The position numbers were made by a program, and so were the translations under genes. Below, in pieces: positions 1 through 54,129 of a stretch of 54,129 nt of DNA. The DNA is from an uncultured Devosia sp. Lineage in GTDB: Bacteria > Pseudomonadota > Alphaproteobacteria > Rhizobiales > Devosiaceae. The first letter of the stretch is position 1. The number at the start of each line of letters is the position of its first letter. The notes under the pieces are model-generated. The model was not told where the DNA came from, made no database searches, and worked only from the letters and a program-made list of their open reading frames with translations. The stretch is from NCBI RefSeq assembly GCF_946479885.1, contig NZ_CAMLHM010000022.1, positions 1 to 54,129 of the forward strand. Direction: 5' to 3'.

Positions 1-396
1 ATCATCGCCATGTCGATCTGGCAGGCCGTGGGCTTCCACATGGTGATCTGGCTGTCGGGCCTGCAGACCATCAGCCCCACGCTTTACGAAGCCTCGGCCA
101 TCGAGGGCGCCTCGGCCTGGCAGACCTTCCGCTATGTCACCTGGCCCGGCCTGCGCAACACGGCCGTGCTGGTGCTGATCGTCATCACCATGCAGGCCTT
201 CTCGCTGTTCAGCCAGATCGACGTGATGACCGGCGGCGGCCCGCTCGACTCCACCCAGACCATCGTCTTCCAGGCAGTCGAGCGCGGCTATGGCAAGCAG
301 GACATTTCGGGCGGCTCGACCATTTCGGTGGTGCTGTTCGTCATCGTGCTGTCGATTTCCTTCATCCAGCGCTGGCTCACCCGGGAGAAAAAGTGA
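1..396 (+). CDS. Carbohydrate ABC transporter permease, MalF/UgpA type (5' partial)
   Basis: This is the C-terminal part of an inner-membrane permease of a CUT1 carbohydrate importer. The frame is open from the first base, so the gene starts upstream of the window. The EAA loop that docks on the ATPase is visible (EASAIEGASAWQTF, then WPGLRNT), followed by hydrophobic segments (AVLVLIVITMQAF and ISVVLFVIVLSISFI) and a short basic cytoplasmic tail. The stop codon overlaps the start of the next permease, so the two are translationally coupled. Substrate cannot be read from the permease; the adjacent glycosidase suggests a glycoside or oligosaccharide. The periplasmic binding protein is presumably upstream. 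Confidence 0.93.
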   Translation: MIAMSIWQAVGFHMVIWLSGLQTISPTLYEASAIEGASAWQTFRYVTWPGLRNTAVLVLIVITMQAFSLFSQIDVMTGGGPLDSTQTIVFQAVERGYGKQDISGGSTISVVLFVIVLSISFIQRWLTREKK

Positions 397-1274
397 TGGC
401 CACCATCGCCGCCGACAATCACGGCCTGCGCCTCGCAGCGCGCTATGCGGTGTTGATCCTGATCGCCGTGATCTTCATCTTCCCGCTGATCTTCATGCTG
501 ATGTCGAGCCTCAAGCCCGATCAGCAATTGCTGACCGATACCGAGAGCCTGCGCGCCTTCCTGCCGGTGGGCGACATTTCGCTCGACAACTATTTCGCCG
601 CGTTCAGGCGCGCCCCGGTGGGACTGTTCGTGTTCAATTCAGTGCTGGTGACCGGTCTCACCGTGCTGCTGTCGCTGGCGGTCTGCTCGCTTGCCGCCTT
701 CGCCTTCGTCTTCATCGACTGGCGTGGTCGCGAATTGCTGCTGACGCTCATCCTCGCCACGCTGATCGTGCCGTTCGAGACCATCGCCATCCCGCTGCTG
801 CTGATCTCGGCGAACCTGCCCTGGATCGGGCTGGAGGGGATTACCCGCGGCTGGCTCAACTCCTACCAGGTGCAGATCGTCCCGTTCATTGCCGATGGCC
901 TGACGATTTTTTTGTTCGTGCAGTATTTCAAGGATTTGCCGGGCGAACTGATCGAAGCGGCGCGCGTGGAAGGCGCCAGCTGGGGCCAGATCTACCGCAA
1001 GGTGGTCATGCCGCTGGCCGGCCCGGTGCTGGCGACGGCGGCGATCCTCAAATTCCTCGCCATGTATAACCAGTATCTCTGGCCGCTGATGGTGGTGCAG
1101 CAGGAGAGCTACCGGCCGGTGATGGTGGGCCTGCAGTACTTCTTCCAGCTCAACCGCGCCTGGGGCGAGATCATGGCCTATCTCTCGCTCATTACCGTGC
1201 CGGTACTGGCCTTCTACCTTTTCCTGCAACGCGCTTTCATTGCCTCGATCGCCTCGACCGGCGTCAAGGGCTGA
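396..1274 (+). CDS. Carbohydrate ABC transporter permease, MalG/UgpE type
   Basis: This is the second inner-membrane permease subunit of the CUT1 importer. The protein is about 292 aa, with an N-terminal membrane segment (AVLILIAVIFIFPLIFMLMSSLKP is typical of MalG-like proteins) and an EAA loop EAARVEGASWGQIYRKVVMP. A GTG lies at 393 directly before the ATG at 396; I chose the ATG because its A is the last base of the preceding TGA, a normal coupled start. It is followed 12 bp later by the glycosidase gene in the same operon. Family assignment is secure; substrate is unknown. Confidence 0.94.
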   Translation: MATIAADNHGLRLAARYAVLILIAVIFIFPLIFMLMSSLKPDQQLLTDTESLRAFLPVGDISLDNYFAAFRRAPVGLFVFNSVLVTGLTVLLSLAVCSLAAFAFVFIDWRGRELLLTLILATLIVPFETIAIPLLLISANLPWIGLEGITRGWLNSYQVQIVPFIADGLTIFLFVQYFKDLPGELIEAARVEGASWGQIYRKVVMPLAGPVLATAAILKFLAMYNQYLWPLMVVQQESYRPVMVGLQYFFQLNRAWGEIMAYLSLITVPVLAFYLFLQRAFIASIASTGVKG

Positions 1275-1286
1275 CGGAGACTGACT

Positions 1287-2276
1287 ATGGTTATTGCCCT
1301 CAAAGACAAATGGATCTGGGACAGCTGGTACACCCATGACGGTGAGCGCTGGCATGGGTTTTTCCTCCAGGCCGACAAGAGCCTCGGCGACCCCGACCTG
1401 CGCCATTTCAACGTGTCACAGGGCCATGCCGTGTCGGACGACCTGGTGAACTGGACCCATCTGGGAACACACCTGAAGCCGAGTGAAACGTCCGCCTGGG
1501 ACGACTACACCACCTGGACCGGCTCGGTCACGCAGGACGATGCCGGCCTCTGGCACCTGTTCTATACCGGCAGCACGCGCGCCGAGCAGGGCCTGCGCCA
1601 GCGCATCGGCCATGCCACGTCGCGCGATCTGCACAATTGGCAGCGCGTCGGCACCGGCCTGGCGCTCGATCTGGTCGGCCCCAACGCCGGCACCTATGAA
1701 GTCGATCACGTCGGCCGTTGGCACGACCGGGCGATGCGCGATCCCTGGGTGATGCGCGATCCGGCGGGCCCGGGCTGGCTGATGTATTTCACCGCCCGCG
1801 TGCCTGACGCCGCCGAACCCAATGCCGGCGGCGCCATCGGCTTTGCTGCCTCGCCCGACCTGATGAGCTGGACGCTGCAACCCCCGGTATTCTCGGGCGG
1901 CTTCGGCCAGCTCGAAGTGCCTCAGGTCTTCCAGGTCGGCGACAAGTGGTATTGCCTGTTCTGCACCTCGAGCTTCCATTGGTCGGAGGACTATCGGCGC
2001 AGCAACCCGCAAAGCCCGGTCACCGGCAACCACTATCTCATTGCCGACGATCCGCGCGGTCCCTGGACGGTCGCTCCAGGCCCGTTCTTCGACGGCGCCG
2101 AGCCCTGCCGCCGCTATGCCGCGCGCATTGTCGAGACCGCCGACGGCCTGCGCATCCTGGGTTTTGCCGACAATGGCAAGGCCGATTTCGGTGGCTATGT
2201 CATGGATCCAGAACCGGTCGTCGTGGGCAGCGACGGCCTGCTCTCGGTGATCCCAATCGCAAACGCAGCGGAGTAA
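1287..2276 (+). CDS. Five-bladed beta-propeller glycosidase (GH32/GH43/GH68-like)
   Basis: This 329-aa soluble protein has no signal peptide, so it probably acts in the cytoplasm on the sugar brought in by the flanking importer. Three acidic motifs of the GH32/43/68 propeller fold are visible: WDSW with the likely nucleophile or base Asp12, the RDP motif with Asp152 (transition-state stabiliser) and EVPQ with Glu210 (likely acid). Blade-type repeats also occur (DDLVNWTHLG, SRDLHNWQRV, SPDLMSWTLQ). WDSW resembles the GH68/GH32 side more than GH43. A GGAG ribosome site lies 9 bases before the ATG. It sits between the permeases and the ATPase gene. Fructoside hydrolysis is plausible, but the exact specificity is inference. 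Confidence 0.8.
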   Translation: MVIALKDKWIWDSWYTHDGERWHGFFLQADKSLGDPDLRHFNVSQGHAVSDDLVNWTHLGTHLKPSETSAWDDYTTWTGSVTQDDAGLWHLFYTGSTRAEQGLRQRIGHATSRDLHNWQRVGTGLALDLVGPNAGTYEVDHVGRWHDRAMRDPWVMRDPAGPGWLMYFTARVPDAAEPNAGGAIGFAASPDLMSWTLQPPVFSGGFGQLEVPQVFQVGDKWYCLFCTSSFHWSEDYRRSNPQSPVTGNHYLIADDPRGPWTVAPGPFFDGAEPCRRYAARIVETADGLRILGFADNGKADFGGYVMDPEPVVVGSDGLLSVIPIANAAE

Positions 2277-2280
2277 CGCC

Positions 2281-3354
2281 ATGGCACGGGTATCGCTTGC
2301 CGGCATCAGGAAGAACTACGGCGCAGCCGAGATCATCAAGGGCGTCGATATCGAAATCGCCGATGGCGAATTCACCGTGTTCGTGGGTCCCTCCGGCTGC
2401 GGCAAGTCGACCCTGCTGCGCATGATCGCCGGACTTGAGGATATTTCTGGCGGCACGCTCACGATCGGCGAGCGGGTGGTCAACGACCTGCCGCCCAAGG
2501 ATCGCAGCATCGCCATGGTGTTCCAGAGCTATGCCATTTTTCCGCATATGACGGTGCGGGAAAACCTGGCTTTCGGCCTCACCATCGCCAATGCGCCCAA
2601 GGCCGAGAAGGACGCCAAGGTGGCCGAAGCGGCGCGCATCCTGCAGATGGAACACCTGCTGGAGCGTCGCCCCAGCCAGCTGTCGGGCGGCCAGCGCCAG
2701 CGTGTCGCCATCGGCCGGGCCATCGTGCGCAAGCCAGGGGTGTTCCTGTTCGACGAGCCGCTGTCCAATCTCGACGCAGCGCTACGCGTCGACATGCGCA
2801 TGGAGCTGGCCAAGCTGCATGCCGACCTCGGCGCGACGATGATTTACGTCACCCACGACCAGGTCGAAGCGATGACGCTGGCCGACAAGATCGTGGTGCT
2901 CAATGCCGGTATCGTGCAGCAGGTTGGCTCGCCGCTCGAACTTTATCACCACCCCGCCAACATCTTCGTGGCGAGCTTCATCGGCTCGCCCAAGATGAAC
3001 TTTCTCAAGGCGCGGGTCGAAGCCATCGACGCCAGCTCCATCACGGTGGGCTCGTCCGATCTGGGCCGGCTGGTTCTGCCCAAGGCCAAGGTCGCCGCTT
3101 CGGTGGGTGACGAGGTCACCGTCGGTATGCGGCCACATCACCTGACGCAGGGTGGCGCGCGGGACATGACCGGCCATGTGGCCCTGGTGGAGCGCCTCGG
3201 CAACGAAACCCTCACCGCCATCATCCTCGGTTCGGGCCAGCAGATCATCGCGGCTTTGCCAGGGGACGTCGAGGTAACGGCAGGCCAGGAACTGCATCTG
3301 GCAACACAAGCCGAGCGGGCCAGCCTGTTTCTGGCTGACGGAACGGCGGCCTAG
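2281..3354 (+). CDS. ABC transporter ATP-binding protein, UgpC/MsmK/MalK type
   Basis: ATPase subunit that energises the two upstream permeases. The 357-aa protein shows Walker A GPSGCGKST (residues 36-44), Q-loop Gln82, signature LSGGQRQR from residue 134, Walker B VFLFDEP (154-160) and H-loop THDQ (His192). The last 120 residues are the TOBE/OB-type regulatory domain typical of MalK relatives, including VGMRPHHL. A GGAG site lies 7 bases before the ATG and the gene starts 4 bp after the glycosidase stop. It appears to be the last gene of the first operon. Such ATPases are often shared between several CUT1 systems. Confidence 0.95.
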   Translation: MARVSLAGIRKNYGAAEIIKGVDIEIADGEFTVFVGPSGCGKSTLLRMIAGLEDISGGTLTIGERVVNDLPPKDRSIAMVFQSYAIFPHMTVRENLAFGLTIANAPKAEKDAKVAEAARILQMEHLLERRPSQLSGGQRQRVAIGRAIVRKPGVFLFDEPLSNLDAALRVDMRMELAKLHADLGATMIYVTHDQVEAMTLADKIVVLNAGIVQQVGSPLELYHHPANIFVASFIGSPKMNFLKARVEAIDASSITVGSSDLGRLVLPKAKVAASVGDEVTVGMRPHHLTQGGARDMTGHVALVERLGNETLTAIILGSGQQIIAALPGDVEVTAGQELHLATQAERASLFLADGTAA

Positions 3355-3619
3355 TCCCCGTCTTTATGCCAGATCGAGCGCGGCGGTCCTCGGGCTCCAG
3401 GACCGCGCGCCAAGCAAAAGTGCGTCCGAAAACCGCCGTTCCGCTTTCGGCGAGGTCGTGGTGGGACGCCTTTCGGCCGGGACCGCTGTCGGCCTCCAGC
3501 AATACACAACTCGAACAGCCGTTCTCGCCTGGTCGAATGTTAGTCCGCACGCGCGCTTGCGAAGAGCGGCGGTCGACGCGATCGAGTCCGCTTCGGACTC
3601 CGACCACGACCGTTCGTGC

Positions 3620-3635
3620 CTGAAATTTATTTCAG
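3620..3635. promoter_or_regulatory. Perfect palindrome CTGAAATTTATTTCAG, candidate operator
   Basis: The site is CTGAAAT-TT-ATTTCAG, a perfect 7-bp inverted repeat around TT in an AT-rich patch of an otherwise GC-rich sequence. It lies 24 bp upstream of a TTGACG -35 candidate. The operon encodes its own SorC/DeoR-type regulator (7411-8412), which makes this a good candidate operator, but binding is inferred only. Confidence 0.5.
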
Positions 3636-3659
3636 TATCAGATTTTTTGTGCAAGATTG

Positions 3660-3688
3660 TTGACGGCGGCTTCCGAACGATCTAACAC
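3660..3688 (+). promoter_or_regulatory. Candidate sigma70 promoter of the sugar catabolic operon
   Basis: TTGACG and TAACAC are separated by 17 bp. The -35 is good and the -10 is poor (three of six matches to TATAAT). It lies about 100 bp before the binding-protein start and is flanked by two dyads (3620-3635 and 3695-3716), consistent with regulated transcription. Confidence is limited because of the weak -10. Confidence 0.35.
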
Positions 3689-3694
3689 CAAGGC

Positions 3695-3716
3695 CGTTGC
3701 AATAAAATTCGCAACG
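3695..3716. promoter_or_regulatory. Dyad CGTTGC-N10-GCAACG, second candidate operator
   Basis: Six-base arms separated by an AT-rich 10-base centre lie just downstream of the proposed -10. The position suits an operator that blocks initiation or a leader hairpin. It has no sequence relation to the 3620 palindrome, so two regulators may act here, or only one site is real. Confidence 0.3.
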
Positions 3717-3785
3717 TGGGATTTCTTGCAGGTGAGCGGGAGGACGCTTGCCCCGACGCGGTCCCGATCAACCGGAGGAGAAACA

Positions 3786-4805
3786 ATGCACAATCTGAAG
3801 AGGGCTGCCGTCGTCACCGCCATGGCCGTCGGCCTTGCCGCCGCGGGCAACGGCCTTGCTCTGGCCCAGGAAGGCTTCCGCTGCGAGCCTGGCGAAACCT
3901 ATGTCATGAACGTCATGGTCTCGGCCCATCCCTACTGGGTGCCGGTGTACCAAGGCTTCAAGCAGGCCGCCGAGGCCATGGGCTGCGAGACGGTGTTTTC
4001 GGGTACGCCCGACTATGACATCACCAAGCAGATCGCCTCGTTCGAGCAGGACCTGATCAAGAAGCCGGCCGGCATCCTGCTGCATCCGATGCAGGCCGAC
4101 CCGTTCATCGAGCCGATCAACCGCGCCATCGAAGGCGGTGTCGACGTGGTGACCTTCGCGGCCGACTCGCCCAACTCCAAGCGCAGCGCCTACATCACCT
4201 CCGACAACGTTGCCGAGGCCACCTTCGCCGCCGAGGAAATCGTCAAGCAGGTTGGCGAGACCGGTCAGTATGCCGTGCTGGAAAACCCGGGCCAGAGCAA
4301 CCACGACCTGCGCGTGACAGCGCTCATCTCCTATATGGAAGAGCACTATCCGAACATGGAACTGGTGGGCCGCCAGGCGACCAACCAGGACAGCAACGCT
4401 GCCTACCTGGCGACAGCATCGATCCTGCAGGCCAATCCTGAACTCGATGCCATGTGGATCCCCGAGGCTGGCTCGGCAGAAGGTGCGGTAGCCGCCGTAC
4501 TCGAGGCCAACGCCAAGGTGCTGATCATGCATGCCGACGTGACCCCGGCGACGCTGGAACACATCAAGGCCGGCAATATCCACATGGCGCTGAACCCCAA
4601 CCAGGGCATGCAGGGCTTCATGGGCTTCATGGCTACCTTCATGGCGGCGCATCCGGACCTGTTCGATCCGTTCAACGACTACAAGGTGTCCGGCTACAAC
4701 CCCATGCAGATCCCCTTCGTGGACAACGGCTTTGCCGTCATCACCAAGGACAATGCCGCATCCTTCGATCTCGGCGCCTACATGGAAGGCCGCGACCCTA
4801 GCTAA
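3786..4805 (+). CDS. Sugar ABC transporter substrate-binding protein, RbsB type
   Basis: Periplasmic receptor that captures the substrate of the operon. The chosen ATG follows GGAGGAG by 6 bases and opens a clear Sec signal peptide: basic start, hydrophobic core, cleavage after GLALAQ. Longer reading to 3657 would bury this signal peptide, so I rejected it. The 339-aa product has the periplasmic binding protein type I fold seen in ribose and xylose receptors (VMVSAHPYWVPVYQGFKQAA, GILLHPMQADPFIEPINRA, then VTFAADSP). The next gene is the matching two-domain ATPase, behind an intercistronic hairpin that may allow higher receptor expression. The ligand is unknown. Confidence 0.93.
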   Translation: MHNLKRAAVVTAMAVGLAAAGNGLALAQEGFRCEPGETYVMNVMVSAHPYWVPVYQGFKQAAEAMGCETVFSGTPDYDITKQIASFEQDLIKKPAGILLHPMQADPFIEPINRAIEGGVDVVTFAADSPNSKRSAYITSDNVAEATFAAEEIVKQVGETGQYAVLENPGQSNHDLRVTALISYMEEHYPNMELVGRQATNQDSNAAYLATASILQANPELDAMWIPEAGSAEGAVAAVLEANAKVLIMHADVTPATLEHIKAGNIHMALNPNQGMQGFMGFMATFMAAHPDLFDPFNDYKVSGYNPMQIPFVDNGFAVITKDNAASFDLGAYMEGRDPS

Positions 4806-4833
4806 GGGCGGCCCACGATCTCTCCGAGACCAT

Positions 4834-4860
4834 CCTGCGCCGGCTTCCGGCCGGCGCAGG
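4834..4860 (+). other. Intercistronic hairpin between receptor and ATPase genes
   Basis: A perfect 11-bp stem (CCTGCGCCGGC and its complement) closes a 5-base loop TTCCG. There is no T-run, so it is not a standard intrinsic terminator. Hairpins of this kind after periplasmic receptor genes usually protect the upstream mRNA from 3' decay and give more receptor than transporter; that role here is inference. Confidence 0.6.
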
Positions 4861-4885
4861 CGACCCAGGGAATGCGAGTAACGAC

Positions 4886-6412
4886 ATGTCCGATGTCATG
4901 CTGAGGGTGAGCGAGCTGAGCAAGGCCTTTGGTCCTATCCAGGCCCTGCGCAACGTGCAGTTCGAGCTGCGGCGCGGCGAAATCCACGCGCTGGCAGGCG
5001 AGAACGGCGCGGGCAAGTCGACCCTGATGAACATCATCGACGGCATCCTGCAGCCCGACAGCGGCCAGATCATCCTTGACGGCAAGCCGGTGCGCATCGC
5101 GTCGCCCGCCGCGGCCCAGCGCCTTGGCATTGGCCTGGTGCATCAGGAAATCGCCCTCTGCCCCGATGTCACGGTCGCCGAGAACATCTTCATGGCTGCC
5201 ACCAATGCCAGCACGTCGCTGCTGGTGGACTACGCAGCCCTGCATCGCCGAGCGGCCGATATCCTGGCCGGGCTGGGTGACATCGATCCGGCCATGCTGG
5301 TGCGCAGCCTGTCCATCTCCCAGCAGCAGCTGGTCGAGATCGCCAAGGCACTGACGCTCGACTGCCGGGTGCTGATCCTGGACGAACCCACCGCCGCGCT
5401 GACCGAGAAGGAAGCCAAGGTGCTGTTCGCCATCATGCACCGGCTGGCGGGGCAGGGCATCGCCATCATCTACATCTCCCATCGCATGGCCGAGATCTTC
5501 GAGCATTGCGACCGCGTCTCGGTGTTCCGCGACGGGCAATATGTGGTGACCCACGAGGTAGCGGCGACGACGCCGACCGAGATCGTCAATGCCATGGTCG
5601 GGCGCGTCGTCGACAACCGCTACCCGCCCAAGCTGGGCGGCGACAGCATGGCGGGCGAGGCGATCCTCGAGGTCGTCAATCTATCGAGCCCCGGCCACTT
5701 CGTCGATGTGAGCTTCACGCTGCATCGTGGCGAAATCCTTGGGCTTGGCGGCCTGATCGGCGCCGGTCGCAGCGAGATCGTCAAAGGCATCTGCCGCATC
5801 GACGAGGCGGCGACAGGCTCGGTCAAGCTCAATGGCGAGCCGCTGACGCTGCGCCGCTACCAGGAAAGCATCGGGCTGGGCATCGTCTATCTGTCTGAGG
5901 ATCGCAAGGGCGACGGCCTGTTCCTCGACATGCCGATAGCGGCCAATGTCTCGGCGCTGCAACTGGGCCTGGTCAGCGCCGGGGGCATCATCGACGCCAG
6001 GCGCGAGGCACAGCTGGCCACCGAACTGGGGCGCCGGCTTAACCTGAAGTGCGGTCATGTCGGCCAGCCGGTCTCGTCGCTCTCGGGCGGCAATCAGCAG
6101 AAGGTGGCGATCGCCAAGATGCTGTCGGTAAGCCCCAAGGTGATTTTCCTCGACGAGCCGACGCGCGGCGTCGATGTCGGCGCCAAGCTCGAGATCCACC
6201 GCATTCTGCGCGATCTCGCTGCCAGCGGGGTCGGGATCATCATCATCTCGTCCGAACTCCCCGAACTCATCGGGGTCTGTGACCGCGTGCTCGTGGTGCG
6301 CGAGGGCAGGATCAACGGGGAAGTGGCTGGCGACGCCATGACCGAACAGAACATCATGTACCTGGCTTCGATCGATACCGACCCTGCCAGGGCCGAGGGA
6401 GCCAGAGCATGA
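4886..6412 (+). CDS. Sugar ABC transporter ATP-binding protein, RbsA/MglA type
   Basis: Two-domain ATPase of a CUT2 (ribose/galactose-type) importer, 508 aa. The N-terminal half has Walker A GENGAGKST (38-46), a signature SISQQQLVEIAKAL and Walker B RVLILDEPTAALTEKE. The C-terminal half has the degenerate Walker A usual for this family (GGLIGAGRSEIV), then LSGGNQQKVAIAKML and VIFLDEPTRGVDVGAK. The sequence is intact throughout. The stop overlaps the permease start by 4 bases (ATGA), so ATPase and permease are made together. Confidence 0.95.
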   Translation: MSDVMLRVSELSKAFGPIQALRNVQFELRRGEIHALAGENGAGKSTLMNIIDGILQPDSGQIILDGKPVRIASPAAAQRLGIGLVHQEIALCPDVTVAENIFMAATNASTSLLVDYAALHRRAADILAGLGDIDPAMLVRSLSISQQQLVEIAKALTLDCRVLILDEPTAALTEKEAKVLFAIMHRLAGQGIAIIYISHRMAEIFEHCDRVSVFRDGQYVVTHEVAATTPTEIVNAMVGRVVDNRYPPKLGGDSMAGEAILEVVNLSSPGHFVDVSFTLHRGEILGLGGLIGAGRSEIVKGICRIDEAATGSVKLNGEPLTLRRYQESIGLGIVYLSEDRKGDGLFLDMPIAANVSALQLGLVSAGGIIDARREAQLATELGRRLNLKCGHVGQPVSSLSGGNQQKVAIAKMLSVSPKVIFLDEPTRGVDVGAKLEIHRILRDLAASGVGIIIISSELPELIGVCDRVLVVREGRINGEVAGDAMTEQNIMYLASIDTDPARAEGARA

Positions 6413-7407
6413 CCATCGTACAGTCGGAAACCGCGGCGCCCGCGCTGGCGGCCAATTCCTCAGGCTGGCGGCGCCTCGCCGGCATGCGCGAGATTGGGCT
6501 GATCCTGATCATCCTGACGCTGTTCATCATCATGTCCTTCGCCTCGCCCTATTTCCTGAGCTGGGAAAACATGCGCGCCATGGCGATGGCCTTTGCCGTG
6601 GAAGGCATCGTGGTGGTCGGCATGACGATCCTGCTGATCTCGGGTGGCATCGACCTGTCGGTCGGCTCGGTCACGGCCCTCGCCATGGTCATCGCGGGCC
6701 TGCTGTTTCTCAACGGTGTCGATCCCTGGGTGGCGTCGGCGATCGCCATCGGTGCCTGCGCGGCGGTGGGCGCGACCATGGGCTTTTTCGTGACCCGCGT
6801 TGGCCTGCACCATTTCATCGTGTCGCTGGCCGCCATGGTGATTGCCCGCGGCGCCTGCCTGCTCGGCACCGGAGGGCGGCCGCTCGGCCTGTTCACGCTG
6901 CCCGCAGAGTTCAAGTTCATCGGCCAGGGCTCGATCGGGGTCGTCCCTGTCGTCATCGTGATCTTCGTGGTGGTCGTGGTCGCCTTCGACTTCATGCTCC
7001 GGCGCACCACCATGTTCCGCCGGGTCTTCTATACCGGCAGCAACGCCAAGGCCGCCGCCTATTCGGGCATCAACACCAGGAAGGTGACCTTTCTCACCAC
7101 CATGCTGTGCTCGACCCTCTGCGGCGTGGCCGGTGTCATCTACATGGCCCGCTTCGGCTCGGCGCAGCCCACCTTCGGCATGGGCATGGAACTCAACGTC
7201 ATCGCGGCGGCGGTGATCGGCGGCGCCAGTCTTTCGGGTGGATCGGGCACCATTCTCGGCGCCATCCTCGGGACGATCCTGCTTTCGGTGGTTTCGAGCT
7301 CGCTCGCCTTGCTCGACGTATCGGTCTACTGGCAGGACATTATCCGAGGATCGATCCTGCTGACGGCCGTGACCATCGACCACTATCTCAGCAAGCAGCG
7401 CAGGTGA
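6409..7407 (+). CDS. Sugar ABC transporter permease, RbsC type
   Basis: Inner-membrane channel of the CUT2 importer, 332 aa, with 8 to 10 hydrophobic segments. The family signature [10 protein letters not shown] is present, as is the C-terminal [18 protein letters not shown]. It is the only permease of the operon, so it probably works as a homodimer, unlike Lsr autoinducer systems, which carry two different permeases. A 4-base overlap couples it to the ATPase gene. Confidence 0.95.
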
Positions 7408-7410
7408 TCC

Positions 7411-8412
7411 ATGTTCAGGCGACTGGGTGACGAGATGACCGAAAACAGCGACTTCGAAGCCACGCGGCAGATCTACACGGTGCTGGTGATGCACTTTGTC
7501 GAGGGGCAGAAGCAGTCCGACATTGCCGAGGCGTTGAACCTGTCGACCTCCAAGGTAAACCGGCTGATCGCGCAGGGGCGGAAGCTCGGCATGGTGCGCA
7601 TCGAGATCGAGTCGCCGTTCCAGCGGCTGATGGAGATCGAGCGCCTGCTCAAGCAGGTGGCGCGGCTCGCCAGCGCCATCGTCGCGCCGACCGTGTCGGG
7701 CAATCTCGACACGACGCTCAAGCAGGTCGGGCGGGCTGCCGCCAACCACCTGCTGGAATCGCTGCGCGACGGCGACGTGATCGCCATTACCGGCGGCAAG
7801 GCGGTGAGCGCGGTGGTCGACAATCTTGAACCCGAGCGCGCCTTCGACGTGACCGTGGTGCCGCTGACCGGGGGCGTGCAGGGCAAATACTATACCGACG
7901 TCAATCACCTGGCCTCGCGCCTGGCGGAGCGGCTTGGCGGCTCGACGCACCTCGTGCACGCGCCGCTGTTTGCCGAGAGCCGCGAGCAGCGCGACATGCT
8001 GATGGAACTGGGCTCGGTGAAAGAGGCTTTCCAGCTGGCGCGGCAGGCGGCCATTGCCCTGGTGGGCATTGGCTCCATCCAGACGGCGGGCTCGAGCTAT
8101 TATGACCTCCATCCCGACTCCACCGCCGATCGCGAGCGCCTGATCAAGGGCGGCGTGGTCGCCGAATTCCTGGCCCATCTTATCGGCGAGGACGGCAAGG
8201 TGGCCGACTACAAGCTCAATTCCCGGCTCGTCGCGCTGGCGCCGAGCGACCTTGCCGGCTGCCCCAACGTCATCGGCGTGGCCGCCGGCGTCGAAAAGGT
8301 GCTGCCCATCCGCGCCGCCCTGCGCGGTGGCTATCTCAATTCGCTGGTGATCGACGAAGAAACCGCCGCCGGCGTCCTCGAAAAGATGGAGGCGCAGCAG
8401 AATGTTGCCTGA
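7411..8412 (+). CDS. SorC/DeoR-type sugar-sensing transcriptional regulator
   Basis: A 333-aa regulator with an N-terminal helix-turn-helix (QKQSDIAEALNLSTSKVNRLIAQGRK) and a C-terminal sugar-phosphate-binding domain of the SorC/CggR/LsrR class (DGDVIAITGGKAVSAVV, VVPLTGGVQG, ALVGIGSI). AGGTGA precedes the ATG at 7411; a second ATG at 7435 is also possible. Placed inside the operon between importer and enzymes, it probably binds the control region at 3620-3716 and responds to a phosphorylated intermediate made by the FGGY kinase. Activator or repressor action cannot be decided from sequence. Confidence 0.92.
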   Translation: MFRRLGDEMTENSDFEATRQIYTVLVMHFVEGQKQSDIAEALNLSTSKVNRLIAQGRKLGMVRIEIESPFQRLMEIERLLKQVARLASAIVAPTVSGNLDTTLKQVGRAAANHLLESLRDGDVIAITGGKAVSAVVDNLEPERAFDVTVVPLTGGVQGKYYTDVNHLASRLAERLGGSTHLVHAPLFAESREQRDMLMELGSVKEAFQLARQAAIALVGIGSIQTAGSSYYDLHPDSTADRERLIKGGVVAEFLAHLIGEDGKVADYKLNSRLVALAPSDLAGCPNVIGVAAGVEKVLPIRAALRGGYLNSLVIDEETAAGVLEKMEAQQNVA

Positions 8413-9397
8413 CGTGCACAAGCGCAGGATCGGCAGGTCCGGGATCGAGGCCTCCGTCGTCGGCCTGGGGACCTGGGCCATCGGTGGCTGGATGTGGGGC
8501 GGGACGGAAGAGTCCGAATCCATCGCCGCCATCCAGGCCTCGATCGACGCCGGCATCACGCTGATCGACACCGCGCCCGCCTATGGCCAGGGCCTGGCCG
8601 AGGAGCTGGTCGGCAAGGCCATCAAGGGGCGGCGCGACCAGGTGGTGATCGCCACCAAATGCGGGCTGGTCTGGCATACCGACAAGGGCCGGCACTTCTT
8701 CGACTATAACGGGAAGCCCGTGCACCGCTATCTCGGCCGCGACGCAATTTTCTACGAGGTCGAGCAAAGTCTGCGCCGCCTGGGTACCGATCATATCGAC
8801 CACTACATTACCCACTGGCAGGACCCCACGACCCCGGTCGCCGAAACGATGGATGCGCTGCTCGATCTCAAGCGCCAGGGCAAGATCGGCTCGATTGGCG
8901 CCAGCAACCTGTCGGTCGATGATCTCAACGCCTATGTGGCGGCTGGACCGCTCGACGCCATCCAGGAGGAGTATTCCATGGCGCGGCGGGCTATCGAAAC
9001 CACGCTCGTGCCGATCTGTCAGGCGCATGGCGTGTCGGTGCTCAGCTATTCGTCGCTGTCGCGAGGGCTGCTGACCGGCAAGATCGGGCCCGATCGGCAG
9101 TTTTCCGGCGACGACCAGCGGCGGACCGACCCGCATTTCTCGCAGGGCAATCGCGCCAAGGCGGCGCGCCTGATGGCGGACATTGCACCCATCGCGACCG
9201 CGCATGGCGCGACACCTTCGCAGGTCGTCATCGCCTGGACTGCCCGGCAGCCGGGCATCACGTTCGCCCTGTGCGGCGCCCGCAACCCCGATCAAGCCAG
9301 GGAGAATGCGGGAGCCGCCAGGATCACCTTGAACGAGGCAGAGACCAGCACGATCAGCGAGGCCATCGCCAGGCATCTCGTCGCGCTCGACAGCTAG
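8402..9397 (+). CDS. Aldo/keto reductase
   Basis: A 331-aa NADP-dependent (beta/alpha)8 oxidoreductase. The catalytic tetrad is visible: Asp56 (LIDTAPAYG), Tyr61, Lys86 (VIATKCG) and His138 (YITHWQ). GIEASVVGLGTWAIGG at the N-terminus is typical of the YajO/Tas-like group. It overlaps the regulator gene by 11 bases. Its likely job is to interconvert an aldehyde or ketone with an alcohol in the pathway; substrate and direction are unknown. Confidence 0.93.
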   Translation: MLPDVHKRRIGRSGIEASVVGLGTWAIGGWMWGGTEESESIAAIQASIDAGITLIDTAPAYGQGLAEELVGKAIKGRRDQVVIATKCGLVWHTDKGRHFFDYNGKPVHRYLGRDAIFYEVEQSLRRLGTDHIDHYITHWQDPTTPVAETMDALLDLKRQGKIGSIGASNLSVDDLNAYVAAGPLDAIQEEYSMARRAIETTLVPICQAHGVSVLSYSSLSRGLLTGKIGPDRQFSGDDQRRTDPHFSQGNRAKAARLMADIAPIATAHGATPSQVVIAWTARQPGITFALCGARNPDQARENAGAARITLNEAETSTISEAIARHLVALDS

Positions 9398-9456
9398 CCT
9401 GAACCGCCAGAACCGAAGAATTGGAGCGCTGTCGCAGGACAGCGAGAGGTCCCCTT

Positions 9457-11175
9457 TTGTCCAAACGACGCCACGACAGTTTCGAGAAGATCGGTGCCGA
9501 TGGCGCCTTCGACGTCATCGTCGTCGGTGGCGGCATCAATGGCATTGGCGTGTTCCGCGAGCTGGCGCTGCAGGGCCTGCGGGTGCTGCTGGTGGAGCGG
9601 AACGACTTTGCCTCCGGTTGCAGCGCCGCGCCGTCGCGCATGATTCATGGCGGGCTGCGTTACCTGGAGAACGGCGAATTCTCGCTGGTGCGGGAATCGC
9701 TGCGCGAGCGCGATGCCTTGCTGGCGAACGCGCCGCATATGGTGCGACCATTGCCGACCACGGTGCCCATTACCTCGATCTTCTCCGGCCTGCTCAACGG
9801 GGCCGCGAGCTTTTTCGGCCTCACCACGCCGCCGTCGGCGCGCGGTGCGGTGCCGATCAAGATCGGACTGGCGCTCTACGACTGGACCACGCGCAGGCGG
9901 CGAGTGCTGCCGACGCATCGGTTTCGCAGCGCCAAAGAGACCTTCGCGCAGTGGCCACTGCTGACGCCGAGCCTGCGCTGCTCGGCGACCTACTACGACG
10001 CCTGGATCAGCTATCCGGAGCGGCTGGCGCTGGAAGTTCTGCTCGACGCCGAGCGCATGGCGCCGAACAGCATGGCGCTCAACTATGCCGAACTGATGCG
10101 CCAGGGCGGCGGCTACATGCTGCTCGACAAGCTCACCGGCCGGCAACTGCCGGTTCAGGCCAAGAGCATCGTCAATGCGACCGGCGCCTGGCTCGACGAG
10201 GCGCTGGTGAGCCTGGGCGCGGCCGAGCCGGGTAAGGAGCCCTTCGTCTCGGGCACCAAGGGGTCGCATATCGTGCTCGACAGCCCCGAGCTGTTCGATG
10301 CGCTGGGCGGCCACATGATCTTCTTCGAGAATGAGGACGGCCGCGTCTGCATCGTCTTTCCCTATCTGGGCAAGGTGCTGGCCGGCGCCACCGATATCCG
10401 CGTCGACAAAGCCGAGCGCGTTTCCTGCACCGACGAAGAGCGCGACTACATCCTCGAGGCCCTGCGCGGCATTTTCCCCGCCATCGCACTGGGCGCCGAG
10501 CACGTCATCTTCAGCTTCAGCGGTATCCGCCCGCTGCCGCGCAGCGACCACGAGTTTACCGGGCGCATTTCGCGCGGGCATTTCGTGCACCGCGTCGACG
10601 GACCCGTGCCGCAATTCTGCATGGTGGGCGGCAAGTGGACGACGTTCCGCGCCTTTGCCGAGCAGACCGCCGACGCGGTGTTGCAGACGCTGGGTCGGCC
10701 GCGCGTGGCCGATACGCTCGGCCTGCCGATCGGCGGCGGGGCGAACTTCCCGCCGGCACCGGCCGCGCTGGAGGCACGCTTGGTCTCAAGGCATGACATA
10801 TCCGCGGCACGAGCGGCGCGGCTCGTCGATCTCTACGGCACCCGGGCCGAGGCCGTCCTGACCTTCTGCGCCGGGCGCAGCGACGACACGCCGCTCGACG
10901 CGGGCACGACGCTGACTTCGGCCGAGCTGGTCTATCTCATCGGCCACGAACATGTCGCCGACCTCGCCGATCTCGTCCTGCGGCGCCTGCCGCTGGCCAT
11001 CACCGGGGCGGTATCGGCTGAGCGTATCGCGGCCATAGCGGCCATTGCTGCCGCGGAACTGGGTTGGGATGCCGCGGCAACCGCCGCGCAGGTCGGCAAG
11101 CTCACGAACGAACTTCAAACCTATCACGGGGTGTCGGCAGAGATGCTTGCGCAACGCAACCAAGCAGGGAGATAG
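9457..11175 (+). CDS. FAD-dependent dehydrogenase of the GlpD (glycerol-3-phosphate) family
   Basis: A 572-aa flavoprotein with an N-terminal dinucleotide-binding motif DVIVVGGGINGIGVFRELA, then the GlpD signature SGCSAAPSRMIHGGLRYLE and, near residue 400, SFSGIRPLPRSD. The C-terminal helical domain of GlpD/GlpO is present. I chose TTG at 9457 because AGCGAGAGG lies just upstream; the TTG at 9421 has no ribosome site. Members oxidise sn-glycerol-3-phosphate or related polyol phosphates (EryB oxidises erythritol phosphate) and pass electrons to quinone. Next to a kinase and an aldolase it may act on a phosphorylated polyol and not on plain glycerol phosphate. Confidence 0.9.
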   Translation: MSKRRHDSFEKIGADGAFDVIVVGGGINGIGVFRELALQGLRVLLVERNDFASGCSAAPSRMIHGGLRYLENGEFSLVRESLRERDALLANAPHMVRPLPTTVPITSIFSGLLNGAASFFGLTTPPSARGAVPIKIGLALYDWTTRRRRVLPTHRFRSAKETFAQWPLLTPSLRCSATYYDAWISYPERLALEVLLDAERMAPNSMALNYAELMRQGGGYMLLDKLTGRQLPVQAKSIVNATGAWLDEALVSLGAAEPGKEPFVSGTKGSHIVLDSPELFDALGGHMIFFENEDGRVCIVFPYLGKVLAGATDIRVDKAERVSCTDEERDYILEALRGIFPAIALGAEHVIFSFSGIRPLPRSDHEFTGRISRGHFVHRVDGPVPQFCMVGGKWTTFRAFAEQTADAVLQTLGRPRVADTLGLPIGGGANFPPAPAALEARLVSRHDISAARAARLVDLYGTRAEAVLTFCAGRSDDTPLDAGTTLTSAELVYLIGHEHVADLADLVLRRLPLAITGAVSAERIAAIAAIAAAELGWDAAATAAQVGKLTNELQTYHGVSAEMLAQRNQAGR

Positions 11176-11177
11176 CC

Positions 11178-12017
11178 ATGCGCGTCAGCAGCAAGGCCAG
11201 AATGAATCGACTCTTCACCAATGGCGGGTGCCTCGACGTGGCCATCGACCACGGGGTGTGCAACGAGCCGGGTTTCCTGGTGGGTCTGGAAGACATGGAA
11301 GGGGTTGTCGATACCCTGATCGGCGCGCGACCTGACGCCATCCAGATGGCCTATGGGCAGGCCGACCTGCTGCAATCGCGGCCCGAAAAGGACAAGCCAG
11401 CACTGGTGATGCGGATCGACATGGGCAATCCCTACAATGCCCAGCGCCACCGGGTGATGTGGTCGATGCTGCAGAACCACGACGAGCCGATTATCGGTGC
11501 GCTGGAAATGGACGCGGCCTGCGTGGTGGTGAACCTGTTCATGCTGCCCGACGAGCCCGAACTGTTCCGCCAATGCGTGAGCAATATCAGCCGTGTCCGC
11601 GCTGCCTGCCACAGCTACGGCATGCCGCTGATGATCGAGCCGCTGGTTATGCTGCCCAATGATATCAGGGGTGGCTACCAGGTTGATGGCGACGCCGAGA
11701 AGATCGTGACCCTGGTGCGTCTGGCTGCCGAAATGGGCGCCGATATCATCAAGGCCGATCCCACCGACAATCCCGAGGATTTCCACCGTGTCGTGGAAGC
11801 GGCGCGCGTGCCGGTTCTGGTGCGTGGCGGCGGGAAAGAGGACCTCAGGGCCGTGTTGGCCAAGTCCGCCCGCTTGATGCAGCAGGGTGCCAAGGGCATG
11901 GTCTATGGCCGCAACATCTACCAGCATGCCAATCCGCGTGCGGTGGTGGCGGCCCTGATGGCCATCATTCACAACGGTGCCGACGGGGACCAGGCCTGGG
12001 ATGTCTACAATGGCTGA
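11178..12017 (+). CDS. Class I aldolase of the DhnA/LacD/LsrF superfamily
   Basis: A 279-aa TIM-barrel lyase. AIDHG (Asp24) near the start and GADIIKADPT with Lys192 as the likely Schiff-base lysine are the family hallmarks, together with the phosphate-binding loop LVRGGGKED. The ATG at 11178 has the ribosome site GGGAGA and follows the dehydrogenase stop by 2 bases. Relatives cleave fructose-1,6-bisphosphate, tagatose-1,6-bisphosphate or similar ketose phosphates, or act as the LsrF thiolase. Here it probably cleaves the phosphorylated pathway sugar into C3 or C2 units. It overlaps the kinase start by 8 bases. Confidence 0.88.
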   Translation: MRVSSKARMNRLFTNGGCLDVAIDHGVCNEPGFLVGLEDMEGVVDTLIGARPDAIQMAYGQADLLQSRPEKDKPALVMRIDMGNPYNAQRHRVMWSMLQNHDEPIIGALEMDAACVVVNLFMLPDEPELFRQCVSNISRVRAACHSYGMPLMIEPLVMLPNDIRGGYQVDGDAEKIVTLVRLAAEMGADIIKADPTDNPEDFHRVVEAARVPVLVRGGGKEDLRAVLAKSARLMQQGAKGMVYGRNIYQHANPRAVVAALMAIIHNGADGDQAWDVYNG

Positions 12018-13533
12018 TACCGCACGCTACATACTGGGTCTGGACGCGGGCAATACGGTCATCAAGGCCGTTTTGTTCGACCTGGCCGGCCGCCAGGTGG
12101 CCACGCATGGCATCGACGGCGCTACGCACAAGCCGGCCATCGGCATGGTGGAACGCTCGGTCCCCGAACTCTGGGAAAACGCCAAGGTTGCCATTGCCAC
12201 CTGCATCGAGCGGGCCGGGATCGACCCGAGCCGGATCGTCGCCATCGGCACCGCCGGGCATGGCAACGGGCTCTACCTGCTGGACAAGGGCCTGCAGCCG
12301 CTGCTTGGCATCCAGTCGTTGGACAGCCGGGCCGCAGGCCTTGCCGCGCTGGTCGACGAGCGCGTCGGCGCACAGCTGCACGCCATCTGTCTCCAGCGGC
12401 CCTGGCCATCGCAGACGCCGATGCTTCTCTCCTGGCTCAAGCAGCATCGCCCCGAGGTCTACGGCCAAGCCGGCAAGCTGCTTTTTGCCAAAGACGTGCT
12501 GACCTGGCGCCTGACGGACGTCGTGGCGACGGAGGTTTCCGACATGTCGGGGGCAGGGCTGCTGCGCATGCCCGAAGCCGCCTATGACGACGACCTGTTG
12601 CGGCTCTATGACCTCGACGATGCCAGGGCGCTGCTGCCTGATCTCTATCAACCCACCGATGTGGTGGGCCGCGTGACGGCGGAGGCGGCCGCTGTCACCG
12701 GGCTTGCCGCCGGAACGCCTGTTGTGGCGGGCCTGTTCGACGTGGTCGCCTCGGCCATGGGTTCGGGTGCCGCGCTGCCGGGCTCGGCCTCGGTCGTGGC
12801 CGGCAGTTGGTCGATCAACCAGGTGTTTTCCGAGACGCCGGTGCGCGACGATCGCGTGTTCATGGTCGCGGCCTATGGCCCGTCGCGCTTCGCCAATATG
12901 GAGAACAGCGCGACCTCGGCGGCCAACCTCGAATGGTATGTCCGCACCCTGGTGGAACGGGGCGGGCATCACGATGATCCGTTCGGCGCGGTCAATGCGC
13001 TGGTCGGCGCCGTCCAGCCCGCGCATGACGATCCGCTGTTCCAGCCCTTCCTCTATGGCGGGCGGCTGGGGGCGCATTTCCGCGGCGGCTTCTTCGGCAT
13101 GGCCGGCTGGCACGGCGAAGGACATATGCTGCGGGCGCTGTTCGAGGGCGTCATGTTCGAACACCGGCGCCATGTGGAGGTACTCGCCTCTGCGGGTGTC
13201 GGGGTCTCGCAGGCCGTGTTGTCGGGCGGCGGCGCGCGGTCGCCGCACTGGCCGCAGATTTTCGCCGATGGACTGGGGCTGCCGGTGACGGTGGCCGAGG
13301 CGCGCGAGACCGGGGCACTCGGCGCCGCGATGGCGGCAGCGATCGGCGTGGGCATCTATCCGGACGAGATCGTCGCGGCAGCGGAAATGACGCGTCCGGC
13401 CCGCACCTATACGCCGCAACCCGGCATGCGCGCCCATTATGACCGGCGTTATGCGATATGGTCGCGGCTCAACGCGGCCAGCGAACCAATCTGGCGGTCC
13501 CTGATGGCCGCGGAGCCAACTGATGCAGATTGA
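12010..13533 (+). CDS. FGGY-family carbohydrate kinase
   Basis: A 507-aa sugar or polyol kinase of the ASKHA fold. LGLDAGNTVIKAVLFD is the N-terminal phosphate-1 motif. IGTAGHGNGLYLLDKG and SLDSRA resemble L-xylulose kinase (LyxK) and erythritol kinase more than glycerol kinase, and LSGGGARSPHWPQIFADGLG with ETGALGAAMAAAIG form the C-terminal nucleotide region. The ATG at 12010 overlaps the aldolase end; nothing supports an earlier start at 11977. Its product is probably both the aldolase/dehydrogenase substrate and the SorC-type inducer. Exact substrate unknown. Confidence 0.92.
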   Translation: MADTARYILGLDAGNTVIKAVLFDLAGRQVATHGIDGATHKPAIGMVERSVPELWENAKVAIATCIERAGIDPSRIVAIGTAGHGNGLYLLDKGLQPLLGIQSLDSRAAGLAALVDERVGAQLHAICLQRPWPSQTPMLLSWLKQHRPEVYGQAGKLLFAKDVLTWRLTDVVATEVSDMSGAGLLRMPEAAYDDDLLRLYDLDDARALLPDLYQPTDVVGRVTAEAAAVTGLAAGTPVVAGLFDVVASAMGSGAALPGSASVVAGSWSINQVFSETPVRDDRVFMVAAYGPSRFANMENSATSAANLEWYVRTLVERGGHHDDPFGAVNALVGAVQPAHDDPLFQPFLYGGRLGAHFRGGFFGMAGWHGEGHMLRALFEGVMFEHRRHVEVLASAGVGVSQAVLSGGGARSPHWPQIFADGLGLPVTVAEARETGALGAAMAAAIGVGIYPDEIVAAAEMTRPARTYTPQPGMRAHYDRRYAIWSRLNAASEPIWRSLMAAEPTDAD

Positions 13534-15121
13534 CGGCCAGTATGACTATATCATCGTCGGCGCCGGGACGGCGGGCTGCGTGCTCGCCAACCGGCTGACC
13601 GAGGATCCGGGTACGCGGGTCCTGCTGCTCGAGGCGGGGGGCAGCGACAACTACCATTGGGTCAATATCCCCGTCGGCTACCTCTACTGCATCGGTAACC
13701 CGCGCACCGACTGGATGATGAAGACATCGGCCGAGCCCGGGCTCAATGGCCGTTCGCTGGTCTATCCGCGCGGCAAGGTGCTGGGCGGCTGCAGCTCGGT
13801 CAACGGCATGATCTACATGCGCGGCCAGGCCGCGGACTACGATGGCTGGCGGCAGGCGGGCAATGTCGGCTGGGGCTGGGACGACGTGCTGCCCTACTTC
13901 ATGAAATCCGAGGATCACCATGGCGGCAAATCCGCACTGCATGGAGCGGGTGGCGAGTGGAAAGTCGCGCGGCAGCGCCTGTCCTGGGAAATTCTCGAGG
14001 CCGTGCAGAAGGGGGCCGAAGAGTTCGGCATTTTCCCGCGCGCCGATTTCAACGACGGCAACAATGAGGGCTCTGGCCTGTTCGAGGTGAACCAGTCCGC
14101 CGGCTGGCGCTGGAACACGGCCAAGGGCTTCCTGCGCCCGGCATTGAAACGGCCAAACCTGCGCCTGCTCACCAATGCCGAGGCAGAAAGTCTCATCATC
14201 GAGGATGGACGGGTCGCGGGCGTCAGGATACGCCAGGGCGGCCAGAATTGGGACGCAAGAGCCGGTCGCGAGGTGCTGCTGGCCGCCGGCGCGATCAACT
14301 CGCCCAAGTTGCTGGAGCTATCCGGGATCGGGCGTCCTGAGATCCTGCGCGAGAACGGCATCCCGGTGCGCCACGCGAGCCCGGGGGTGGGCGAAAACCT
14401 GCAGGATCACCTCCAGATACGCACGGTATACCGGGTAACGGGCGCCAGAACGCTCAATACGCTGTTTCACAGCCCCCTCGGCAAAGCCCGGATGGGGTTG
14501 CAATATGCGCTCACGCGCAGCGGTCCATTGTCGATGGCGCCCAGCCAGTTCGGCATGTTCACGAAGTCCGATCCGTCCAAGGAAACGCCGGACCTCGAAT
14601 ATCACGTGCAGCCGCTCTCGACGAACCGGCTGGGCGAGCCGCTGCACGATTTCCCGGCCATAACGGTATCGGTCTGCAACCTGCGGCCCCAGAGCACCGG
14701 CAGCGTCCATATCGCCAGTCCGGATCTGGCACGGCAGCCCGATATCAGGCCGAACTATCTCGCTGCATCGGCGGATCGCGATGTGGCCCTGCGCTCGGTG
14801 CGTCAGGCCCGGCGGATCATGACGGCCGGTGCACTGGCGAAGTATCGGCCCGCGGAAATCCTGCCCGGCCCCGAGGTCGACACTGACGAAGACCTGCTGC
14901 GCAGCATAGGCGACATCGCCACCACAATTTTCCACCCGGTGGGCACCTGCCGCATGGGCGTGGATGATGGCGCCGTCGTAGGCCCCGATTTGCGCCTCAA
15001 GGGACTCGGCGGTTTGCGGATCGTCGACGCCTCCATCATGCCAAGCATCGTCTCGGGCAACACGGCGTCACCCGTGGTCATGATCGCCGAGAAGGCCGCT
15101 TACGAGATTCGCTCGAACTGA
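13523..15121 (+). CDS. GMC-family FAD oxidoreductase (choline or alcohol dehydrogenase-like)
   Basis: A 532-aa flavoenzyme of the glucose-methanol-choline family. It shows YIIVGAGTAGCVLANRL (FAD site), YPRGKVLGGCSSVNGMIYMRG (GMC signature 1), GAINSPKLLELSGIG (signature 2) and the C-terminal HPVGTCRMG and NTASPVVMIAEKAA that carry the active-site His/Asn. No signal peptide is seen. It overlaps the kinase by 11 bases and is the last gene of the operon. It likely oxidises an alcohol group of the imported polyol before or instead of phosphorylation. Confidence 0.94.
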   Translation: MQIDGQYDYIIVGAGTAGCVLANRLTEDPGTRVLLLEAGGSDNYHWVNIPVGYLYCIGNPRTDWMMKTSAEPGLNGRSLVYPRGKVLGGCSSVNGMIYMRGQAADYDGWRQAGNVGWGWDDVLPYFMKSEDHHGGKSALHGAGGEWKVARQRLSWEILEAVQKGAEEFGIFPRADFNDGNNEGSGLFEVNQSAGWRWNTAKGFLRPALKRPNLRLLTNAEAESLIIEDGRVAGVRIRQGGQNWDARAGREVLLAAGAINSPKLLELSGIGRPEILRENGIPVRHASPGVGENLQDHLQIRTVYRVTGARTLNTLFHSPLGKARMGLQYALTRSGPLSMAPSQFGMFTKSDPSKETPDLEYHVQPLSTNRLGEPLHDFPAITVSVCNLRPQSTGSVHIASPDLARQPDIRPNYLAASADRDVALRSVRQARRIMTAGALAKYRPAEILPGPEVDTDEDLLRSIGDIATTIFHPVGTCRMGVDDGAVVGPDLRLKGLGGLRIVDASIMPSIVSGNTASPVVMIAEKAAYEIRSN

Positions 15122-15186
15122 CGCCTCAAAAGCGCGAGCATCGTGTCCCCTTGGCGCCCGTCCAGCAGGCGGCTACGGGGCACCGA

Positions 15187-15867
15187 TCAAACAACATCCG
15201 GTTGCGCTGTCGTGAGGCCATCCGGCGCGGGGCGATGGCGTCGAGGGGTATAAAGGCGCAGCCAGATTGCCATGCCGACTAGCGGCAGGCCCCACGCTAT
15301 CCAGGCATCAAGCGCGTAAAATGCCTCGAAATACGCTGGCACGCCGAGCACTTTCCACAGACCCAGGTAGACCCGAAAGAACAGCGCTCCCGACGTGACC
15401 GCCGCCATCATCAGCATGCAGGCCCGGTGGGACGCAACGCGCCCAATCCGAATATTCCAGATGCCAAGGCCCAACAGCATCATCCAGGCGATGCCCTGGG
15501 CCACGAACCCCGCCGCCGAGGCCGCGGTCACCGGCATGACCACCGCGACCGGGATCGCGGTTATGCCCGCGACAAGAATGTCCACTGCCGCGATTCGCCC
15601 GGCCAACCGGTGCCAGCGTGTGCCGCGCAAACACAAAACCAGCGGCACCAGCAACAGGGCCAAACCACCGGTCACCATGTGAACGGGGAAAATAATCGGC
15701 AGCAGTTCCAGCTTCACCGCCAGCGCCTCGGGGAAGCCCTCGTTGTCGACGCTTTCGGAAATGCCGCGCAGCGCGACATACATGACAAAAACGCCAAGGG
15801 GCGCTAGCATCAGCCATCGCAAAACGGCCAAAATTCGCGGGCTAGCTTTATCCAAATCGGAGTTCAT
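15187..15867 (-). CDS. DUF2306-type integral membrane protein
   Basis: A 226-aa protein with about seven hydrophobic segments and no recognised catalytic motif. The stretch FPVHMVTGGLALLLVPLVL followed by GTRWHRLAGRI, and a later SHRACMLMMAAV, match the pattern I know from DUF2306 proteins, where conserved His residues face the membrane. Function is unknown. Its start codon (15867-15865) overlaps the start codon of the divergent secreted protein, so any promoter lies inside the other gene, or one of the two starts is wrong. Confidence 0.8.
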   Translation of the reverse strand: MNSDLDKASPRILAVLRWLMLAPLGVFVMYVALRGISESVDNEGFPEALAVKLELLPIIFPVHMVTGGLALLLVPLVLCLRGTRWHRLAGRIAAVDILVAGITAIPVAVVMPVTAASAAGFVAQGIAWMMLLGLGIWNIRIGRVASHRACMLMMAAVTSGALFFRVYLGLWKVLGVPAYFEAFYALDAWIAWGLPLVGMAIWLRLYTPRRHRPAPDGLTTAQPDVV

Positions 15868-15868
15868 G

Positions 15869-16333
15869 ATGGCTCATCGCACCCATATTACTGCACGTCT
15901 GGTCCTCGGCCTAATCTTTAGCTTCAGCGGAACTTTGGCGCACGCGGCGATGGACCAGTATTATGGACGCTGGACCATAGGCGATGAAAAGCCTGCCTAT
16001 TCATCCAAGGGAATTCTATATCGAACAATTGACATTGCCCCCTGCGGCGAGGATTTCTGCGGCGTTTCCGTTGCCAAGGACAAGTCCTGCGGCGAAGTGC
16101 TGTTTCGCTTTCTGACGACCCACGAGGCCGATGAAATGTTGGTCGGCCATGGCACCTGGGGGAAAGCCGAGAAGAAACTGGAACTCGGTTACGCAATGTA
16201 CGAGAGCGAAACGCCCCATATCTATCTGGCCCTGGGGTCTGACGACATGGACCTGAGCGGTCGGGAGGGCAGCATTCCCACATTCCAGGCCGATTATAAG
16301 CGACTCGGTGACGTCACCTGCACAACCGAATGA
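15869..16333 (+). CDS. Secreted small protein, DUF2147-like, unknown function
   Basis: A 154-aa exported protein: the signal peptide runs to SGTLAHA, and the mature part begins AMDQYYGRWTIGD. The pattern (GRWTIG, IDIAPCGEDFCGVSV, KDKSCGEVLF, then a beta-rich body) resembles the lipocalin-like DUF2147 proteins that bind or sense at the envelope, with paired cysteines. Two adjacent ATGs exist (15866 and 15869); GGAG at 15859-15862 is better spaced for the second. It is divergent from the DUF2306 gene with start codons essentially touching. Confidence 0.7.
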   Translation: MAHRTHITARLVLGLIFSFSGTLAHAAMDQYYGRWTIGDEKPAYSSKGILYRTIDIAPCGEDFCGVSVAKDKSCGEVLFRFLTTHEADEMLVGHGTWGKAEKKLELGYAMYESETPHIYLALGSDDMDLSGREGSIPTFQADYKRLGDVTCTTE

Positions 16334-16414
16334 CACAAGCGTCTGGAACCTGCTCCATGTCAGCCCGAGTGGCGGGATGCCTCGAACAGGTCATCCGGCC
16401 GCTCCGATGAACGC

Positions 16415-17134
16415 TTAGCGGGATAGGTCACGAACCGGGCGCACGTGATCTTCGAACGGCACGTGTCGCCGCTGAAAGGTGGCGCCTTCGGCCACCTCCG
16501 GCCCGCTGATCCGATCCATGCGAAAATGACGGAAATCGTCGCGCGCCGGGTCCCACGCCACCAGATACCAGAGCGGCGGCAGGATCAGCAGGGCGTGCGG
16601 CTCCACAACACGATCGGTGACGGTCGCCTTTGCGTCACGATACCGGAAGCCCAGATGCTGCCGCTGCAGAAACGCCGCCTCGAACGCGGGCAGCAATGCG
16701 GGCTCCATCGCCGCCAGATCCGATATGTCCACCAGCGGGGACAGCTGCCCGACATAGAGGCAATCCAGAAAACGGCGCAGGTCACGTACCTTGTCCGGCG
16801 GCAGGGCCTTCTCGATCTTGGCGAGCCCGGCATCGGCCAGACCCGCAAAGGGCAAATTCCCGGCGGCCCGCATTGAAGCAACGCTGATGAGCAGCGCAAA
16901 GACCTCGGCGACAGAGAGCTTGGCCGTGGCCTGGACCGATTGCGGGTCGAGTTGCAAGCCGCCGCCGCGCCCGGCTTCGGAGTGAATGACGAAGCCCCCG
17001 TCGCGCAGCGCGCTGATGTCCCGCAGGACAGTGCGCCTCGACACGCCAACCTCCAAGGCCAGATCAGCGACCGTGGACGTGCCGTTGCGGCGAAGGCTGC
17101 GCACGATGGCGTCATGTCGAAGGCGAACGTTCAT
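16415..17134 (-). CDS. WYL-domain transcriptional regulator, YafY type
   Basis: A 239-aa regulator. The N-terminal winged helix reads HDAIVRSLRRNGTSTVADLA, then GVSRRTVLRDISAL, and the C-terminal WYL domain contains LWYLVAWDPARDDFRHFRMDRI, whose Trp-Tyr-Leu gives the domain its name. I chose the ATG at 17134; a longer reading to 17281 would run through the divergent promoter region. The gene is divergent from an epoxide-hydrolase-like gene with a 7-5-7 palindrome between them, so it most likely represses that gene and itself. Confidence 0.9.
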   Translation of the reverse strand: MNVRLRHDAIVRSLRRNGTSTVADLALEVGVSRRTVLRDISALRDGGFVIHSEAGRGGGLQLDPQSVQATAKLSVAEVFALLISVASMRAAGNLPFAGLADAGLAKIEKALPPDKVRDLRRFLDCLYVGQLSPLVDISDLAAMEPALLPAFEAAFLQRQHLGFRYRDAKATVTDRVVEPHALLILPPLWYLVAWDPARDDFRHFRMDRISGPEVAEGATFQRRHVPFEDHVRPVRDLSR

Positions 17135-17154
17135 GCCGCAAGCTACCGCCCTTA

Positions 17155-17173
17155 GGTGCCAGCTTTTGGCACC
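17155..17173. promoter_or_regulatory. Operator palindrome GGTGCCA-N5-TGGCACC in divergent promoter
   Basis: Perfect 7-bp arms around GCTTT lie 21 bp upstream of the WYL regulator start and about 95 bp before the hydrolase start. It is the only strong dyad in this intergenic region, so it is the likely binding site of the adjacent regulator. Confidence 0.65.
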
Positions 17174-17268
17174 ATTGGTTTCTAGTCGATCACGGTGCCG
17201 CGCCGCAGGCCCCAAAGAGCAGGCCTGCCCAACGCCACCTGATCGCCGAAACCATAGAAGGAATTGCC

Positions 17269-18213
17269 GTGTCGACCGCAACCGATTTTCCCCAGCCTAC
17301 GCTTATCGCAGTCAACGGTGTTGAACTGGAAGTCTTTGAAGCAGGACGAGAAAATGCAGGAAACCCAATCGTGCTCTGTCACGGCTGGCCCGAGCATGCC
17401 TATTCCTGGCGCCATCAGATGCCGGCCCTCGCCGCCGCGGGCTACCATGTCATCGTCCCCAACCAGCGGGGCTATGGCAACTCGTCCTGTCCAGCCGATG
17501 TGACGGACTTTGACATCGAGCATCTGGCGGGCGATCTCGTCGCGCTTCTCGATCACTACGGATACGACGACGCCACTTTTGTCGGTCATGACTGGGGCGC
17601 GATGGTCGTCTGGGGGCTGACCCTGCTGCATCCCAGGCGGGTCAACAAGGTGATCAATCTGAGCCTGCCGTACCAGGAACGCGGCGACATGCCGTGGATC
17701 GACTTCCTGGAGCTGATCCTGGGCGGCGACTACTACTTCGTTCACTTCAACCGGCAACTTGGCGTGGCGGACGCCATATTGGACGAAAACGCATCGCGCT
17801 TTCTGCGCAACCTCTACCGGAAGAACGTGCCCCTCCTCGCGCCCGAGCCGGGCATGGCCATGATCAACCTCGCCAGAGCAGAAACGCCGCTCGGCGAGCC
17901 GGTGATGAGCGATAGCGACTTGGCCGTTTACGTTTCGGCCTTCGAAAAATCCGGCTTCACAGGCGGCATCAACTGGTACCGAAACCTTGACCGCAACTGG
18001 CATCTGCTGGGGGACGTGGACCCGATCATCCATCAGCCCACACTCATGATCTATGGCGACCGGGACGTGATCCCGAAGTCTGAAAAACTGGCGGACTTCG
18101 TGCCTAATGTGGACGTCGTCAGCCTCGATTGCGGGCATTGGATCCAGGAGGAAAAACCGGAAGAAACCACCGAGGCGATCCTGGACTGGCTGGCACGGCA
18201 GAGCGCCAGCTGA
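17269..18213 (+). CDS. Alpha/beta hydrolase, epoxide-hydrolase-like
   Basis: A 314-aa soluble hydrolase. It has the oxyanion motif HGWPE (residues 39-42), the nucleophile elbow GHDWGA with Asp108, the late acid in YGDRD and the base His in DCGHW, an arrangement typical of epoxide hydrolases and haloalkane dehalogenases. A cap domain sits between residues of about 135 and 245. The start is GTG at 17269. The divergent WYL regulator suggests induction by a xenobiotic or lipid-derived compound. HGWPE and the Asp nucleophile favour epoxide hydrolase; substrate unproven. Confidence 0.87.
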   Translation: MSTATDFPQPTLIAVNGVELEVFEAGRENAGNPIVLCHGWPEHAYSWRHQMPALAAAGYHVIVPNQRGYGNSSCPADVTDFDIEHLAGDLVALLDHYGYDDATFVGHDWGAMVVWGLTLLHPRRVNKVINLSLPYQERGDMPWIDFLELILGGDYYFVHFNRQLGVADAILDENASRFLRNLYRKNVPLLAPEPGMAMINLARAETPLGEPVMSDSDLAVYVSAFEKSGFTGGINWYRNLDRNWHLLGDVDPIIHQPTLMIYGDRDVIPKSEKLADFVPNVDVVSLDCGHWIQEEKPEETTEAILDWLARQSAS

Positions 18214-18259
18214 TCACTGCTCCACCGCACCCCATGCCGCCTCTTGCTCCGAATGGGGC

Positions 18260-18811
18260 CTAACCCCGTGGGCCGCACTGGACTTCGGACAGTTCCTGCT
18301 CGAAGCGGGCGCGCATGGCCGGGTGGGGTGGGGCGAGGCGGACCAGGATCAAAAGCTTGTCGCTGGTCGATTCCACGACGAGCAGGCCCTCGGCGATGTC
18401 GAGCTGCTGCTGGGCGAGCAGGCGCGTCTGGGCGGCGTTGAAGATGCCCAGCTCAAGCGTCTGGCCGATGCCGTCGCGGTTGGTGGTGGAATAGGTGACG
18501 ATGCCCGACGGGTTGAACAGGGCCACCGACCAGTACGCGTCGGGCAGGACGCCGCTGACATAGGCCGGGCCGTTGGCGAGGTCGACGCGGCACAGGCCAT
18601 AGGCCAGTTCCGGATCAAGGCCGAGCGGATTGGGCTGGCCCGCCGGGACGGGTGGCAGGATGACCATGCGGTTGTCGGCATCGAGCGAGGCGACCCGGCT
18701 CCACACCGATTGCTCGGCCAGCGCGGGCAGGGTCAGGATGACGATGATGTGGATGATGCCGCCCAGCACGACACCACCCACAAGCCAGAGCAGGGGACGG
18801 ATCACGCGCAA
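18260..18811 (-). CDS. DUF1254-type membrane-anchored protein
   Basis: A 183-aa protein with one N-terminal membrane anchor (PLLWLVGGVVLGGIIHIIVIL) and an exported beta-rich domain (VDLANGPAYVSGVLPDAYWS, VALFNPSGIVTYST). It matches the stand-alone DUF1254 half that in other bacteria is fused N-terminal to DUF1214. It overlaps the upstream DUF1214 gene by 10 bases, so the two form one envelope operon. Function unknown. Confidence 0.75.
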   Translation of the reverse strand: MRVIRPLLWLVGGVVLGGIIHIIVILTLPALAEQSVWSRVASLDADNRMVILPPVPAGQPNPLGLDPELAYGLCRVDLANGPAYVSGVLPDAYWSVALFNPSGIVTYSTTNRDGIGQTLELGIFNAAQTRLLAQQQLDIAEGLLVVESTSDKLLILVRLAPPHPAMRARFEQELSEVQCGPRG

Positions 18812-19374
18812 TCTCCCCGGATGATCGATGGCATCGAGGCGTCGCTTGAAAAGCCTGAAAAGGCGGCGGTGTCATAAAGGGTCAGCACCAGGCCGAACGG
18901 CCCCTGGCCGGTCAGCTCCAGCCAGTTCTGCGGCAAGAGCCGTGTCCCGACATTGATGACGATGCCGCCGTCGTCGGCGCGGGCGATGGCGCTGCTGCGC
19001 ATGGCCGGGGGAACATCGGGTGCGGCGATGTTGATGCCGGCCTCATCGACCGCCACCAGAGTCCAGAAGGTGGCCAGCGGCGTCTTGCCATCGATGCGAT
19101 AGCCGCAATCGCGGGTCAGGGGCTCGCCATCGCTATCGACTGTGGCGGTGAACTGCAGGCCCTCGGCCTGCCCCAGCTCGAGCGCGGCGGTGCGGGCGAG
19201 GTGGCCGCGCGTATAGGGATTGGGGGCACTGGCGCCGACATCGGGCCAGGCGTGCCACGGGCCGACCTGGGCCACGCCGAACAGCCGCCCATCGGTCAGC
19301 GCATAGTAGCTGAGGCCGAACCCGACCCCGAGCGCCACCGATATCATCATGAGGAGATAGAGGACGAAACGCAC
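18802..19374 (-). CDS. DUF1214-type membrane-anchored protein
   Basis: A 190-aa protein with a single N-terminal membrane segment (LYLLMMISVALGVGFGLSYYAL) and an exported domain showing DUF1214 hallmarks: TPLATFWTLVAVD, IVINVG and NWLEL followed by LVLTLYD. It is the first gene of a two-gene operon with the DUF1254 protein, the separated form of a domain pair fused in other lineages. No enzymatic role is evident. Confidence 0.78.
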   Translation of the reverse strand: MRFVLYLLMMISVALGVGFGLSYYALTDGRLFGVAQVGPWHAWPDVGASAPNPYTRGHLARTAALELGQAEGLQFTATVDSDGEPLTRDCGYRIDGKTPLATFWTLVAVDEAGINIAAPDVPPAMRSSAIARADDGGIVINVGTRLLPQNWLELTGQGPFGLVLTLYDTAAFSGFSSDASMPSIIRGDCA

Positions 19375-19512
19375 AGTCTAGCGGCTCGGAGAGGCAAAGG
19401 ACGGCATGGGCGGCGAGACCTGCGCGCGGAGTGGCTGCCACGCTTGTAGCAAGGGGTGCCGACGCGTGGAAGGGTCGAGCTCCCTTTCAACCGGTAAAGA
19501 GTGTGGTGTCGG

Positions 19513-19836
19513 TCAGCCGTTCGTGAGCCCCGCCTCGAGGGTGTGATCGTCATTTGCCGCCCGCGCGGACAATTGCAGTCCGAGTGCCCGCATGACGCCC
19601 AACAGGGTGGAGAGCCGCGGGTCGCCCTTGTCGCTGAGGGCTTTGTAGAGCCCTTCTCTGGTGATGCCAGCTTCCCTGGCAACGTCAGACATGCCGACGG
19701 CACGTGCTACGTCGCCCAAAGCATGGGTAATCAGGGAAACATCGCCATCCTCAAGTGCCGACTCGATATAGGCCGCACGATCCTCAGGCGTCTTGAGGAA
19801 ATTCTGAATATCAAACTTGCTGGTTTCAAGGGTCAT
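19513..19836 (-). CDS. Antitoxin of HigBA-like (HI1420-type) module
   Basis: A 107-aa helix-turn-helix protein. The N-terminus FDIQNFLKTPEDRAAYIESAL and the HTH SDVAREAGITREGLYKALS are typical of the putative addiction-module antidote family (HI1420 type). Its ATG overlaps the toxin stop by one base (TGATG), so translation is coupled. It neutralises the upstream RelE-like toxin and probably represses the shared promoter through the palindromes at 20129 and 20166. Confidence 0.9.
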   Translation of the reverse strand: MTLETSKFDIQNFLKTPEDRAAYIESALEDGDVSLITHALGDVARAVGMSDVAREAGITREGLYKALSDKGDPRLSTLLGVMRALGLQLSARAANDDHTLEAGLTNG

Positions 19837-20126
19837 CAGAGTTCCTTTGCCATTTGCTTGGCCATTGCGATGTCGCGGTTCTGGGTAGACTTGTCACCGC
19901 CACAGAGCAGAATGACAATCTCCTGGCCCTGGCGGGTGACGTAGACGCGGTAGCCGGGACCATAGGGAACGCGTAGCTCGCTGACGGTTTCGCCGACCGC
20001 TTTGACATCACCAGGATTGCCCAGCTCCAGTCGCCGGACGCGAACGAGGATGCGGGCGCGAGCATTGCTGTCGCGCAACTCCGTCAGCCATGATGCAAAC
20101 ACCGCCGTCTGGCGAACTTCGATCAT
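19836..20126 (-). CDS. RelE/HigB-like toxin (HI1419-type)
   Basis: A 96-aa toxin of the RelE/ParE fold: WLTELRDSNARARILVRVRRLELG, then GPGYRVYVTRQGQEIVILLCGGDKSTQNRDI is the family hallmark. Relatives cleave mRNA on the ribosome. It precedes the antitoxin gene, the HigBA order. The start codon sits exactly 7 bases after the end of a TATAGT -10 box, so the transcript may begin at the ATG itself and lack a leader. Confidence 0.9.
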   Translation of the reverse strand: MIEVRQTAVFASWLTELRDSNARARILVRVRRLELGNPGDVKAVGETVSELRVPYGPGYRVYVTRQGQEIVILLCGGDKSTQNRDIAMAKQMAKEL

Positions 20127-20128
20127 GT

Positions 20129-20144
20129 GTAAACTATAGTTTAC
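20129..20144. promoter_or_regulatory. TA operator 1, palindrome GTAAACTATAGTTTAC
   Basis: A perfect 16-bp palindrome overlapping the -10 box and ending two bases before the toxin start. It pairs with a near-identical site 37 bp away (centre to centre) at 20166-20181. Likely bound by the HTH antitoxin for autorepression. Confidence 0.75.
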
Positions 20145-20161
20145 GGAGCGCCCTGCGTCAA
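20133..20161 (-). promoter_or_regulatory. Sigma70 promoter of the toxin-antitoxin module
   Basis: On the minus strand TTGACG (20161-20156) and TATAGT (20138-20133) are separated by exactly 17 bp. The -10 is inside the first palindrome, so a bound antitoxin would block polymerase. The expected start site coincides with the toxin ATG at 20126. Confidence 0.75.
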
Positions 20162-20165
20162 GGTT

Positions 20166-20181
20166 GTGAACTATAGTTCAC
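20166..20181. promoter_or_regulatory. TA operator 2, palindrome GTGAACTATAGTTCAC
   Basis: A perfect 16-bp palindrome differing from operator 1 by one complementary base pair. The two-arm change (A to G and T to C) keeps the symmetry, evidence that the dyad itself is selected. It lies just upstream of the -35 box, so the two sites bracket the promoter. Confidence 0.75.
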
Positions 20182-20192
20182 GATGCGGCGTA

Positions 20193-22349
20193 CTAGAGGC
20201 CTTGGACGCCGACCGGAACGCTGGCCTGATCCAAAGGTGGCGCAGCCTGTTCCAGCGTCGCGGCGAAGCGGTCAGCGAGGTCGACCAGCTTGCGAGCGGC
20301 GGCAGGGGTGAGGCTCGGCGGGCGCTGGACGACCTCTTCCTCGACGGCCGCCGGGTCGGCTTCGGCTACGACAGTGGGCTCGATGGCGAAATCGACGCCG
20401 AAGACCGGCTGGATGTCGATATTGGTATGGGCATAGGCCATGAACTTCTGCCAGGTGATGGCCGGCAGCGTGCCACCCGTGAGATTCTTGGTCGGATGGT
20501 AGTCGTCATTGCCGAACCAGACAGCGGCGACATAGTTGCCGGTAAAGCCGCAGAACCAGGCGTCGCGATAGGACGACGTGGTGCCCGATTTGCCGACGGC
20601 GGGCACGCCGGGCACATCGGCACGACGGCCGGTGCCCCCGGTGATCACGCCCCGCAGCATGGAGTTCATGTTGGCGACGGTGGTCTCGCTGAGGATGCGT
20701 TCGCGCGGCGCATCCGGATCGACCTCGTGCACCAGCTCGCCATTGAGCGTGGTCATGCGGGTGATGCCATAGGCCGGGGTCTTGTAGCCGTGATTGGCGA
20801 GCACCGCGTAGGACGAGGTCATGTCGAGCACCGATACCGAAGCAACGCCGAGGGCCAGCGAGCGGGTGACCGGATAGTCGGCCTGCAGGCCCATGCGGTG
20901 GCTGAGTGCGGCAATGGGATCGCGGCCTGTCTTGATCGAGAGCGTGACCGGCACGGTATTGAGCGACTGGGCGAAGGCGGAGGCCAGCGTCACCGTGCCC
21001 TTGTAGCTGCGGCCATAGTTCTGCGGGCACCAGTCGCCGATGCAGACCGGGCGGTCGGTGATCATGTCCGAAGGGGTCAGGCCGAGCTGCTCGAACGCCT
21101 CTGAATAGACGAAGATCTTGAAGGCAGAGCCAGGCTGGCGGGTTGAGACGATGGCGCGGTTGAACTGGCTCTTGGCATAGTCGGTGCCGCCCACCATGGC
21201 GCGAATGGCGCCCTGGGTATCGGTGACGACCATGGCCGCCTGGGTCACGTCATACTGCTCGCCCTGTTCGAGTACCGTCGAGATGACGGCCTCTTCAGCG
21301 TATTTCTGCAGGGTCGTGTCGATGGTGGTGCGCACCACGAAATTGTTGGACGAGTGCCGGTGCTGCTCGATCAGCAGCTTGGACTGCTCGAAGGCCCAAT
21401 CGAGGAAGTAGTTCGGCGAATTGGCGTCGGCAGCCCGGCTGATCGGCGTCGCAGGATGACGCCGCGCGGCGGTAACCTGGCCCTCGGTGAGGAAGCCGGC
21501 GGCCACCATATTGGAGAGCACGAGATTGGCGCGGCCGCGCGCGGCGGCGAGGTCGACATGCGGCGCATAGCGGGTCGGGGCCTTGAACAGGCCCGACAGC
21601 ATTGCGGCTTCGGCCAGGTTGATGTCCTGCACCTTCTTGCCGAAATAGTAGTCCGACGCTGCCACCACGCCGAAATTGCCGCCGCCCATATAGGCGCGGT
21701 CAAAATAGAGCTTGAGGATCTCGTCCTTGGTATAGTGCCATTCGAGCCAGATCGCGAGATAGGCCTCGATGATCTTGCGCTCGATGGTCCGCTCAGAGCT
21801 CAGAAACAGGTTCTTGGCCAGCTGCTGGGTGATTGAGGACCCGCCCTGGGTGGAATTGTCGCCCGCGGCATTGCTCATCAGCGCGCGCAGGGTGCCGACC
21901 ACGTCGATGCCGAAATGGTCGTAGAAGCGCCGGTCCTCGGTGGCCAGCGTCGCCTTGACCAGGTAGTCCGGCATGTCTTCGAGCGCGACGGAATCGTCGG
22001 AGCGGATGCCGCGGCGGCCGATCTCGGCGCCGAAACGATCAAGAAAAACAACGGAATAGTCTTCGGCCTTGTTGAACTCGCCCGACGCGGTGGCGTCGAA
22101 GGCGGGCAGGGCCAGGGCCGTCATCAGCACGCAGCCAATGGCAAAGAACGAGAAGCCGTCGCTGACCAGTTCCACGAACAGCCGCTTGAAGCCGGCGACA
22201 TGGAAGATGCTCATGAAATCCTGGAAACGCGTATAGGCGCGGCCCAGCGACTGCCAGAATTCATAGAGCGAGGAATCCAGCCACGCATCGGCGGCCAGCA
22301 TGCCGCCAGATTTCTTGCGCTTTTCCTTGGTATAGAACGGATCCTGCAC
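20193..22349 (-). CDS. Class A penicillin-binding protein (bifunctional transglycosylase/transpeptidase)
   Basis: A cell-wall synthase of about 718 aa anchored by one membrane segment (GFSFFAIGCVLMTALALPAF). The GT51 domain shows the catalytic Glu in TEDRRFYDHFG (near residue 139) and QGGSSITQQLAKNLFL. The transpeptidase domain has QPGSAFK (Ser near 409, Lys near 412), SLN and KSGTT. A long cytoplasmic N-terminal stretch of about 60 residues precedes the anchor. GTG at 22349 has AGGGG 6 bases upstream; a TTG one codon earlier is the alternative. It resembles the PbpC/PBP1a-like extra synthases of rhizobia. Confidence 0.95.
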   Translation of the reverse strand: MQDPFYTKEKRKKSGGMLAADAWLDSSLYEFWQSLGRAYTRFQDFMSIFHVAGFKRLFVELVSDGFSFFAIGCVLMTALALPAFDATASGEFNKAEDYSVVFLDRFGAEIGRRGIRSDDSVALEDMPDYLVKATLATEDRRFYDHFGIDVVGTLRALMSNAAGDNSTQGGSSITQQLAKNLFLSSERTIERKIIEAYLAIWLEWHYTKDEILKLYFDRAYMGGGNFGVVAASDYYFGKKVQDINLAEAAMLSGLFKAPTRYAPHVDLAAARGRANLVLSNMVAAGFLTEGQVTAARRHPATPISRAADANSPNYFLDWAFEQSKLLIEQHRHSSNNFVVRTTIDTTLQKYAEEAVISTVLEQGEQYDVTQAAMVVTDTQGAIRAMVGGTDYAKSQFNRAIVSTRQPGSAFKIFVYSEAFEQLGLTPSDMITDRPVCIGDWCPQNYGRSYKGTVTLASAFAQSLNTVPVTLSIKTGRDPIAALSHRMGLQADYPVTRSLALGVASVSVLDMTSSYAVLANHGYKTPAYGITRMTTLNGELVHEVDPDAPRERILSETTVANMNSMLRGVITGGTGRRADVPGVPAVGKSGTTSSYRDAWFCGFTGNYVAAVWFGNDDYHPTKNLTGGTLPAITWQKFMAYAHTNIDIQPVFGVDFAIEPTVVAEADPAAVEEEVVQRPPSLTPAAARKLVDLADRFAATLEQAAPPLDQASVPVGVQGL

Positions 22350-22480
22350 CAACGGCCCCTGGCTTGGTCACGGACTGTTGTCCGCAAGTAGCGATCAACG
22401 CAACATAATCGCTGGAATATGATTGCGCTCGGCTGCCGACAAGAGCAAACCGGCAACAGCGATAACAGCAACGGATTAAG

Positions 22481-22936
22481 ATGGCCTTCTGGGACGAAAA
22501 AACCCTGGACGAGATGACCGAGGTAGAGTGGGAAGCGCTCTGCGACGGCTGCGGTCGCTGCTGCCTGATCAAGCTCGAGGATGAGGATAGCGGCGTGCTC
22601 ATCACCTCCGATGTCCGCTGCCAGTTGCTGGATGGCGATACCTGCACCTGCACCGACTATCCGGGCCGCCAAGCCAAGGTGCCCGACTGCATCAAGCTGA
22701 CGCCGGAAAATGTCACCGAGATCAAATGGATCCCCACCACCTGCGCCTATCGCCGTATCGCCGAGGGCAAGGGACTGGCCTGGTGGCACCCGCTGATCTC
22801 GGGCGACCCGCAGACGGTGGTGGATGTCGGCGTCTCCGCGCGGGGCCGGACCTTCGCCGAGCAGGACATCGCCCCCGGCGAATGGGAAGACCACGCGGTC
22901 GACTGGCCCGAATGGGAACCGCCCGAGCAGCTTTAG
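22481..22936 (+). CDS. YcgN-type cysteine cluster protein (UPF0260)
   Basis: A 151-aa cytoplasmic protein. The cysteine array CDGCGRCC, VRCQLLDGDTCTCTDY and VPDCIKLTPENV is the UPF0260/YcgN hallmark (zinc- or iron-binding class), followed by the conserved end LISGDP then SARGRTFAE. Molecular function is unknown. It is divergent from the PBP gene and its stop codon overlaps the stop of the convergent Fic gene by 3 bases. Confidence 0.92.
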   Translation: MAFWDEKTLDEMTEVEWEALCDGCGRCCLIKLEDEDSGVLITSDVRCQLLDGDTCTCTDYPGRQAKVPDCIKLTPENVTEIKWIPTTCAYRRIAEGKGLAWWHPLISGDPQTVVDVGVSARGRTFAEQDIAPGEWEDHAVDWPEWEPPEQL

Positions 22937-23517
22937 CTGCGCATGAAGGCGAGCAGCGGCGCCAGGTCGTGCCCGTCGGCTGAGCGAAGCGCTGCCAGGT
23001 AGGCCTGCCTTGTCTCGCCGGCGCTATCGAGGCTATTCCGTCCCCAGGTAAATGGTTCGCGACCCAATTGCCGACACATCAGGTCGGCCGCCAAGCGGGT
23101 GTGACGTCCATTGCCGTTTGTGAAGGGATGGATCAGCACCAGACCGTGGTGGAAGCGAGCGGCGAGTTCATCGGCGGGGTAAGTTTCGTGGGCGAGCCAG
23201 TAGGCCACGTGGTCAAGGAATTCTCGTAGTCTGACCGGAATTTCATGGGGCAGGGCGCCGATATTGGTTTCGCGCACCCGAAATTTGCCTGCCCAGGACC
23301 AGACGTCGCCAAACATGCGCTGATGCAGGCGCATCAGATAGGGTTCTGCCGTCAGGTCAACGCGGCTGCGCAGCGCCCAAGCGCGTCCGGCCAGGATGTT
23401 GATCTGCTCAGCCTCGTTGAGCTCCTGCCGTGTGGTGATCCACGATAGTCGCAGTCCCCTCTGGTCCTCCGGTGGCAGCGGGGTTGAACCCGCCGGCCCG
23501 ACAAAGAGGTCAGTCAT
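22933..23517 (-). CDS. Mobile mystery protein B, Fic-domain toxin-like enzyme
   Basis: A 194-aa Fic protein. The complete active-site motif HPFTNGNGRHTR is present (His130), with the family's N-terminal ELNEAEQINIL and MFGDVWSWAGKFR. Fic enzymes usually transfer AMP from ATP to a protein hydroxyl. I chose the ATG at 23517 because it overlaps the stop of mobile mystery A by 4 bases (ATGA); a GTG at 23529 is possible. The pair acts like a toxin-antitoxin unit and is typically found on mobile DNA or in defence islands. Confidence 0.92.
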   Translation of the reverse strand: MTDLFVGPAGSTPLPPEDQRGLRLSWITTRQELNEAEQINILAGRAWALRSRVDLTAEPYLMRLHQRMFGDVWSWAGKFRVRETNIGALPHEIPVRLREFLDHVAYWLAHETYPADELAARFHHGLVLIHPFTNGNGRHTRLAADLMCRQLGREPFTWGRNSLDSAGETRQAYLAALRSADGHDLAPLLAFMRS

Positions 23518-23975
23518 TTCAGAGACCACAGGTCTCGCTCGGAAATGTGGTCTTCTATGTATTCGGCAATCTGCTGTTGCAGCTCACCTTCGACCTGCTG
23601 ATCCTCCAGCGCCATTGTGTGTGAAACGCCTGAAATGGCAGCTCTTGCCAGGGTCTCCGCTCGCCTTGCCACGTTGGTTTCCAGCGAGGTGTTGGGAACG
23701 AGGGCATAGACCAATGTGCAGTCCATGGCTCTGCCCACGCGTCGAAGAGTGTCGAGGCTAATTCCACCGCTCGCTTCGGCCTTTTCCATGTCGTCCACGG
23801 ACTGCGATCGAACGCCGAGCGCGTTGCCAAGCTGGGCGGACGACAGGCCGATTGAGTCTCTTAGCGCGCGGATCCACCCCTTGGCGGGAGGCTGATGGTC
23901 GGTGGCGGGTTGAAACGCCCGGAGCTTCTTGTCCAGGTTCCTTCTGGCTCGCTGCAAGTTTCGATTCCAAGCCAT
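23514..23975 (-). CDS. Mobile mystery protein A, XRE-type regulator
   Basis: A 153-aa protein with an XRE helix-turn-helix (SSAQLGNALGVRSQSVDDMEKAEA, then GISLDTLRRVGRAMDC) preceded by a conserved basic N-terminus (RRNLDKKLRAF) and a phrase GWIRALRDSIG typical of mobile mystery protein A. It always accompanies mobile mystery B and is presumed to regulate or neutralise it. The four phased palindromes directly upstream (23990-24106) are most likely its operators. Translation is coupled to the Fic gene. Confidence 0.92.
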   Translation of the reverse strand: MAWNRNLQRARRNLDKKLRAFQPATDHQPPAKGWIRALRDSIGLSSAQLGNALGVRSQSVDDMEKAEASGGISLDTLRRVGRAMDCTLVYALVPNTSLETNVARRAETLARAAISGVSHTMALEDQQVEGELQQQIAEYIEDHISERDLWSLK

Positions 23976-23989
23976 TTTTCTGCGTCTCC

Positions 23990-24106
23990 ACCAGGCTATG
24001 ACCTGGTTTTTTGTAGTCTAGAACCAGGTCATAGCCTGGTCCACATGGTGCTGGTACCAGGTTATAGCCTGGTTTTGATAAGCTGAAAACCAGGTTATGA
24101 CCTGGC
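23990..24106. repeat. Four 18-bp palindromic repeats at exactly 33-bp spacing
   Basis: Copies start at 23990, 24023, 24056 and 24089. Consensus ACCAGG-YYATRR-CCTGGT; the arms ACCAGG/CCTGGT are invariant except the last base of copy 4 (C). The six central bases vary between copies but keep a purine/pyrimidine pattern. The 33-bp period is about three helical turns, so all copies face the same side of the DNA. Position immediately upstream of the mobile mystery A start (23975) implies a cooperative operator array for that XRE protein. The 15-bp gaps between copies differ in sequence. Confidence 0.85.
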
Positions 24107-24212
24107 CTTAAATTTACCCTCTCACCCTAGACGGGATACGTAAGACAGGAAATTTACACACCGTTAACCATGTTGTGGCCTGATCCTGCCGTGCGCGAGC
24201 CTAGGATGGGCC

Positions 24213-24875
24213 ATGACTGATACCGCGATTAGCAAAGAGCAGGCTGAACCGTTCTGGACACGGGTCCGCGCGGCGCTGGGGGCGATGCGTCCGGTGCGGC
24301 AGGAGCGGGCGCCGGCCTATGGCCAGGCGGCGATTGCGCGATCAATAGGAATGAAGCCCAAGCTGGGCGCGCGGATCGAAGACGAACTGCACCAGGGCTG
24401 GAACCACGCGGCGGCGCGCCGTGTGTCGATGAGCCTTGTGGTGATCGAGATCGATCGTTTTGCCGACTATTTCGCCGCCTATGGCCGGGACGGGGCCGAC
24501 GAGTGCCTGCTGGCCGTGATGCAGGCGATTACCGAGTTGCTGCCGCGCGCCGGCGACACCTGCCTGCGGCTCGGCGCGGCGAGCTTTGTCATCGCGCTGC
24601 CCGACCTGCCGGCCCTGATGGCGCGCGCCATCGCGGCCAAGATCGCCGAGGCCGTTCGTGAACTGGCCATGCCGCACAAGGAAAGCCACGCTGGCATCGT
24701 GACGCTGAGCATGGGCCTCGCGGTGACCAATCCGCATGGCGGCTATGACCGGAAATTCTTCGAAGCGGCAGCAGAAGCGTTGAAGAAGGCGCAGCGCCGC
24801 GGCATGGGCCGCATGGAGGGCGTGGATCTGCGCCCGGCACTTGAGCGCAAGCGCAAGGCGGCTCGCGCGGCTTGA
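24213..24875 (+). CDS. Degenerate GGDEF-domain protein
   Basis: A 220-aa cytoplasmic protein whose residues 70-205 follow the diguanylate cyclase fold: SLVVIEIDRFADYFAAYGRDGADECL, then LRLGAASFVIALP where the catalytic GGDEF should be, and late GIVTLSMGLAV. The signature is GAASF (121-125), so metal-binding and catalytic acids are lost and cyclase activity is not expected. The first 60 residues are not recognisable. A regulatory or GTP/c-di-GMP-sensing role is possible. Confidence 0.8.
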   Translation: MTDTAISKEQAEPFWTRVRAALGAMRPVRQERAPAYGQAAIARSIGMKPKLGARIEDELHQGWNHAAARRVSMSLVVIEIDRFADYFAAYGRDGADECLLAVMQAITELLPRAGDTCLRLGAASFVIALPDLPALMARAIAAKIAEAVRELAMPHKESHAGIVTLSMGLAVTNPHGGYDRKFFEAAAEALKKAQRRGMGRMEGVDLRPALERKRKAARAA

Positions 24876-24917
24876 TCTTTGGCGCGCTGCCGGCCTGCAA
24901 ATGCTGAGCGCTGGGCT

Positions 24918-25146
24918 TTTTCCCTTCTCCCCTTGAGGGAGAAGGTGCCCCGAAGGGGCGGATGAGGGGTCTATTCCACATCTCTGGCATGGGATAGCGC
25001 GCCATTCGAGCGTAGCTCTCATGGCCTTCTCGCCTCAAATCGCTCCACTGGAGCGATTTGCCCTTCGGGACGGCTCGAAGACCCCTCACCCTGATCCTCC
25101 GCTGAACGCGTCGGATCGTCCCTCTCCCTCAAGGGGAGAGGGGAGA
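24918..25146. repeat. Composite palindromic intergenic repeat element
   Basis: This fills most of a 362-bp gene-free gap (24876-25237). It begins with CCTTCTCCC-N5-GGGAGAAGG (24923-24945) and GCCCC-GAA-GGGGC (24947-24959), contains CAAATCGCTCCA-C-TGGAGCGATTTG (25036-25060), and ends with a mirror block TCCCTCTCCCTC then GGGGAGAGGGG. The block around 25013-25060 is a diverged inverted copy of 28985-29046. It looks like a mosaic of REP/RIME-like units and holds no gene I can see. Confidence 0.75.
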
Positions 25147-25237
25147 GCGACAGCCTGAGCTTGCCAGCTGTGTCCTGAGTCTCTAAGAAGCCCGTCCTCG
25201 CGCTGACCCGGCGCATTCCCCAGATGGACGGCATGCC

Positions 25238-26494
25238 ATGACCCTTGTTTGCGGCCTCGACTTCGGCACGTCCAATTCCACCATTGCCCGCCGCGATTCC
25301 GGCGGTGTGCCGCAATTGCTCAAGCTCGAGGATGGGCGCGAGACCATTCCCAGCGTGATCTTTTTCGGCTTCGAGGATGACAGCATCCATTTCGGCCGGC
25401 AGGCGGTGGCCGAATACGTGACCGGCGCCGAGGGGCGGTTGATGCGCTCGCTCAAGAGCGTGCTGGGCACGGCGCTGATCGGCGACACCACGCGGGTCAA
25501 GGCGCGCAGCTATGCCTTTATCGACATCCTGGGCATTTTCATCGCCGAGCTGAAGCGGCGGGCCGAAGCCGAACTCGACGGCGCGGTCGATACGGTGGTG
25601 TGCGGTCGGCCGGTGCATTTCGTCGACGATGATCCGGTGGCCGATGCCGCGGCGCAGAGCCAGCTCGAGGGCGCCGTGCGGGCGCAGGGCTTCCGCCATG
25701 TCGACTTCCAGTTCGAGCCGATCGCGGCGGCGCTCGACTATGAGCGGCAGGTGAAATCGGAAAAGCTGGCGCTGATCGTCGACCTTGGCGGCGGCACCTC
25801 GGACTTTACGGTGATCCGCGTTTCGCCCGAGCGGGCCAAGGCGGTGGACCGCAGCCAGGATATCCTGTCGACGGCGGGCGTGCATGTCGGCGGCACCGAT
25901 TTCGACCGGCTGCTGTCGATGGGCAAGGTGATGCCGGAGCTGGGTCTCGGCACGATGACGACCGATGGCAAGCGGCACCTGCCGGTGGCGCCCTATTACG
26001 ATCTTTCCACCTGGCACCGCATCAACCGGCTCTACAACGCGCAGACGCTGCGCGACCTGCGCGGCACGCAGCGCGAGGCCCGGGCTCCGGAAAGGGTGGA
26101 GATGATGATCGAGCTGGTCGAGGACCGGCTGGGGCACCGGCTGGTGGGGGCGGTGGAAGCCGCCAAGATCGCGCTGTCGGATGACGAGGCGACGGACTTT
26201 GCCTTTCCGGTGCGCGACCGGCGCATCGAGACGGTCATGACCAAGGCGGACCTCACCAAGGCGCTGCACAATTCGGTCGAGCGCATCGAGAACACCATAG
26301 CCGAAACGCTGCGGCGGGCAGGGGTGCGGAACCGGGATGTCGACAGCCTGATCCTGACGGGCGGTTCGACGCAGGTGCCTGTCATTGCCAGCCGGCTGCG
26401 GGCGCTGTTTCCCGAGTCGGAGCTGGTGCGCACCGACGTGCTGGGCAGCGTGGGGCTGGGACTGGCGATGGACGCGGCCCGGAAGTTCGGATGA
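25238..26494 (+). CDS. Hsp70-family ATPase, YegD-like
   Basis: A 418-aa actin/Hsp70-fold ATPase lacking the peptide-binding domain of DnaK, as in YegD. Visible are phosphate-1 GLDFGTSNST, VVCGRPVHF, phosphate-2 IVDLGGGTSDFTVI, and the adenosine motif LILTGGSTQVPVI followed by GSVGLGLAMDAA. Length and order fit the family. Client or partner unknown; no J-protein or exchange factor lies nearby. It stands alone between repeat DNA and the DUF2147 gene. Confidence 0.92.
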   Translation: MTLVCGLDFGTSNSTIARRDSGGVPQLLKLEDGRETIPSVIFFGFEDDSIHFGRQAVAEYVTGAEGRLMRSLKSVLGTALIGDTTRVKARSYAFIDILGIFIAELKRRAEAELDGAVDTVVCGRPVHFVDDDPVADAAAQSQLEGAVRAQGFRHVDFQFEPIAAALDYERQVKSEKLALIVDLGGGTSDFTVIRVSPERAKAVDRSQDILSTAGVHVGGTDFDRLLSMGKVMPELGLGTMTTDGKRHLPVAPYYDLSTWHRINRLYNAQTLRDLRGTQREARAPERVEMMIELVEDRLGHRLVGAVEAAKIALSDDEATDFAFPVRDRRIETVMTKADLTKALHNSVERIENTIAETLRRAGVRNRDVDSLILTGGSTQVPVIASRLRALFPESELVRTDVLGSVGLGLAMDAARKFG

Positions 26495-26660
26495 GGGCGC
26501 TTCACCTCTCCCCTCGGGGGGCGGTGATGATGAACCCAGCTTGAACCGCCAGTTCCCGGTCGGTTCAGCGCGGCGGGGCCATCCTGCCATCAAGCAAACC
26601 AATCACGCCACGGCGCCGTGTTCAGGCTTGGCTGTCGGCGAACCATTCGAGGAGACGACC

Positions 26661-27047
26661 ATGACTTTGCTCAAGACCATCGCCGCCGCCACGCTCGCCC
26701 TTTGCGCCGCCATGCCCAGCTTCGCCCAGGACCTGAGCCCGGTCGGCACCTGGCAAACCACGACCGGGGAATCGCGTTACGCGGTCACCTATTGCGGCGA
26801 CGGCACCGCGCTCTGCGCCAAGCTGATCTGGCTGCGCAAGGATGCCCAGACCCCGGAAAACCTGGCGCTGCTCAACAAGCACGTAGTGCAGGGTGCACGG
26901 GCCACCGCCACCAACAAATGGCGCGGCACGGTAAAGTATGACGGGCACACGGTGTCCGGCTCGGTAACCTTGATCAACCAGGACAAGCTGAGTCTCTCGG
27001 GTTGCCAGCTGATTGCCTGCCAGAAGGTCGATTTCATCAGGCTTTGA
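26661..27047 (+). CDS. DUF2147-like secreted protein
   Basis: A 128-aa exported protein with a clean signal peptide ending PSFAQ. The mature part shows the DUF2147 outline: PVGTWQTTTG, then CYGDGT-like CGDGTALCAKLIWLRK, GTVKYDG and LSGCQLIACQKVDFIR. It is probably a lipocalin-like envelope protein; cysteines may form disulfides. The ATG at 26661 has GAGGAGACGACC upstream; a longer frame from 26385 would overlap the Hsp70 gene. A strong terminator follows at 27072. Confidence 0.85.
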   Translation: MTLLKTIAAATLALCAAMPSFAQDLSPVGTWQTTTGESRYAVTYCGDGTALCAKLIWLRKDAQTPENLALLNKHVVQGARATATNKWRGTVKYDGHTVSGSVTLINQDKLSLSGCQLIACQKVDFIRL

Positions 27048-27071
27048 CTGGATGCCACGCGGCGCGTTGAG

Positions 27072-27104
27072 CCCGTCCTGCGAAAGCGGGGCGGGTTTTG
27101 TTTT
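27072..27104 (+). terminator. Rho-independent terminator after the DUF2147 gene
   Basis: A 10-bp stem (CCCGTCCTGC against GCGGGGCGGG, with two G-T pairs) is capped by a GAAA tetraloop and followed by TTTTGTTTT. It separates the DUF2147 gene from the GTA cluster. Confidence 0.88.
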
Positions 27105-27182
27105 GGTACGATGTTGTAACGCCCGGTTCACGGCCGTTTGCAGAAAAATCGCCTGACTTATCCCCGCGTCACGGTGATCGGC

Positions 27183-27278
27183 TATAGTTCAGGCATGGTC
27201 ACGAAATTGGGTCACGAAGCGGACCGGATGGCCTGGTTGATGAGCCGGCCGCGTGACCCGGCGGGCCTTCGAGGCTGA
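27183..27278 (+). promoter_or_regulatory. Candidate GTA leader: -10 box and 27-aa leader ORF
   Basis: TATAGT (27183-27188) is followed 6 bases later by an ATG (27195) opening a 27-codon ORF (MVTKLGHEADRM...) that stops at 27278, out of frame with the terminase gene. The spacing equals that of the leaderless toxin start at 20126. No good -35 is seen; a non-standard activator would be needed, as for GTA promoters elsewhere. This is weak evidence for the promoter and weaker for the peptide. Confidence 0.3.
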
Positions 27279-27322
27279 ACCAGATCGCGGACGCCGCGGC
27301 GATTCACAAGCGAGTCATTGGC

Positions 27323-27739
27323 ATGGGTGAGACGACGCAGCGACAGCAGGTCGACTGGGCGGCGGTGCAACTCGACTACGAGCAGGACAATGGGACCCTC
27401 CCTGAAATTTGCGCGCGCCACGGCGTCACCGAGGCGCAGTTGCGGCATCGCCGCGAGCGGCATGGCTGGAAACTGAGGAACGAATGGACGCTACGTATCG
27501 CGCCGCTCATCAACCGCATGATGCGGGTTTTGGACGGTCAGGTCCGTGCACTGGAGAAGCCGATGACCGAACCGGTCGACAGGAATGCCGCCCTGCTGGG
27601 CACGATGACCAAGACGCTGGAAAAACTGATCGAGCTGGACGAGCGGCAGCGGGCCAAGCGGCCCGCCAAGCGCAAGGAAATGAGCGACATCAGGAACAAG
27701 CTGGCGGCGCGAATTGAACAGCTCAAACAGCATCGTTGA
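27323..27739 (+). CDS. GTA gene 1: small terminase-like protein
   Basis: A 138-aa basic protein. The N-terminus has a helix-turn-helix (EICARHGVTEAQLRHRRERHGWKLRNEW), as small terminases do to bind DNA, and the C-terminal half is a charged helix (ERQRAKRPAKRKEMSDIRNKLAARIEQLKQ) suited to oligomerisation and contact with the large subunit. It is the first gene of the cluster, overlaps the large terminase by 26 bases and occupies the g1 position of the Rhodobacter GTA. Assignment rests on position and HTH more than on strong sequence likeness. Confidence 0.78.
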   Translation: MGETTQRQQVDWAAVQLDYEQDNGTLPEICARHGVTEAQLRHRRERHGWKLRNEWTLRIAPLINRMMRVLDGQVRALEKPMTEPVDRNAALLGTMTKTLEKLIELDERQRAKRPAKRKEMSDIRNKLAARIEQLKQHR

Positions 27740-28970
27740 CTATCAAGAGCTGCTCGACGCGCTGGACGAGAATGAAGGTGCCTCTCTCTACTTCGACTGG
27801 CCACTCTGGGCCGAGGCCGCACAACGCGAACCGGATGGGGACTGGACAACCTGGTTGATGATCGGCGGGCGCGGTGCGGGCAAGACCCGCGCCGGTGCCG
27901 AATGGGTCCGCGGCCTTGCCGCGGAGGGTGTGACGCCAATCGCCCTGGTGGGGCAAACGATGACCGAGGCGATTGCCGTGATGGTGCGGGGCGAGAGCGG
28001 GCTGCTGAACATACACCCGCCCAAGGAACGCCCGGTGCTGAGAGACAAGCGGCTGACCTGGCCGAACGGGGTCGAGGCGATGATCCTGTCGGCGAGCAAT
28101 CCGGAGGGATTTCGCGGCCCACAGTTTGCCGCCGCATGGAGCGACGAGGTAGGCAAATGGCCAAAAGCGGAAGCCGCGTGGGACATGTTGCAATTTACGC
28201 TGCGGCTGGGCAAGCGGCCGCGGCAGATGGCGACCACCACCCCTCGCGCAACCAAGCTTATGCGGCGACTGCTGGGTGATCCGCTGACCGCGGTGACGCG
28301 GATGAAGACGAACGAAAACCGGTTTCTCGCACGGGCCTTTCTCAACGCCATCGTCGCCCGCTATCGCGGCTCCATTCTCGGTCGGCAAGAGCTGGATGGG
28401 GAGCTGATCGAGGACGATCCGGGGGCGCTGTGGCAGCGGGGCGTGTTCCGGCGGTTCGGGGGTGGCGAGATCGGGCGCATCGTCGTGGCGGTGGATCCGC
28501 CGGTGACGGGAACGGCGCGGTCCGATGCCTGTGGCATTGTCGTGGCCGGACGGGTGGGCGAGGGCGTCGTGGTGCTGGAAGATTGCACCATGCGGCAGGT
28601 GCCGCCGCTGACCTGGGCGGCGCGGGCGGTGGCTGCCTTTGAAGCGCACCAGGCCGATGCCATCGTGGTCGAGGTGAACCAGGGCGGCGACCTGGTGCGG
28701 GCACTGATCGGGCAGGTCGACCCCGATGTGCCGGTGCGCGAAGTGCGGGCCTCCAGGGGCAAGTGGATGCGGGCCGAGCCGGTGGCGGCGCTCTATGGGC
28801 GCGGGCTGGTGAGCCATGCCGATGGACTGACTGATCTGGAAGACGAGATGTGCGCGTTTGGGGTGGACGGGAAGAGTGACGGGCATTCGCCGGACCGTGT
28901 CGACGCGCTGGTCTGGGCGGTGACGGAACTGCTGCTCAACGACATGCGACCGCGGATACGCGGGCTTTGA
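27714..28970 (+). CDS. GTA gene 2: large terminase (TerL)
   Basis: The 418-aa DNA-packaging motor. The ATPase half has Walker A GGRGAGKTR (51-59) and a Walker B region FAAAWSDEVGKW. The nuclease half has the first acidic site VVAVDPPVTG, a second in IVVEVNQGG, and DRVDALVWAVTELL near the end, as in phage and GTA terminases. In GTAs it packages random host DNA by headful. The start is TTG at 27714 inside gene 1. The family is intact, with no frameshift. Confidence 0.94.
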   Translation: MNSSNSIVDYQELLDALDENEGASLYFDWPLWAEAAQREPDGDWTTWLMIGGRGAGKTRAGAEWVRGLAAEGVTPIALVGQTMTEAIAVMVRGESGLLNIHPPKERPVLRDKRLTWPNGVEAMILSASNPEGFRGPQFAAAWSDEVGKWPKAEAAWDMLQFTLRLGKRPRQMATTTPRATKLMRRLLGDPLTAVTRMKTNENRFLARAFLNAIVARYRGSILGRQELDGELIEDDPGALWQRGVFRRFGGGEIGRIVVAVDPPVTGTARSDACGIVVAGRVGEGVVVLEDCTMRQVPPLTWAARAVAAFEAHQADAIVVEVNQGGDLVRALIGQVDPDVPVREVRASRGKWMRAEPVAALYGRGLVSHADGLTDLEDEMCAFGVDGKSDGHSPDRVDALVWAVTELLLNDMRPRIRGL

Positions 28971-28984
28971 GCCGATCCGCAGGA

Positions 28985-29206
28985 CAATTCGCTCCAGTGG
29001 AGCGAATTGAGGCGAAAAGGCCATGAGGGCTACGCCCGAATGGCGGGGAGCCGAACCCGCAGTCGTCTCCCTCCCCTTGTGGGGATCAAGGGTGGGGGTG
29101 GTCACAAGCACCGCGTTTGCGGAAAGACACCCCCACCCTGCTCGATTCAACGGACTTAGCTGACGCTAAGTCCTATCTCGCTTCCCTCCCCACAAGGGGG
29201 AGGGTG
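28985..29206. repeat. Composite hairpin repeat between terL and portal genes
   Basis: It starts with a perfect 12-bp-arm hairpin CAATTCGCTCCA-G-TGGAGCGAATTG (28985-29009) and continues to 29046 as an inverted copy of 25013-25060. It then carries the CCTCCCC-type units typical of the window and a 9-bp stem GGACTTAGC-TGAC-GCTAAGTCC (29152-29173). It ends CCTCCCC-ACAAG-GGGGAGG. No gene is seen in it. Confidence 0.75.
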
Positions 29207-29223
29207 ATAACTGATGGGCCGGT

Positions 29224-29373
29224 TCAGGACAGCCTTGCGCACTCGGCGCAAAGCGGCTTGCCGCCGGTGCCGGAGCGCCGGTTCTCGGTCTCGATGTTGT
29301 TGCCAGTGTTGCAGTTGCTGTTGTCGTGGTGAACCGATTGCTTAATCGAATGCCACGGAGATTTCTTTGCCAT
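29224..29373 (-). CDS. Small 49-aa cysteine protein, antisense inside the GTA cluster
   Basis: A short minus-strand gene. The product starts MAKKSPWHSIKQSVHHDN and has a compact conserved-looking body: CNTGNNIETENRRSGTGG, then KPLCAECARLS at the end. The pattern (His-Asp-Asn, Cys, NNIE, NRRSGTGG, CxxC) matches a family of tiny bacterial proteins of unknown function that I have seen before, and looks like a metal site of three Cys plus His. Reading frame and motif, not length, support it. It sits between terL and portal, opposite in direction, so it is transcribed separately. Confidence 0.72.
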   Translation of the reverse strand: MAKKSPWHSIKQSVHHDNSNCNTGNNIETENRRSGTGGKPLCAECARLS

Positions 29374-29489
29374 CGTCTGACGCCTGCATGGATCGTGAAG
29401 GCATCAAAAATGGGTGATTCCGGGCGAAGCCGGAATTAGTGCGCACCCCATTGGGATTCATACGGCCTTCAGTCTCAAGGAACCAAAAC

Positions 29490-30644
29490 ATGCCGAACTG
29501 GATCAGCCGCCTCCTGGGTGGTGCAGCGAACACGCCTGCGGAACGGAAGAGCTTTGCCGGGCATACGCTGCTGAGCCTTTCCCAGCTGGGGGCGGCGAGC
29601 TGGAGCAATCGGGGATTTGCCAGCCTGGTCAACCAGGGTTTTGCGCGGAACCCGGTGGTCTATCGCTGCGTGCGCCTGATCGCCGAGACGGCCAATCGCG
29701 TGCCTCTCGTGGTGAACGACGGGGGCAGACGGGTGGATGAGCATCCGCTGGCGACGCTCCTGGCGCGGCCCAATGGGCGGCAATCGGGCGGGGAGCTGCT
29801 CGAGGCGGTTTATGCCTATCTCCAGACGGCGGGGAATGCCTATCTGCAGGCGGGAATCGTCGATGGCGAGGTGCGTGGCATCTTTGGGCTGCGACCAGAC
29901 CGGATGAAGGTGGTGGCCGGCGCCGATGGCTGGCCCATGGCTTATGACTATACCGCCGGCGGGCGGACGATCCGGCTGCGCCAGGATGAGGGGCCGTTGC
30001 CGTCGGTGCTGCATATGGCTTTGTTTCATCCGCTCGACGATCACTATGGCATGGCGCCGCTCGAGGCAGCGCAGACCAGCCTCGATATCCACAATGCCGC
30101 CGGGCAGTGGAACAAGGCGCTGCTCGACAACGCGGCGCGGCCATCGGGCGCGCTGGTCTATTCGGCGGCGGGGCAGAGCCTGACCGAGGACCAGTTCAGC
30201 CGGCTCAAGGCTGAGCTGGAGCAGAACTTTTCCGGCGCCGCCAATGCCGGCAGGCCGATGCTGCTCGAGGGCGGGCTGGACTGGAAGGCTATCGCGCTGT
30301 CGCCCCGCGACATGGACTTCATCGAGGCCAAGCACGCCGCGGCGCGCGACATCGCGCTGACCTTCGGCGTGCCGCCCATGCTGCTCGGCATACCGGGCGA
30401 CAATACTTACGCGAACCTCGCCGAAGCCAACCGGGCGCTGTGGCGGCAGACGCTGATCCCGCTGGTGGTGCGGGTGGCCGAGGAGCTGAGCAACTGGCTG
30501 TCGCCGGCCTTCGGCGGAGCCACGGTGGCACCGGATTTCGATGGCGTCGAGGCGCTGGCCGAGGACCGGGCGGCGCTGTGGACGCGGGTGGGCGGGGCGG
30601 AGTTTCTGAGCGACGCGGAGAAGCGGGCGATGCTGGGGGTTTAG
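29490..30644 (+). CDS. GTA gene 3: portal protein (HK97 type)
   Basis: A 384-aa portal that forms the ring at the unique capsid vertex through which DNA enters. ARNPVVYRCVRLIAETANRVPL, the LLARPNGRQSGGELLEAVYAYLQTAGNAYL region and the late DIALTFGVPPMLLGIPGDNTYANLAEANRALWRQTL are characteristic HK97-type portal features. The ATG at 29490 has AAGGA upstream; a start at 29439 would add an unlike leader. It follows a repeat-rich gap and an antisense gene, so it may need its own promoter or read-through. Confidence 0.95.
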   Translation: MPNWISRLLGGAANTPAERKSFAGHTLLSLSQLGAASWSNRGFASLVNQGFARNPVVYRCVRLIAETANRVPLVVNDGGRRVDEHPLATLLARPNGRQSGGELLEAVYAYLQTAGNAYLQAGIVDGEVRGIFGLRPDRMKVVAGADGWPMAYDYTAGGRTIRLRQDEGPLPSVLHMALFHPLDDHYGMAPLEAAQTSLDIHNAAGQWNKALLDNAARPSGALVYSAAGQSLTEDQFSRLKAELEQNFSGAANAGRPMLLEGGLDWKAIALSPRDMDFIEAKHAAARDIALTFGVPPMLLGIPGDNTYANLAEANRALWRQTLIPLVVRVAEELSNWLSPAFGGATVAPDFDGVEALAEDRAALWTRVGGAEFLSDAEKRAMLGV

Positions 30645-30645
30645 G

Positions 30646-31239
30646 CTACAGGGAACAGAGGAAGGCATTCCCTCGGCGGACGTCAGGCAGCACCTCGGCC
30701 ATCTCTAGTGAGGCCGCCGCCGGTCCAAGCGCTGTCTTTGCATCCTCGAGCCCGCTGCGATCCACTCGAATAGGACCGAAACCCTCCGGACCGCTGATCT
30801 GTGGCCTTAGATCGGGCGTGGCAGAGCGGGAAAACTCGCCGACGTAAACCAATTTGCCCGCAGGAGCGACAAAAGCAGCAGGGTCGGTGTCGACAACGTA
30901 ACCCGACGTATTGAAGAAGCTAACCACGTAGGCGCCTGGCGGTACGTCGAACACGAAGTACGAGGTTCCATCGGTACCAGAAGTTGCCTCTGTGTGGTCG
31001 TAGCGGCCGCAATTTCCGGCGTCGCCGGTGGTGGGGTCATAGCGGGCCAGAGCGAGGGTGAGGCCGCCATTTGAGGCGTCCAGACCATACACCAGCCGGG
31101 TGACGTTCGTGGTGTTGCCGGGCTTCGGCAAATTGGTAAGTCGAACAGCATTGCTCGGGCCGAAAAAACAGCCCTGCAGGCTCAAAGCGAGCAGCATTGC
31201 CGCTGAAGCGGCCACTAGGCGCTGGGTCGTCGATCGCAT
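30646..31239 (-). CDS. Predicted lipoprotein, antisense inside the GTA cluster
   Basis: A 197-aa protein with a lipobox LSLQGC (Cys24) after a hydrophobic signal (VAASAAMLLALSLQ). The mature domain is beta-rich (TRLVYGLDASNGGLTLALARYD, VFDVPPGAYVVSFFNTSGYVV) and may be an Ig-like or surface beta-sandwich domain; I do not recognise a named family. It reads against the GTA genes, ends one base after the portal stop, and separates portal from gene 3.5. I chose the ATG at 31239; one 30 bases earlier is possible. This position resembles a moron or a gene that has moved in. Confidence 0.78.
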   Translation of the reverse strand: MRSTTQRLVAASAAMLLALSLQGCFFGPSNAVRLTNLPKPGNTTNVTRLVYGLDASNGGLTLALARYDPTTGDAGNCGRYDHTEATSGTDGTSYFVFDVPPGAYVVSFFNTSGYVVDTDPAAFVAPAGKLVYVGEFSRSATPDLRPQISGPEGFGPIRVDRSGLEDAKTALGPAAASLEMAEVLPDVRRGNAFLCSL

Positions 31240-31313
31240 CGCTATATGTCCCTCGCGCCGACTTTGCACGATCGACGAGCGGACTCAAGCGGCCATCTCT
31301 TTGGAGAACCATC

Positions 31314-31502
31314 ATGGACGAGCTGACCAAAACCGTCATCGAGCGGGGTGATCTCGCGCATCTGGCGCTGTTTTTGTGGGCGACCGGAGCGAGCACGCTG
31401 CTGGTGTGGGCGCTGCGCGAGATGGCCAAGGTGAATCAGCACTTTAACGACTTCGTGCAGGAGATCGCGAGTTTGAATCGGCTGTTCAGGAAGGATGACT
31501 AA
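31314..31502 (+). CDS. GTA gene 3.5: head formation small membrane protein
   Basis: A 62-aa protein with one hydrophobic segment (HLALFLWATGASTLLVWAL) and a helical tail (FNDFVQEIASLNRLFRKDD). It sits between portal and prohead protease, where RcGTA has gene g3.5 of similar size. The ATG at 31314 has GGAGAACCATC upstream. Its exact role in head formation is unknown. Confidence 0.78.
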   Translation: MDELTKTVIERGDLAHLALFLWATGASTLLVWALREMAKVNQHFNDFVQEIASLNRLFRKDD

Positions 31503-31506
31503 GGTC

Positions 31507-31626
31507 ATGGCCAGCAAGCAGAATTTGCAGAATGCGCAGCAGACGTTCCGGCAATTCGCCTGGAACCTGGCGGGGACGCTGGCGCGGCCCGGCAAGGCGG
31601 TCGCGGCCAAGCCGGGCAAGCGCTGA
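31507..31626 (+). CDS. Unusual 39-aa basic ORF coupled to the prohead protease gene
   Basis: A tiny ORF, MASKQNLQNAQQTFRQFAWN... ending PGKAVAAKPGKR, basic and likely helical. It begins 4 bases after gene 3.5 and its TGA shares one base with the protease ATG (TGATG), so it is set up for coupled translation. It has no known family to my knowledge. The tight spacing on both sides supports a real gene, but a spacer peptide ensuring protease translation is also possible. Confidence 0.5.
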   Translation: MASKQNLQNAQQTFRQFAWNLAGTLARPGKAVAAKPGKR

Positions 31627-32102
31627 TGGCGGGTATTCCCATCGATGCCGAGGGACGGTTTTCCGGCTATGCCAGCATTTTCAACCGGCTCGACAGCGGT
31701 GGCGACATCGTCATGCCGGGGGCGTTCAGCAAGAGCCTCAGCAAACGGCGCGATCGTATCCGGCTGCTGTTCCAGCATGACCCCAAGGAGCCCGTGGGCA
31801 CTTGGGACGCCATCGGCGAGGACGGCCATGGCCTGTTCGTGGCCGGCCGGCTGGTGCCGGGCGTGGAGCGCGCCGATGCGCTGCGGCGGTTGATCGAGGG
31901 CGGGGCGCTCGATGGTTTGTCCATCGGCTTCCGGACCGTGAAGGCCACCCGCGAGGGTGGGCATCGCAAGCTCTGGCAGATCGACCTGTTCGAGATTTCG
32001 ATCGTGACTTTTCCGATGATGGAGGACGCGCGCATTGCGCCCTCAGGCTATTCGACCGGCGCCGCCATCGTGGCCGCCACCAACACCATCCGCAACCGAT
32101 AG
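31626..32102 (+). CDS. GTA gene 4: prohead maturation protease (HK97 U35 type)
   Basis: A 158-aa protease that trims the capsid protein during head maturation. GRFSGYASIFNRLDSGGDIVMPGAF at the N-terminus, catalytic His51 in LLFQHDPKEPVG and Ser99 in LDGLSIGF fit the U35 family. The gene is complete and intact. It lies 11 bp before the capsid gene and overlaps the 39-aa ORF by one base. Confidence 0.94.
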   Translation: MAGIPIDAEGRFSGYASIFNRLDSGGDIVMPGAFSKSLSKRRDRIRLLFQHDPKEPVGTWDAIGEDGHGLFVAGRLVPGVERADALRRLIEGGALDGLSIGFRTVKATREGGHRKLWQIDLFEISIVTFPMMEDARIAPSGYSTGAAIVAATNTIRNR

Positions 32103-32112
32103 GGACACCTAC

Positions 32113-33333
32113 ATGGACATGACCAGTGACGGCCTTGAAACCAAGGCCGGCGCGGGGAGCGACGTTGCCGCGCTCTTCGCCGAATTCTCGACCGCGTTCG
32201 AGGAATTCAAGCGCACCAACGACCAGCGCCTGGGCGAGATCGAGAAGCGCGGTTCGGCCGACGGGCTGCTTGAAGGCAAGCTCGACCGGCTCAACGCCGT
32301 GCTTGACGGGCAGAAGGCGGCGATGGACCGGGCGCTGGTGGAGCGGGCGCGTCCGCTGCTCGATGGCAAGGCCATCCGCCATGACGGCGAATACAAGGAA
32401 GCGTTCGCCTCCTATGTGAAGCGCGGCGAGGAGAAGGCGCTGTCGATCGGCGTCAATGCCGATGGCGGCTATGTGGTGCCGCCCGAAACCGAGACCGAAA
32501 TCACCCGGCTGATGACGGCGGTATCGCCGATCCGCGCCATATCGGGCGTGCGGCAGGTGTCGGCTTCGGTCTACAAGCGGCCCATCTCGGTGACCGGGCC
32601 GGCGACGGGCTGGGTGGGCGAGACGGCGGCGCGACCGACCACGAACAGCCAGACGTTGGCCGAACTGAGCTACCCGACCATGGAACTCTATGCCATGCCG
32701 GCGGCCACCTCGGCCTTTCTCGACGATGCCGCAGTCGATGTGGGCCAGTGGATTGCCGACGAGGTCAACGCGGCCTTTGCGGCGCAGGAGACCACGGCGT
32801 TCGTCACCGGCAACGGCACCAACAAGCCGACGGGTTTCCTGGCAGCCACGGCTGTGGCCGAAGCGAGCTGGAGCTGGGGCAATCTCGGCTATATCGCCAC
32901 CGGCACGGCCGGCGCGCTGCCGGCCAGCAATGCCAGCGATGTGCTGATCGATCTCGTCTATGCGCTCAAGGCCGGCTATCGCCAGAATGCCAGCTGGGTG
33001 ATGAACCGCAAGGTGCAGGGCGCCCTGCGCAAGCTCAAGGATGCCGACGGCAACTACCTGTGGCAGCCGGCACTGACGGCTGACGGCAAGGCGCGCTTCA
33101 TGGGCTTCGAGCTGGTCGAGGCCGAGGACATGCCCAACATCGGGGCGAACTCGCTGTCGATCGCCTTCGGTGACTTCAAGCGCGGCTATCTGATCGTGGA
33201 TCGCCAGGGTGTGAGCGTGCTACGCGACCCGTTCAGCAGCAAGCCGTATGTGCTGTTTTATACCACCAAGCGCGTGGGCGGTGGCGTGGCGGACTATGAC
33301 GCGATCAAGCTGCTGAAGTTCGCCGTCTCGTAA
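32113..33333 (+). CDS. GTA gene 5: major capsid protein (HK97 fold)
   Basis: A 406-aa major head protein. About 100 residues of coiled scaffold (FEEFKRTNDQRLGEIEKRGS and LDGQKAAMDRALVERA) precede the HK97 core that starts near SIGVNADGGYVVPPETETEI. Core features include TGWVGETAARPTTN, ELYAMPAATSAFLDDAAVD, TTAFVTGNGTNKPTGF and the C-terminal VSVLRDPFSSKPYVLFYTTKRVGG. The scaffold is expected to be removed by the gene 4 protease. The ATG at 32113 follows the AGGGACACCTAC leader. Confidence 0.95.
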   Translation: MDMTSDGLETKAGAGSDVAALFAEFSTAFEEFKRTNDQRLGEIEKRGSADGLLEGKLDRLNAVLDGQKAAMDRALVERARPLLDGKAIRHDGEYKEAFASYVKRGEEKALSIGVNADGGYVVPPETETEITRLMTAVSPIRAISGVRQVSASVYKRPISVTGPATGWVGETAARPTTNSQTLAELSYPTMELYAMPAATSAFLDDAAVDVGQWIADEVNAAFAAQETTAFVTGNGTNKPTGFLAATAVAEASWSWGNLGYIATGTAGALPASNASDVLIDLVYALKAGYRQNASWVMNRKVQGALRKLKDADGNYLWQPALTADGKARFMGFELVEAEDMPNIGANSLSIAFGDFKRGYLIVDRQGVSVLRDPFSSKPYVLFYTTKRVGGGVADYDAIKLLKFAVS

Positions 33334-33359
33334 ACGCCGTGATCCTGGCCAGCTAGAGC

Positions 33360-33420
33360 GAAGGCCTGCGCTCCGGTGCTCACGTACTAAGAGTACGCTC
33401 CGCTCCGGTGCTCGGGCCTC
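33360..33420. repeat. CGTACT/AGTACG repeat after the capsid gene
   Basis: GCTCCGGTGCTCACGTACT-AAG-AGTACGCTCCGCTCCGGTGCTCG, a hairpin (CGTACT-AAG-AGTACG, 33385-33399) flanked by GCTCCGGTGCTC on both sides. A diverged second copy lies at 36796-36860 with loop CCAAA. The 292-bp gap 33334-33625 contains this and the 33507 hairpin and no gene. Confidence 0.7.
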
Positions 33421-33506
33421 CACTCTATCTGACTCAGGCTGACGGCGTTTCCTTCGCGGCGCGGTGCCTCCCTGACCACGAACGGAGCGAGGCGCGGCGC
33501 CCTCTT

Positions 33507-33527
33507 CCTCTCCCCATCGGGGAGAGG
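33507..33527. repeat. Hairpin repeat CCTCTCCCC-ATC-GGGGAGAGG
   Basis: A perfect 9-bp stem, one of the CCTCCCC-type repeats of the window, 98 bp before the gene 6 start. GGCC-GCA-GGCC follows it at 33530-33540. No T-run. Confidence 0.7.
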
Positions 33528-33625
33528 ACGGCCGCAGGCCGGGTGTGGGGGCGCTCGGGTCCGCCCAGCATGCTGGGTAAGCCGAAAGCTCCCCCTCAGC
33601 GCTCACCAAACCAAAAGGCAAAACA

Positions 33626-34192
33626 ATGACTTCTTACCTTCTCGCCGGGCCCGCGGAGGAGCCGGTTTCGCTTGGCGAGGCCAAGGCGTTTCTGCGGGTC
33701 GACGACGCTGCCGAGGACGCCTTGATCACGACGCTGATTGGGGCGGCGCGGCTGCATGTCGAGGGCGTGACCGGGCGGGCGCTGCTGGCGCAGAGCTGGC
33801 GCGTGGTGCTCGATTGCTGGCCCGAGGACCGGCAGGTGAAACTGCCGGTGAGCCCGTTCATGGCGCTGACCGAAGTCACCGCCTATGACGCAACCGGGGC
33901 AGGGCACGACGTGTCGCTGGCGCAGTTCCTGCGCGAGCCGGACCGGTTGCTGCTGCCGGCTGCTGTGGCCGGCATGCCCGTGCTGCGCGAGCGCCAGGGG
34001 ATCGAGATCGACTATGTCGCCGGCTTCGGCACCGAACCGGAGGATGTGCCTGCCGATATTCGCCAGGCGTTGCTGCTGCTGGTCGGCTACTGGTTCGAGC
34101 ATCGCGATGCGGTGATCGTGGCCGGTTCAGGCGCTGTAGTGCCATCGGGCTTTGACCGCATGGTCGCCGGCTACAAGCGGGTGCGGCTGTGA
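33626..34192 (+). CDS. GTA gene 6: head-tail connector (adaptor)
   Basis: A 188-aa adaptor that sits below the portal. EPVSLGEAKAFLRVD and TTLIGAARLHVEGVTGRALLAQSWRVVLD are the hallmarks of the phiE125 gp8/HK97 gp6-like family, and DIRQALLLLVGYWFEHRDAV is the conserved C-terminal helix. The stop overlaps the next gene by 4 bases (GTGA). It follows a 292-bp repeat region after the capsid gene. Confidence 0.93.
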   Translation: MTSYLLAGPAEEPVSLGEAKAFLRVDDAAEDALITTLIGAARLHVEGVTGRALLAQSWRVVLDCWPEDRQVKLPVSPFMALTEVTAYDATGAGHDVSLAQFLREPDRLLLPAAVAGMPVLRERQGIEIDYVAGFGTEPEDVPADIRQALLLLVGYWFEHRDAVIVAGSGAVVPSGFDRMVAGYKRVRL

Positions 34193-34530
34193 ACGAGGCA
34201 CCACCACCCATCGGTACATTGACCGACCGCGTGCAGCTCAAGCGGCGCGAGATGACCGGGGAAACCGAGGGTGGTCATGTGGCCTTGTTCGTGCCGGTAA
34301 CCAACCTTTGGGCCCGGGTGCGCTCGCTGACTGGGCGGCAGGGCACCAGTGCCGATGGCCGGGCCGTGGAGATTTCCCACGCGGTGGTCTTCCGCTTCCG
34401 CAATGACATCAAGCCGGGCGACCGCATCGTTTATCGCGGGCGGAACCTGGATGTGGTGAGCGCGGCTGACCTCAATGGGCGGCGGGCCTATCTGAGCTGC
34501 GCCTGCAGCGAAACCAGCTTCACGGGATAG
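34189..34530 (+). CDS. GTA gene 7: head closure protein (stopper)
   Basis: A 113-aa protein of the head-closure (SPP1 gp16-like) group: LTDRVQLKRREMTGETEGGH, LWARVRSLTGRQGT, and the beta region HAVVFRFRNDIKPGDRIVYRGRNLDV. It closes the head after packaging and joins the tail. The start is GTG at 34189, coupled to gene 6. Confidence 0.9.
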   Translation: MNEAPPPIGTLTDRVQLKRREMTGETEGGHVALFVPVTNLWARVRSLTGRQGTSADGRAVEISHAVVFRFRNDIKPGDRIVYRGRNLDVVSAADLNGRRAYLSCACSETSFTG

Positions 34531-34548
34531 GATCAGGGGGTAGGGGCC

Positions 34549-34947
34549 ATGCATCCGATTTCCCTGTTGCAGGCCGCGCTGGTGACGGCACTCAAGGCCG
34601 ACGCGGCGCTGGTGGCGATAGCGGGCGCCGATGGCGTGTTCGACGCGGCGCCCAAGGGGCGGCCGGCGCCCTATGTGGTGATCGCGCGGCACGACATCGT
34701 CCAGCGCGATGGCGATGACTCGCCCGGGCAGGAGCACCGGCTGCTGCTGCATTGCTGGGGCGACCAGCCCAGCCGCAAGCGGGCGCTGGATATGGCCGAG
34801 CGTGTGATTGAGGTGGCGGGCACGTTCGTGGCCGCGGGGATCACCGTGACGCATCGCGAGCATGTGCGAACCGAGACGGTGATCGATCGGGATACCGGGC
34901 TGGCGCGGGCGGCGGTGGGGCTGCGGTTTTTCTCAGAGCCGGTCTAG
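34549..34947 (+). CDS. GTA gene 8: tail completion protein (DUF3168)
   Basis: A 132-aa protein of the DUF3168 group, which ends the tail tube at the head interface. LLQAALVTALKADAALVAI, the GVFDAAPKGRPAPYVVIARHD block and a C-terminal GLARAAVGLRFFSEPV are typical. GGGGG lies 8 bases before the ATG. A 200-bp repeat region follows before the tube gene. Confidence 0.92.
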   Translation: MHPISLLQAALVTALKADAALVAIAGADGVFDAAPKGRPAPYVVIARHDIVQRDGDDSPGQEHRLLLHCWGDQPSRKRALDMAERVIEVAGTFVAAGITVTHREHVRTETVIDRDTGLARAAVGLRFFSEPV

Positions 34948-34965
34948 CACCGACCGCGCGGTGCC

Positions 34966-35113
34966 TGCGCCTCCCTCCCCCTTGAGGGGAGGGAATGAGG
35001 GAGAGGGTGGGTCAGTTGGCTACGACCCGACCCCCACCCCAGCTCCGCTACGGCCCGTCGGGCCAGGCTTCGCTACCCTCCCCTCAAGGGGGAGGGAGGG
35101 CAGGAGCCGGGAC
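34966..35113. repeat. CCTCCCCC-type palindromic repeat pair between genes 8 and 9
   Basis: Two facing hairpins of the same family: CTCCCTCCCCCTTGAGGGGAGGGA on the left and TACCCTCCCCTCAAGGGGGAGGGA on the right, each a perfect or near-perfect stem with a short loop, separated by GGCCCGTCGGGCC. The arrangement is an inverted repeat of repeats. Confidence 0.75.
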
Positions 35114-35150
35114 ATAGTGATCTCTGAACCTCAATCCAAAGGACAAACAC

Positions 35151-35564
35151 ATGGCCGCTCAGAGCGGGAAGAATATGCTGCTCAAGCTCGACCAGACCGG
35201 GTCGGGGAGCTTTCTGACGGTGGCGGGTTTGCGGACGCGCGCGCTGGCCTTCAATGCCTCGACGGTCGATACGACCGACCAGGAAAGCGCCGGGCATTGG
35301 CGGGAATTGCTGGCCGGCGGCGGGGTGAAGCGGGCTTCGGTGACGGGTGCCGGCGTGTTCAAGGACACGACCTCGGATGCCCAGGTGCGCGCGCTGTTCT
35401 TTGCCGGGACCATCCGCAACTGGCAGCTGATCATCCCCGATTTCGGCACGGTGCAGGGGCCATTCCAGATCGTGGCGCTGGAGTTTGCCGCCGACCATGC
35501 CGGCGAGGTGACGTTCGACCTGGCGCTGGAGAGTGCGGGTGAAGTGACGTTTGCGGCGATTTAG
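35151..35564 (+). CDS. GTA gene 9: major tail tube protein (TP901-1 type)
   Basis: A 137-aa tail tube subunit. SGKNMLLKLDQTGSGSFLTVAGLRTRALAF, ESAGHWRELLAGGGVKRASVTGAGVFKD and the late FAADHAGEVTFDLALESAGEVTFAAI are typical of the TP901-1 major tail protein family. The ATG at 35151 follows AAGGACAAAC. The gene stands alone between two repeat blocks (34966-35113 and 35580-35695), which may help it be expressed more strongly than its neighbours. Confidence 0.93.
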   Translation: MAAQSGKNMLLKLDQTGSGSFLTVAGLRTRALAFNASTVDTTDQESAGHWRELLAGGGVKRASVTGAGVFKDTTSDAQVRALFFAGTIRNWQLIIPDFGTVQGPFQIVALEFAADHAGEVTFDLALESAGEVTFAAI

Positions 35565-35579
35565 GCGGGCATGCCGGTG

Positions 35580-35695
35580 GTGCCTTCGCCTCCCTCCCCC
35601 TTGAGGGGAGGGACCGAGGGAGGGGGTCGTTTGGTGGGTCCATTGATGGCCCCCCACCCCCGACCCCTCCCCTCAAGGGGGAGGGGAGGCAGACT
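35580..35695. repeat. CCTCCCCC-type palindromic repeat pair between genes 9 and 10
   Basis: Two facing hairpins, CTCCCTCCCCC-TTGAGGGGAGGGA and ACCCCTCCCC-TCAAGGGGGAGGGG, the same mirrored layout as at 34966-35113. It sits immediately after the tail tube gene and lacks T-runs. Confidence 0.75.
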
Positions 35696-35714
35696 TCAAC
35701 ATCGAGGACTTAAC

Positions 35715-36029
35715 ATGGCTATCACCCAACGCGGTGAAATCGACGCTGTCATTGGCGGGGAGACCCGGACGCTTTGCCTGACGCTGGGCGCGCTGGCGGA
35801 GCTGGAGAGCCGGCTGCAGGCGGGGGATTTGGTGGGGTTGGCGGAGCGATTTTCCGGCGGTCGGATATCGGCCCGGGACCTGACGGCGATTTTGGGGGCC
35901 GGGCTGCGCGGCGGGGGCAATGCCATCACCGACGATGACCTGGCGCGGTTTTCGATCGAGGGCGGGCTCAAGGGCGCGGCGGAGATCGCGGCGCGGCTGT
36001 TGCGGGCGACGTTTGGAGACTCTGCATGA
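35715..36029 (+). CDS. GTA gene 10: tail assembly chaperone-like protein
   Basis: A 104-aa protein of the gene-transfer-agent-specific group (GTA gp10-like). It reads AITQRGEIDAVIGGETRTLCLTLGALAELESRLQ, then RDLTAILGAGLRGGG and AARLLRATFGDSA. The position before the short DUF2376 gene and tape measure matches RcGTA g10. It overlaps the next gene by 4 bases (ATGA). A start at 35571 would read through the repeat and is rejected. Confidence 0.87.
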   Translation: MAITQRGEIDAVIGGETRTLCLTLGALAELESRLQAGDLVGLAERFSGGRISARDLTAILGAGLRGGGNAITDDDLARFSIEGGLKGAAEIAARLLRATFGDSA

Positions 36030-36214
36030 CGCCGTTTCCCTGGGACAGCGCGATGCGCTTCGGGCTGGGCGTGCTGCGACTGCCGCCGCGCGATTTCTGG
36101 CGCATGACGCCGCGCGAGTTGGCCGCCGCCTGGGGCGCCGTCTTGGGCGATCGCGGGCCCCTTGCTCGCAATGAACTCGACGGATTGATGGAGCGCTTTC
36201 CCGATGGTCGATAA
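36026..36214 (+). CDS. GTA gene 10.1: small tail chaperone (DUF2376)
   Basis: A 62-aa protein: GLGVLRLPPRDFWRMTPRELAAAW is the core of the DUF2376 family of GTA/phage tail assembly chaperones. It lies between gene 10 (4-base overlap) and the tape measure gene (11-base overlap). Chaperones here sit where lambda G/T act to load the tape measure. Confidence 0.88.
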   Translation: MTPFPWDSAMRFGLGVLRLPPRDFWRMTPRELAAAWGAVLGDRGPLARNELDGLMERFPDGR

Positions 36215-36761
36215 CCTGTTTCCCGACAGCTTTCACGACGAACTGACCAGCGTCGAAATCGAGCTGGGACGCATCGGCAACCTGGCCGATGGGGTGGCGC
36301 GCTCGATCAGTGCCGGCTTCCGCGGCGCGCTGCTCGAGGGCAAGTCGCTCAAATCCGTATTGGGCGACATCGCCCGCAGCTTTGCCGACATCGCGCTCAA
36401 GGCGGCGATCAAGCCGCTGGGCGACATGGTCGGCGGGCTGATTGGCAACCTGTTTGCCGGAACCAATCCGGCGCTCGGCAATGTCACACCCTTCGCCAAG
36501 GGCGGGGTGATCGCGACGCCGAGCTACTTTCCGCTGGGTGCTTCTCCTCCTGTGGGCCTAGCGGGGGAAGCGGGACCGGAGGCGATCATGCCTCTGGCCC
36601 GCGGCCCCGACGGCCGGCTGGGCGTGGCCGGGGGCGGCGGCGGTGCGGTGAATGTGACCTTCAACGTGACGGCGAGCGACGCGCGCAGCTTCGCGGCGAG
36701 CGAGGCGGAGATCAGCGCGATGCTGCTCAGGGCGGTGAAGCGGGGGACGCGCAGCGCTTGA
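36204..36761 (+). CDS. GTA gene 11: tape measure protein
   Basis: A 185-aa tape measure, short as in GTAs, which have short tails. ASP-rich start FHDELTSVEIELGRIGNLADG, amphipathic helix LKSVLGDIARSFADIALKAAI, glycine-rich LGDMVGGLIGNLFAG and the conserved FAKGGVIATPSYFPLG and EAGPEAIMPL are seen. The length of this protein sets tail length; at 185 aa the tail would be short. The reading frame is intact. Confidence 0.9.
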   Translation: MVDNLFPDSFHDELTSVEIELGRIGNLADGVARSISAGFRGALLEGKSLKSVLGDIARSFADIALKAAIKPLGDMVGGLIGNLFAGTNPALGNVTPFAKGGVIATPSYFPLGASPPVGLAGEAGPEAIMPLARGPDGRLGVAGGGGGAVNVTFNVTASDARSFAASEAEISAMLLRAVKRGTRSA

Positions 36762-36795
36762 TATTCAGGTGATGCCGGCCTGCAAGCGGCAGGTT

Positions 36796-36860
36796 TCTGC
36801 GCTTCCGGTGCTCACGTACCCAAACGTACGCTGCGCTCCGGTTCTCGAAACCCGCCCCTT
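36796..36860. repeat. CGTAC repeat copy 2 before gene 12
   Basis: CGCTTCCGGTGCTCACGTAC-CCAAA-CGTACGCTGCGCTCCGGTTCTCG. It matches 33360-33420 with a different loop and one unpaired arm base. The 156-bp gap 36762-36917 contains nothing else I can identify. Confidence 0.65.
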
Positions 36861-36917
36861 TCGGCTCGGCCTGACCTGAATCTCTTCGCGCTGTGGTGCC
36901 ACAACGGGAGACTAGAA

Positions 36918-37538
36918 ATGGCCTTTCACGCAGTGCGGTTTCCGCTCGACGTTGCTCTGGGTTCGCGGGGCGGACCGGAGCGGCGGACCGATGTGGTCAC
37001 GCTGGCCGGTGGCGGCGAGCAGCGCAATGGGCGGTGGCAGCATTCGCGGCGGCGCTACAATGCGGGCTATGGCGTCAAGTCGCGGGCCGACATGGCTGAT
37101 GTGCTGGCGTTTTTCGAGGAAAGGCGTGGGCGGCTGCATGGTTTTCTGTGGCGCGATGGGCTGGATTTTTCCAGCGGCGGTGCCACCCCGACGGCGCTGG
37201 ATCAGCCGATCGGGGTTGGCGATGGCAGCCGGACGGGCTTCCAGCTGACCAAGCGCTATGGCGCGGCGTTCGACCCGTATTTCCGGCCGATCACCCGGCC
37301 CGTTGCGGGGAGCGTCCGTGTGGCGGTGGCTGGCGTCGAGCTGATGAGCGGCTGGGGCGTCGACGTGGCGACGGGGCTGGTCGGCTTTGCCGTGCCGCCA
37401 GCCAATGGCGCGGCGGTGACGGCGGGATTTCTGTTCGACGTGCCAGTGCGGTTCGATACCGACCGGCTCGATGTGGAACTGACCAGCTTCGACGGGGCCG
37501 AGGCGCCTGTTATTCCGCTGGTGGAGATCTTGCCATGA
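36918..37538 (+). CDS. GTA gene 12: distal tail protein (DUF2460)
   Basis: A 206-aa protein of the TIGR02217/DUF2460 family. FHAVRFPLDVALGSRGGPER, YNAGYGVKSRADMADVLAFFEERRGRLHGFLWRDGLDF and the C-terminal FDVPVRFDTDRLDVELTSFDGAEAPVIPLVEI are family landmarks. In RcGTA it forms the ring below the tube. It overlaps gene 13 by 4 bases. Start ATG at 36918 with GGGAGAC upstream. Confidence 0.94.
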   Translation: MAFHAVRFPLDVALGSRGGPERRTDVVTLAGGGEQRNGRWQHSRRRYNAGYGVKSRADMADVLAFFEERRGRLHGFLWRDGLDFSSGGATPTALDQPIGVGDGSRTGFQLTKRYGAAFDPYFRPITRPVAGSVRVAVAGVELMSGWGVDVATGLVGFAVPPANGAAVTAGFLFDVPVRFDTDRLDVELTSFDGAEAPVIPLVEILP

Positions 37539-38425
37539 GGGTGCTCGATATCGGGCTCGCGGCGCATCTGGCGCAGAGCGAGACGACGCTGGCCACCTGC
37601 TGGAAGCTGCTGCGCGGCGATGGCGTCGTGCTGGGCTTCACCGATCATGACCGGACCTTGAGCTTTGGCGGCGTGGATTTTGTGCCGGCACATGGGCTCG
37701 ATGGCGGCGAGGTGCCGGCGCGGCTGGGGGCGCAGGTGGAGACATCGGAGGTGCTCGGCGTGCTCAGCGCCGATGATATCACCGAGGACGACATTCTGCT
37801 CGGGCGCTATGACGGCGCTGCGGTGGAGACCTGGCGGGTCAACTGGGCCGATGTGAGCCAAAGGGTTCGGCTGCGCAGCGACACGATCGGCGAGATTATC
37901 CGCGAGGATGGGGTGTTCCGGGCGGAGCTGCGCTCGGCGCACCAGGGGCTCAACGCGACGCGCGGGCGGATCTACCAGGGGCTGTGCGACGCGGCGGTCG
38001 GCGATGCGCGCTGTGGGGTGAACCTGACGGCGCCAGCGTTTCGCGGCTTTGCCACGGTGACTGCCATCGAGGATGCCCATCGGGTGGTGGTGGCGGGGCT
38101 GAGTGGGTTCGACGAGGGCTGGTTTGGTTTCGGGACTGCGCAGTGGACCGACGGGCAGCGGACCGGGCTGCGCGATGGCGTGGTGACGCATCAGCGGGCC
38201 AGTGGCGGCGATGTGCTGGGTTTTGGCGTAAGCGTGGGCGACTGGGTCGTGCCGGGCGATACGCTTGAGGTGGCGGCCGGCTGCGACCGGCGCTTTGCCA
38301 GCTGCCGCGGCAAGTTTGCCAATGCGGTCAACTTTCGCGGCTTTCCGCATATTCCGGGCAGCGATTTCGTGCTGCGGCATCCGCGCAATGGTGACGCGTT
38401 GGATGGCAGGGCGGTGGTGAAATGA
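37535..38425 (+). CDS. GTA gene 13: baseplate hub (DUF2163)
   Basis: A 296-aa hub of the DUF2163 family. HLAQSETTLATCWKLLRGDGVVLGFTDHDR, DILLGRYDGAAVETWRVNW and the late FANAVNFRGFPHIPGSDFV are the conserved parts. Cysteines in CDAAVGDARCG and CDRRFASC fit the iron-sulfur-type cluster reported in the RcGTA hub (from memory, with moderate certainty). The ATG at 37535 overlaps gene 12; a longer frame from 37148 is a shadow. Confidence 0.93.
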   Translation: MRVLDIGLAAHLAQSETTLATCWKLLRGDGVVLGFTDHDRTLSFGGVDFVPAHGLDGGEVPARLGAQVETSEVLGVLSADDITEDDILLGRYDGAAVETWRVNWADVSQRVRLRSDTIGEIIREDGVFRAELRSAHQGLNATRGRIYQGLCDAAVGDARCGVNLTAPAFRGFATVTAIEDAHRVVVAGLSGFDEGWFGFGTAQWTDGQRTGLRDGVVTHQRASGGDVLGFGVSVGDWVVPGDTLEVAAGCDRRFASCRGKFANAVNFRGFPHIPGSDFVLRHPRNGDALDGRAVVK

Positions 38426-38853
38426 AGGACGCGGTGGTCGCGGCGGCGCGGGCATTTCTCGGCACGCCCTACCGGCACCAAGCCTCGCTGGTGGGCGCGG
38501 GCTGCGATTGCCTCGGCCTGCTGCGCGGGGTGTGGCGGGCACTTTATGGGGCCGAGCCGATGCCCGTGCCGGCCTATCGCGCCGACATGCGCGACCCCAC
38601 CCATGCCGGGGCGCTGCGGCGAGCGGCCGAGGCACTGCTGGTGGCCGAGCAGGGCCCGTGGGCGGCGGGGCAGGTGCTGCTGTTCCGGCTCGGCGGCATG
38701 GCCGAGCCCAAGCATTGCGGGATTCTGGTGAGCGCCACCAGGTTCATCCATGCGCAGGAGCGACTGGGCGTGGTCGAGGCTGATTTGACGGAGCCATGGG
38801 CCCGGCGGGTGTGCGGACGATTTCGGTTTCCGGACCTGTTCTTGGACCACTGA
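38422..38853 (+). CDS. GTA gene 14: NlpC/P60-type cell-wall peptidase
   Basis: A 143-aa peptidase: GTPYRHQASLVGAGCDCLGLLRGV carries the catalytic Cys30 (DCLGL), and PKHCGILVSATRFIHA the likely catalytic His. It helps the particle open the peptidoglycan of the recipient. It overlaps gene 13 by 4 bases. Confidence 0.92.
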   Translation: MKDAVVAAARAFLGTPYRHQASLVGAGCDCLGLLRGVWRALYGAEPMPVPAYRADMRDPTHAGALRRAAEALLVAEQGPWAAGQVLLFRLGGMAEPKHCGILVSATRFIHAQERLGVVEADLTEPWARRVCGRFRFPDLFLDH

Positions 38854-38863
38854 ATGTCCAGTC

Positions 38864-39068
38864 TACACCCTCCCCCTTGCGGGGAGGGATCAAGGGTGGG
38901 GGATGTTGGGCCCGGATATCGGGGCTCTCAACACCCCCTCCCAACCTCCCCCGTCGAGGGGGAGGTGCCGCTCCGTGGATGCGGTGAGACTGCGCCACAG
39001 GTCAACCTCACAAGGCCCCCTCACCCGACCCAAGAGGGTCGACCTCTCCCCCCAAAGGGAGAGGTGAA
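38864..39068. repeat. CCTCCCCC-type palindromic repeat block between genes 14 and 15
   Basis: CACCCTCCCCCTTGCGGGGAGGG (38868-38889) is followed by a second unit AACCTCCCCCGTCGAGGGGGAGGTGCC (38943-38969) and a third CCTCTCCCCCCAAAGGGAGAGG (39042-39064). All are near-perfect hairpins; the 229-bp gap holds no gene. Confidence 0.75.
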
Positions 39069-39082
39069 GAAAGGATTTCGGC

Positions 39083-42000
39083 ATGGCCACACTTGCGCTG
39101 TCCCTGGCCGGGCAGTTTGTCGGCGGCTTTGTGGGTGGGCCGTTTGGCGCAACCATCGGGCGGGCGCTCGGGGCGCTGGCGGGGAGTGCCGTGGACGGGC
39201 TGCTGTTTGGTGACAGGCAGGCGGCCACCGGCAGCGATATCAGGCTGCAGGGTTCGAGCGAGGGCGGCGCGGTGCCGCGGCTGTATGGCTGGAGCCGGCT
39301 TTCGGGAAACATCATCTGGGCGCGCGAGCTTGAGCTGCTCGGCGGCGAGAATGCCGGCGCCAAGGGCTTTGGGCTGGGCGAGGATGAGGATGTGGTCGGC
39401 GCCAGCTTCGCCGTGGCCTTCTGCGAGGGCGAGGTGCACCGGCTGGGCCGGATCTGGGCGGATGGGCAACTGCTCGACACGCAGGGGCTGACGCTGCGCT
39501 TTTATCGCGGCACCGAGGACCAGCTGCCGGACGGGCTGATCGCGGCGACGCAGGGTGGCGTGGCCCCTGGATATCGCGGGCTCTGCTATCTGGTGGTCGA
39601 GCAACTGCCGCTCAACCGCTTCGGCAACCGCATTCCGCATCTCAGCGTCGAATTGTGCCGGGTGGTCGGCGACCTGGAGCCTGACATCACGGCCGTGACG
39701 GTCATCCCCGGCGCGACCGAGTTCGGCTACGACCCGGCGCCGCGCGTGCGCATTGCCGGGCGCGGGCAGACGCTGGGGGAAAACACCCATGTGTCGGCAT
39801 CGGTGAGCGACTGGACGGCATCGATCGACGAACTGGTGGCGCTCTGCCCCAATCTCGAACATGTGTCGCTGGTGGTGGCCTGGTTCGGCAACGACCTGCG
39901 CTGCGGCGAGTGCACCATCGGCCCGCGGGTCGAGGCGGCCGAGCGGACTGTGCTGGGCACCGAGTGGCGCGTGATGGGCCTGGGGCGGGGCGATGTGCCT
40001 GTCGTGTCGAGCCACGAGGGCGGCGCGGCCTATGGCGGGACGCCGAGTGATGCCTCGGTGCTGGCGGCCATTGCCGACCTCAAGGCGCGCGGGCTCAAGG
40101 TGACGCTCTATCCAATGGTGATGATGGACATCCCTTATGGCAACGGCCTGCCGGACCCCTATGGCGGGGGTGGGCAGGCGGCCTATCCCTGGCGTGGGCG
40201 GATCACCTGCCATCCGGCGCCGGGGCGGCCGGGCACGCCGGACCAGACGGCGACCGCGGCAGCGCAGGTCGCGAGCTTTGCGGCGCGCTATCGACAGATG
40301 GTGCTGCACTATGCCGGTCTGGCTGTGGCGGCAGGCGGGGTCGACACGCTGATAACAGGCTCGGAAATGCGCGGGCTGACGACGGTGCGCGGGGCCGGCA
40401 ACAGCTTTCCATTCGTTTCGGCGCTGGTGACGCTGGCCGGCGATGTCCGGGCCGTGGTGGGGGCGGGCACAGTCCTCACCTATGCAGCGGACTGGAGCGA
40501 ATATTCGGGCTATCAGCCCGGTAGTGGCGAGAAGTTCTTTCACCTCGATCCGCTCTGGGCCTCGCCCCATATCGACGCGGTCGGCATCGACAACTACATG
40601 CCGCTGGCCGATTGGCGCGACGGGCAGGGGCATTTGGATGCCGCACAGTCGGCGTCGGGTCATGACCTCGATTACCTCGCGGGCAACATTGCCGGCGGCG
40701 AGGGATATGACTGGTTCTATGCCAGCGAGGGCGATCGACAGGCACAGCTGCGGACGCCGGTCACAGATGGCGCGCATGGCGAGCCGTGGGTGTGGCGGTT
40801 CAAGGATATCCGAAACTGGTGGAGCCATGCCCATCACGACCGCCCGGGCGGGGTGCGCAATGGGTCGCCCACGGCCTGGATGCCGGGGTCGAAGCCGGTG
40901 ATCTTCACGGAAATCGGTTGCGGCGCGGTCGAAAAGGGGGCCAACCAGCCCAATGTCTTCGGCGATCCCAAGAGCGCCGAAAGCGGGCGACCGCATTTCT
41001 CGACGGGCCTGCCCGATCCGCTGATCCAGCGGCAGGTGTTGCGGGCGCATCAGGCCTGGTGGCGCGATCCGGCCAACAATCCCGCCGGCATGGTCGATGT
41101 GACGAGGATGTATCTCTGGACCTGGGACGCACGGCCCTATCCGGCCTTTCCGGGACTGACCGATGTGTGGGCCGATGGCCCCAACCACCGCAACGGCCAC
41201 TGGCTGACCGGGCGGCTGGGCGGCGTGGCGAGCGACGAACTGGCGGTGGCGGTCGCCGCCGATCATGGCGTAGCGCTGAGCGCGGAACCAGCCGCACCGC
41301 TGGTGGGCGGGCTGGTGCTGGGAACGGCGACGACGGCGCGCGAGGCCCTGGAGCCGGTGATGGCGACGAGCGGGCTCAGCCTGCGCAACCGGGTCGAGGG
41401 CTTGCATCTGGGCGTGGCCCGGCGCGGCGACGCGGTGGCGATTGCGGCGGAAGGTCTGGCGGCGGGGGAAGGCGCGACCTTGTCGCGACGGCGCGGCGAT
41501 CCGGCCGAGGCGCCGGGGCGGCTGGCACTGACCTATCTCGACCGCGAGCGGGACTACCTGACCGGAACGGTGACGGCGCTGAGCCGCGCCGATGGGCCTT
41601 TGGCGGGCGAAACCAGCGCCATGACGCTCGATGCTTCCGGCGCTCGGCTGGCGGCGGAGCGGATGCTCGATGCCCGCAATGGGCAACGCGAAACGCTCGA
41701 TTTCACCCTGCCACCATCGGCGCTGGCGCTGGAGCCAGGCGATCTGGTCGAGATCGAGGGCCTGGCAGAGGGGCCGTTTGAGATTGCTGAAATCCGCGAC
41801 GGACTGGCGCGACGGGTGACGGCGCGGACCCTGCCGTCGGGTACTTCTGTCGCGACCGGTATTGATCGGCCACTGGCTGCGGGCGCGGGGCCGGCGGTGC
41901 GGTCCCTCCCGCATGTGGTGGCGGCGCATCTACCGCCATTGCCTGCGGACACGGCGCGATCACGGCTGGTGGTTGCGGCCTATGCGCAGCCCTGTCCGGG

Positions 42001-42814
42001 CAGTGTGCAACTGGTGGACGACGCCACTGGCGCCTTGGCAGTGAACCTGCCGCGGCGCGGGTTGGTCGGGACGGTCGTTACCTCAATGCAATTGGGTCCG
42101 ACCGGTGTGTGGGACCGTGCCGGTATCATCGAGGTGATGCTGCTCGCGGGGCATCTGAGCTCAGCCGAACCGCTGGCGGTGCTGTCGGGCAGCAATAGGC
42201 TGGCCATAGAGACCGATGCGGGCGGCTGGGAGGTTATCGGTTTTGCCCAGGCCGAACTGGTCTCGCCCGGGCGCTATCGGCTGAGCCGGTTGTTGCGCGG
42301 GCTCGAGGGGACCGAGGCGGGTGCGGCCGCCGCTGGTCGATCCGTCATGGTGCTCGATGCGCGGGCGATGACGCTGCCGGTCGAGCAAGGCTGGCTCGGC
42401 GAAATCAGGGACTTCCGCGTCTATGCGGGGGCTACCGATAGCGAAGGCGTGGTGCTCGCGGTTTCGACAGGTGTCGCGGCGACTCTGCCGCTGCCGCCGG
42501 TGCATCTGCGGGCCGCGCGGGCTGGCGGTGGCGACGTTGCCATCCACTGGGTCCGACGCAGCCGGGCTGATGGCGATGGCTGGGGCGCTGCCGACAGCCC
42601 GCTCGAGCATGTGCCGGAGGGATATCGGCTGACGATCTTCAACGGCACTTTGGCGGTGCGGAGCTTGGTCGTGGCCGGGCCCGCCGGCCTCTACACCGCC
42701 AGCGACCAGGTCGCCGACTTTGGTGCGCTGCCTGATGCCTTCGCCTTCACGGTGGCTCAGCTCAGCCCGGTTTTGGGCACGGGGCACGCCGCACAGGGAG
42801 AATTCCATGGCTAG
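39083..42814 (+). CDS. GTA gene 15: large host-interaction baseplate protein (megatron)
   Basis: A 1243-aa protein that forms the central spike and receptor-contacting end. It begins LALSLAGQFVGGFVGGPFGATIGRALGAL and TGSDIRLQGSSEGGAVPRLYGWSRLSGNIIWARE. A middle glycosidase-like TIM-barrel domain spans about residues 430-740 (GVDTLITGSEMRGLTT, DAVGIDNYMPLADWRD, WEFKDIRNWWSHAHHDRP-like stretch, VIFTEIGCGAVEKGANQPN) and a tail-type domain follows with ERDYLTGTVTALS. It is intact and ends overlapping the lysozyme by 8 bases. A conserved TIM barrel suggests glycan binding or cleavage on the recipient surface. Confidence 0.93.
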   Translation: MATLALSLAGQFVGGFVGGPFGATIGRALGALAGSAVDGLLFGDRQAATGSDIRLQGSSEGGAVPRLYGWSRLSGNIIWARELELLGGENAGAKGFGLGEDEDVVGASFAVAFCEGEVHRLGRIWADGQLLDTQGLTLRFYRGTEDQLPDGLIAATQGGVAPGYRGLCYLVVEQLPLNRFGNRIPHLSVELCRVVGDLEPDITAVTVIPGATEFGYDPAPRVRIAGRGQTLGENTHVSASVSDWTASIDELVALCPNLEHVSLVVAWFGNDLRCGECTIGPRVEAAERTVLGTEWRVMGLGRGDVPVVSSHEGGAAYGGTPSDASVLAAIADLKARGLKVTLYPMVMMDIPYGNGLPDPYGGGGQAAYPWRGRITCHPAPGRPGTPDQTATAAAQVASFAARYRQMVLHYAGLAVAAGGVDTLITGSEMRGLTTVRGAGNSFPFVSALVTLAGDVRAVVGAGTVLTYAADWSEYSGYQPGSGEKFFHLDPLWASPHIDAVGIDNYMPLADWRDGQGHLDAAQSASGHDLDYLAGNIAGGEGYDWFYASEGDRQAQLRTPVTDGAHGEPWVWRFKDIRNWWSHAHHDRPGGVRNGSPTAWMPGSKPVIFTEIGCGAVEKGANQPNVFGDPKSAESGRPHFSTGLPDPLIQRQVLRAHQAWWRDPANNPAGMVDVTRMYLWTWDARPYPAFPGLTDVWADGPNHRNGHWLTGRLGGVASDELAVAVAADHGVALSAEPAAPLVGGLVLGTATTAREALEPVMATSGLSLRNRVEGLHLGVARRGDAVAIAAEGLAAGEGATLSRRRGDPAEAPGRLALTYLDRERDYLTGTVTALSRADGPLAGETSAMTLDASGARLAAERMLDARNGQRETLDFTLPPSALALEPGDLVEIEGLAEGPFEIAEIRDGLARRVTARTLPSGTSVATGIDRPLAAGAGPAVRSLPHVVAAHLPPLPADTARSRLVVAAYAQPCPGSVQLVDDATGALAVNLPRRGLVGTVVTSMQLGPTGVWDRAGIIEVMLLAGHLSSAEPLAVLSGSNRLAIETDAGGWEVIGFAQAELVSPGRYRLSRLLRGLEGTEAGAAAAGRSVMVLDARAMTLPVEQGWLGEIRDFRVYAGATDSEGVVLAVSTGVAATLPLPPVHLRAARAGGGDVAIHWVRRSRADGDGWGAADSPLEHVPEGYRLTIFNGTLAVRSLVVAGPAGLYTASDQVADFGALPDAFAFTVAQLSPVLGTGHAAQGEFHG

Positions 42815-43574
42815 GAGCCGGTTCGACATCTGCCTCGATGAGGTGCTGCGGCACGAGGGCGGCTATGCCGATCACCCTTCCGATCCCGGTGGTGCCACCA
42901 ATCTGGGCGTCACGCACAAGACCCTGGCGCGCTGGCGGCTGATATCGCCGTGGTGGAAGCTGCCAAAGAGCGCTGTGATGGAGCTGCAGCGTGGCGAAGC
43001 GGCGAAGATCTATCGGGCCAGCTATTGGGACCGGGTTCAGGGCGGACAATTGCCGGATGGACTCGACCTGGCGCTGTTCGACTTTGCGGTCAATTCCGGC
43101 CCGGATCGCGCTATCCGCACGCTGCAGGCCGAACTCGATGTGGCGGCGGACGGTCAGATCGGCCCGCTGACGCTCGATGCCATCGACGCCTACGCTGACC
43201 GCAAGGGACTCGGCACCCTGATCGGCGCCTTCTGTAACCGGCGGCTCGCCTTCCTCAATCGCCTGCCGACCTTTGCCACCTTCGGCAAGGGCTGGACGGC
43301 CCGTGTCGCCGCCGTGCGCAAAGCGGCACTGACCGCGGCCAAGGCGACGTCAAATCCTCAAACCACGATTTCCCAATGGAGACTGCTCATGGACATGCTC
43401 AATGGCTACAAGACCTACATCGTCGCCGCCTTCATGCTGTTGGCGGGCCTGGCGCAAGTGCTCGGCATCGACCTGCCGGCGCTCGACGGGGGCTCGGCCG
43501 GTCACCTGATCATGGAAGCGCTGGCCGTGCTGTTCCTGCGCAAGGGGCTGAAGGGGGATATCGGCCGGGCGTGA
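42807..43574 (+). CDS. GH108 lysozyme fused to a holin-like membrane tail
   Basis: A 255-aa two-part protein. Residues 1-180 are a GH108 muramidase: RHEGGYADHPSDPGGATNLGVT with catalytic Glu17, then PG_binding_3-like FDFAVNSGPDRAIRTLQAELDVAADGQIGPLTLDAI. From Met195, YKTYIVAAFMLLAGLAQVLGI and HLIMEALAVLFLRKGLKGD form a holin-like segment with one or two membrane helices. ATG 43389 has GGAG 6 bases upstream, so a separate 61-aa holin may also be made. It overlaps gene 15 by 8 bases; release of particles by lysis of the producer is its likely job. Confidence 0.87.
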   Translation: MARSRFDICLDEVLRHEGGYADHPSDPGGATNLGVTHKTLARWRLISPWWKLPKSAVMELQRGEAAKIYRASYWDRVQGGQLPDGLDLALFDFAVNSGPDRAIRTLQAELDVAADGQIGPLTLDAIDAYADRKGLGTLIGAFCNRRLAFLNRLPTFATFGKGWTARVAAVRKAALTAAKATSNPQTTISQWRLLMDMLNGYKTYIVAAFMLLAGLAQVLGIDLPALDGGSAGHLIMEALAVLFLRKGLKGDIGRA

Positions 43575-43664
43575 GTCTAGAGCGGGCAAGCCTGACGCAA
43601 GGACTTGAGACAGCCGCTTCTTGCGCTATATTCCATGCCGAACCGCCACGGTTTCGGAGCCTGC

Positions 43665-43913
43665 ATGAAAAAGCTTCTGGTTACTGCCCAATGGGACGAT
43701 GAAGCGAAGGTGTGGGTGGCGACGAGCCAGGATATTCCGGGGCTGGTCACCGAGGCTCCTAGCCTCGATGCATTGCTTGAGCGGGTGCTGGCGGTTGCCC
43801 CCGAATTGCTGGAAGACAACGCCCACCTCCCTGACGGGGCAGGTCATCCTGGCGACCTGATCGATATGCTTATTGAGTCGCAGTTCCGTCCCGACGGGGC
43901 TGGCGCTCACTAA
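43665..43913 (+). CDS. HicB-like antitoxin (DUF1902)
   Basis: An 82-aa protein of the DUF1902/HicB-partial type: LVTAQWDDEAKVWVATSQDIPGLVTEAPSLDALLERVL. This RNase-H-like fold neutralises HicA toxins. The ATG at 43665 follows GGAGCCTGC. The stop overlaps the toxin ATG by one base. The order is antitoxin first, unlike classic hicAB, but common for the DUF1902 branch. Confidence 0.83.
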   Translation: MKKLLVTAQWDDEAKVWVATSQDIPGLVTEAPSLDALLERVLAVAPELLEDNAHLPDGAGHPGDLIDMLIESQFRPDGAGAH

Positions 43914-44110
43914 TGGGGCAGGGCTTCTACCGACAGATCGTAGAGGCCCTGAAAGCCGCTGGCTGCGAGTATCGCCGGCAGGGTAAGGGCGACCACGAGA
44001 TCTGGTACAGCCCGATCACCGACCGGACCTTTACGGTGGACAAGGGCTCGCTGTCGCGTCACACAGCCAACGCCGTGATGAAGCAAGCCGGGATAGAGCA
44101 TCATTTCTGA
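43913..44110 (+). CDS. HicA-like mRNA-interferase toxin
   Basis: A 65-aa dsRBD-fold protein: LKAAGCEYRRQGKGDHEIWYSP with the active His28, then FTVDKGSLSRHTANAVMKQAGI. This matches the HicA pattern (typical GSHHIW is here GDHEIW). HicA toxins cleave mRNA. It is translated together with the upstream antitoxin and lies right after the GTA cluster. Confidence 0.85.
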   Translation: MGQGFYRQIVEALKAAGCEYRRQGKGDHEIWYSPITDRTFTVDKGSLSRHTANAVMKQAGIEHHF

Positions 44111-44138
44111 ATTTCTGGCGGAAATTGCCGCTTTGCCT

Positions 44139-44155
44139 CATTCATGTCCCATTCA
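44139..44155 (+). promoter_or_regulatory. Direct repeats CATTCA-N5-CATTCA, candidate response-regulator box
   Basis: Two identical hexamers 11 bp apart (44139 and 44150) end 12 bp upstream of a TATGGT -10 candidate (44168-44173). OmpR-family regulators bind tandem half-sites with this period, and one (44493-45152) is encoded directly downstream, so autoregulation is likely. Confidence 0.55.
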
Positions 44156-44179
44156 GCAACAGCGCCCTATGGTGCTGTC

Positions 44180-44473
44180 ATGAAAACCTTGACCTCAAAC
44201 TTCCTTGCTTCGGTTGCCGTCGCGCTGGCCATTGGGCTGGCCGGCGCCGCTCCGGCTTTTGCGCAGGCATGCCTCGATAACCGTCAGATTCAGGAGGCGG
44301 TATCGTCGGGCCAGATCATGTCGCTGGCCGATGTGCTGGCTTCGGCGGGCATCGATGGCAGCGCAGAAATCCTTTCCGTTCAGGTATGTGACGAAGGCAG
44401 CGGGCTGGTCTATATTATCGGCGTACTGAAGCCTGACGGGGAAGCACAGAACCTTGTCTTGAGCGCGCAGTAA
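44180..44473 (+). CDS. PepSY-like exported small protein
   Basis: A 97-aa protein with a signal peptide (MKTLTSNFLASVAVALAIGLAGAAPAFA). The mature part CLDNRQIQEAVSSGQIMSLADVLAS, then ILSVQVCDEGSGLVYIIGVLKPDG, has the PepSY pattern (helix-strand unit ending in a conserved beta pair). Two Cys may form a disulfide. Such genes often precede a histidine kinase/regulator pair and may feed it a signal; here it lies 20 bp upstream of the regulator. The ATG is 7 bases past a -10 candidate, suggesting a leaderless mRNA. Confidence 0.8.
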   Translation: MKTLTSNFLASVAVALAIGLAGAAPAFAQACLDNRQIQEAVSSGQIMSLADVLASAGIDGSAEILSVQVCDEGSGLVYIIGVLKPDGEAQNLVLSAQ

Positions 44474-44492
44474 GACGCACCGGGGGCCTGCA

Positions 44493-45152
44493 ATGCGTAT
44501 TCTAGTTGTCGAAGACGATACCAATCTCAACCGGCAGCTCAAGGAAGCGCTGACAGAGGCGGGCTATGCCGTCGACGTCGCCTTTGATGGCGAAGAGGGA
44601 CATTTCCTCGGCGACACCGAACCCTATGACGCTATCGTGCTCGATATTGGCCTGCCGCAGATGGACGGCCTCAGCGTGCTCGAGGAATGGCGCCGCGCCG
44701 GCCGGACCACGCCGGTGCTGCTGCTGACGGCGCGCGATCGCTGGAGCGACAAGGTGCAGGGCATCGATGCCGGCGCCGACGACTATGTCGCCAAGCCGTT
44801 CCACATGGAAGAAGTGCTGGCTCGCATCCGCGCTTTGGTGCGCCGCGCCGCCGGCTTGGCGTCCAACGAGATCGTCGCCGGTTCGGTACGGCTCGACGCC
44901 CGCTCGGGCAAGGTGACGGTCGACGGCCAGTCGGTGAAACTCACCAGCCACGAATTGCGGCTCCTGAGCTATCTCATGCATCACAAGGGTAAGGTCATTT
45001 CGCGCACCGAACTGACCGAGCACCTCTACGATCAGGATTTTGACCGCGACAGCAACACGATCGAAGTGTTCGTCGGGCGCCTGCGCAAGAAGCTGCCGGA
45101 GGATTGCATCCAGACTGTCCGAGGTCTCGGCTACCAGATCGCTGAAGACTAA
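44493..45152 (+). CDS. feuP: OmpR-family response regulator, FeuP-like
   Basis: A 219-aa regulator. The receiver has the acidic pair EDD (7-9), phosphorylation Asp51 (VLDIGLPQMDG) and the late Lys in VAKPFHMEE. The C-terminal winged helix ends RDSNTIEVFVGRLRKKLPEDCIQTVRGLGYQI. The N-terminus closely resembles rhizobial FeuP from memory (VFDGEEGHFLGDTEPYD-like), which regulates envelope glucan export or iron-linked genes depending on species. FeuP identity is likely but not certain. It is followed 15 bp later by its kinase. Confidence 0.88.
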   Translation: MRILVVEDDTNLNRQLKEALTEAGYAVDVAFDGEEGHFLGDTEPYDAIVLDIGLPQMDGLSVLEEWRRAGRTTPVLLLTARDRWSDKVQGIDAGADDYVAKPFHMEEVLARIRALVRRAAGLASNEIVAGSVRLDARSGKVTVDGQSVKLTSHELRLLSYLMHHKGKVISRTELTEHLYDQDFDRDSNTIEVFVGRLRKKLPEDCIQTVRGLGYQIAED

Positions 45153-45167
45153 GCGCAGGAGCGCCTG

Positions 45168-46541
45168 ATGCGGAAGGGCTCCATCGCGGCGTCTTTGTTC
45201 TGGCTGTCGGCTGGCTGGCTGATCTTGGCGCTGGTTGCTACCGGCTTTCTGTTGACCGATCTTTATTCGCGGGCGCTCGATAGATCGCTTTCCGACACGC
45301 TGGACTTCCACGTCGAGACCCTTGCCGGCGATCTGCTGGAGGCGGGCGATCCGTCCAGCCCCGATATCGCGCTGAGCGATCCGCGTTTCGAACGGCCGCG
45401 CTCGGGCTGGTACTGGGCCATTCGCAATGCCGATGGCACACTCTACAACCTCTCGACCTCGGTCGTCGGCATCGACCTGCCCGTGATGACGGGCGCGTTC
45501 AATGGCGGGCGCCGCACGGCCATCATGGATGACGTGTTCGGCACGCGGATGCGCGTGGTCGAGCGCTCGGTGACCCTGGCGCCGGATACCTATCAGATCG
45601 TGGTGACGGGCAATCTCAGCGAAATCCTTGACCTGGTGGGCAATTTTCGCGGCCAGGCCTTCATCGTGCTCGGCGCGGTGGGGGTCATGCTGGCCATCAT
45701 GAGCGCTATCGTTGCCCGCTTTGCCATGCGGCCCATCGACCGGCTCAGCGCCGCCATCGAAAGCGTGCGCGAGGGCGAAAGCGTTGCAGTGACCGGTACC
45801 TATCCGCGCGAGATTGCGCCGCTGGCCGAGGAGGTCAACGAGCTGCTGCGCTCCAACGCCCAGATCATCGAGCGGGCGCGCAATCAGGTCGGCAACCTGG
45901 CGCATGGCCTCAAGACGCCGATTGCCGTTTTGCGCAACGAGGCGGCCAACAAGAAGGGCGCGCTGGCCGACGTGGTGATCTCGGAAAGCGAGAAGATGAG
46001 CACGATGGTCGCCACCTATCTCGAGCGGGCCCGGCTTGCCGCACGCACCTCGGTGGTGGGCAAGAAGGCCGACCCGACCATGATCATGCTGCGGCTGACG
46101 CGGGTGATGCGCAAGATCAACCCCGACTGCACCATTGCCTTCCAGCGCCCCGATGCGTCGCTGCCCTGGTTCCGCGGCGACGAGGCGGACCTCGAGGAAA
46201 TGGCGGGCAATCTGCTCGACAATGCCTGCAAATGGTCCAAGGGTCAGGTTGGCGTGCGGCTCGACGCCGAGCGCAGCAATGTCGGCACCATGCTGTTGAT
46301 TCGCATTGACGATAACGGACCCGGCCTCAGCGAGGCCGACGCCGAGAAAGTGTTGCGCCGCGGTGTCAGGCTGGACGAGAAAACGCCCGGCAGCGGCCTG
46401 GGGCTCGATATCGTCAAGGAACTGGTGGATGTGTATGGCGGCAGCCTGGCACTCAAGCGCTCGGCGCTGGGCGGGCTGCTGGTGGAGTTGCGGCTTCCCA
46501 CGGCACGCCTGGGCGCCATGGCCAGGCCCAACGCGGCCTGA
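45168..46541 (+). CDS. feuQ: Sensor histidine kinase, FeuQ-like
   Basis: A 457-aa membrane kinase: N-terminal anchor (SLFWLSAGWLILALVATGFLL), a periplasmic sensor to about residue 160, a second membrane segment (AFIVLGAVGVMLAIMSAIVA), HAMP-type linker (MRPIDRLSAAIESVREGE), H-box with His246 (NLAHGLKTPIAVL) and a C-terminal ATPase domain (NLLDNACKWSKG, DDNGPGLS, GSGLGLDIVKEL). AGGAG lies just before the ATG. It pairs with the FeuP-like regulator and possibly the PepSY protein. Confidence 0.92.
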   Translation: MRKGSIAASLFWLSAGWLILALVATGFLLTDLYSRALDRSLSDTLDFHVETLAGDLLEAGDPSSPDIALSDPRFERPRSGWYWAIRNADGTLYNLSTSVVGIDLPVMTGAFNGGRRTAIMDDVFGTRMRVVERSVTLAPDTYQIVVTGNLSEILDLVGNFRGQAFIVLGAVGVMLAIMSAIVARFAMRPIDRLSAAIESVREGESVAVTGTYPREIAPLAEEVNELLRSNAQIIERARNQVGNLAHGLKTPIAVLRNEAANKKGALADVVISESEKMSTMVATYLERARLAARTSVVGKKADPTMIMLRLTRVMRKINPDCTIAFQRPDASLPWFRGDEADLEEMAGNLLDNACKWSKGQVGVRLDAERSNVGTMLLIRIDDNGPGLSEADAEKVLRRGVRLDEKTPGSGLGLDIVKELVDVYGGSLALKRSALGGLLVELRLPTARLGAMARPNAA

Positions 46542-46599
46542 CGCACTTTCGCCGCATTACGACAACAAGAGCCTCTGACCGATCACGAGATTTGCACCC

Positions 46600-47073
46600 A
46601 TGAACCGTTTCGCCCTCATTGCCGCGCCGCTGCTTGCTCTGACCCTGGCCGGTTGCGCCAGCACCGGTCCCACCCAGGTGGCGCAGGCCCCGGTGGTGAT
46701 GGCGCCGGTGACCCCGCAGCCGCTGGTGGCGAGCCCGGCGCAGACCACGCAGCAGGCGCTGCTGACCACCAGCGTCGCCAATGGCTTCGTCGATCCGGCG
46801 GCACTGGCGATCATGACGGCCAAGGACTCGGCTGAAGCCAACAGCGCCCAGTTCTATGCCCTGCAGTTCGGCCGTCCCGGCGCGCCGCGCCAATGGGCCG
46901 GCGACAAGGGCACGACCGGCACGGTGGCGGTGGGGCCCTATGTCCGCGTCAATAATCTCGATTGCCGCGACTTCACCCACACGGTCAAAGCCGGTGGCAA
47001 GGACTATGTGAAAAAGGGCACGGCCTGCCGCGAGCAGAACGGCAATTGGGCGGTGGTCCAGGGCGCCGCCTGA
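46600..47073 (+). CDS. Surface lipoprotein with RT0821/Lpp0805-like C-terminal domain
   Basis: A 157-aa lipoprotein: signal ending LTLAGC (Cys19), a low-complexity Ala/Pro/Thr/Gln stretch, then a small globular part with WAGDKGTTGTVAVGPYVRVNNLDCRDFTHTV and KGTACREQNGNWAVVQ, a pattern of the RT0821/Lpp0805 surface-protein group. Paired Cys in the globular part. Likely outer-membrane-anchored; biological role unknown. Confidence 0.82.
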   Translation: MNRFALIAAPLLALTLAGCASTGPTQVAQAPVVMAPVTPQPLVASPAQTTQQALLTTSVANGFVDPAALAIMTAKDSAEANSAQFYALQFGRPGAPRQWAGDKGTTGTVAVGPYVRVNNLDCRDFTHTVKAGGKDYVKKGTACREQNGNWAVVQGAA

Positions 47074-47157
47074 TTCACTTGGACGGCCGGCTGATAAGGA
47101 TTGTTTACCAACGCGCTTTAGTGTCGGAACTGCATAGTTTCCAAACCCGCTGCGTTA

Positions 47158-48366
47158 ATGTCTCAGGCCGCCAATCAAACTGAAATGCCCGTCGCCGCGG
47201 CTGCCCGTCGGGCTGGCCGCGGCGCGGTCCGGCCGTTTGCCGGCCTGATCGACGTTGTCCTGGTGCAGGACCCGGTACCATTTCCCTTTGCCGGTTCTGT
47301 GTCGCGCAAATATGCCGAAGCCGGCTGGACCTGGATCCACCGCGATCTCTGCCCCGACCTGATTTCGGCCGAGGGCGTTGCCAACGGCAATTTCTCGGCG
47401 GCAGACCTCGAAGTCGTGCTGCCCGAAGTCCTGACCCGCACGAAGAACGCCCTGGCCGTTGTCGCGCAAGACCCCGAGAAGGATCGGCGCCTGCGCTCGG
47501 CGCTGGGCAGCACCGAGGCGCGCGACGCGCTGCCTATCATGATGATGGCGCTGCGCAGCCGAACCCTGCTGGCCAAGGCGCAGGCTTTCGGCAAGGCCAT
47601 CAACACCATAGCCGACGACGCCGCACTGGGCGTGGCCCTGCAGTCCATGCCGCTGCAGGACCCGCCGCTGGCCTCGCTGCTGTTCCATGCCGCCATCGGC
47701 CAGATCGCCAATCCGACCCGCCTGATCACCACGCTGATCCGGCTGGCCGGGAACGCCACGGAAGCCTCGATGATCCGCATGGGGTTCACGCCTGTGATCG
47801 ACGCGATCCTGGCGCATGCGCAGAACCAGCTGCATGTGCTGCAGCCGATGGGCGCCTTTGCCGATATCGACCTGGTCTGCCGCAGCCTCGACCGTTTCCA
47901 CCGGCTGGTGCGCTCGCTGACCGGCTACATTGAATTTGCCCGCGGCAGCCGCTGGGCCATGGTGCTCGCGGCGCTGACCAAGCAGGCCTCCGACCGTATC
48001 GAGCCGCGCCTGCGCGACGTCGTCTCAGACCTCAACCAGGCTCTGCGTCGTGGCCGCGAGGGCAGCGACCGGCTCGACGACGACCGCATCCTGGCCGCCA
48101 TCAACGGTGTCTATCTGCTGGCGACGATGCGCGAATGCCGCGACTCGCTGGCACTCAACGCGCTGTTCGAACAGGCCTGGAGCCAGACGGGACAGGCGCT
48201 GGAAATGCACCTGCAGCGCAATCTCGACCTGATCCGCCAGCATCCGGCCGATCCGGTGATCGGCGCCAGGCTCGACGCCGGCATCAAGATGGCCGAGGTG
48301 CGCTTCAACCCTGAATATGCCGAAACCCTGCGGCGCGCCCGGGCCTCCGCCGAGCGTCGCAGCTAG
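47158..48366 (+). CDS. Protein of unknown function, 402 aa, soluble
   Basis: I do not recognise this gene. It has no signal peptide or membrane segment; it is largely helical (LDRFHRLVRSLTGYIEFARG, LTKQASDRIEPRLRDVVSDLNQALRRG). The N-terminus VRPFAGLIDVVLVQDPVPFPFAGSVSRKYAEAGWTWI is distinctive. The stop overlaps the stop of the convergent flavoprotein by 3 bases. Composition and codon use look like its neighbours, so it is probably native and conserved within the order. Confidence 0.8.
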   Translation: MSQAANQTEMPVAAAARRAGRGAVRPFAGLIDVVLVQDPVPFPFAGSVSRKYAEAGWTWIHRDLCPDLISAEGVANGNFSAADLEVVLPEVLTRTKNALAVVAQDPEKDRRLRSALGSTEARDALPIMMMALRSRTLLAKAQAFGKAINTIADDAALGVALQSMPLQDPPLASLLFHAAIGQIANPTRLITTLIRLAGNATEASMIRMGFTPVIDAILAHAQNQLHVLQPMGAFADIDLVCRSLDRFHRLVRSLTGYIEFARGSRWAMVLAALTKQASDRIEPRLRDVVSDLNQALRRGREGSDRLDDDRILAAINGVYLLATMRECRDSLALNALFEQAWSQTGQALEMHLQRNLDLIRQHPADPVIGARLDAGIKMAEVRFNPEYAETLRRARASAERRS

Positions 48367-50378
48367 GACGCGCCAAGCGTGTCCAGCGGCATGCCTTCGC
48401 GATAGGGGGCGACCAGCCTGATGCCGACAGCACGGCCGGGCTCGCGCACGCTCGCGGCCTGGTCTTGCTGGCCGGCGACCAGCGCAACGGCTTTCCCCTC
48501 GACAATCCGCACGACCACGCCAATCGCCTTGAGCGGGTCGGTTTCGTCTGCGTCACGGTAGATCAGCGCGCCGACATCGAGCACGCGAGCCTCCCTGGGT
48601 ATGACGACCCACAGGCTTGCGCCCTGGTAGCGGCCGCGGAGATAGACAGGGGGCAGGGGGACCGGCTGCCGCTGCGGCTGGTCGTCGCCGTTGCTCTCGA
48701 TGACCACCATGGCGACGCGTTCCTGCGCCACGATGCCAGCGCTGGCCGCAGGGATGGCGCCCAGCTGCACCCCGGCCGCGATATCGGCAATGTCGAGCGG
48801 CTGCGGCGTGTCGGCGAGCGACCAGCCGGGCGTCGCCGGCGCAAATGGCAGCCAGTTCGGCCAGCGCGACGCCTTGAGACGCGGCCGCTCGATGTGGCGC
48901 CAGCCGCCGTCGAGATAGGCCGCAGGCGCAACTTCGTCCGGGGTGTCGCCGATCGGCGCGGGGGCGTCCGGCGTCTCGTAGATCGGATCGATGAGGTGTT
49001 CCTCGACGGCACGGCGCTGGCGCCCGATCAGGGCGTCGACCGCATCGCCACCGCTGGCGACGCAGGCGCTGCGGCTGAGCCAGCCGCCGGCGCTGCCCGC
49101 CAGTGCAATGCCCGTAAGCATGCCGCGGGGTTCGAGGCGTGCCCTGGTCGCGCTCCAGGCGCTCTGCCCGCCGGCCATGTGCCAGAGCGTCAGGTCGGGC
49201 TGCCAGCCGCCGCACACCACGAGCCGGTCGGCCGGCAAGGGCGGCTCGCTCCGCGTAAAGCCGCCAAGCGCCACCTGCGGCGTGGCCACCAGGCTCCGGC
49301 CCTTGGGCCCGGCAGCGGTCGAGGCGATGATGGTCCCCGCCGCCAGGGTGATGCCGTAGGCCTTGGAGAATTCGATGAAGCGCGACTGCGGATGCGGGCG
49401 GGAATCGACGATGCGGGGCACGGTGATGCCGGCGTCCGATGCCAGCATGGCGAGCCGATAGGCGGGACTGCTGCTGGTGGCGACAAGGGCGGACGTGCCG
49501 GCCCAAATGCCGTAGCGCTGGGCCAGCTCGAACGCCTCGAGCGCGCCGATGGCGCCGGGCAGCCGGTTGCCTGGGAAGACCGGCAGCCGCTCAAGCGATC
49601 CGGTGGCCAGCACGATATGGGGCGCCCGGATCTCGATGACGCGGCCGGTGGGCGCGCCGTCAGCCATCTCCACCTGATGCAGCCGCACCACGCCGGCGCG
49701 CAAGGCAAACACCTCGGCATTGGTGAGCACAGTGATGGCATCCGACTTGGCGATGGCGGCGGTCAGGCGCCCAATCTGCTCGTCGGGCGTGTGCTCGCCC
49801 TCCAGCGTGCCGAATAACCGGGAGTTGCCGCCGAGCACCGGGCTGGCCTCGATCAGCGTCACGCGCAGGCCGCGCTTGGCCGCAGCCAGGGCGGCCGAAA
49901 GGCCGGCGACGCCACCGCCCACCACCACCAGGTCGGTTTCGGCCCCCGCCTCGGCCGGGCTGCCGATCCATGGTCGAGCCAGGGCATCGGCACGGTCGAG
50001 GTCGATATGGAGCGAGTGGCCACCCTGTCGCAGCAGACGCCCCAGCGGATTGCGACGCAGCTTGCGCGCCGTGGTGACATAGTCAGCCCCCGCAGTGGCC
50101 AGGGTTCGCTCCATGGGCAGAGTGCGCTGGGGATCGGCTGCAAGGGCGGCGAAGCTGATGGTCGGGGCATGGCGTTGCGACAGTGCCAGGGTTGCGCCAT
50201 CGCGCTGGCCGATCGTGTCGACGCCCGAAGCCAGAACGGCGCTCAGCACCGTGTCGCCGGCAAAGCCCGACACCACGCGGCCATCCAGCCGGAACTGCAG
50301 CGGCCGGCTGCGATCGATGGCGCTGCCTTGCAGATGATGCTGTCGGTCTATGCCGAGGCGATTGGGCTGGCCCTTCAT
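48363..50378 (-). CDS. FAD/NAD(P) oxidoreductase, sarcosine-oxidase-alpha-like, lacking the GCV_T domain
   Basis: A 671-aa protein. Residues 20-95 resemble the N-terminal Fer2_4-like module (RPLQFRLDGRVVSGFAGDTVLSAVLASGV) and residues 148-470 the FAD/NAD(P)-binding domain (DLVVVGGGVAGLSAALAAAKRGLRVTLIE). True SoxA subunits run to about 1000 aa with a folate-binding GCV_T domain, absent here; the C-terminal 200 residues are unrecognised (RGRYQGASLWVVIPREARVLDVGALI). No cysteine motif for an iron-sulfur cluster is seen in the N-terminal module. Its start overlaps the partner's stop by 4 bases. Likely an amine or opine oxidase-like complex; substrate unknown. Confidence 0.78.
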   Translation of the reverse strand: MKGQPNRLGIDRQHHLQGSAIDRSRPLQFRLDGRVVSGFAGDTVLSAVLASGVDTIGQRDGATLALSQRHAPTISFAALAADPQRTLPMERTLATAGADYVTTARKLRRNPLGRLLRQGGHSLHIDLDRADALARPWIGSPAEAGAETDLVVVGGGVAGLSAALAAAKRGLRVTLIEASPVLGGNSRLFGTLEGEHTPDEQIGRLTAAIAKSDAITVLTNAEVFALRAGVVRLHQVEMADGAPTGRVIEIRAPHIVLATGSLERLPVFPGNRLPGAIGALEAFELAQRYGIWAGTSALVATSSSPAYRLAMLASDAGITVPRIVDSRPHPQSRFIEFSKAYGITLAAGTIIASTAAGPKGRSLVATPQVALGGFTRSEPPLPADRLVVCGGWQPDLTLWHMAGGQSAWSATRARLEPRGMLTGIALAGSAGGWLSRSACVASGGDAVDALIGRQRRAVEEHLIDPIYETPDAPAPIGDTPDEVAPAAYLDGGWRHIERPRLKASRWPNWLPFAPATPGWSLADTPQPLDIADIAAGVQLGAIPAASAGIVAQERVAMVVIESNGDDQPQRQPVPLPPVYLRGRYQGASLWVVIPREARVLDVGALIYRDADETDPLKAIGVVVRIVEGKAVALVAGQQDQAASVREPGRAVGIRLVAPYREGMPLDTLGAS

Positions 50379-51442
50379 GCGGCGGCCCCGAATTCGGCAA
50401 CCGGGGAAGGCGACGCCTTGCGGTCCACCAGCCGCGCTGCCAGCCAGTCGTTCTCTGCCGATGTGGCCTTGCCGCAGAGCCAGCGGGCAATCGATGGCGC
50501 GAGAAACGCGCCGGCCGGCCCGAGCCCGGCCAGCACGTCGGGCCCGGTGCCTCGCAGCCGGCCGACCACCGGGGCAGCATCGGCGGCGAGAAGCGTTTCA
50601 TAGCTCGATTGCCCCGCCTGGCGGAACTGGCGCTCCTTGTCGAGCAAGACACCCAGGGCGGCCGCAAACGGATCGATGGCACCCGGACCCATGGCGGCAA
50701 TTCCCCGGCCGGCCTGCTGCTGCACCAAGGTCAGGCCGGTATCGAGCCGGTGCATCACCGGCGCGGCTATCGGCCGGGTCGGCTCGGTCAGGATGGTGCT
50801 GGCGACGCGGCGCACCAGCAAGGCGGGCCATTGCGCCGCGGGAATGTGCGCGATGATAGCCGGGTCGTCGGCCAATATGGTTTGGGCGATCTCGAGGCGG
50901 TCTTCACCCGAGACGAGCTCGGCGCTGCCATCGGCCCGGACGGTCAGCACCTCGTCGTCGCGCTGGCGACGCACCCCGTGCTGGTCCATCCACTTGTCGA
51001 GCGCCACCTCAAGGCTGGGGCGATGCAGCAGAACCGCGTCGCGCAGCATCAGGCCGTCGCGGCCCGGCCCTATGGTCTTGGCGGCAATGCGCTCCGCCGC
51101 ATGGCCGAAGGCAAGGGCCATATGGCGGATATGGGCCAGGGCCTCCTGGCCCGCCGCCGCTTCGCTGAACAGGATCGGATCGACGCGCGACCAGAACCGG
51201 CGGCCGCCAATGCGTGAGATCAGTTTAACGGTCTCGGGCAGGCCCGCCTTGAGCAGGGCCCAGGTATCGGGGCGCGTGATCGGCGCGACGGACAGGTCGA
51301 CACCTCGTGGCAGGCGATAGCCGGATTGGCTTTCGCCTGAAAACACCACGCTTTTGCCATGCGCCGACGCCAGCAGCCCGGCGATCAGCCGTGCGGTTGG
51401 GGTCGATCCGACGATGGCGAAGTCTGCGCGGGCTTCGGTCAT
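50375..51442 (-). CDS. FAD-dependent oxidoreductase (DAO/SoxB-like), partner of the SoxA-like protein
   Basis: A 355-aa flavoprotein: a dinucleotide motif FAIVGSTPTARLIAGLLASAHGKSVV replaces the classic GxGxxG with a GSTPTA variant, and the late VVGRLRGTGPDVLAGLGPAGAFLAPSIARWL is typical of the DAO/SoxB C-terminal region. The sequence is short for SoxB. The first gene of a two-gene minus-strand operon. The altered FAD loop makes cofactor binding uncertain. Confidence 0.75.
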   Translation of the reverse strand: MTEARADFAIVGSTPTARLIAGLLASAHGKSVVFSGESQSGYRLPRGVDLSVAPITRPDTWALLKAGLPETVKLISRIGGRRFWSRVDPILFSEAAAGQEALAHIRHMALAFGHAAERIAAKTIGPGRDGLMLRDAVLLHRPSLEVALDKWMDQHGVRRQRDDEVLTVRADGSAELVSGEDRLEIAQTILADDPAIIAHIPAAQWPALLVRRVASTILTEPTRPIAAPVMHRLDTGLTLVQQQAGRGIAAMGPGAIDPFAAALGVLLDKERQFRQAGQSSYETLLAADAAPVVGRLRGTGPDVLAGLGPAGAFLAPSIARWLCGKATSAENDWLAARLVDRKASPSPVAEFGAAA

Positions 51443-51458
51443 GCCGCGGCGCTTGCCG

Positions 51459-51506
51459 GTGGCAATGCGTCCGCCCGTCCGTCTACCTGTGGCAATGCGT
51501 CCGCCC
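51459..51506. repeat. Direct repeat GTGGCAATGCGTCCGCCC, two copies 30 bp apart
   Basis: Copies at 51459-51476 and 51489-51506 are identical over 18 bases with exactly 30 bp period, separated by GTCCGTCTACCT. They lie in the divergent gap between the flavoprotein operon and ccmI. It could be a tandem duplication or a pair of regulator sites. Confidence 0.65.
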
Positions 51507-51697
51507 CGCGATCGCGTGTTTTGGTGGTTTTTCGCTGCATTGGGCTTATAGATGGCGCTCTCTTGTCGCGCGCCGGCGAGAGGAGCCTTGCGTGATCTGC
51601 AACAGCCAGATCATCGGCTCTAGGTTTTTTTATCGCAAGGTTATCAGCGAAAAGCCGGTTCCCACCTTTTCGCACCTTGCTTGAGCGTCCAGGGGCC

Positions 51698-52783
51698 ATG
51701 CTTTTCTGGTTTATCGCCATCGCCGTTACCGCCGTTGCGTGCGCTGCACTTTACTACGCAGCCGGCTGGCGCGTGGTCAACGCGGCGCCCACTGAATCGG
51801 ACGATGCCAACAACCATTTTCGCCTGGTGCTCGCCGGGATCGACGCCGACCTCGCCGTTGGCAAGCTCGGTGAAGGGGAGGCGACTGCCGCCAAGGGCGA
51901 ACTGGCACGCGAAATTCTCCGCCTGAAGTCCGAAGCCGGCCGCGTGGTTGGTACCGGATTGGCCTTCGGCAGCGGCGCACTGCTCGGCGGGCTGGTGCTC
52001 GTTGCTGGGCTGGCGCTGGGCCTTTACGCCTGGCTCGGCAGCCCCGATCTGCCCAGCCAGCCCCTGAGCGGTCGCGCCGATGTGGCGGCGCAGGAGCTCG
52101 ATCTGGATACGGCTATCGCACGGATCGAAGCCCAGCTCACGGCCAATCCTGAAGACCTGCGCGGCTGGACGGTGATTGCGCCCGCCTATGTCGAACAGGC
52201 GCGCTATGCCGACGCCGTGCGGGCCTATCGCCGGATCATCGACCTTGGCGGCGCCACCCCCGACCTGCAGACGAGCCTCGCCGAGGCGCTGCTGCTGGCG
52301 GGTGACGATGCGGGCACGGACGAAGCCATCGCGCTGTTGCAGGCCGCCGCAGCCGCCGATCCCGCCCACGTCATGTCGCGGCTTTACCTCGCTTCGGTAC
52401 TGACCGGCGTGGAGCGCTATGAGGAAGCCGTCCCGATCTGGAAGGACGTCATGGCGCTCGCCAAGGGCGACGAGCCGTGGCTGGCCAGTGCCCGGCAGGG
52501 GCTTGCCGTGGCCGAGAATGGCGGCGCGGCTCCCGCCAATGACCAGGAGACCGAGATGATCGGCCAGATGGTCAGCGGCCTTGCCGACCGTCTCGCCGCC
52601 CAGGGCGGCAGCATCGAGGAATGGACCCAACTGGTCCGCGCCTATCTCGTGCTGGGAGACACCGAACGCGCGCAGGCCGCGTTCGACGCCGCCGTCGCCG
52701 CCTATCCGCAGGCCTTTGATCGTGGCGACCTCGATACTCTGGCGCTCGGCGCCGGCCTGACCATCAATGGAGCCCAGCCATGA
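51698..52783 (+). CDS. ccmI: Cytochrome c biogenesis protein CcmI (CycH)
   Basis: A 361-aa membrane protein. Two N-terminal membrane segments (FWFIAIAVTAVACAALYYAAG and GTGLAFGSGALLGGLVLVAGLALGLYAW) bracket a cytoplasmic stretch, followed by TPR-like repeats (ARYADAVRAYRRIIDLGG, PDLQTSLAEALLLAGDD). CcmI holds apocytochrome c during heme attachment. AGGGG before the ATG at 51698 fixes the start. It overlaps ccmE by 4 bases (ATGA). Confidence 0.93.
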   Translation: MLFWFIAIAVTAVACAALYYAAGWRVVNAAPTESDDANNHFRLVLAGIDADLAVGKLGEGEATAAKGELAREILRLKSEAGRVVGTGLAFGSGALLGGLVLVAGLALGLYAWLGSPDLPSQPLSGRADVAAQELDLDTAIARIEAQLTANPEDLRGWTVIAPAYVEQARYADAVRAYRRIIDLGGATPDLQTSLAEALLLAGDDAGTDEAIALLQAAAAADPAHVMSRLYLASVLTGVERYEEAVPIWKDVMALAKGDEPWLASARQGLAVAENGGAAPANDQETEMIGQMVSGLADRLAAQGGSIEEWTQLVRAYLVLGDTERAQAAFDAAVAAYPQAFDRGDLDTLALGAGLTINGAQP

Positions 52784-53253
52784 CGACCGAGACCGCCATC
52801 CGCAAGAAGGGCTGGTCGCGCAAGCAGAAGCGCCTGGCTGTGATCGCCGGGCTCGCCGTGGTCGTGGCGCTGGCGACCACGCTGGTGCTGACGGCCCTGC
52901 GGGACCAGATCGTCTTCTTCTATGCCCCGTCCGACGTCGTGTCCCGCCAGGTTGCCCCCGGTGTTCCGATCCGGCTGGGAGGCCTCGTCAAGGACGGCTC
53001 CTGGGTTCGCGACGGGCAGGACAACAGCTTTATTGTCACCGACGGCGCCACCGACATTGCCGCCCGCTATACCGGCATTCTGCCTGACCTGTTCCGCGAA
53101 GGGCAGGGCGTGGTGGCCGAGGGGAGCCTCGGGCCGGACGGTTCGTTCGTGGCCACCAACGTGCTGGCCAAGCATGATGAGAACTACATTCCCAAAGAGG
53201 TCGTGGACGCGCTGAAAGCCAGCGGCGAATGGCGGCCGGAGGGCGGGGAGTGA
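52780..53253 (+). CDS. ccmE: Heme chaperone CcmE
   Basis: A 157-aa heme chaperone. A membrane anchor (RLAVIAGLAVVVALATTLVLTAL) precedes an OB-fold (FYAPSDVV, VPIRLGGLVKDGS, ARYTGILPDLFREGQGVVAEG) with the heme-binding His132 in AKHDENY, Tyr136 as axial ligand. The order ccmI-ccmE-ccmF is standard in alphaproteobacteria. Confidence 0.95.
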   Translation: MTTETAIRKKGWSRKQKRLAVIAGLAVVVALATTLVLTALRDQIVFFYAPSDVVSRQVAPGVPIRLGGLVKDGSWVRDGQDNSFIVTDGATDIAARYTGILPDLFREGQGVVAEGSLGPDGSFVATNVLAKHDENYIPKEVVDALKASGEWRPEGGE

Positions 53254-53267
53254 GCTTGGTGCGGTAT

Positions 53268-53405
53268 CGGGCCCCCCATTACCCCCACCCTCATTCCCTC
53301 CCCACAAGGGGGAGGGAAGCCTGCGCAGTGTTCACCCGGATATCGTGCGCACCGGTGGTGCAGTCATCTCCCTCCTCCTTGTGGGGAGGGATCAAGGGTG
53401 GGGGT
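53268..53405. repeat. CCTCCCCAC-type palindromic repeat pair between ccmE and ccmF
   Basis: CCCTCCCCACAAGGGGGAGGGA on the left and CCTCCTTGTGGGGAGGG on the right, the same mirrored layout as in the GTA cluster. The two units interrupt the ccm operon (190-bp gap 53254-53443) without a T-run, so transcription probably continues through it. Confidence 0.72.
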
Positions 53406-53443
53406 GATGCCTCAGCAACATCCACGGCCGGGGCCGCCTACCG

Positions 53444-54129
53444 ATGAGCATCGAACTCGGTCACTTCGCGCTCATCCTCGCCTTCGCCATCGCCACCGTG
53501 TCGGCGATCGGCGGATTTGCCTTCTGGCGCTCCGGCCAGCGCATTGCGCTGGTGCTGAGCCAGGGTGCGGTGCTGCAATTCGTGCTTGTCGCCGCCGCCT
53601 TCGCGGCGCTGATCCAGGCGTTCGTCACCTCCGATTTCAGCCTGTTGCTGGCCGCCAACAATTCGCATTCGCTCAAGCCGCTGGTCTTCAAAATATCGGG
53701 CGTCTGGGGCAATCACGAAGGCTCGATGGTACTGTGGATTTCCATCCTCGTGGCCTTCGGCGCCATGGTCGCCGCCTTCGGCCGCCGCCTGCCCAGTGAC
53801 CTGCTGACGCTAGTGCTGGCGACGCAGAGCCTGCTGACGGCGGCCTTTGCCGGCTTCACCATCTTCACCTCCAACCCGTTCATCCGGCTGATCCCGGCAC
53901 CCCTTGAGGGCAATGACCTCAATCCGGTGCTGCAGGATATCGGCCTCGCCATCCACCCGCCGCTGCTCTATGCCGGCTATGTCGGCTTCTCGATCTGCTT
54001 CTCCTTCGCGGTCGCCGCGCTGGTTTCGGGCCGCATCGACCAGGCCTGGGCGCGCTGGGTGCGGCCCTGGACCATGCTGAGCTGGACCTTCCTGACCCTG
54101 GGCATCGCCATGGGCTCCTACTGGGCCTA
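53444..54129 (+). CDS. ccmF: Heme lyase CcmF, 3' partial
   Basis: The first 228 residues of an integral membrane protein; the frame stays open to the window end. ALILAFAIATVSAIGG and LVLSQGAVLQFVLVAAAFAAL are membrane segments, FKISGVWGNHEGSMVLW is the CcmF WGNHEGS signature, and FTSNPFIRLIPAPLEGNDLNPVLQDIGLAIHPPLLYAGYVGF is the conserved tryptophan-rich/HPPLLY region. With CcmI and CcmE it attaches heme to cytochromes c. Start ATG at 53444. Confidence 0.95.
   Translation, partial: MSIELGHFALILAFAIATVSAIGGFAFWRSGQRIALVLSQGAVLQFVLVAAAFAALIQAFVTSDFSLLLAANNSHSLKPLVFKISGVWGNHEGSMVLWISILVAFGAMVAAFGRRLPSDLLTLVLATQSLLTAAFAGFTIFTSNPFIRLIPAPLEGNDLNPVLQDIGLAIHPPLLYAGYVGFSICFSFAVAALVSGRIDQAWARWVRPWTMLSWTFLTLGIAMGSYWA

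Follow-up and report, generated by a model that had tools for sequence, protein, structure and literature searches.

Evenly phased palindromes upstream of mobile mystery A/B genes as the probable autoregulatory operator of a putative Fic toxin-antitoxin pair

The closest described relatives in design of mobAB, the mobile mystery A/B gene pair, are found among toxin-antitoxin (TA) operons. The hipBA operon of Escherichia coli encodes an XRE antitoxin, as mobAB probably does, and its four 18-bp operators (TATCC-N8-GGATA) are bound cooperatively (PMC3376134). It differs from mobAB in having the HipA kinase as its toxin, another half-site and a step between O1 and O2 of 28 bp, as counted on the oligonucleotide printed in that paper (PMC3376134). 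In the hipBST operon of Legionella, the gene of an XRE antitoxin is likewise preceded by inverted repeats at even intervals, three in number and 18 nt long (PMC10653801). In contrast to mobAB, the repeats of hipBST are separated by 53-bp gaps, two of the three sites are asymmetric, the toxin is HipT, and the arrangement, in the text available, is that of one genus and one sequence family (PMC10653801).

Other likenesses come from Fic proteins. In the class I Fic modules VbhTA and EcFicTA, as in mobAB, the Fic gene lies directly behind a small gene, which in those two modules encodes the antitoxin. The antitoxins of this class carry an inhibitory helix with the motif (S/T)xxxE(G/N) (PMC3667792, PMC5033356), whereas in MobA the residue after the glutamate mostly differs. 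MobA also has an XRE-type helix-turn-helix (HTH) domain, unlike VbhTA and EcFicTA, and neither "DNA-binding" nor "autoregulat" appears anywhere in the paper on EcFicTA. Phd-Doc resembles what is proposed below for mobAB in that its toxin has the Fic fold and its antitoxin shows cooperative binding to paired palindromes in E. coli, where the toxin forms the bridge (PMC13034048). The system departs from mobAB in having two sites and no array, and an antitoxin of a different fold. Phd is not known to be an XRE protein. Finally, the Xre-RES module of Pseudomonas putida combines an XRE antitoxin with autorepression through promoter repeats and a higher-order complex, as mobAB might (PMC12204516); its toxin, however, is a RES protein, a 4:2 complex sits on a palindromic repeat, a second site is suggested, and the text available describes no array (PMC12204516).

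A survey of type II TA systems lists Fic/Doc toxins as paired with AbrB, YhfG and PHD (PMC2701414, as far as its text was available), and a paper on a Coxiella plasmid TA system was set aside as a relevant case, the accessible part of it describing a HigBA-type pair (PMC10098735). The publications consulted that mention the mobile mystery pair merely list the pair or MobB in the passages available. The earlier note on this DNA had known of no operator array for the family, and likewise no description of an operator of the pair came to light in searches of open-access papers.

The locus examined here lies in a stretch of 54,129 bases (the window), and its features are collected in Table 1. The mobA and mobB genes overlap by 16 nt with mobA upstream; a divergent GGDEF-domain gene lies beyond the array, which is 106 bp from the GGDEF start codon, and a YcgN-family gene flanks the pair on the opposite side. 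Close relatives of MobA that have a name belong to Devosia, and Devosia sp. LC5 (L011) has the same gene order. Elsewhere in the window there is a second TA-like pair (19513-20126, minus strand), consisting of an HTH antidote protein (dnstrm_HI1420, 93.5 bits) and a Gp49-like protein (28.0 bits). A phage-like block on the plus strand, at about 27700-43600, encodes a terminase large subunit, a portal, a major head protein, a head-tail adaptor, tail proteins, a glycoside hydrolase and an endolysin-like protein, a layout that we take to be reminiscent of a gene transfer agent.

Table 1. Features of the mobAB locus in the window, and orphan arrays in three other genomes
Feature	Position	Strand	Sequence or basis
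Operator-like palindrome 1, nearest mobA	23990..24007	none	ACCAGGCTATGACCTGGT
Operator-like palindrome 2	24023..24040	none	ACCAGGTCATAGCCTGGT
Operator-like palindrome 3	24056..24073	none	ACCAGGTTATAGCCTGGT
Operator-like palindrome 4, farthest from mobA, one mismatch	24089..24106	none	ACCAGGTTATGACCTGGC
mobA, mobile mystery protein A, 153 aa, XRE-type HTH	23514..23975	-	TIGR02612
(S/T)MxLExQ segment of mobA, codons 120-126	23598..23618	-	TMALEDQ; likeness to Fic-inhibitory motif
mobB, mobile mystery protein B, 198 aa, Fic protein	22933..23529	-	TIGR02613
FIC motif of mobB, residues 134-145	23095..23130	-	HPFTNGNGRHTR; sequence and alignment
Orphan two-site array, L165	about 3109-3159		genome without mobA match
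Orphan two-site array, L166	about 3411-3461		genome without mobA match
Orphan two-site array, L167	about 3069-3119		genome without mobA match

The four evenly phased palindromes to which the earlier note had drawn attention are real. Three are exact copies of ACCAGG-N6-CCTGGT in steps of exactly 33 bp, and the fourth, a further 33 bp on, departs from that form only in its last base (T to C). With up to two mismatches allowed, the form occurs 12 times in the whole window, above the shuffled sequences (mean 2.14 and maximum 6 in 100 shuffles). When all 54,129 bases were scanned without a motif, at distances of 18-60 bp, the only palindrome pairs to score at least 21 of 24 points were the three consecutive pairs of the array. 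The sites share 14-17 of their 18 bases with one another; for the 15-bp spacers between them the figure is only 3, 7 and 2 of 15. The proximal site is 14 bp from the mobA ATG, and a search of the array region of the window found no consensus promoter. Another copy of the palindrome, with two mismatches, occurs at 24167-24184, within the leader sequence of the divergently transcribed GGDEF gene; this stretch is identical in L011 and has a looser form in L167, a genome without mobAB. It was rejected as a fifth site because it is out of phase (78 bp from the site at 24089) and has that looser version in a mobAB-less genome.

The gene pair behind the array is a genuine mobile mystery A/B pair, as had been claimed, with both proteins above the curated cut-offs of their families (MobA 162.6 bits against 122.6 for TIGR02612; MobB 244.8 bits against 124.4 for TIGR02613). 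MobA scores 22.8 bits with Pfam HTH_3, slightly below the cut-off of 23. Its fold matches cover the HTH only (residues about 28-93) at Foldseek E values of 0.043 or worse; the top row is the Legionella protein HipB(Lp), at 0.043, and HipB is also among them. By sequence, the best PDB relative of MobA has an E value of 0.023. Downstream of the HTH, S/T120 and E124 of the (S/T)MxLExQ segment are kept in 55 of 55 sequences of one set (A2) and 26 of 30 of another (A4), although the G/N after E124 that the strict (S/T)xxxE(G/N) motif calls for is present in just 3 of 55 and 8 of 30, respectively. The predicted structure has a pLDDT below 50 at residues 120-127.

MobB scores 51.3 bits with Pfam Fic, and VbhT and EcFicT are among its fold matches. 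It carries the canonical FIC motif expected of a class I Fic TA module, and the motif is intact, with H134, F136, N138, G139, N140, G141, R142 and R145 invariant in an alignment of 42 sequences. An inhibitory motif within MobB itself, of a kind that Fic proteins of class I modules lack, was found in 1 of 42 in the strict form and in 12 of 42 in the relaxed form, (S/T)xxxE at T32. MobB also matches the PADLOC candidate defence family PDC-S04 (1.2e-23), and MobA weakly matches capH (1.7e-5). No MobA relatives were found in the phage collection at an E value of 1e-5.

To place the array among its relatives, 119 mobA loci were considered (the window, L001-L090 and L107-L134): 10 from plasmids, the best 80 of 393 confirmed in named genomes, and the rest from the same phylum and family. 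They are mostly from Alphaproteobacteria, with the addition of an actinobacterial plasmid (L005), Vibrio plasmids and genomes of one phylum, and the mobA start codons of the fetched loci were assigned by script. L123 (no tblastn hit) and L119 (too little upstream sequence) were left out, giving 117; a redundancy filter removed another 14, giving 103; and L067, whose protein is shorter than 110 aa, was omitted from later counts, giving 102. L124-L128 were kept although they fall below the family cut-off. For each 150-bp upstream region, the best distance between mutually similar palindromes was sought from 18 to 60 bp, with the sequence itself left free.

With ties shared, 82.6 of the 103 regions had their best period at 32 or 33 bp, compared with a mean of 4.8 and a maximum of 8.7 in 20 sets of dinucleotide shuffles. 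Between -400 and -250 of the same loci, 32/33 was best in 7.0 of 102, and within the first 150 bases of mobA in 1.8 of 103, yet 13.6 of those coding regions peaked at 34, presumably a coding repeat. With 200-bp regions, 32/33 was the sole best in 72 of 102 loci, tied in 12 and was surpassed in 18. Shared ancestry makes the loci dependent on one another (one cluster holds 68 of the 102); since rhizobial loci dominate the sample, the count was also made by protein clusters at 55% identity, 15 of 20 of which were best only at 32 or 33, with 2 ties and 3 at neither. A strong pair at any distance from 18 to 60 bp was present in 51 loci, and 48 of these were at 32 or 33 (35 at 33 and 13 at 32, with one each at 31, 34 and 51). 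Phased arrays near other mobA genes, for which the earlier note had proposed a search, are therefore present, contrary to the absence that it had named as refuting its claim; the regular step recurs, but as 32 or 33 and not invariably 33.

Further sites were sought with a half-site taken from the best 32/33 pair scoring at least 18, which 67 of 102 loci had, and only outside that pair. They numbered 84: 47 stood at a distance of exactly 32 or 33 bp, where mononucleotide shuffles predict 0.05, and 19 at 64-67 bp, where 0.25 is predicted. A third site in step is found in 42 of 67 loci. Distances that differ by one turn of the helix in either direction gave no peak among the 84, with one site at 23 bp and none at 42-44. 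Because of this, the spacing suggests a fixed distance, such as touching or bridged complexes would have, and not merely a common face of the helix; the helical phasing to which the earlier note appealed looks more like a fixed step of about three turns than like helix face alone. By a permissive chain extension in steps of 31-34 bp only, there are at most an estimated two sites in 13 loci, three in 24, four in 18 and five in 12 (n=67). In these loci the mobA start codon follows 2 to 71 bp after the end of the proximal site. L121, which is above the family cut-off, had no array, and L124-L128, below it, had no pair of at least 18 points. Among the 102 fetched loci, 95 have a mobB match and seven do not. 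Two of the seven, L008 (mobA at 2399-2881) and L129 (1501-1953), keep a 32-bp palindrome pair with mobB undetected in the fetched stretch, a slight hint that MobA sets the distance by itself. Four of the remaining five are L125-L128, which lie below the family cut-off.

The palindromes themselves vary more than their spacing. Devosia, Tardiphaga and other Devosiaceae have arms of ACCAGG or TCCAGG; rhizobia and several further Alphaproteobacteria have ATCAG; another group has GTCAAT or GACAAT, and Vibrio plasmids have GTATC, with GCTCAT and others elsewhere. The dominant form, ATCAG-N-YTATAR-N-CTGAT, was derived from 230 sites, mostly of the large cluster. The sequence ACCAGG/CCTGGT, for which the earlier note had proposed to look, is the version of Devosia and Tardiphaga only. 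Sites of one locus are 68% identical, and the AT-rich spacers 30%. Since sites are alike and spacers unrelated (2-7 of 15 bases in the window; the 30% within-locus identity over 74 pairs), the regular 33-bp step did not come from a duplicated 33-mer, and a tandem duplication was ruled out. Differences in array sequence correlate with those in the recognition-helix region of MobA (r 0.60) and in the rest of the protein (r 0.62), and because they track both about equally, the arrays can be said to evolve together with mobA. The part specific to the recognition helix is small (partial r 0.13; 38 of 999 permutations), and the recognition helix was not adopted as the main determinant of operator sequence. 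From these comparisons, 18-bp palindromes with a period of 32-33 bp can be placed upstream of mobA in most of the lineages examined, with a palindrome that drifts from lineage to lineage and a spacer whose sequence is free.

The pair itself is patchily distributed. At an E value of 1e-20, mobA was found in 11 of 136 Devosiaceae genomes and in 21 of 398 genomes drawn from the phylum; relatives of MobA numbered 1494, and 250 of 72,556 plasmid records contained one. The two-site, 33-bp Devosia-type pattern was matched in 37 of the 136 Devosiaceae genomes with up to three mismatches; in six of them no more than one mismatch was needed. Judged by their sequences, the weaker matches, with two or three mismatches, look like chance in GC-rich DNA, save one that extends the G002 array. 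Of the Devosiaceae with mobA, seven or eight have a 32-bp step or other arms, so that the pattern should not match them. In three of the six genomes with at most one mismatch the array adjoins mobA; in the other three mobA was not found and the array adjoins a YcgN-family gene, with a GGDEF gene as well in L166 and L167, as in the window. L166 retains the last 28 codons of mobB (19 of 28 identical). These orphan arrays are read as scars of mobAB loss, and it seems that mobAB comes and goes at this site next to YcgN.

The reading that best accommodates these results, which we would put at roughly 70%, is that the array is the autoregulatory operator of mobAB, to which dimers of MobA bind, and that MobB is a Fic-type toxin held by MobA. 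One MobA dimer would sit, by its XRE-type HTH, on each palindrome, and because the centre-to-centre distance is fixed at about three helical turns, neighbouring dimers could either touch or be bridged by MobB, producing one continuous complex over the promoter region that would repress mobAB. Neighbouring complexes would then probably act cooperatively. As the antitoxin, MobA might use its (S/T)MxLExQ segment to keep MobB inactive, in the manner of VbhA and EcFicA with their partners; because this nearly invariant segment resembles the Fic-inhibiting motif of class I antitoxins, MobA is probably repressor and antitoxin in one protein. If MobA were to fall relative to MobB, the complex would disassemble and the operon would be switched on. 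A rise of the Mesorhizobium loti mobB gene (mll2066, beside a mobA gene) in heat shock, where in the text available it is among the 50 most raised (M 4.02), fits with an autoregulated TA operon.

By analogy, the array would best be read as working like the promoters of hipBA and hipBST, whose sites have the same length of 18 bp. Several palindromic sites do stand upstream of the operon, as in HipBA, but the partner of MobA is a Fic protein and not a HipA-type kinase; mobAB is therefore no member of the HipBA family, though its working may be similar. A more detailed picture is offered tentatively and at somewhat less than even odds: MobA would have an XRE-type operator-binding head and a tail that inhibits Fic, from two to five dimers would line up on the promoter at the fixed step of about three turns, either by themselves or with MobB as a bridge, the architecture would be conserved while the recognition sequence was repeatedly replaced, and the array might serve to count the ratio of antitoxin to toxin.

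Other explanations of the repeats can be weighed against the operator. The period of 32-33 bp could conceivably be set by RNA polymerase, with the right arms and cores of adjacent sites serving as -35 and -10 boxes. Several sites do have TATA-like cores, some groups have TTGAC in the right arm, and where the best promoter-like -10 begins within a site, it does so at offset 7 in 13 of 67 loci and at offset 17 in 11; yet the remaining best promoter-like pairs are scattered over many positions, the array region of the window is without a consensus promoter, and one promoter has no need of the third in-step site that most of these loci possess, all of which makes this geometry unlikely. That the palindromes act instead as RNA hairpins or terminators, in the mobA leader or in a divergent transcript, might be thought from the terminator-like hairpins on the plus strand at 23990-24007 and 24090-24105, where shuffles predict 0.3. 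Hairpins, however, need no fixed period with free spacers, and positions 6 and 13 form a Watson-Crick pair in just 47% of the 230 sites (28% expected from composition), while the would-be loop at positions 7-12 has the symmetric consensus YTATAR and its pairs are complementary no more often than composition predicts. We regard this explanation as very improbable.

Equally hard to credit is the idea that a mobile element carrying mobAB uses the repeats for its recombination or transfer. The word "mobile" in the name and the patchy occurrence of mobA in Devosiaceae, the phylum and plasmids would agree with it, but an array that is one-sided, keeps a nearly constant place before mobA and persists in part where mobAB has gone would not. 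Its place between mobA and the GGDEF gene, an order shared by L011, could also mean that the array mainly controls the divergent gene or is a general chromosomal element. This is the most improbable of the alternatives: the arrays of plasmid mobA genes have quite different upstream neighbours, and matches with no or one mismatch were confined to the six Devosiaceae genomes of the 136, where they lie beside mobA or where it has been lost.

Read as the operator of mobAB, the array would give a widespread "mystery" pair a testable role, as a Fic TA module with its own operator code. If MobA does unite DNA binding with Fic inhibition, it would join two activities that are not combined in the class I Fic antitoxins as the available texts describe them. 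Taken together, the arrays are a natural set of variants, with the spacing kept and the recognition sequence varied, and such a series would be useful for following how XRE-type specificity changes and for learning why adjacent repressors need a fixed distance.
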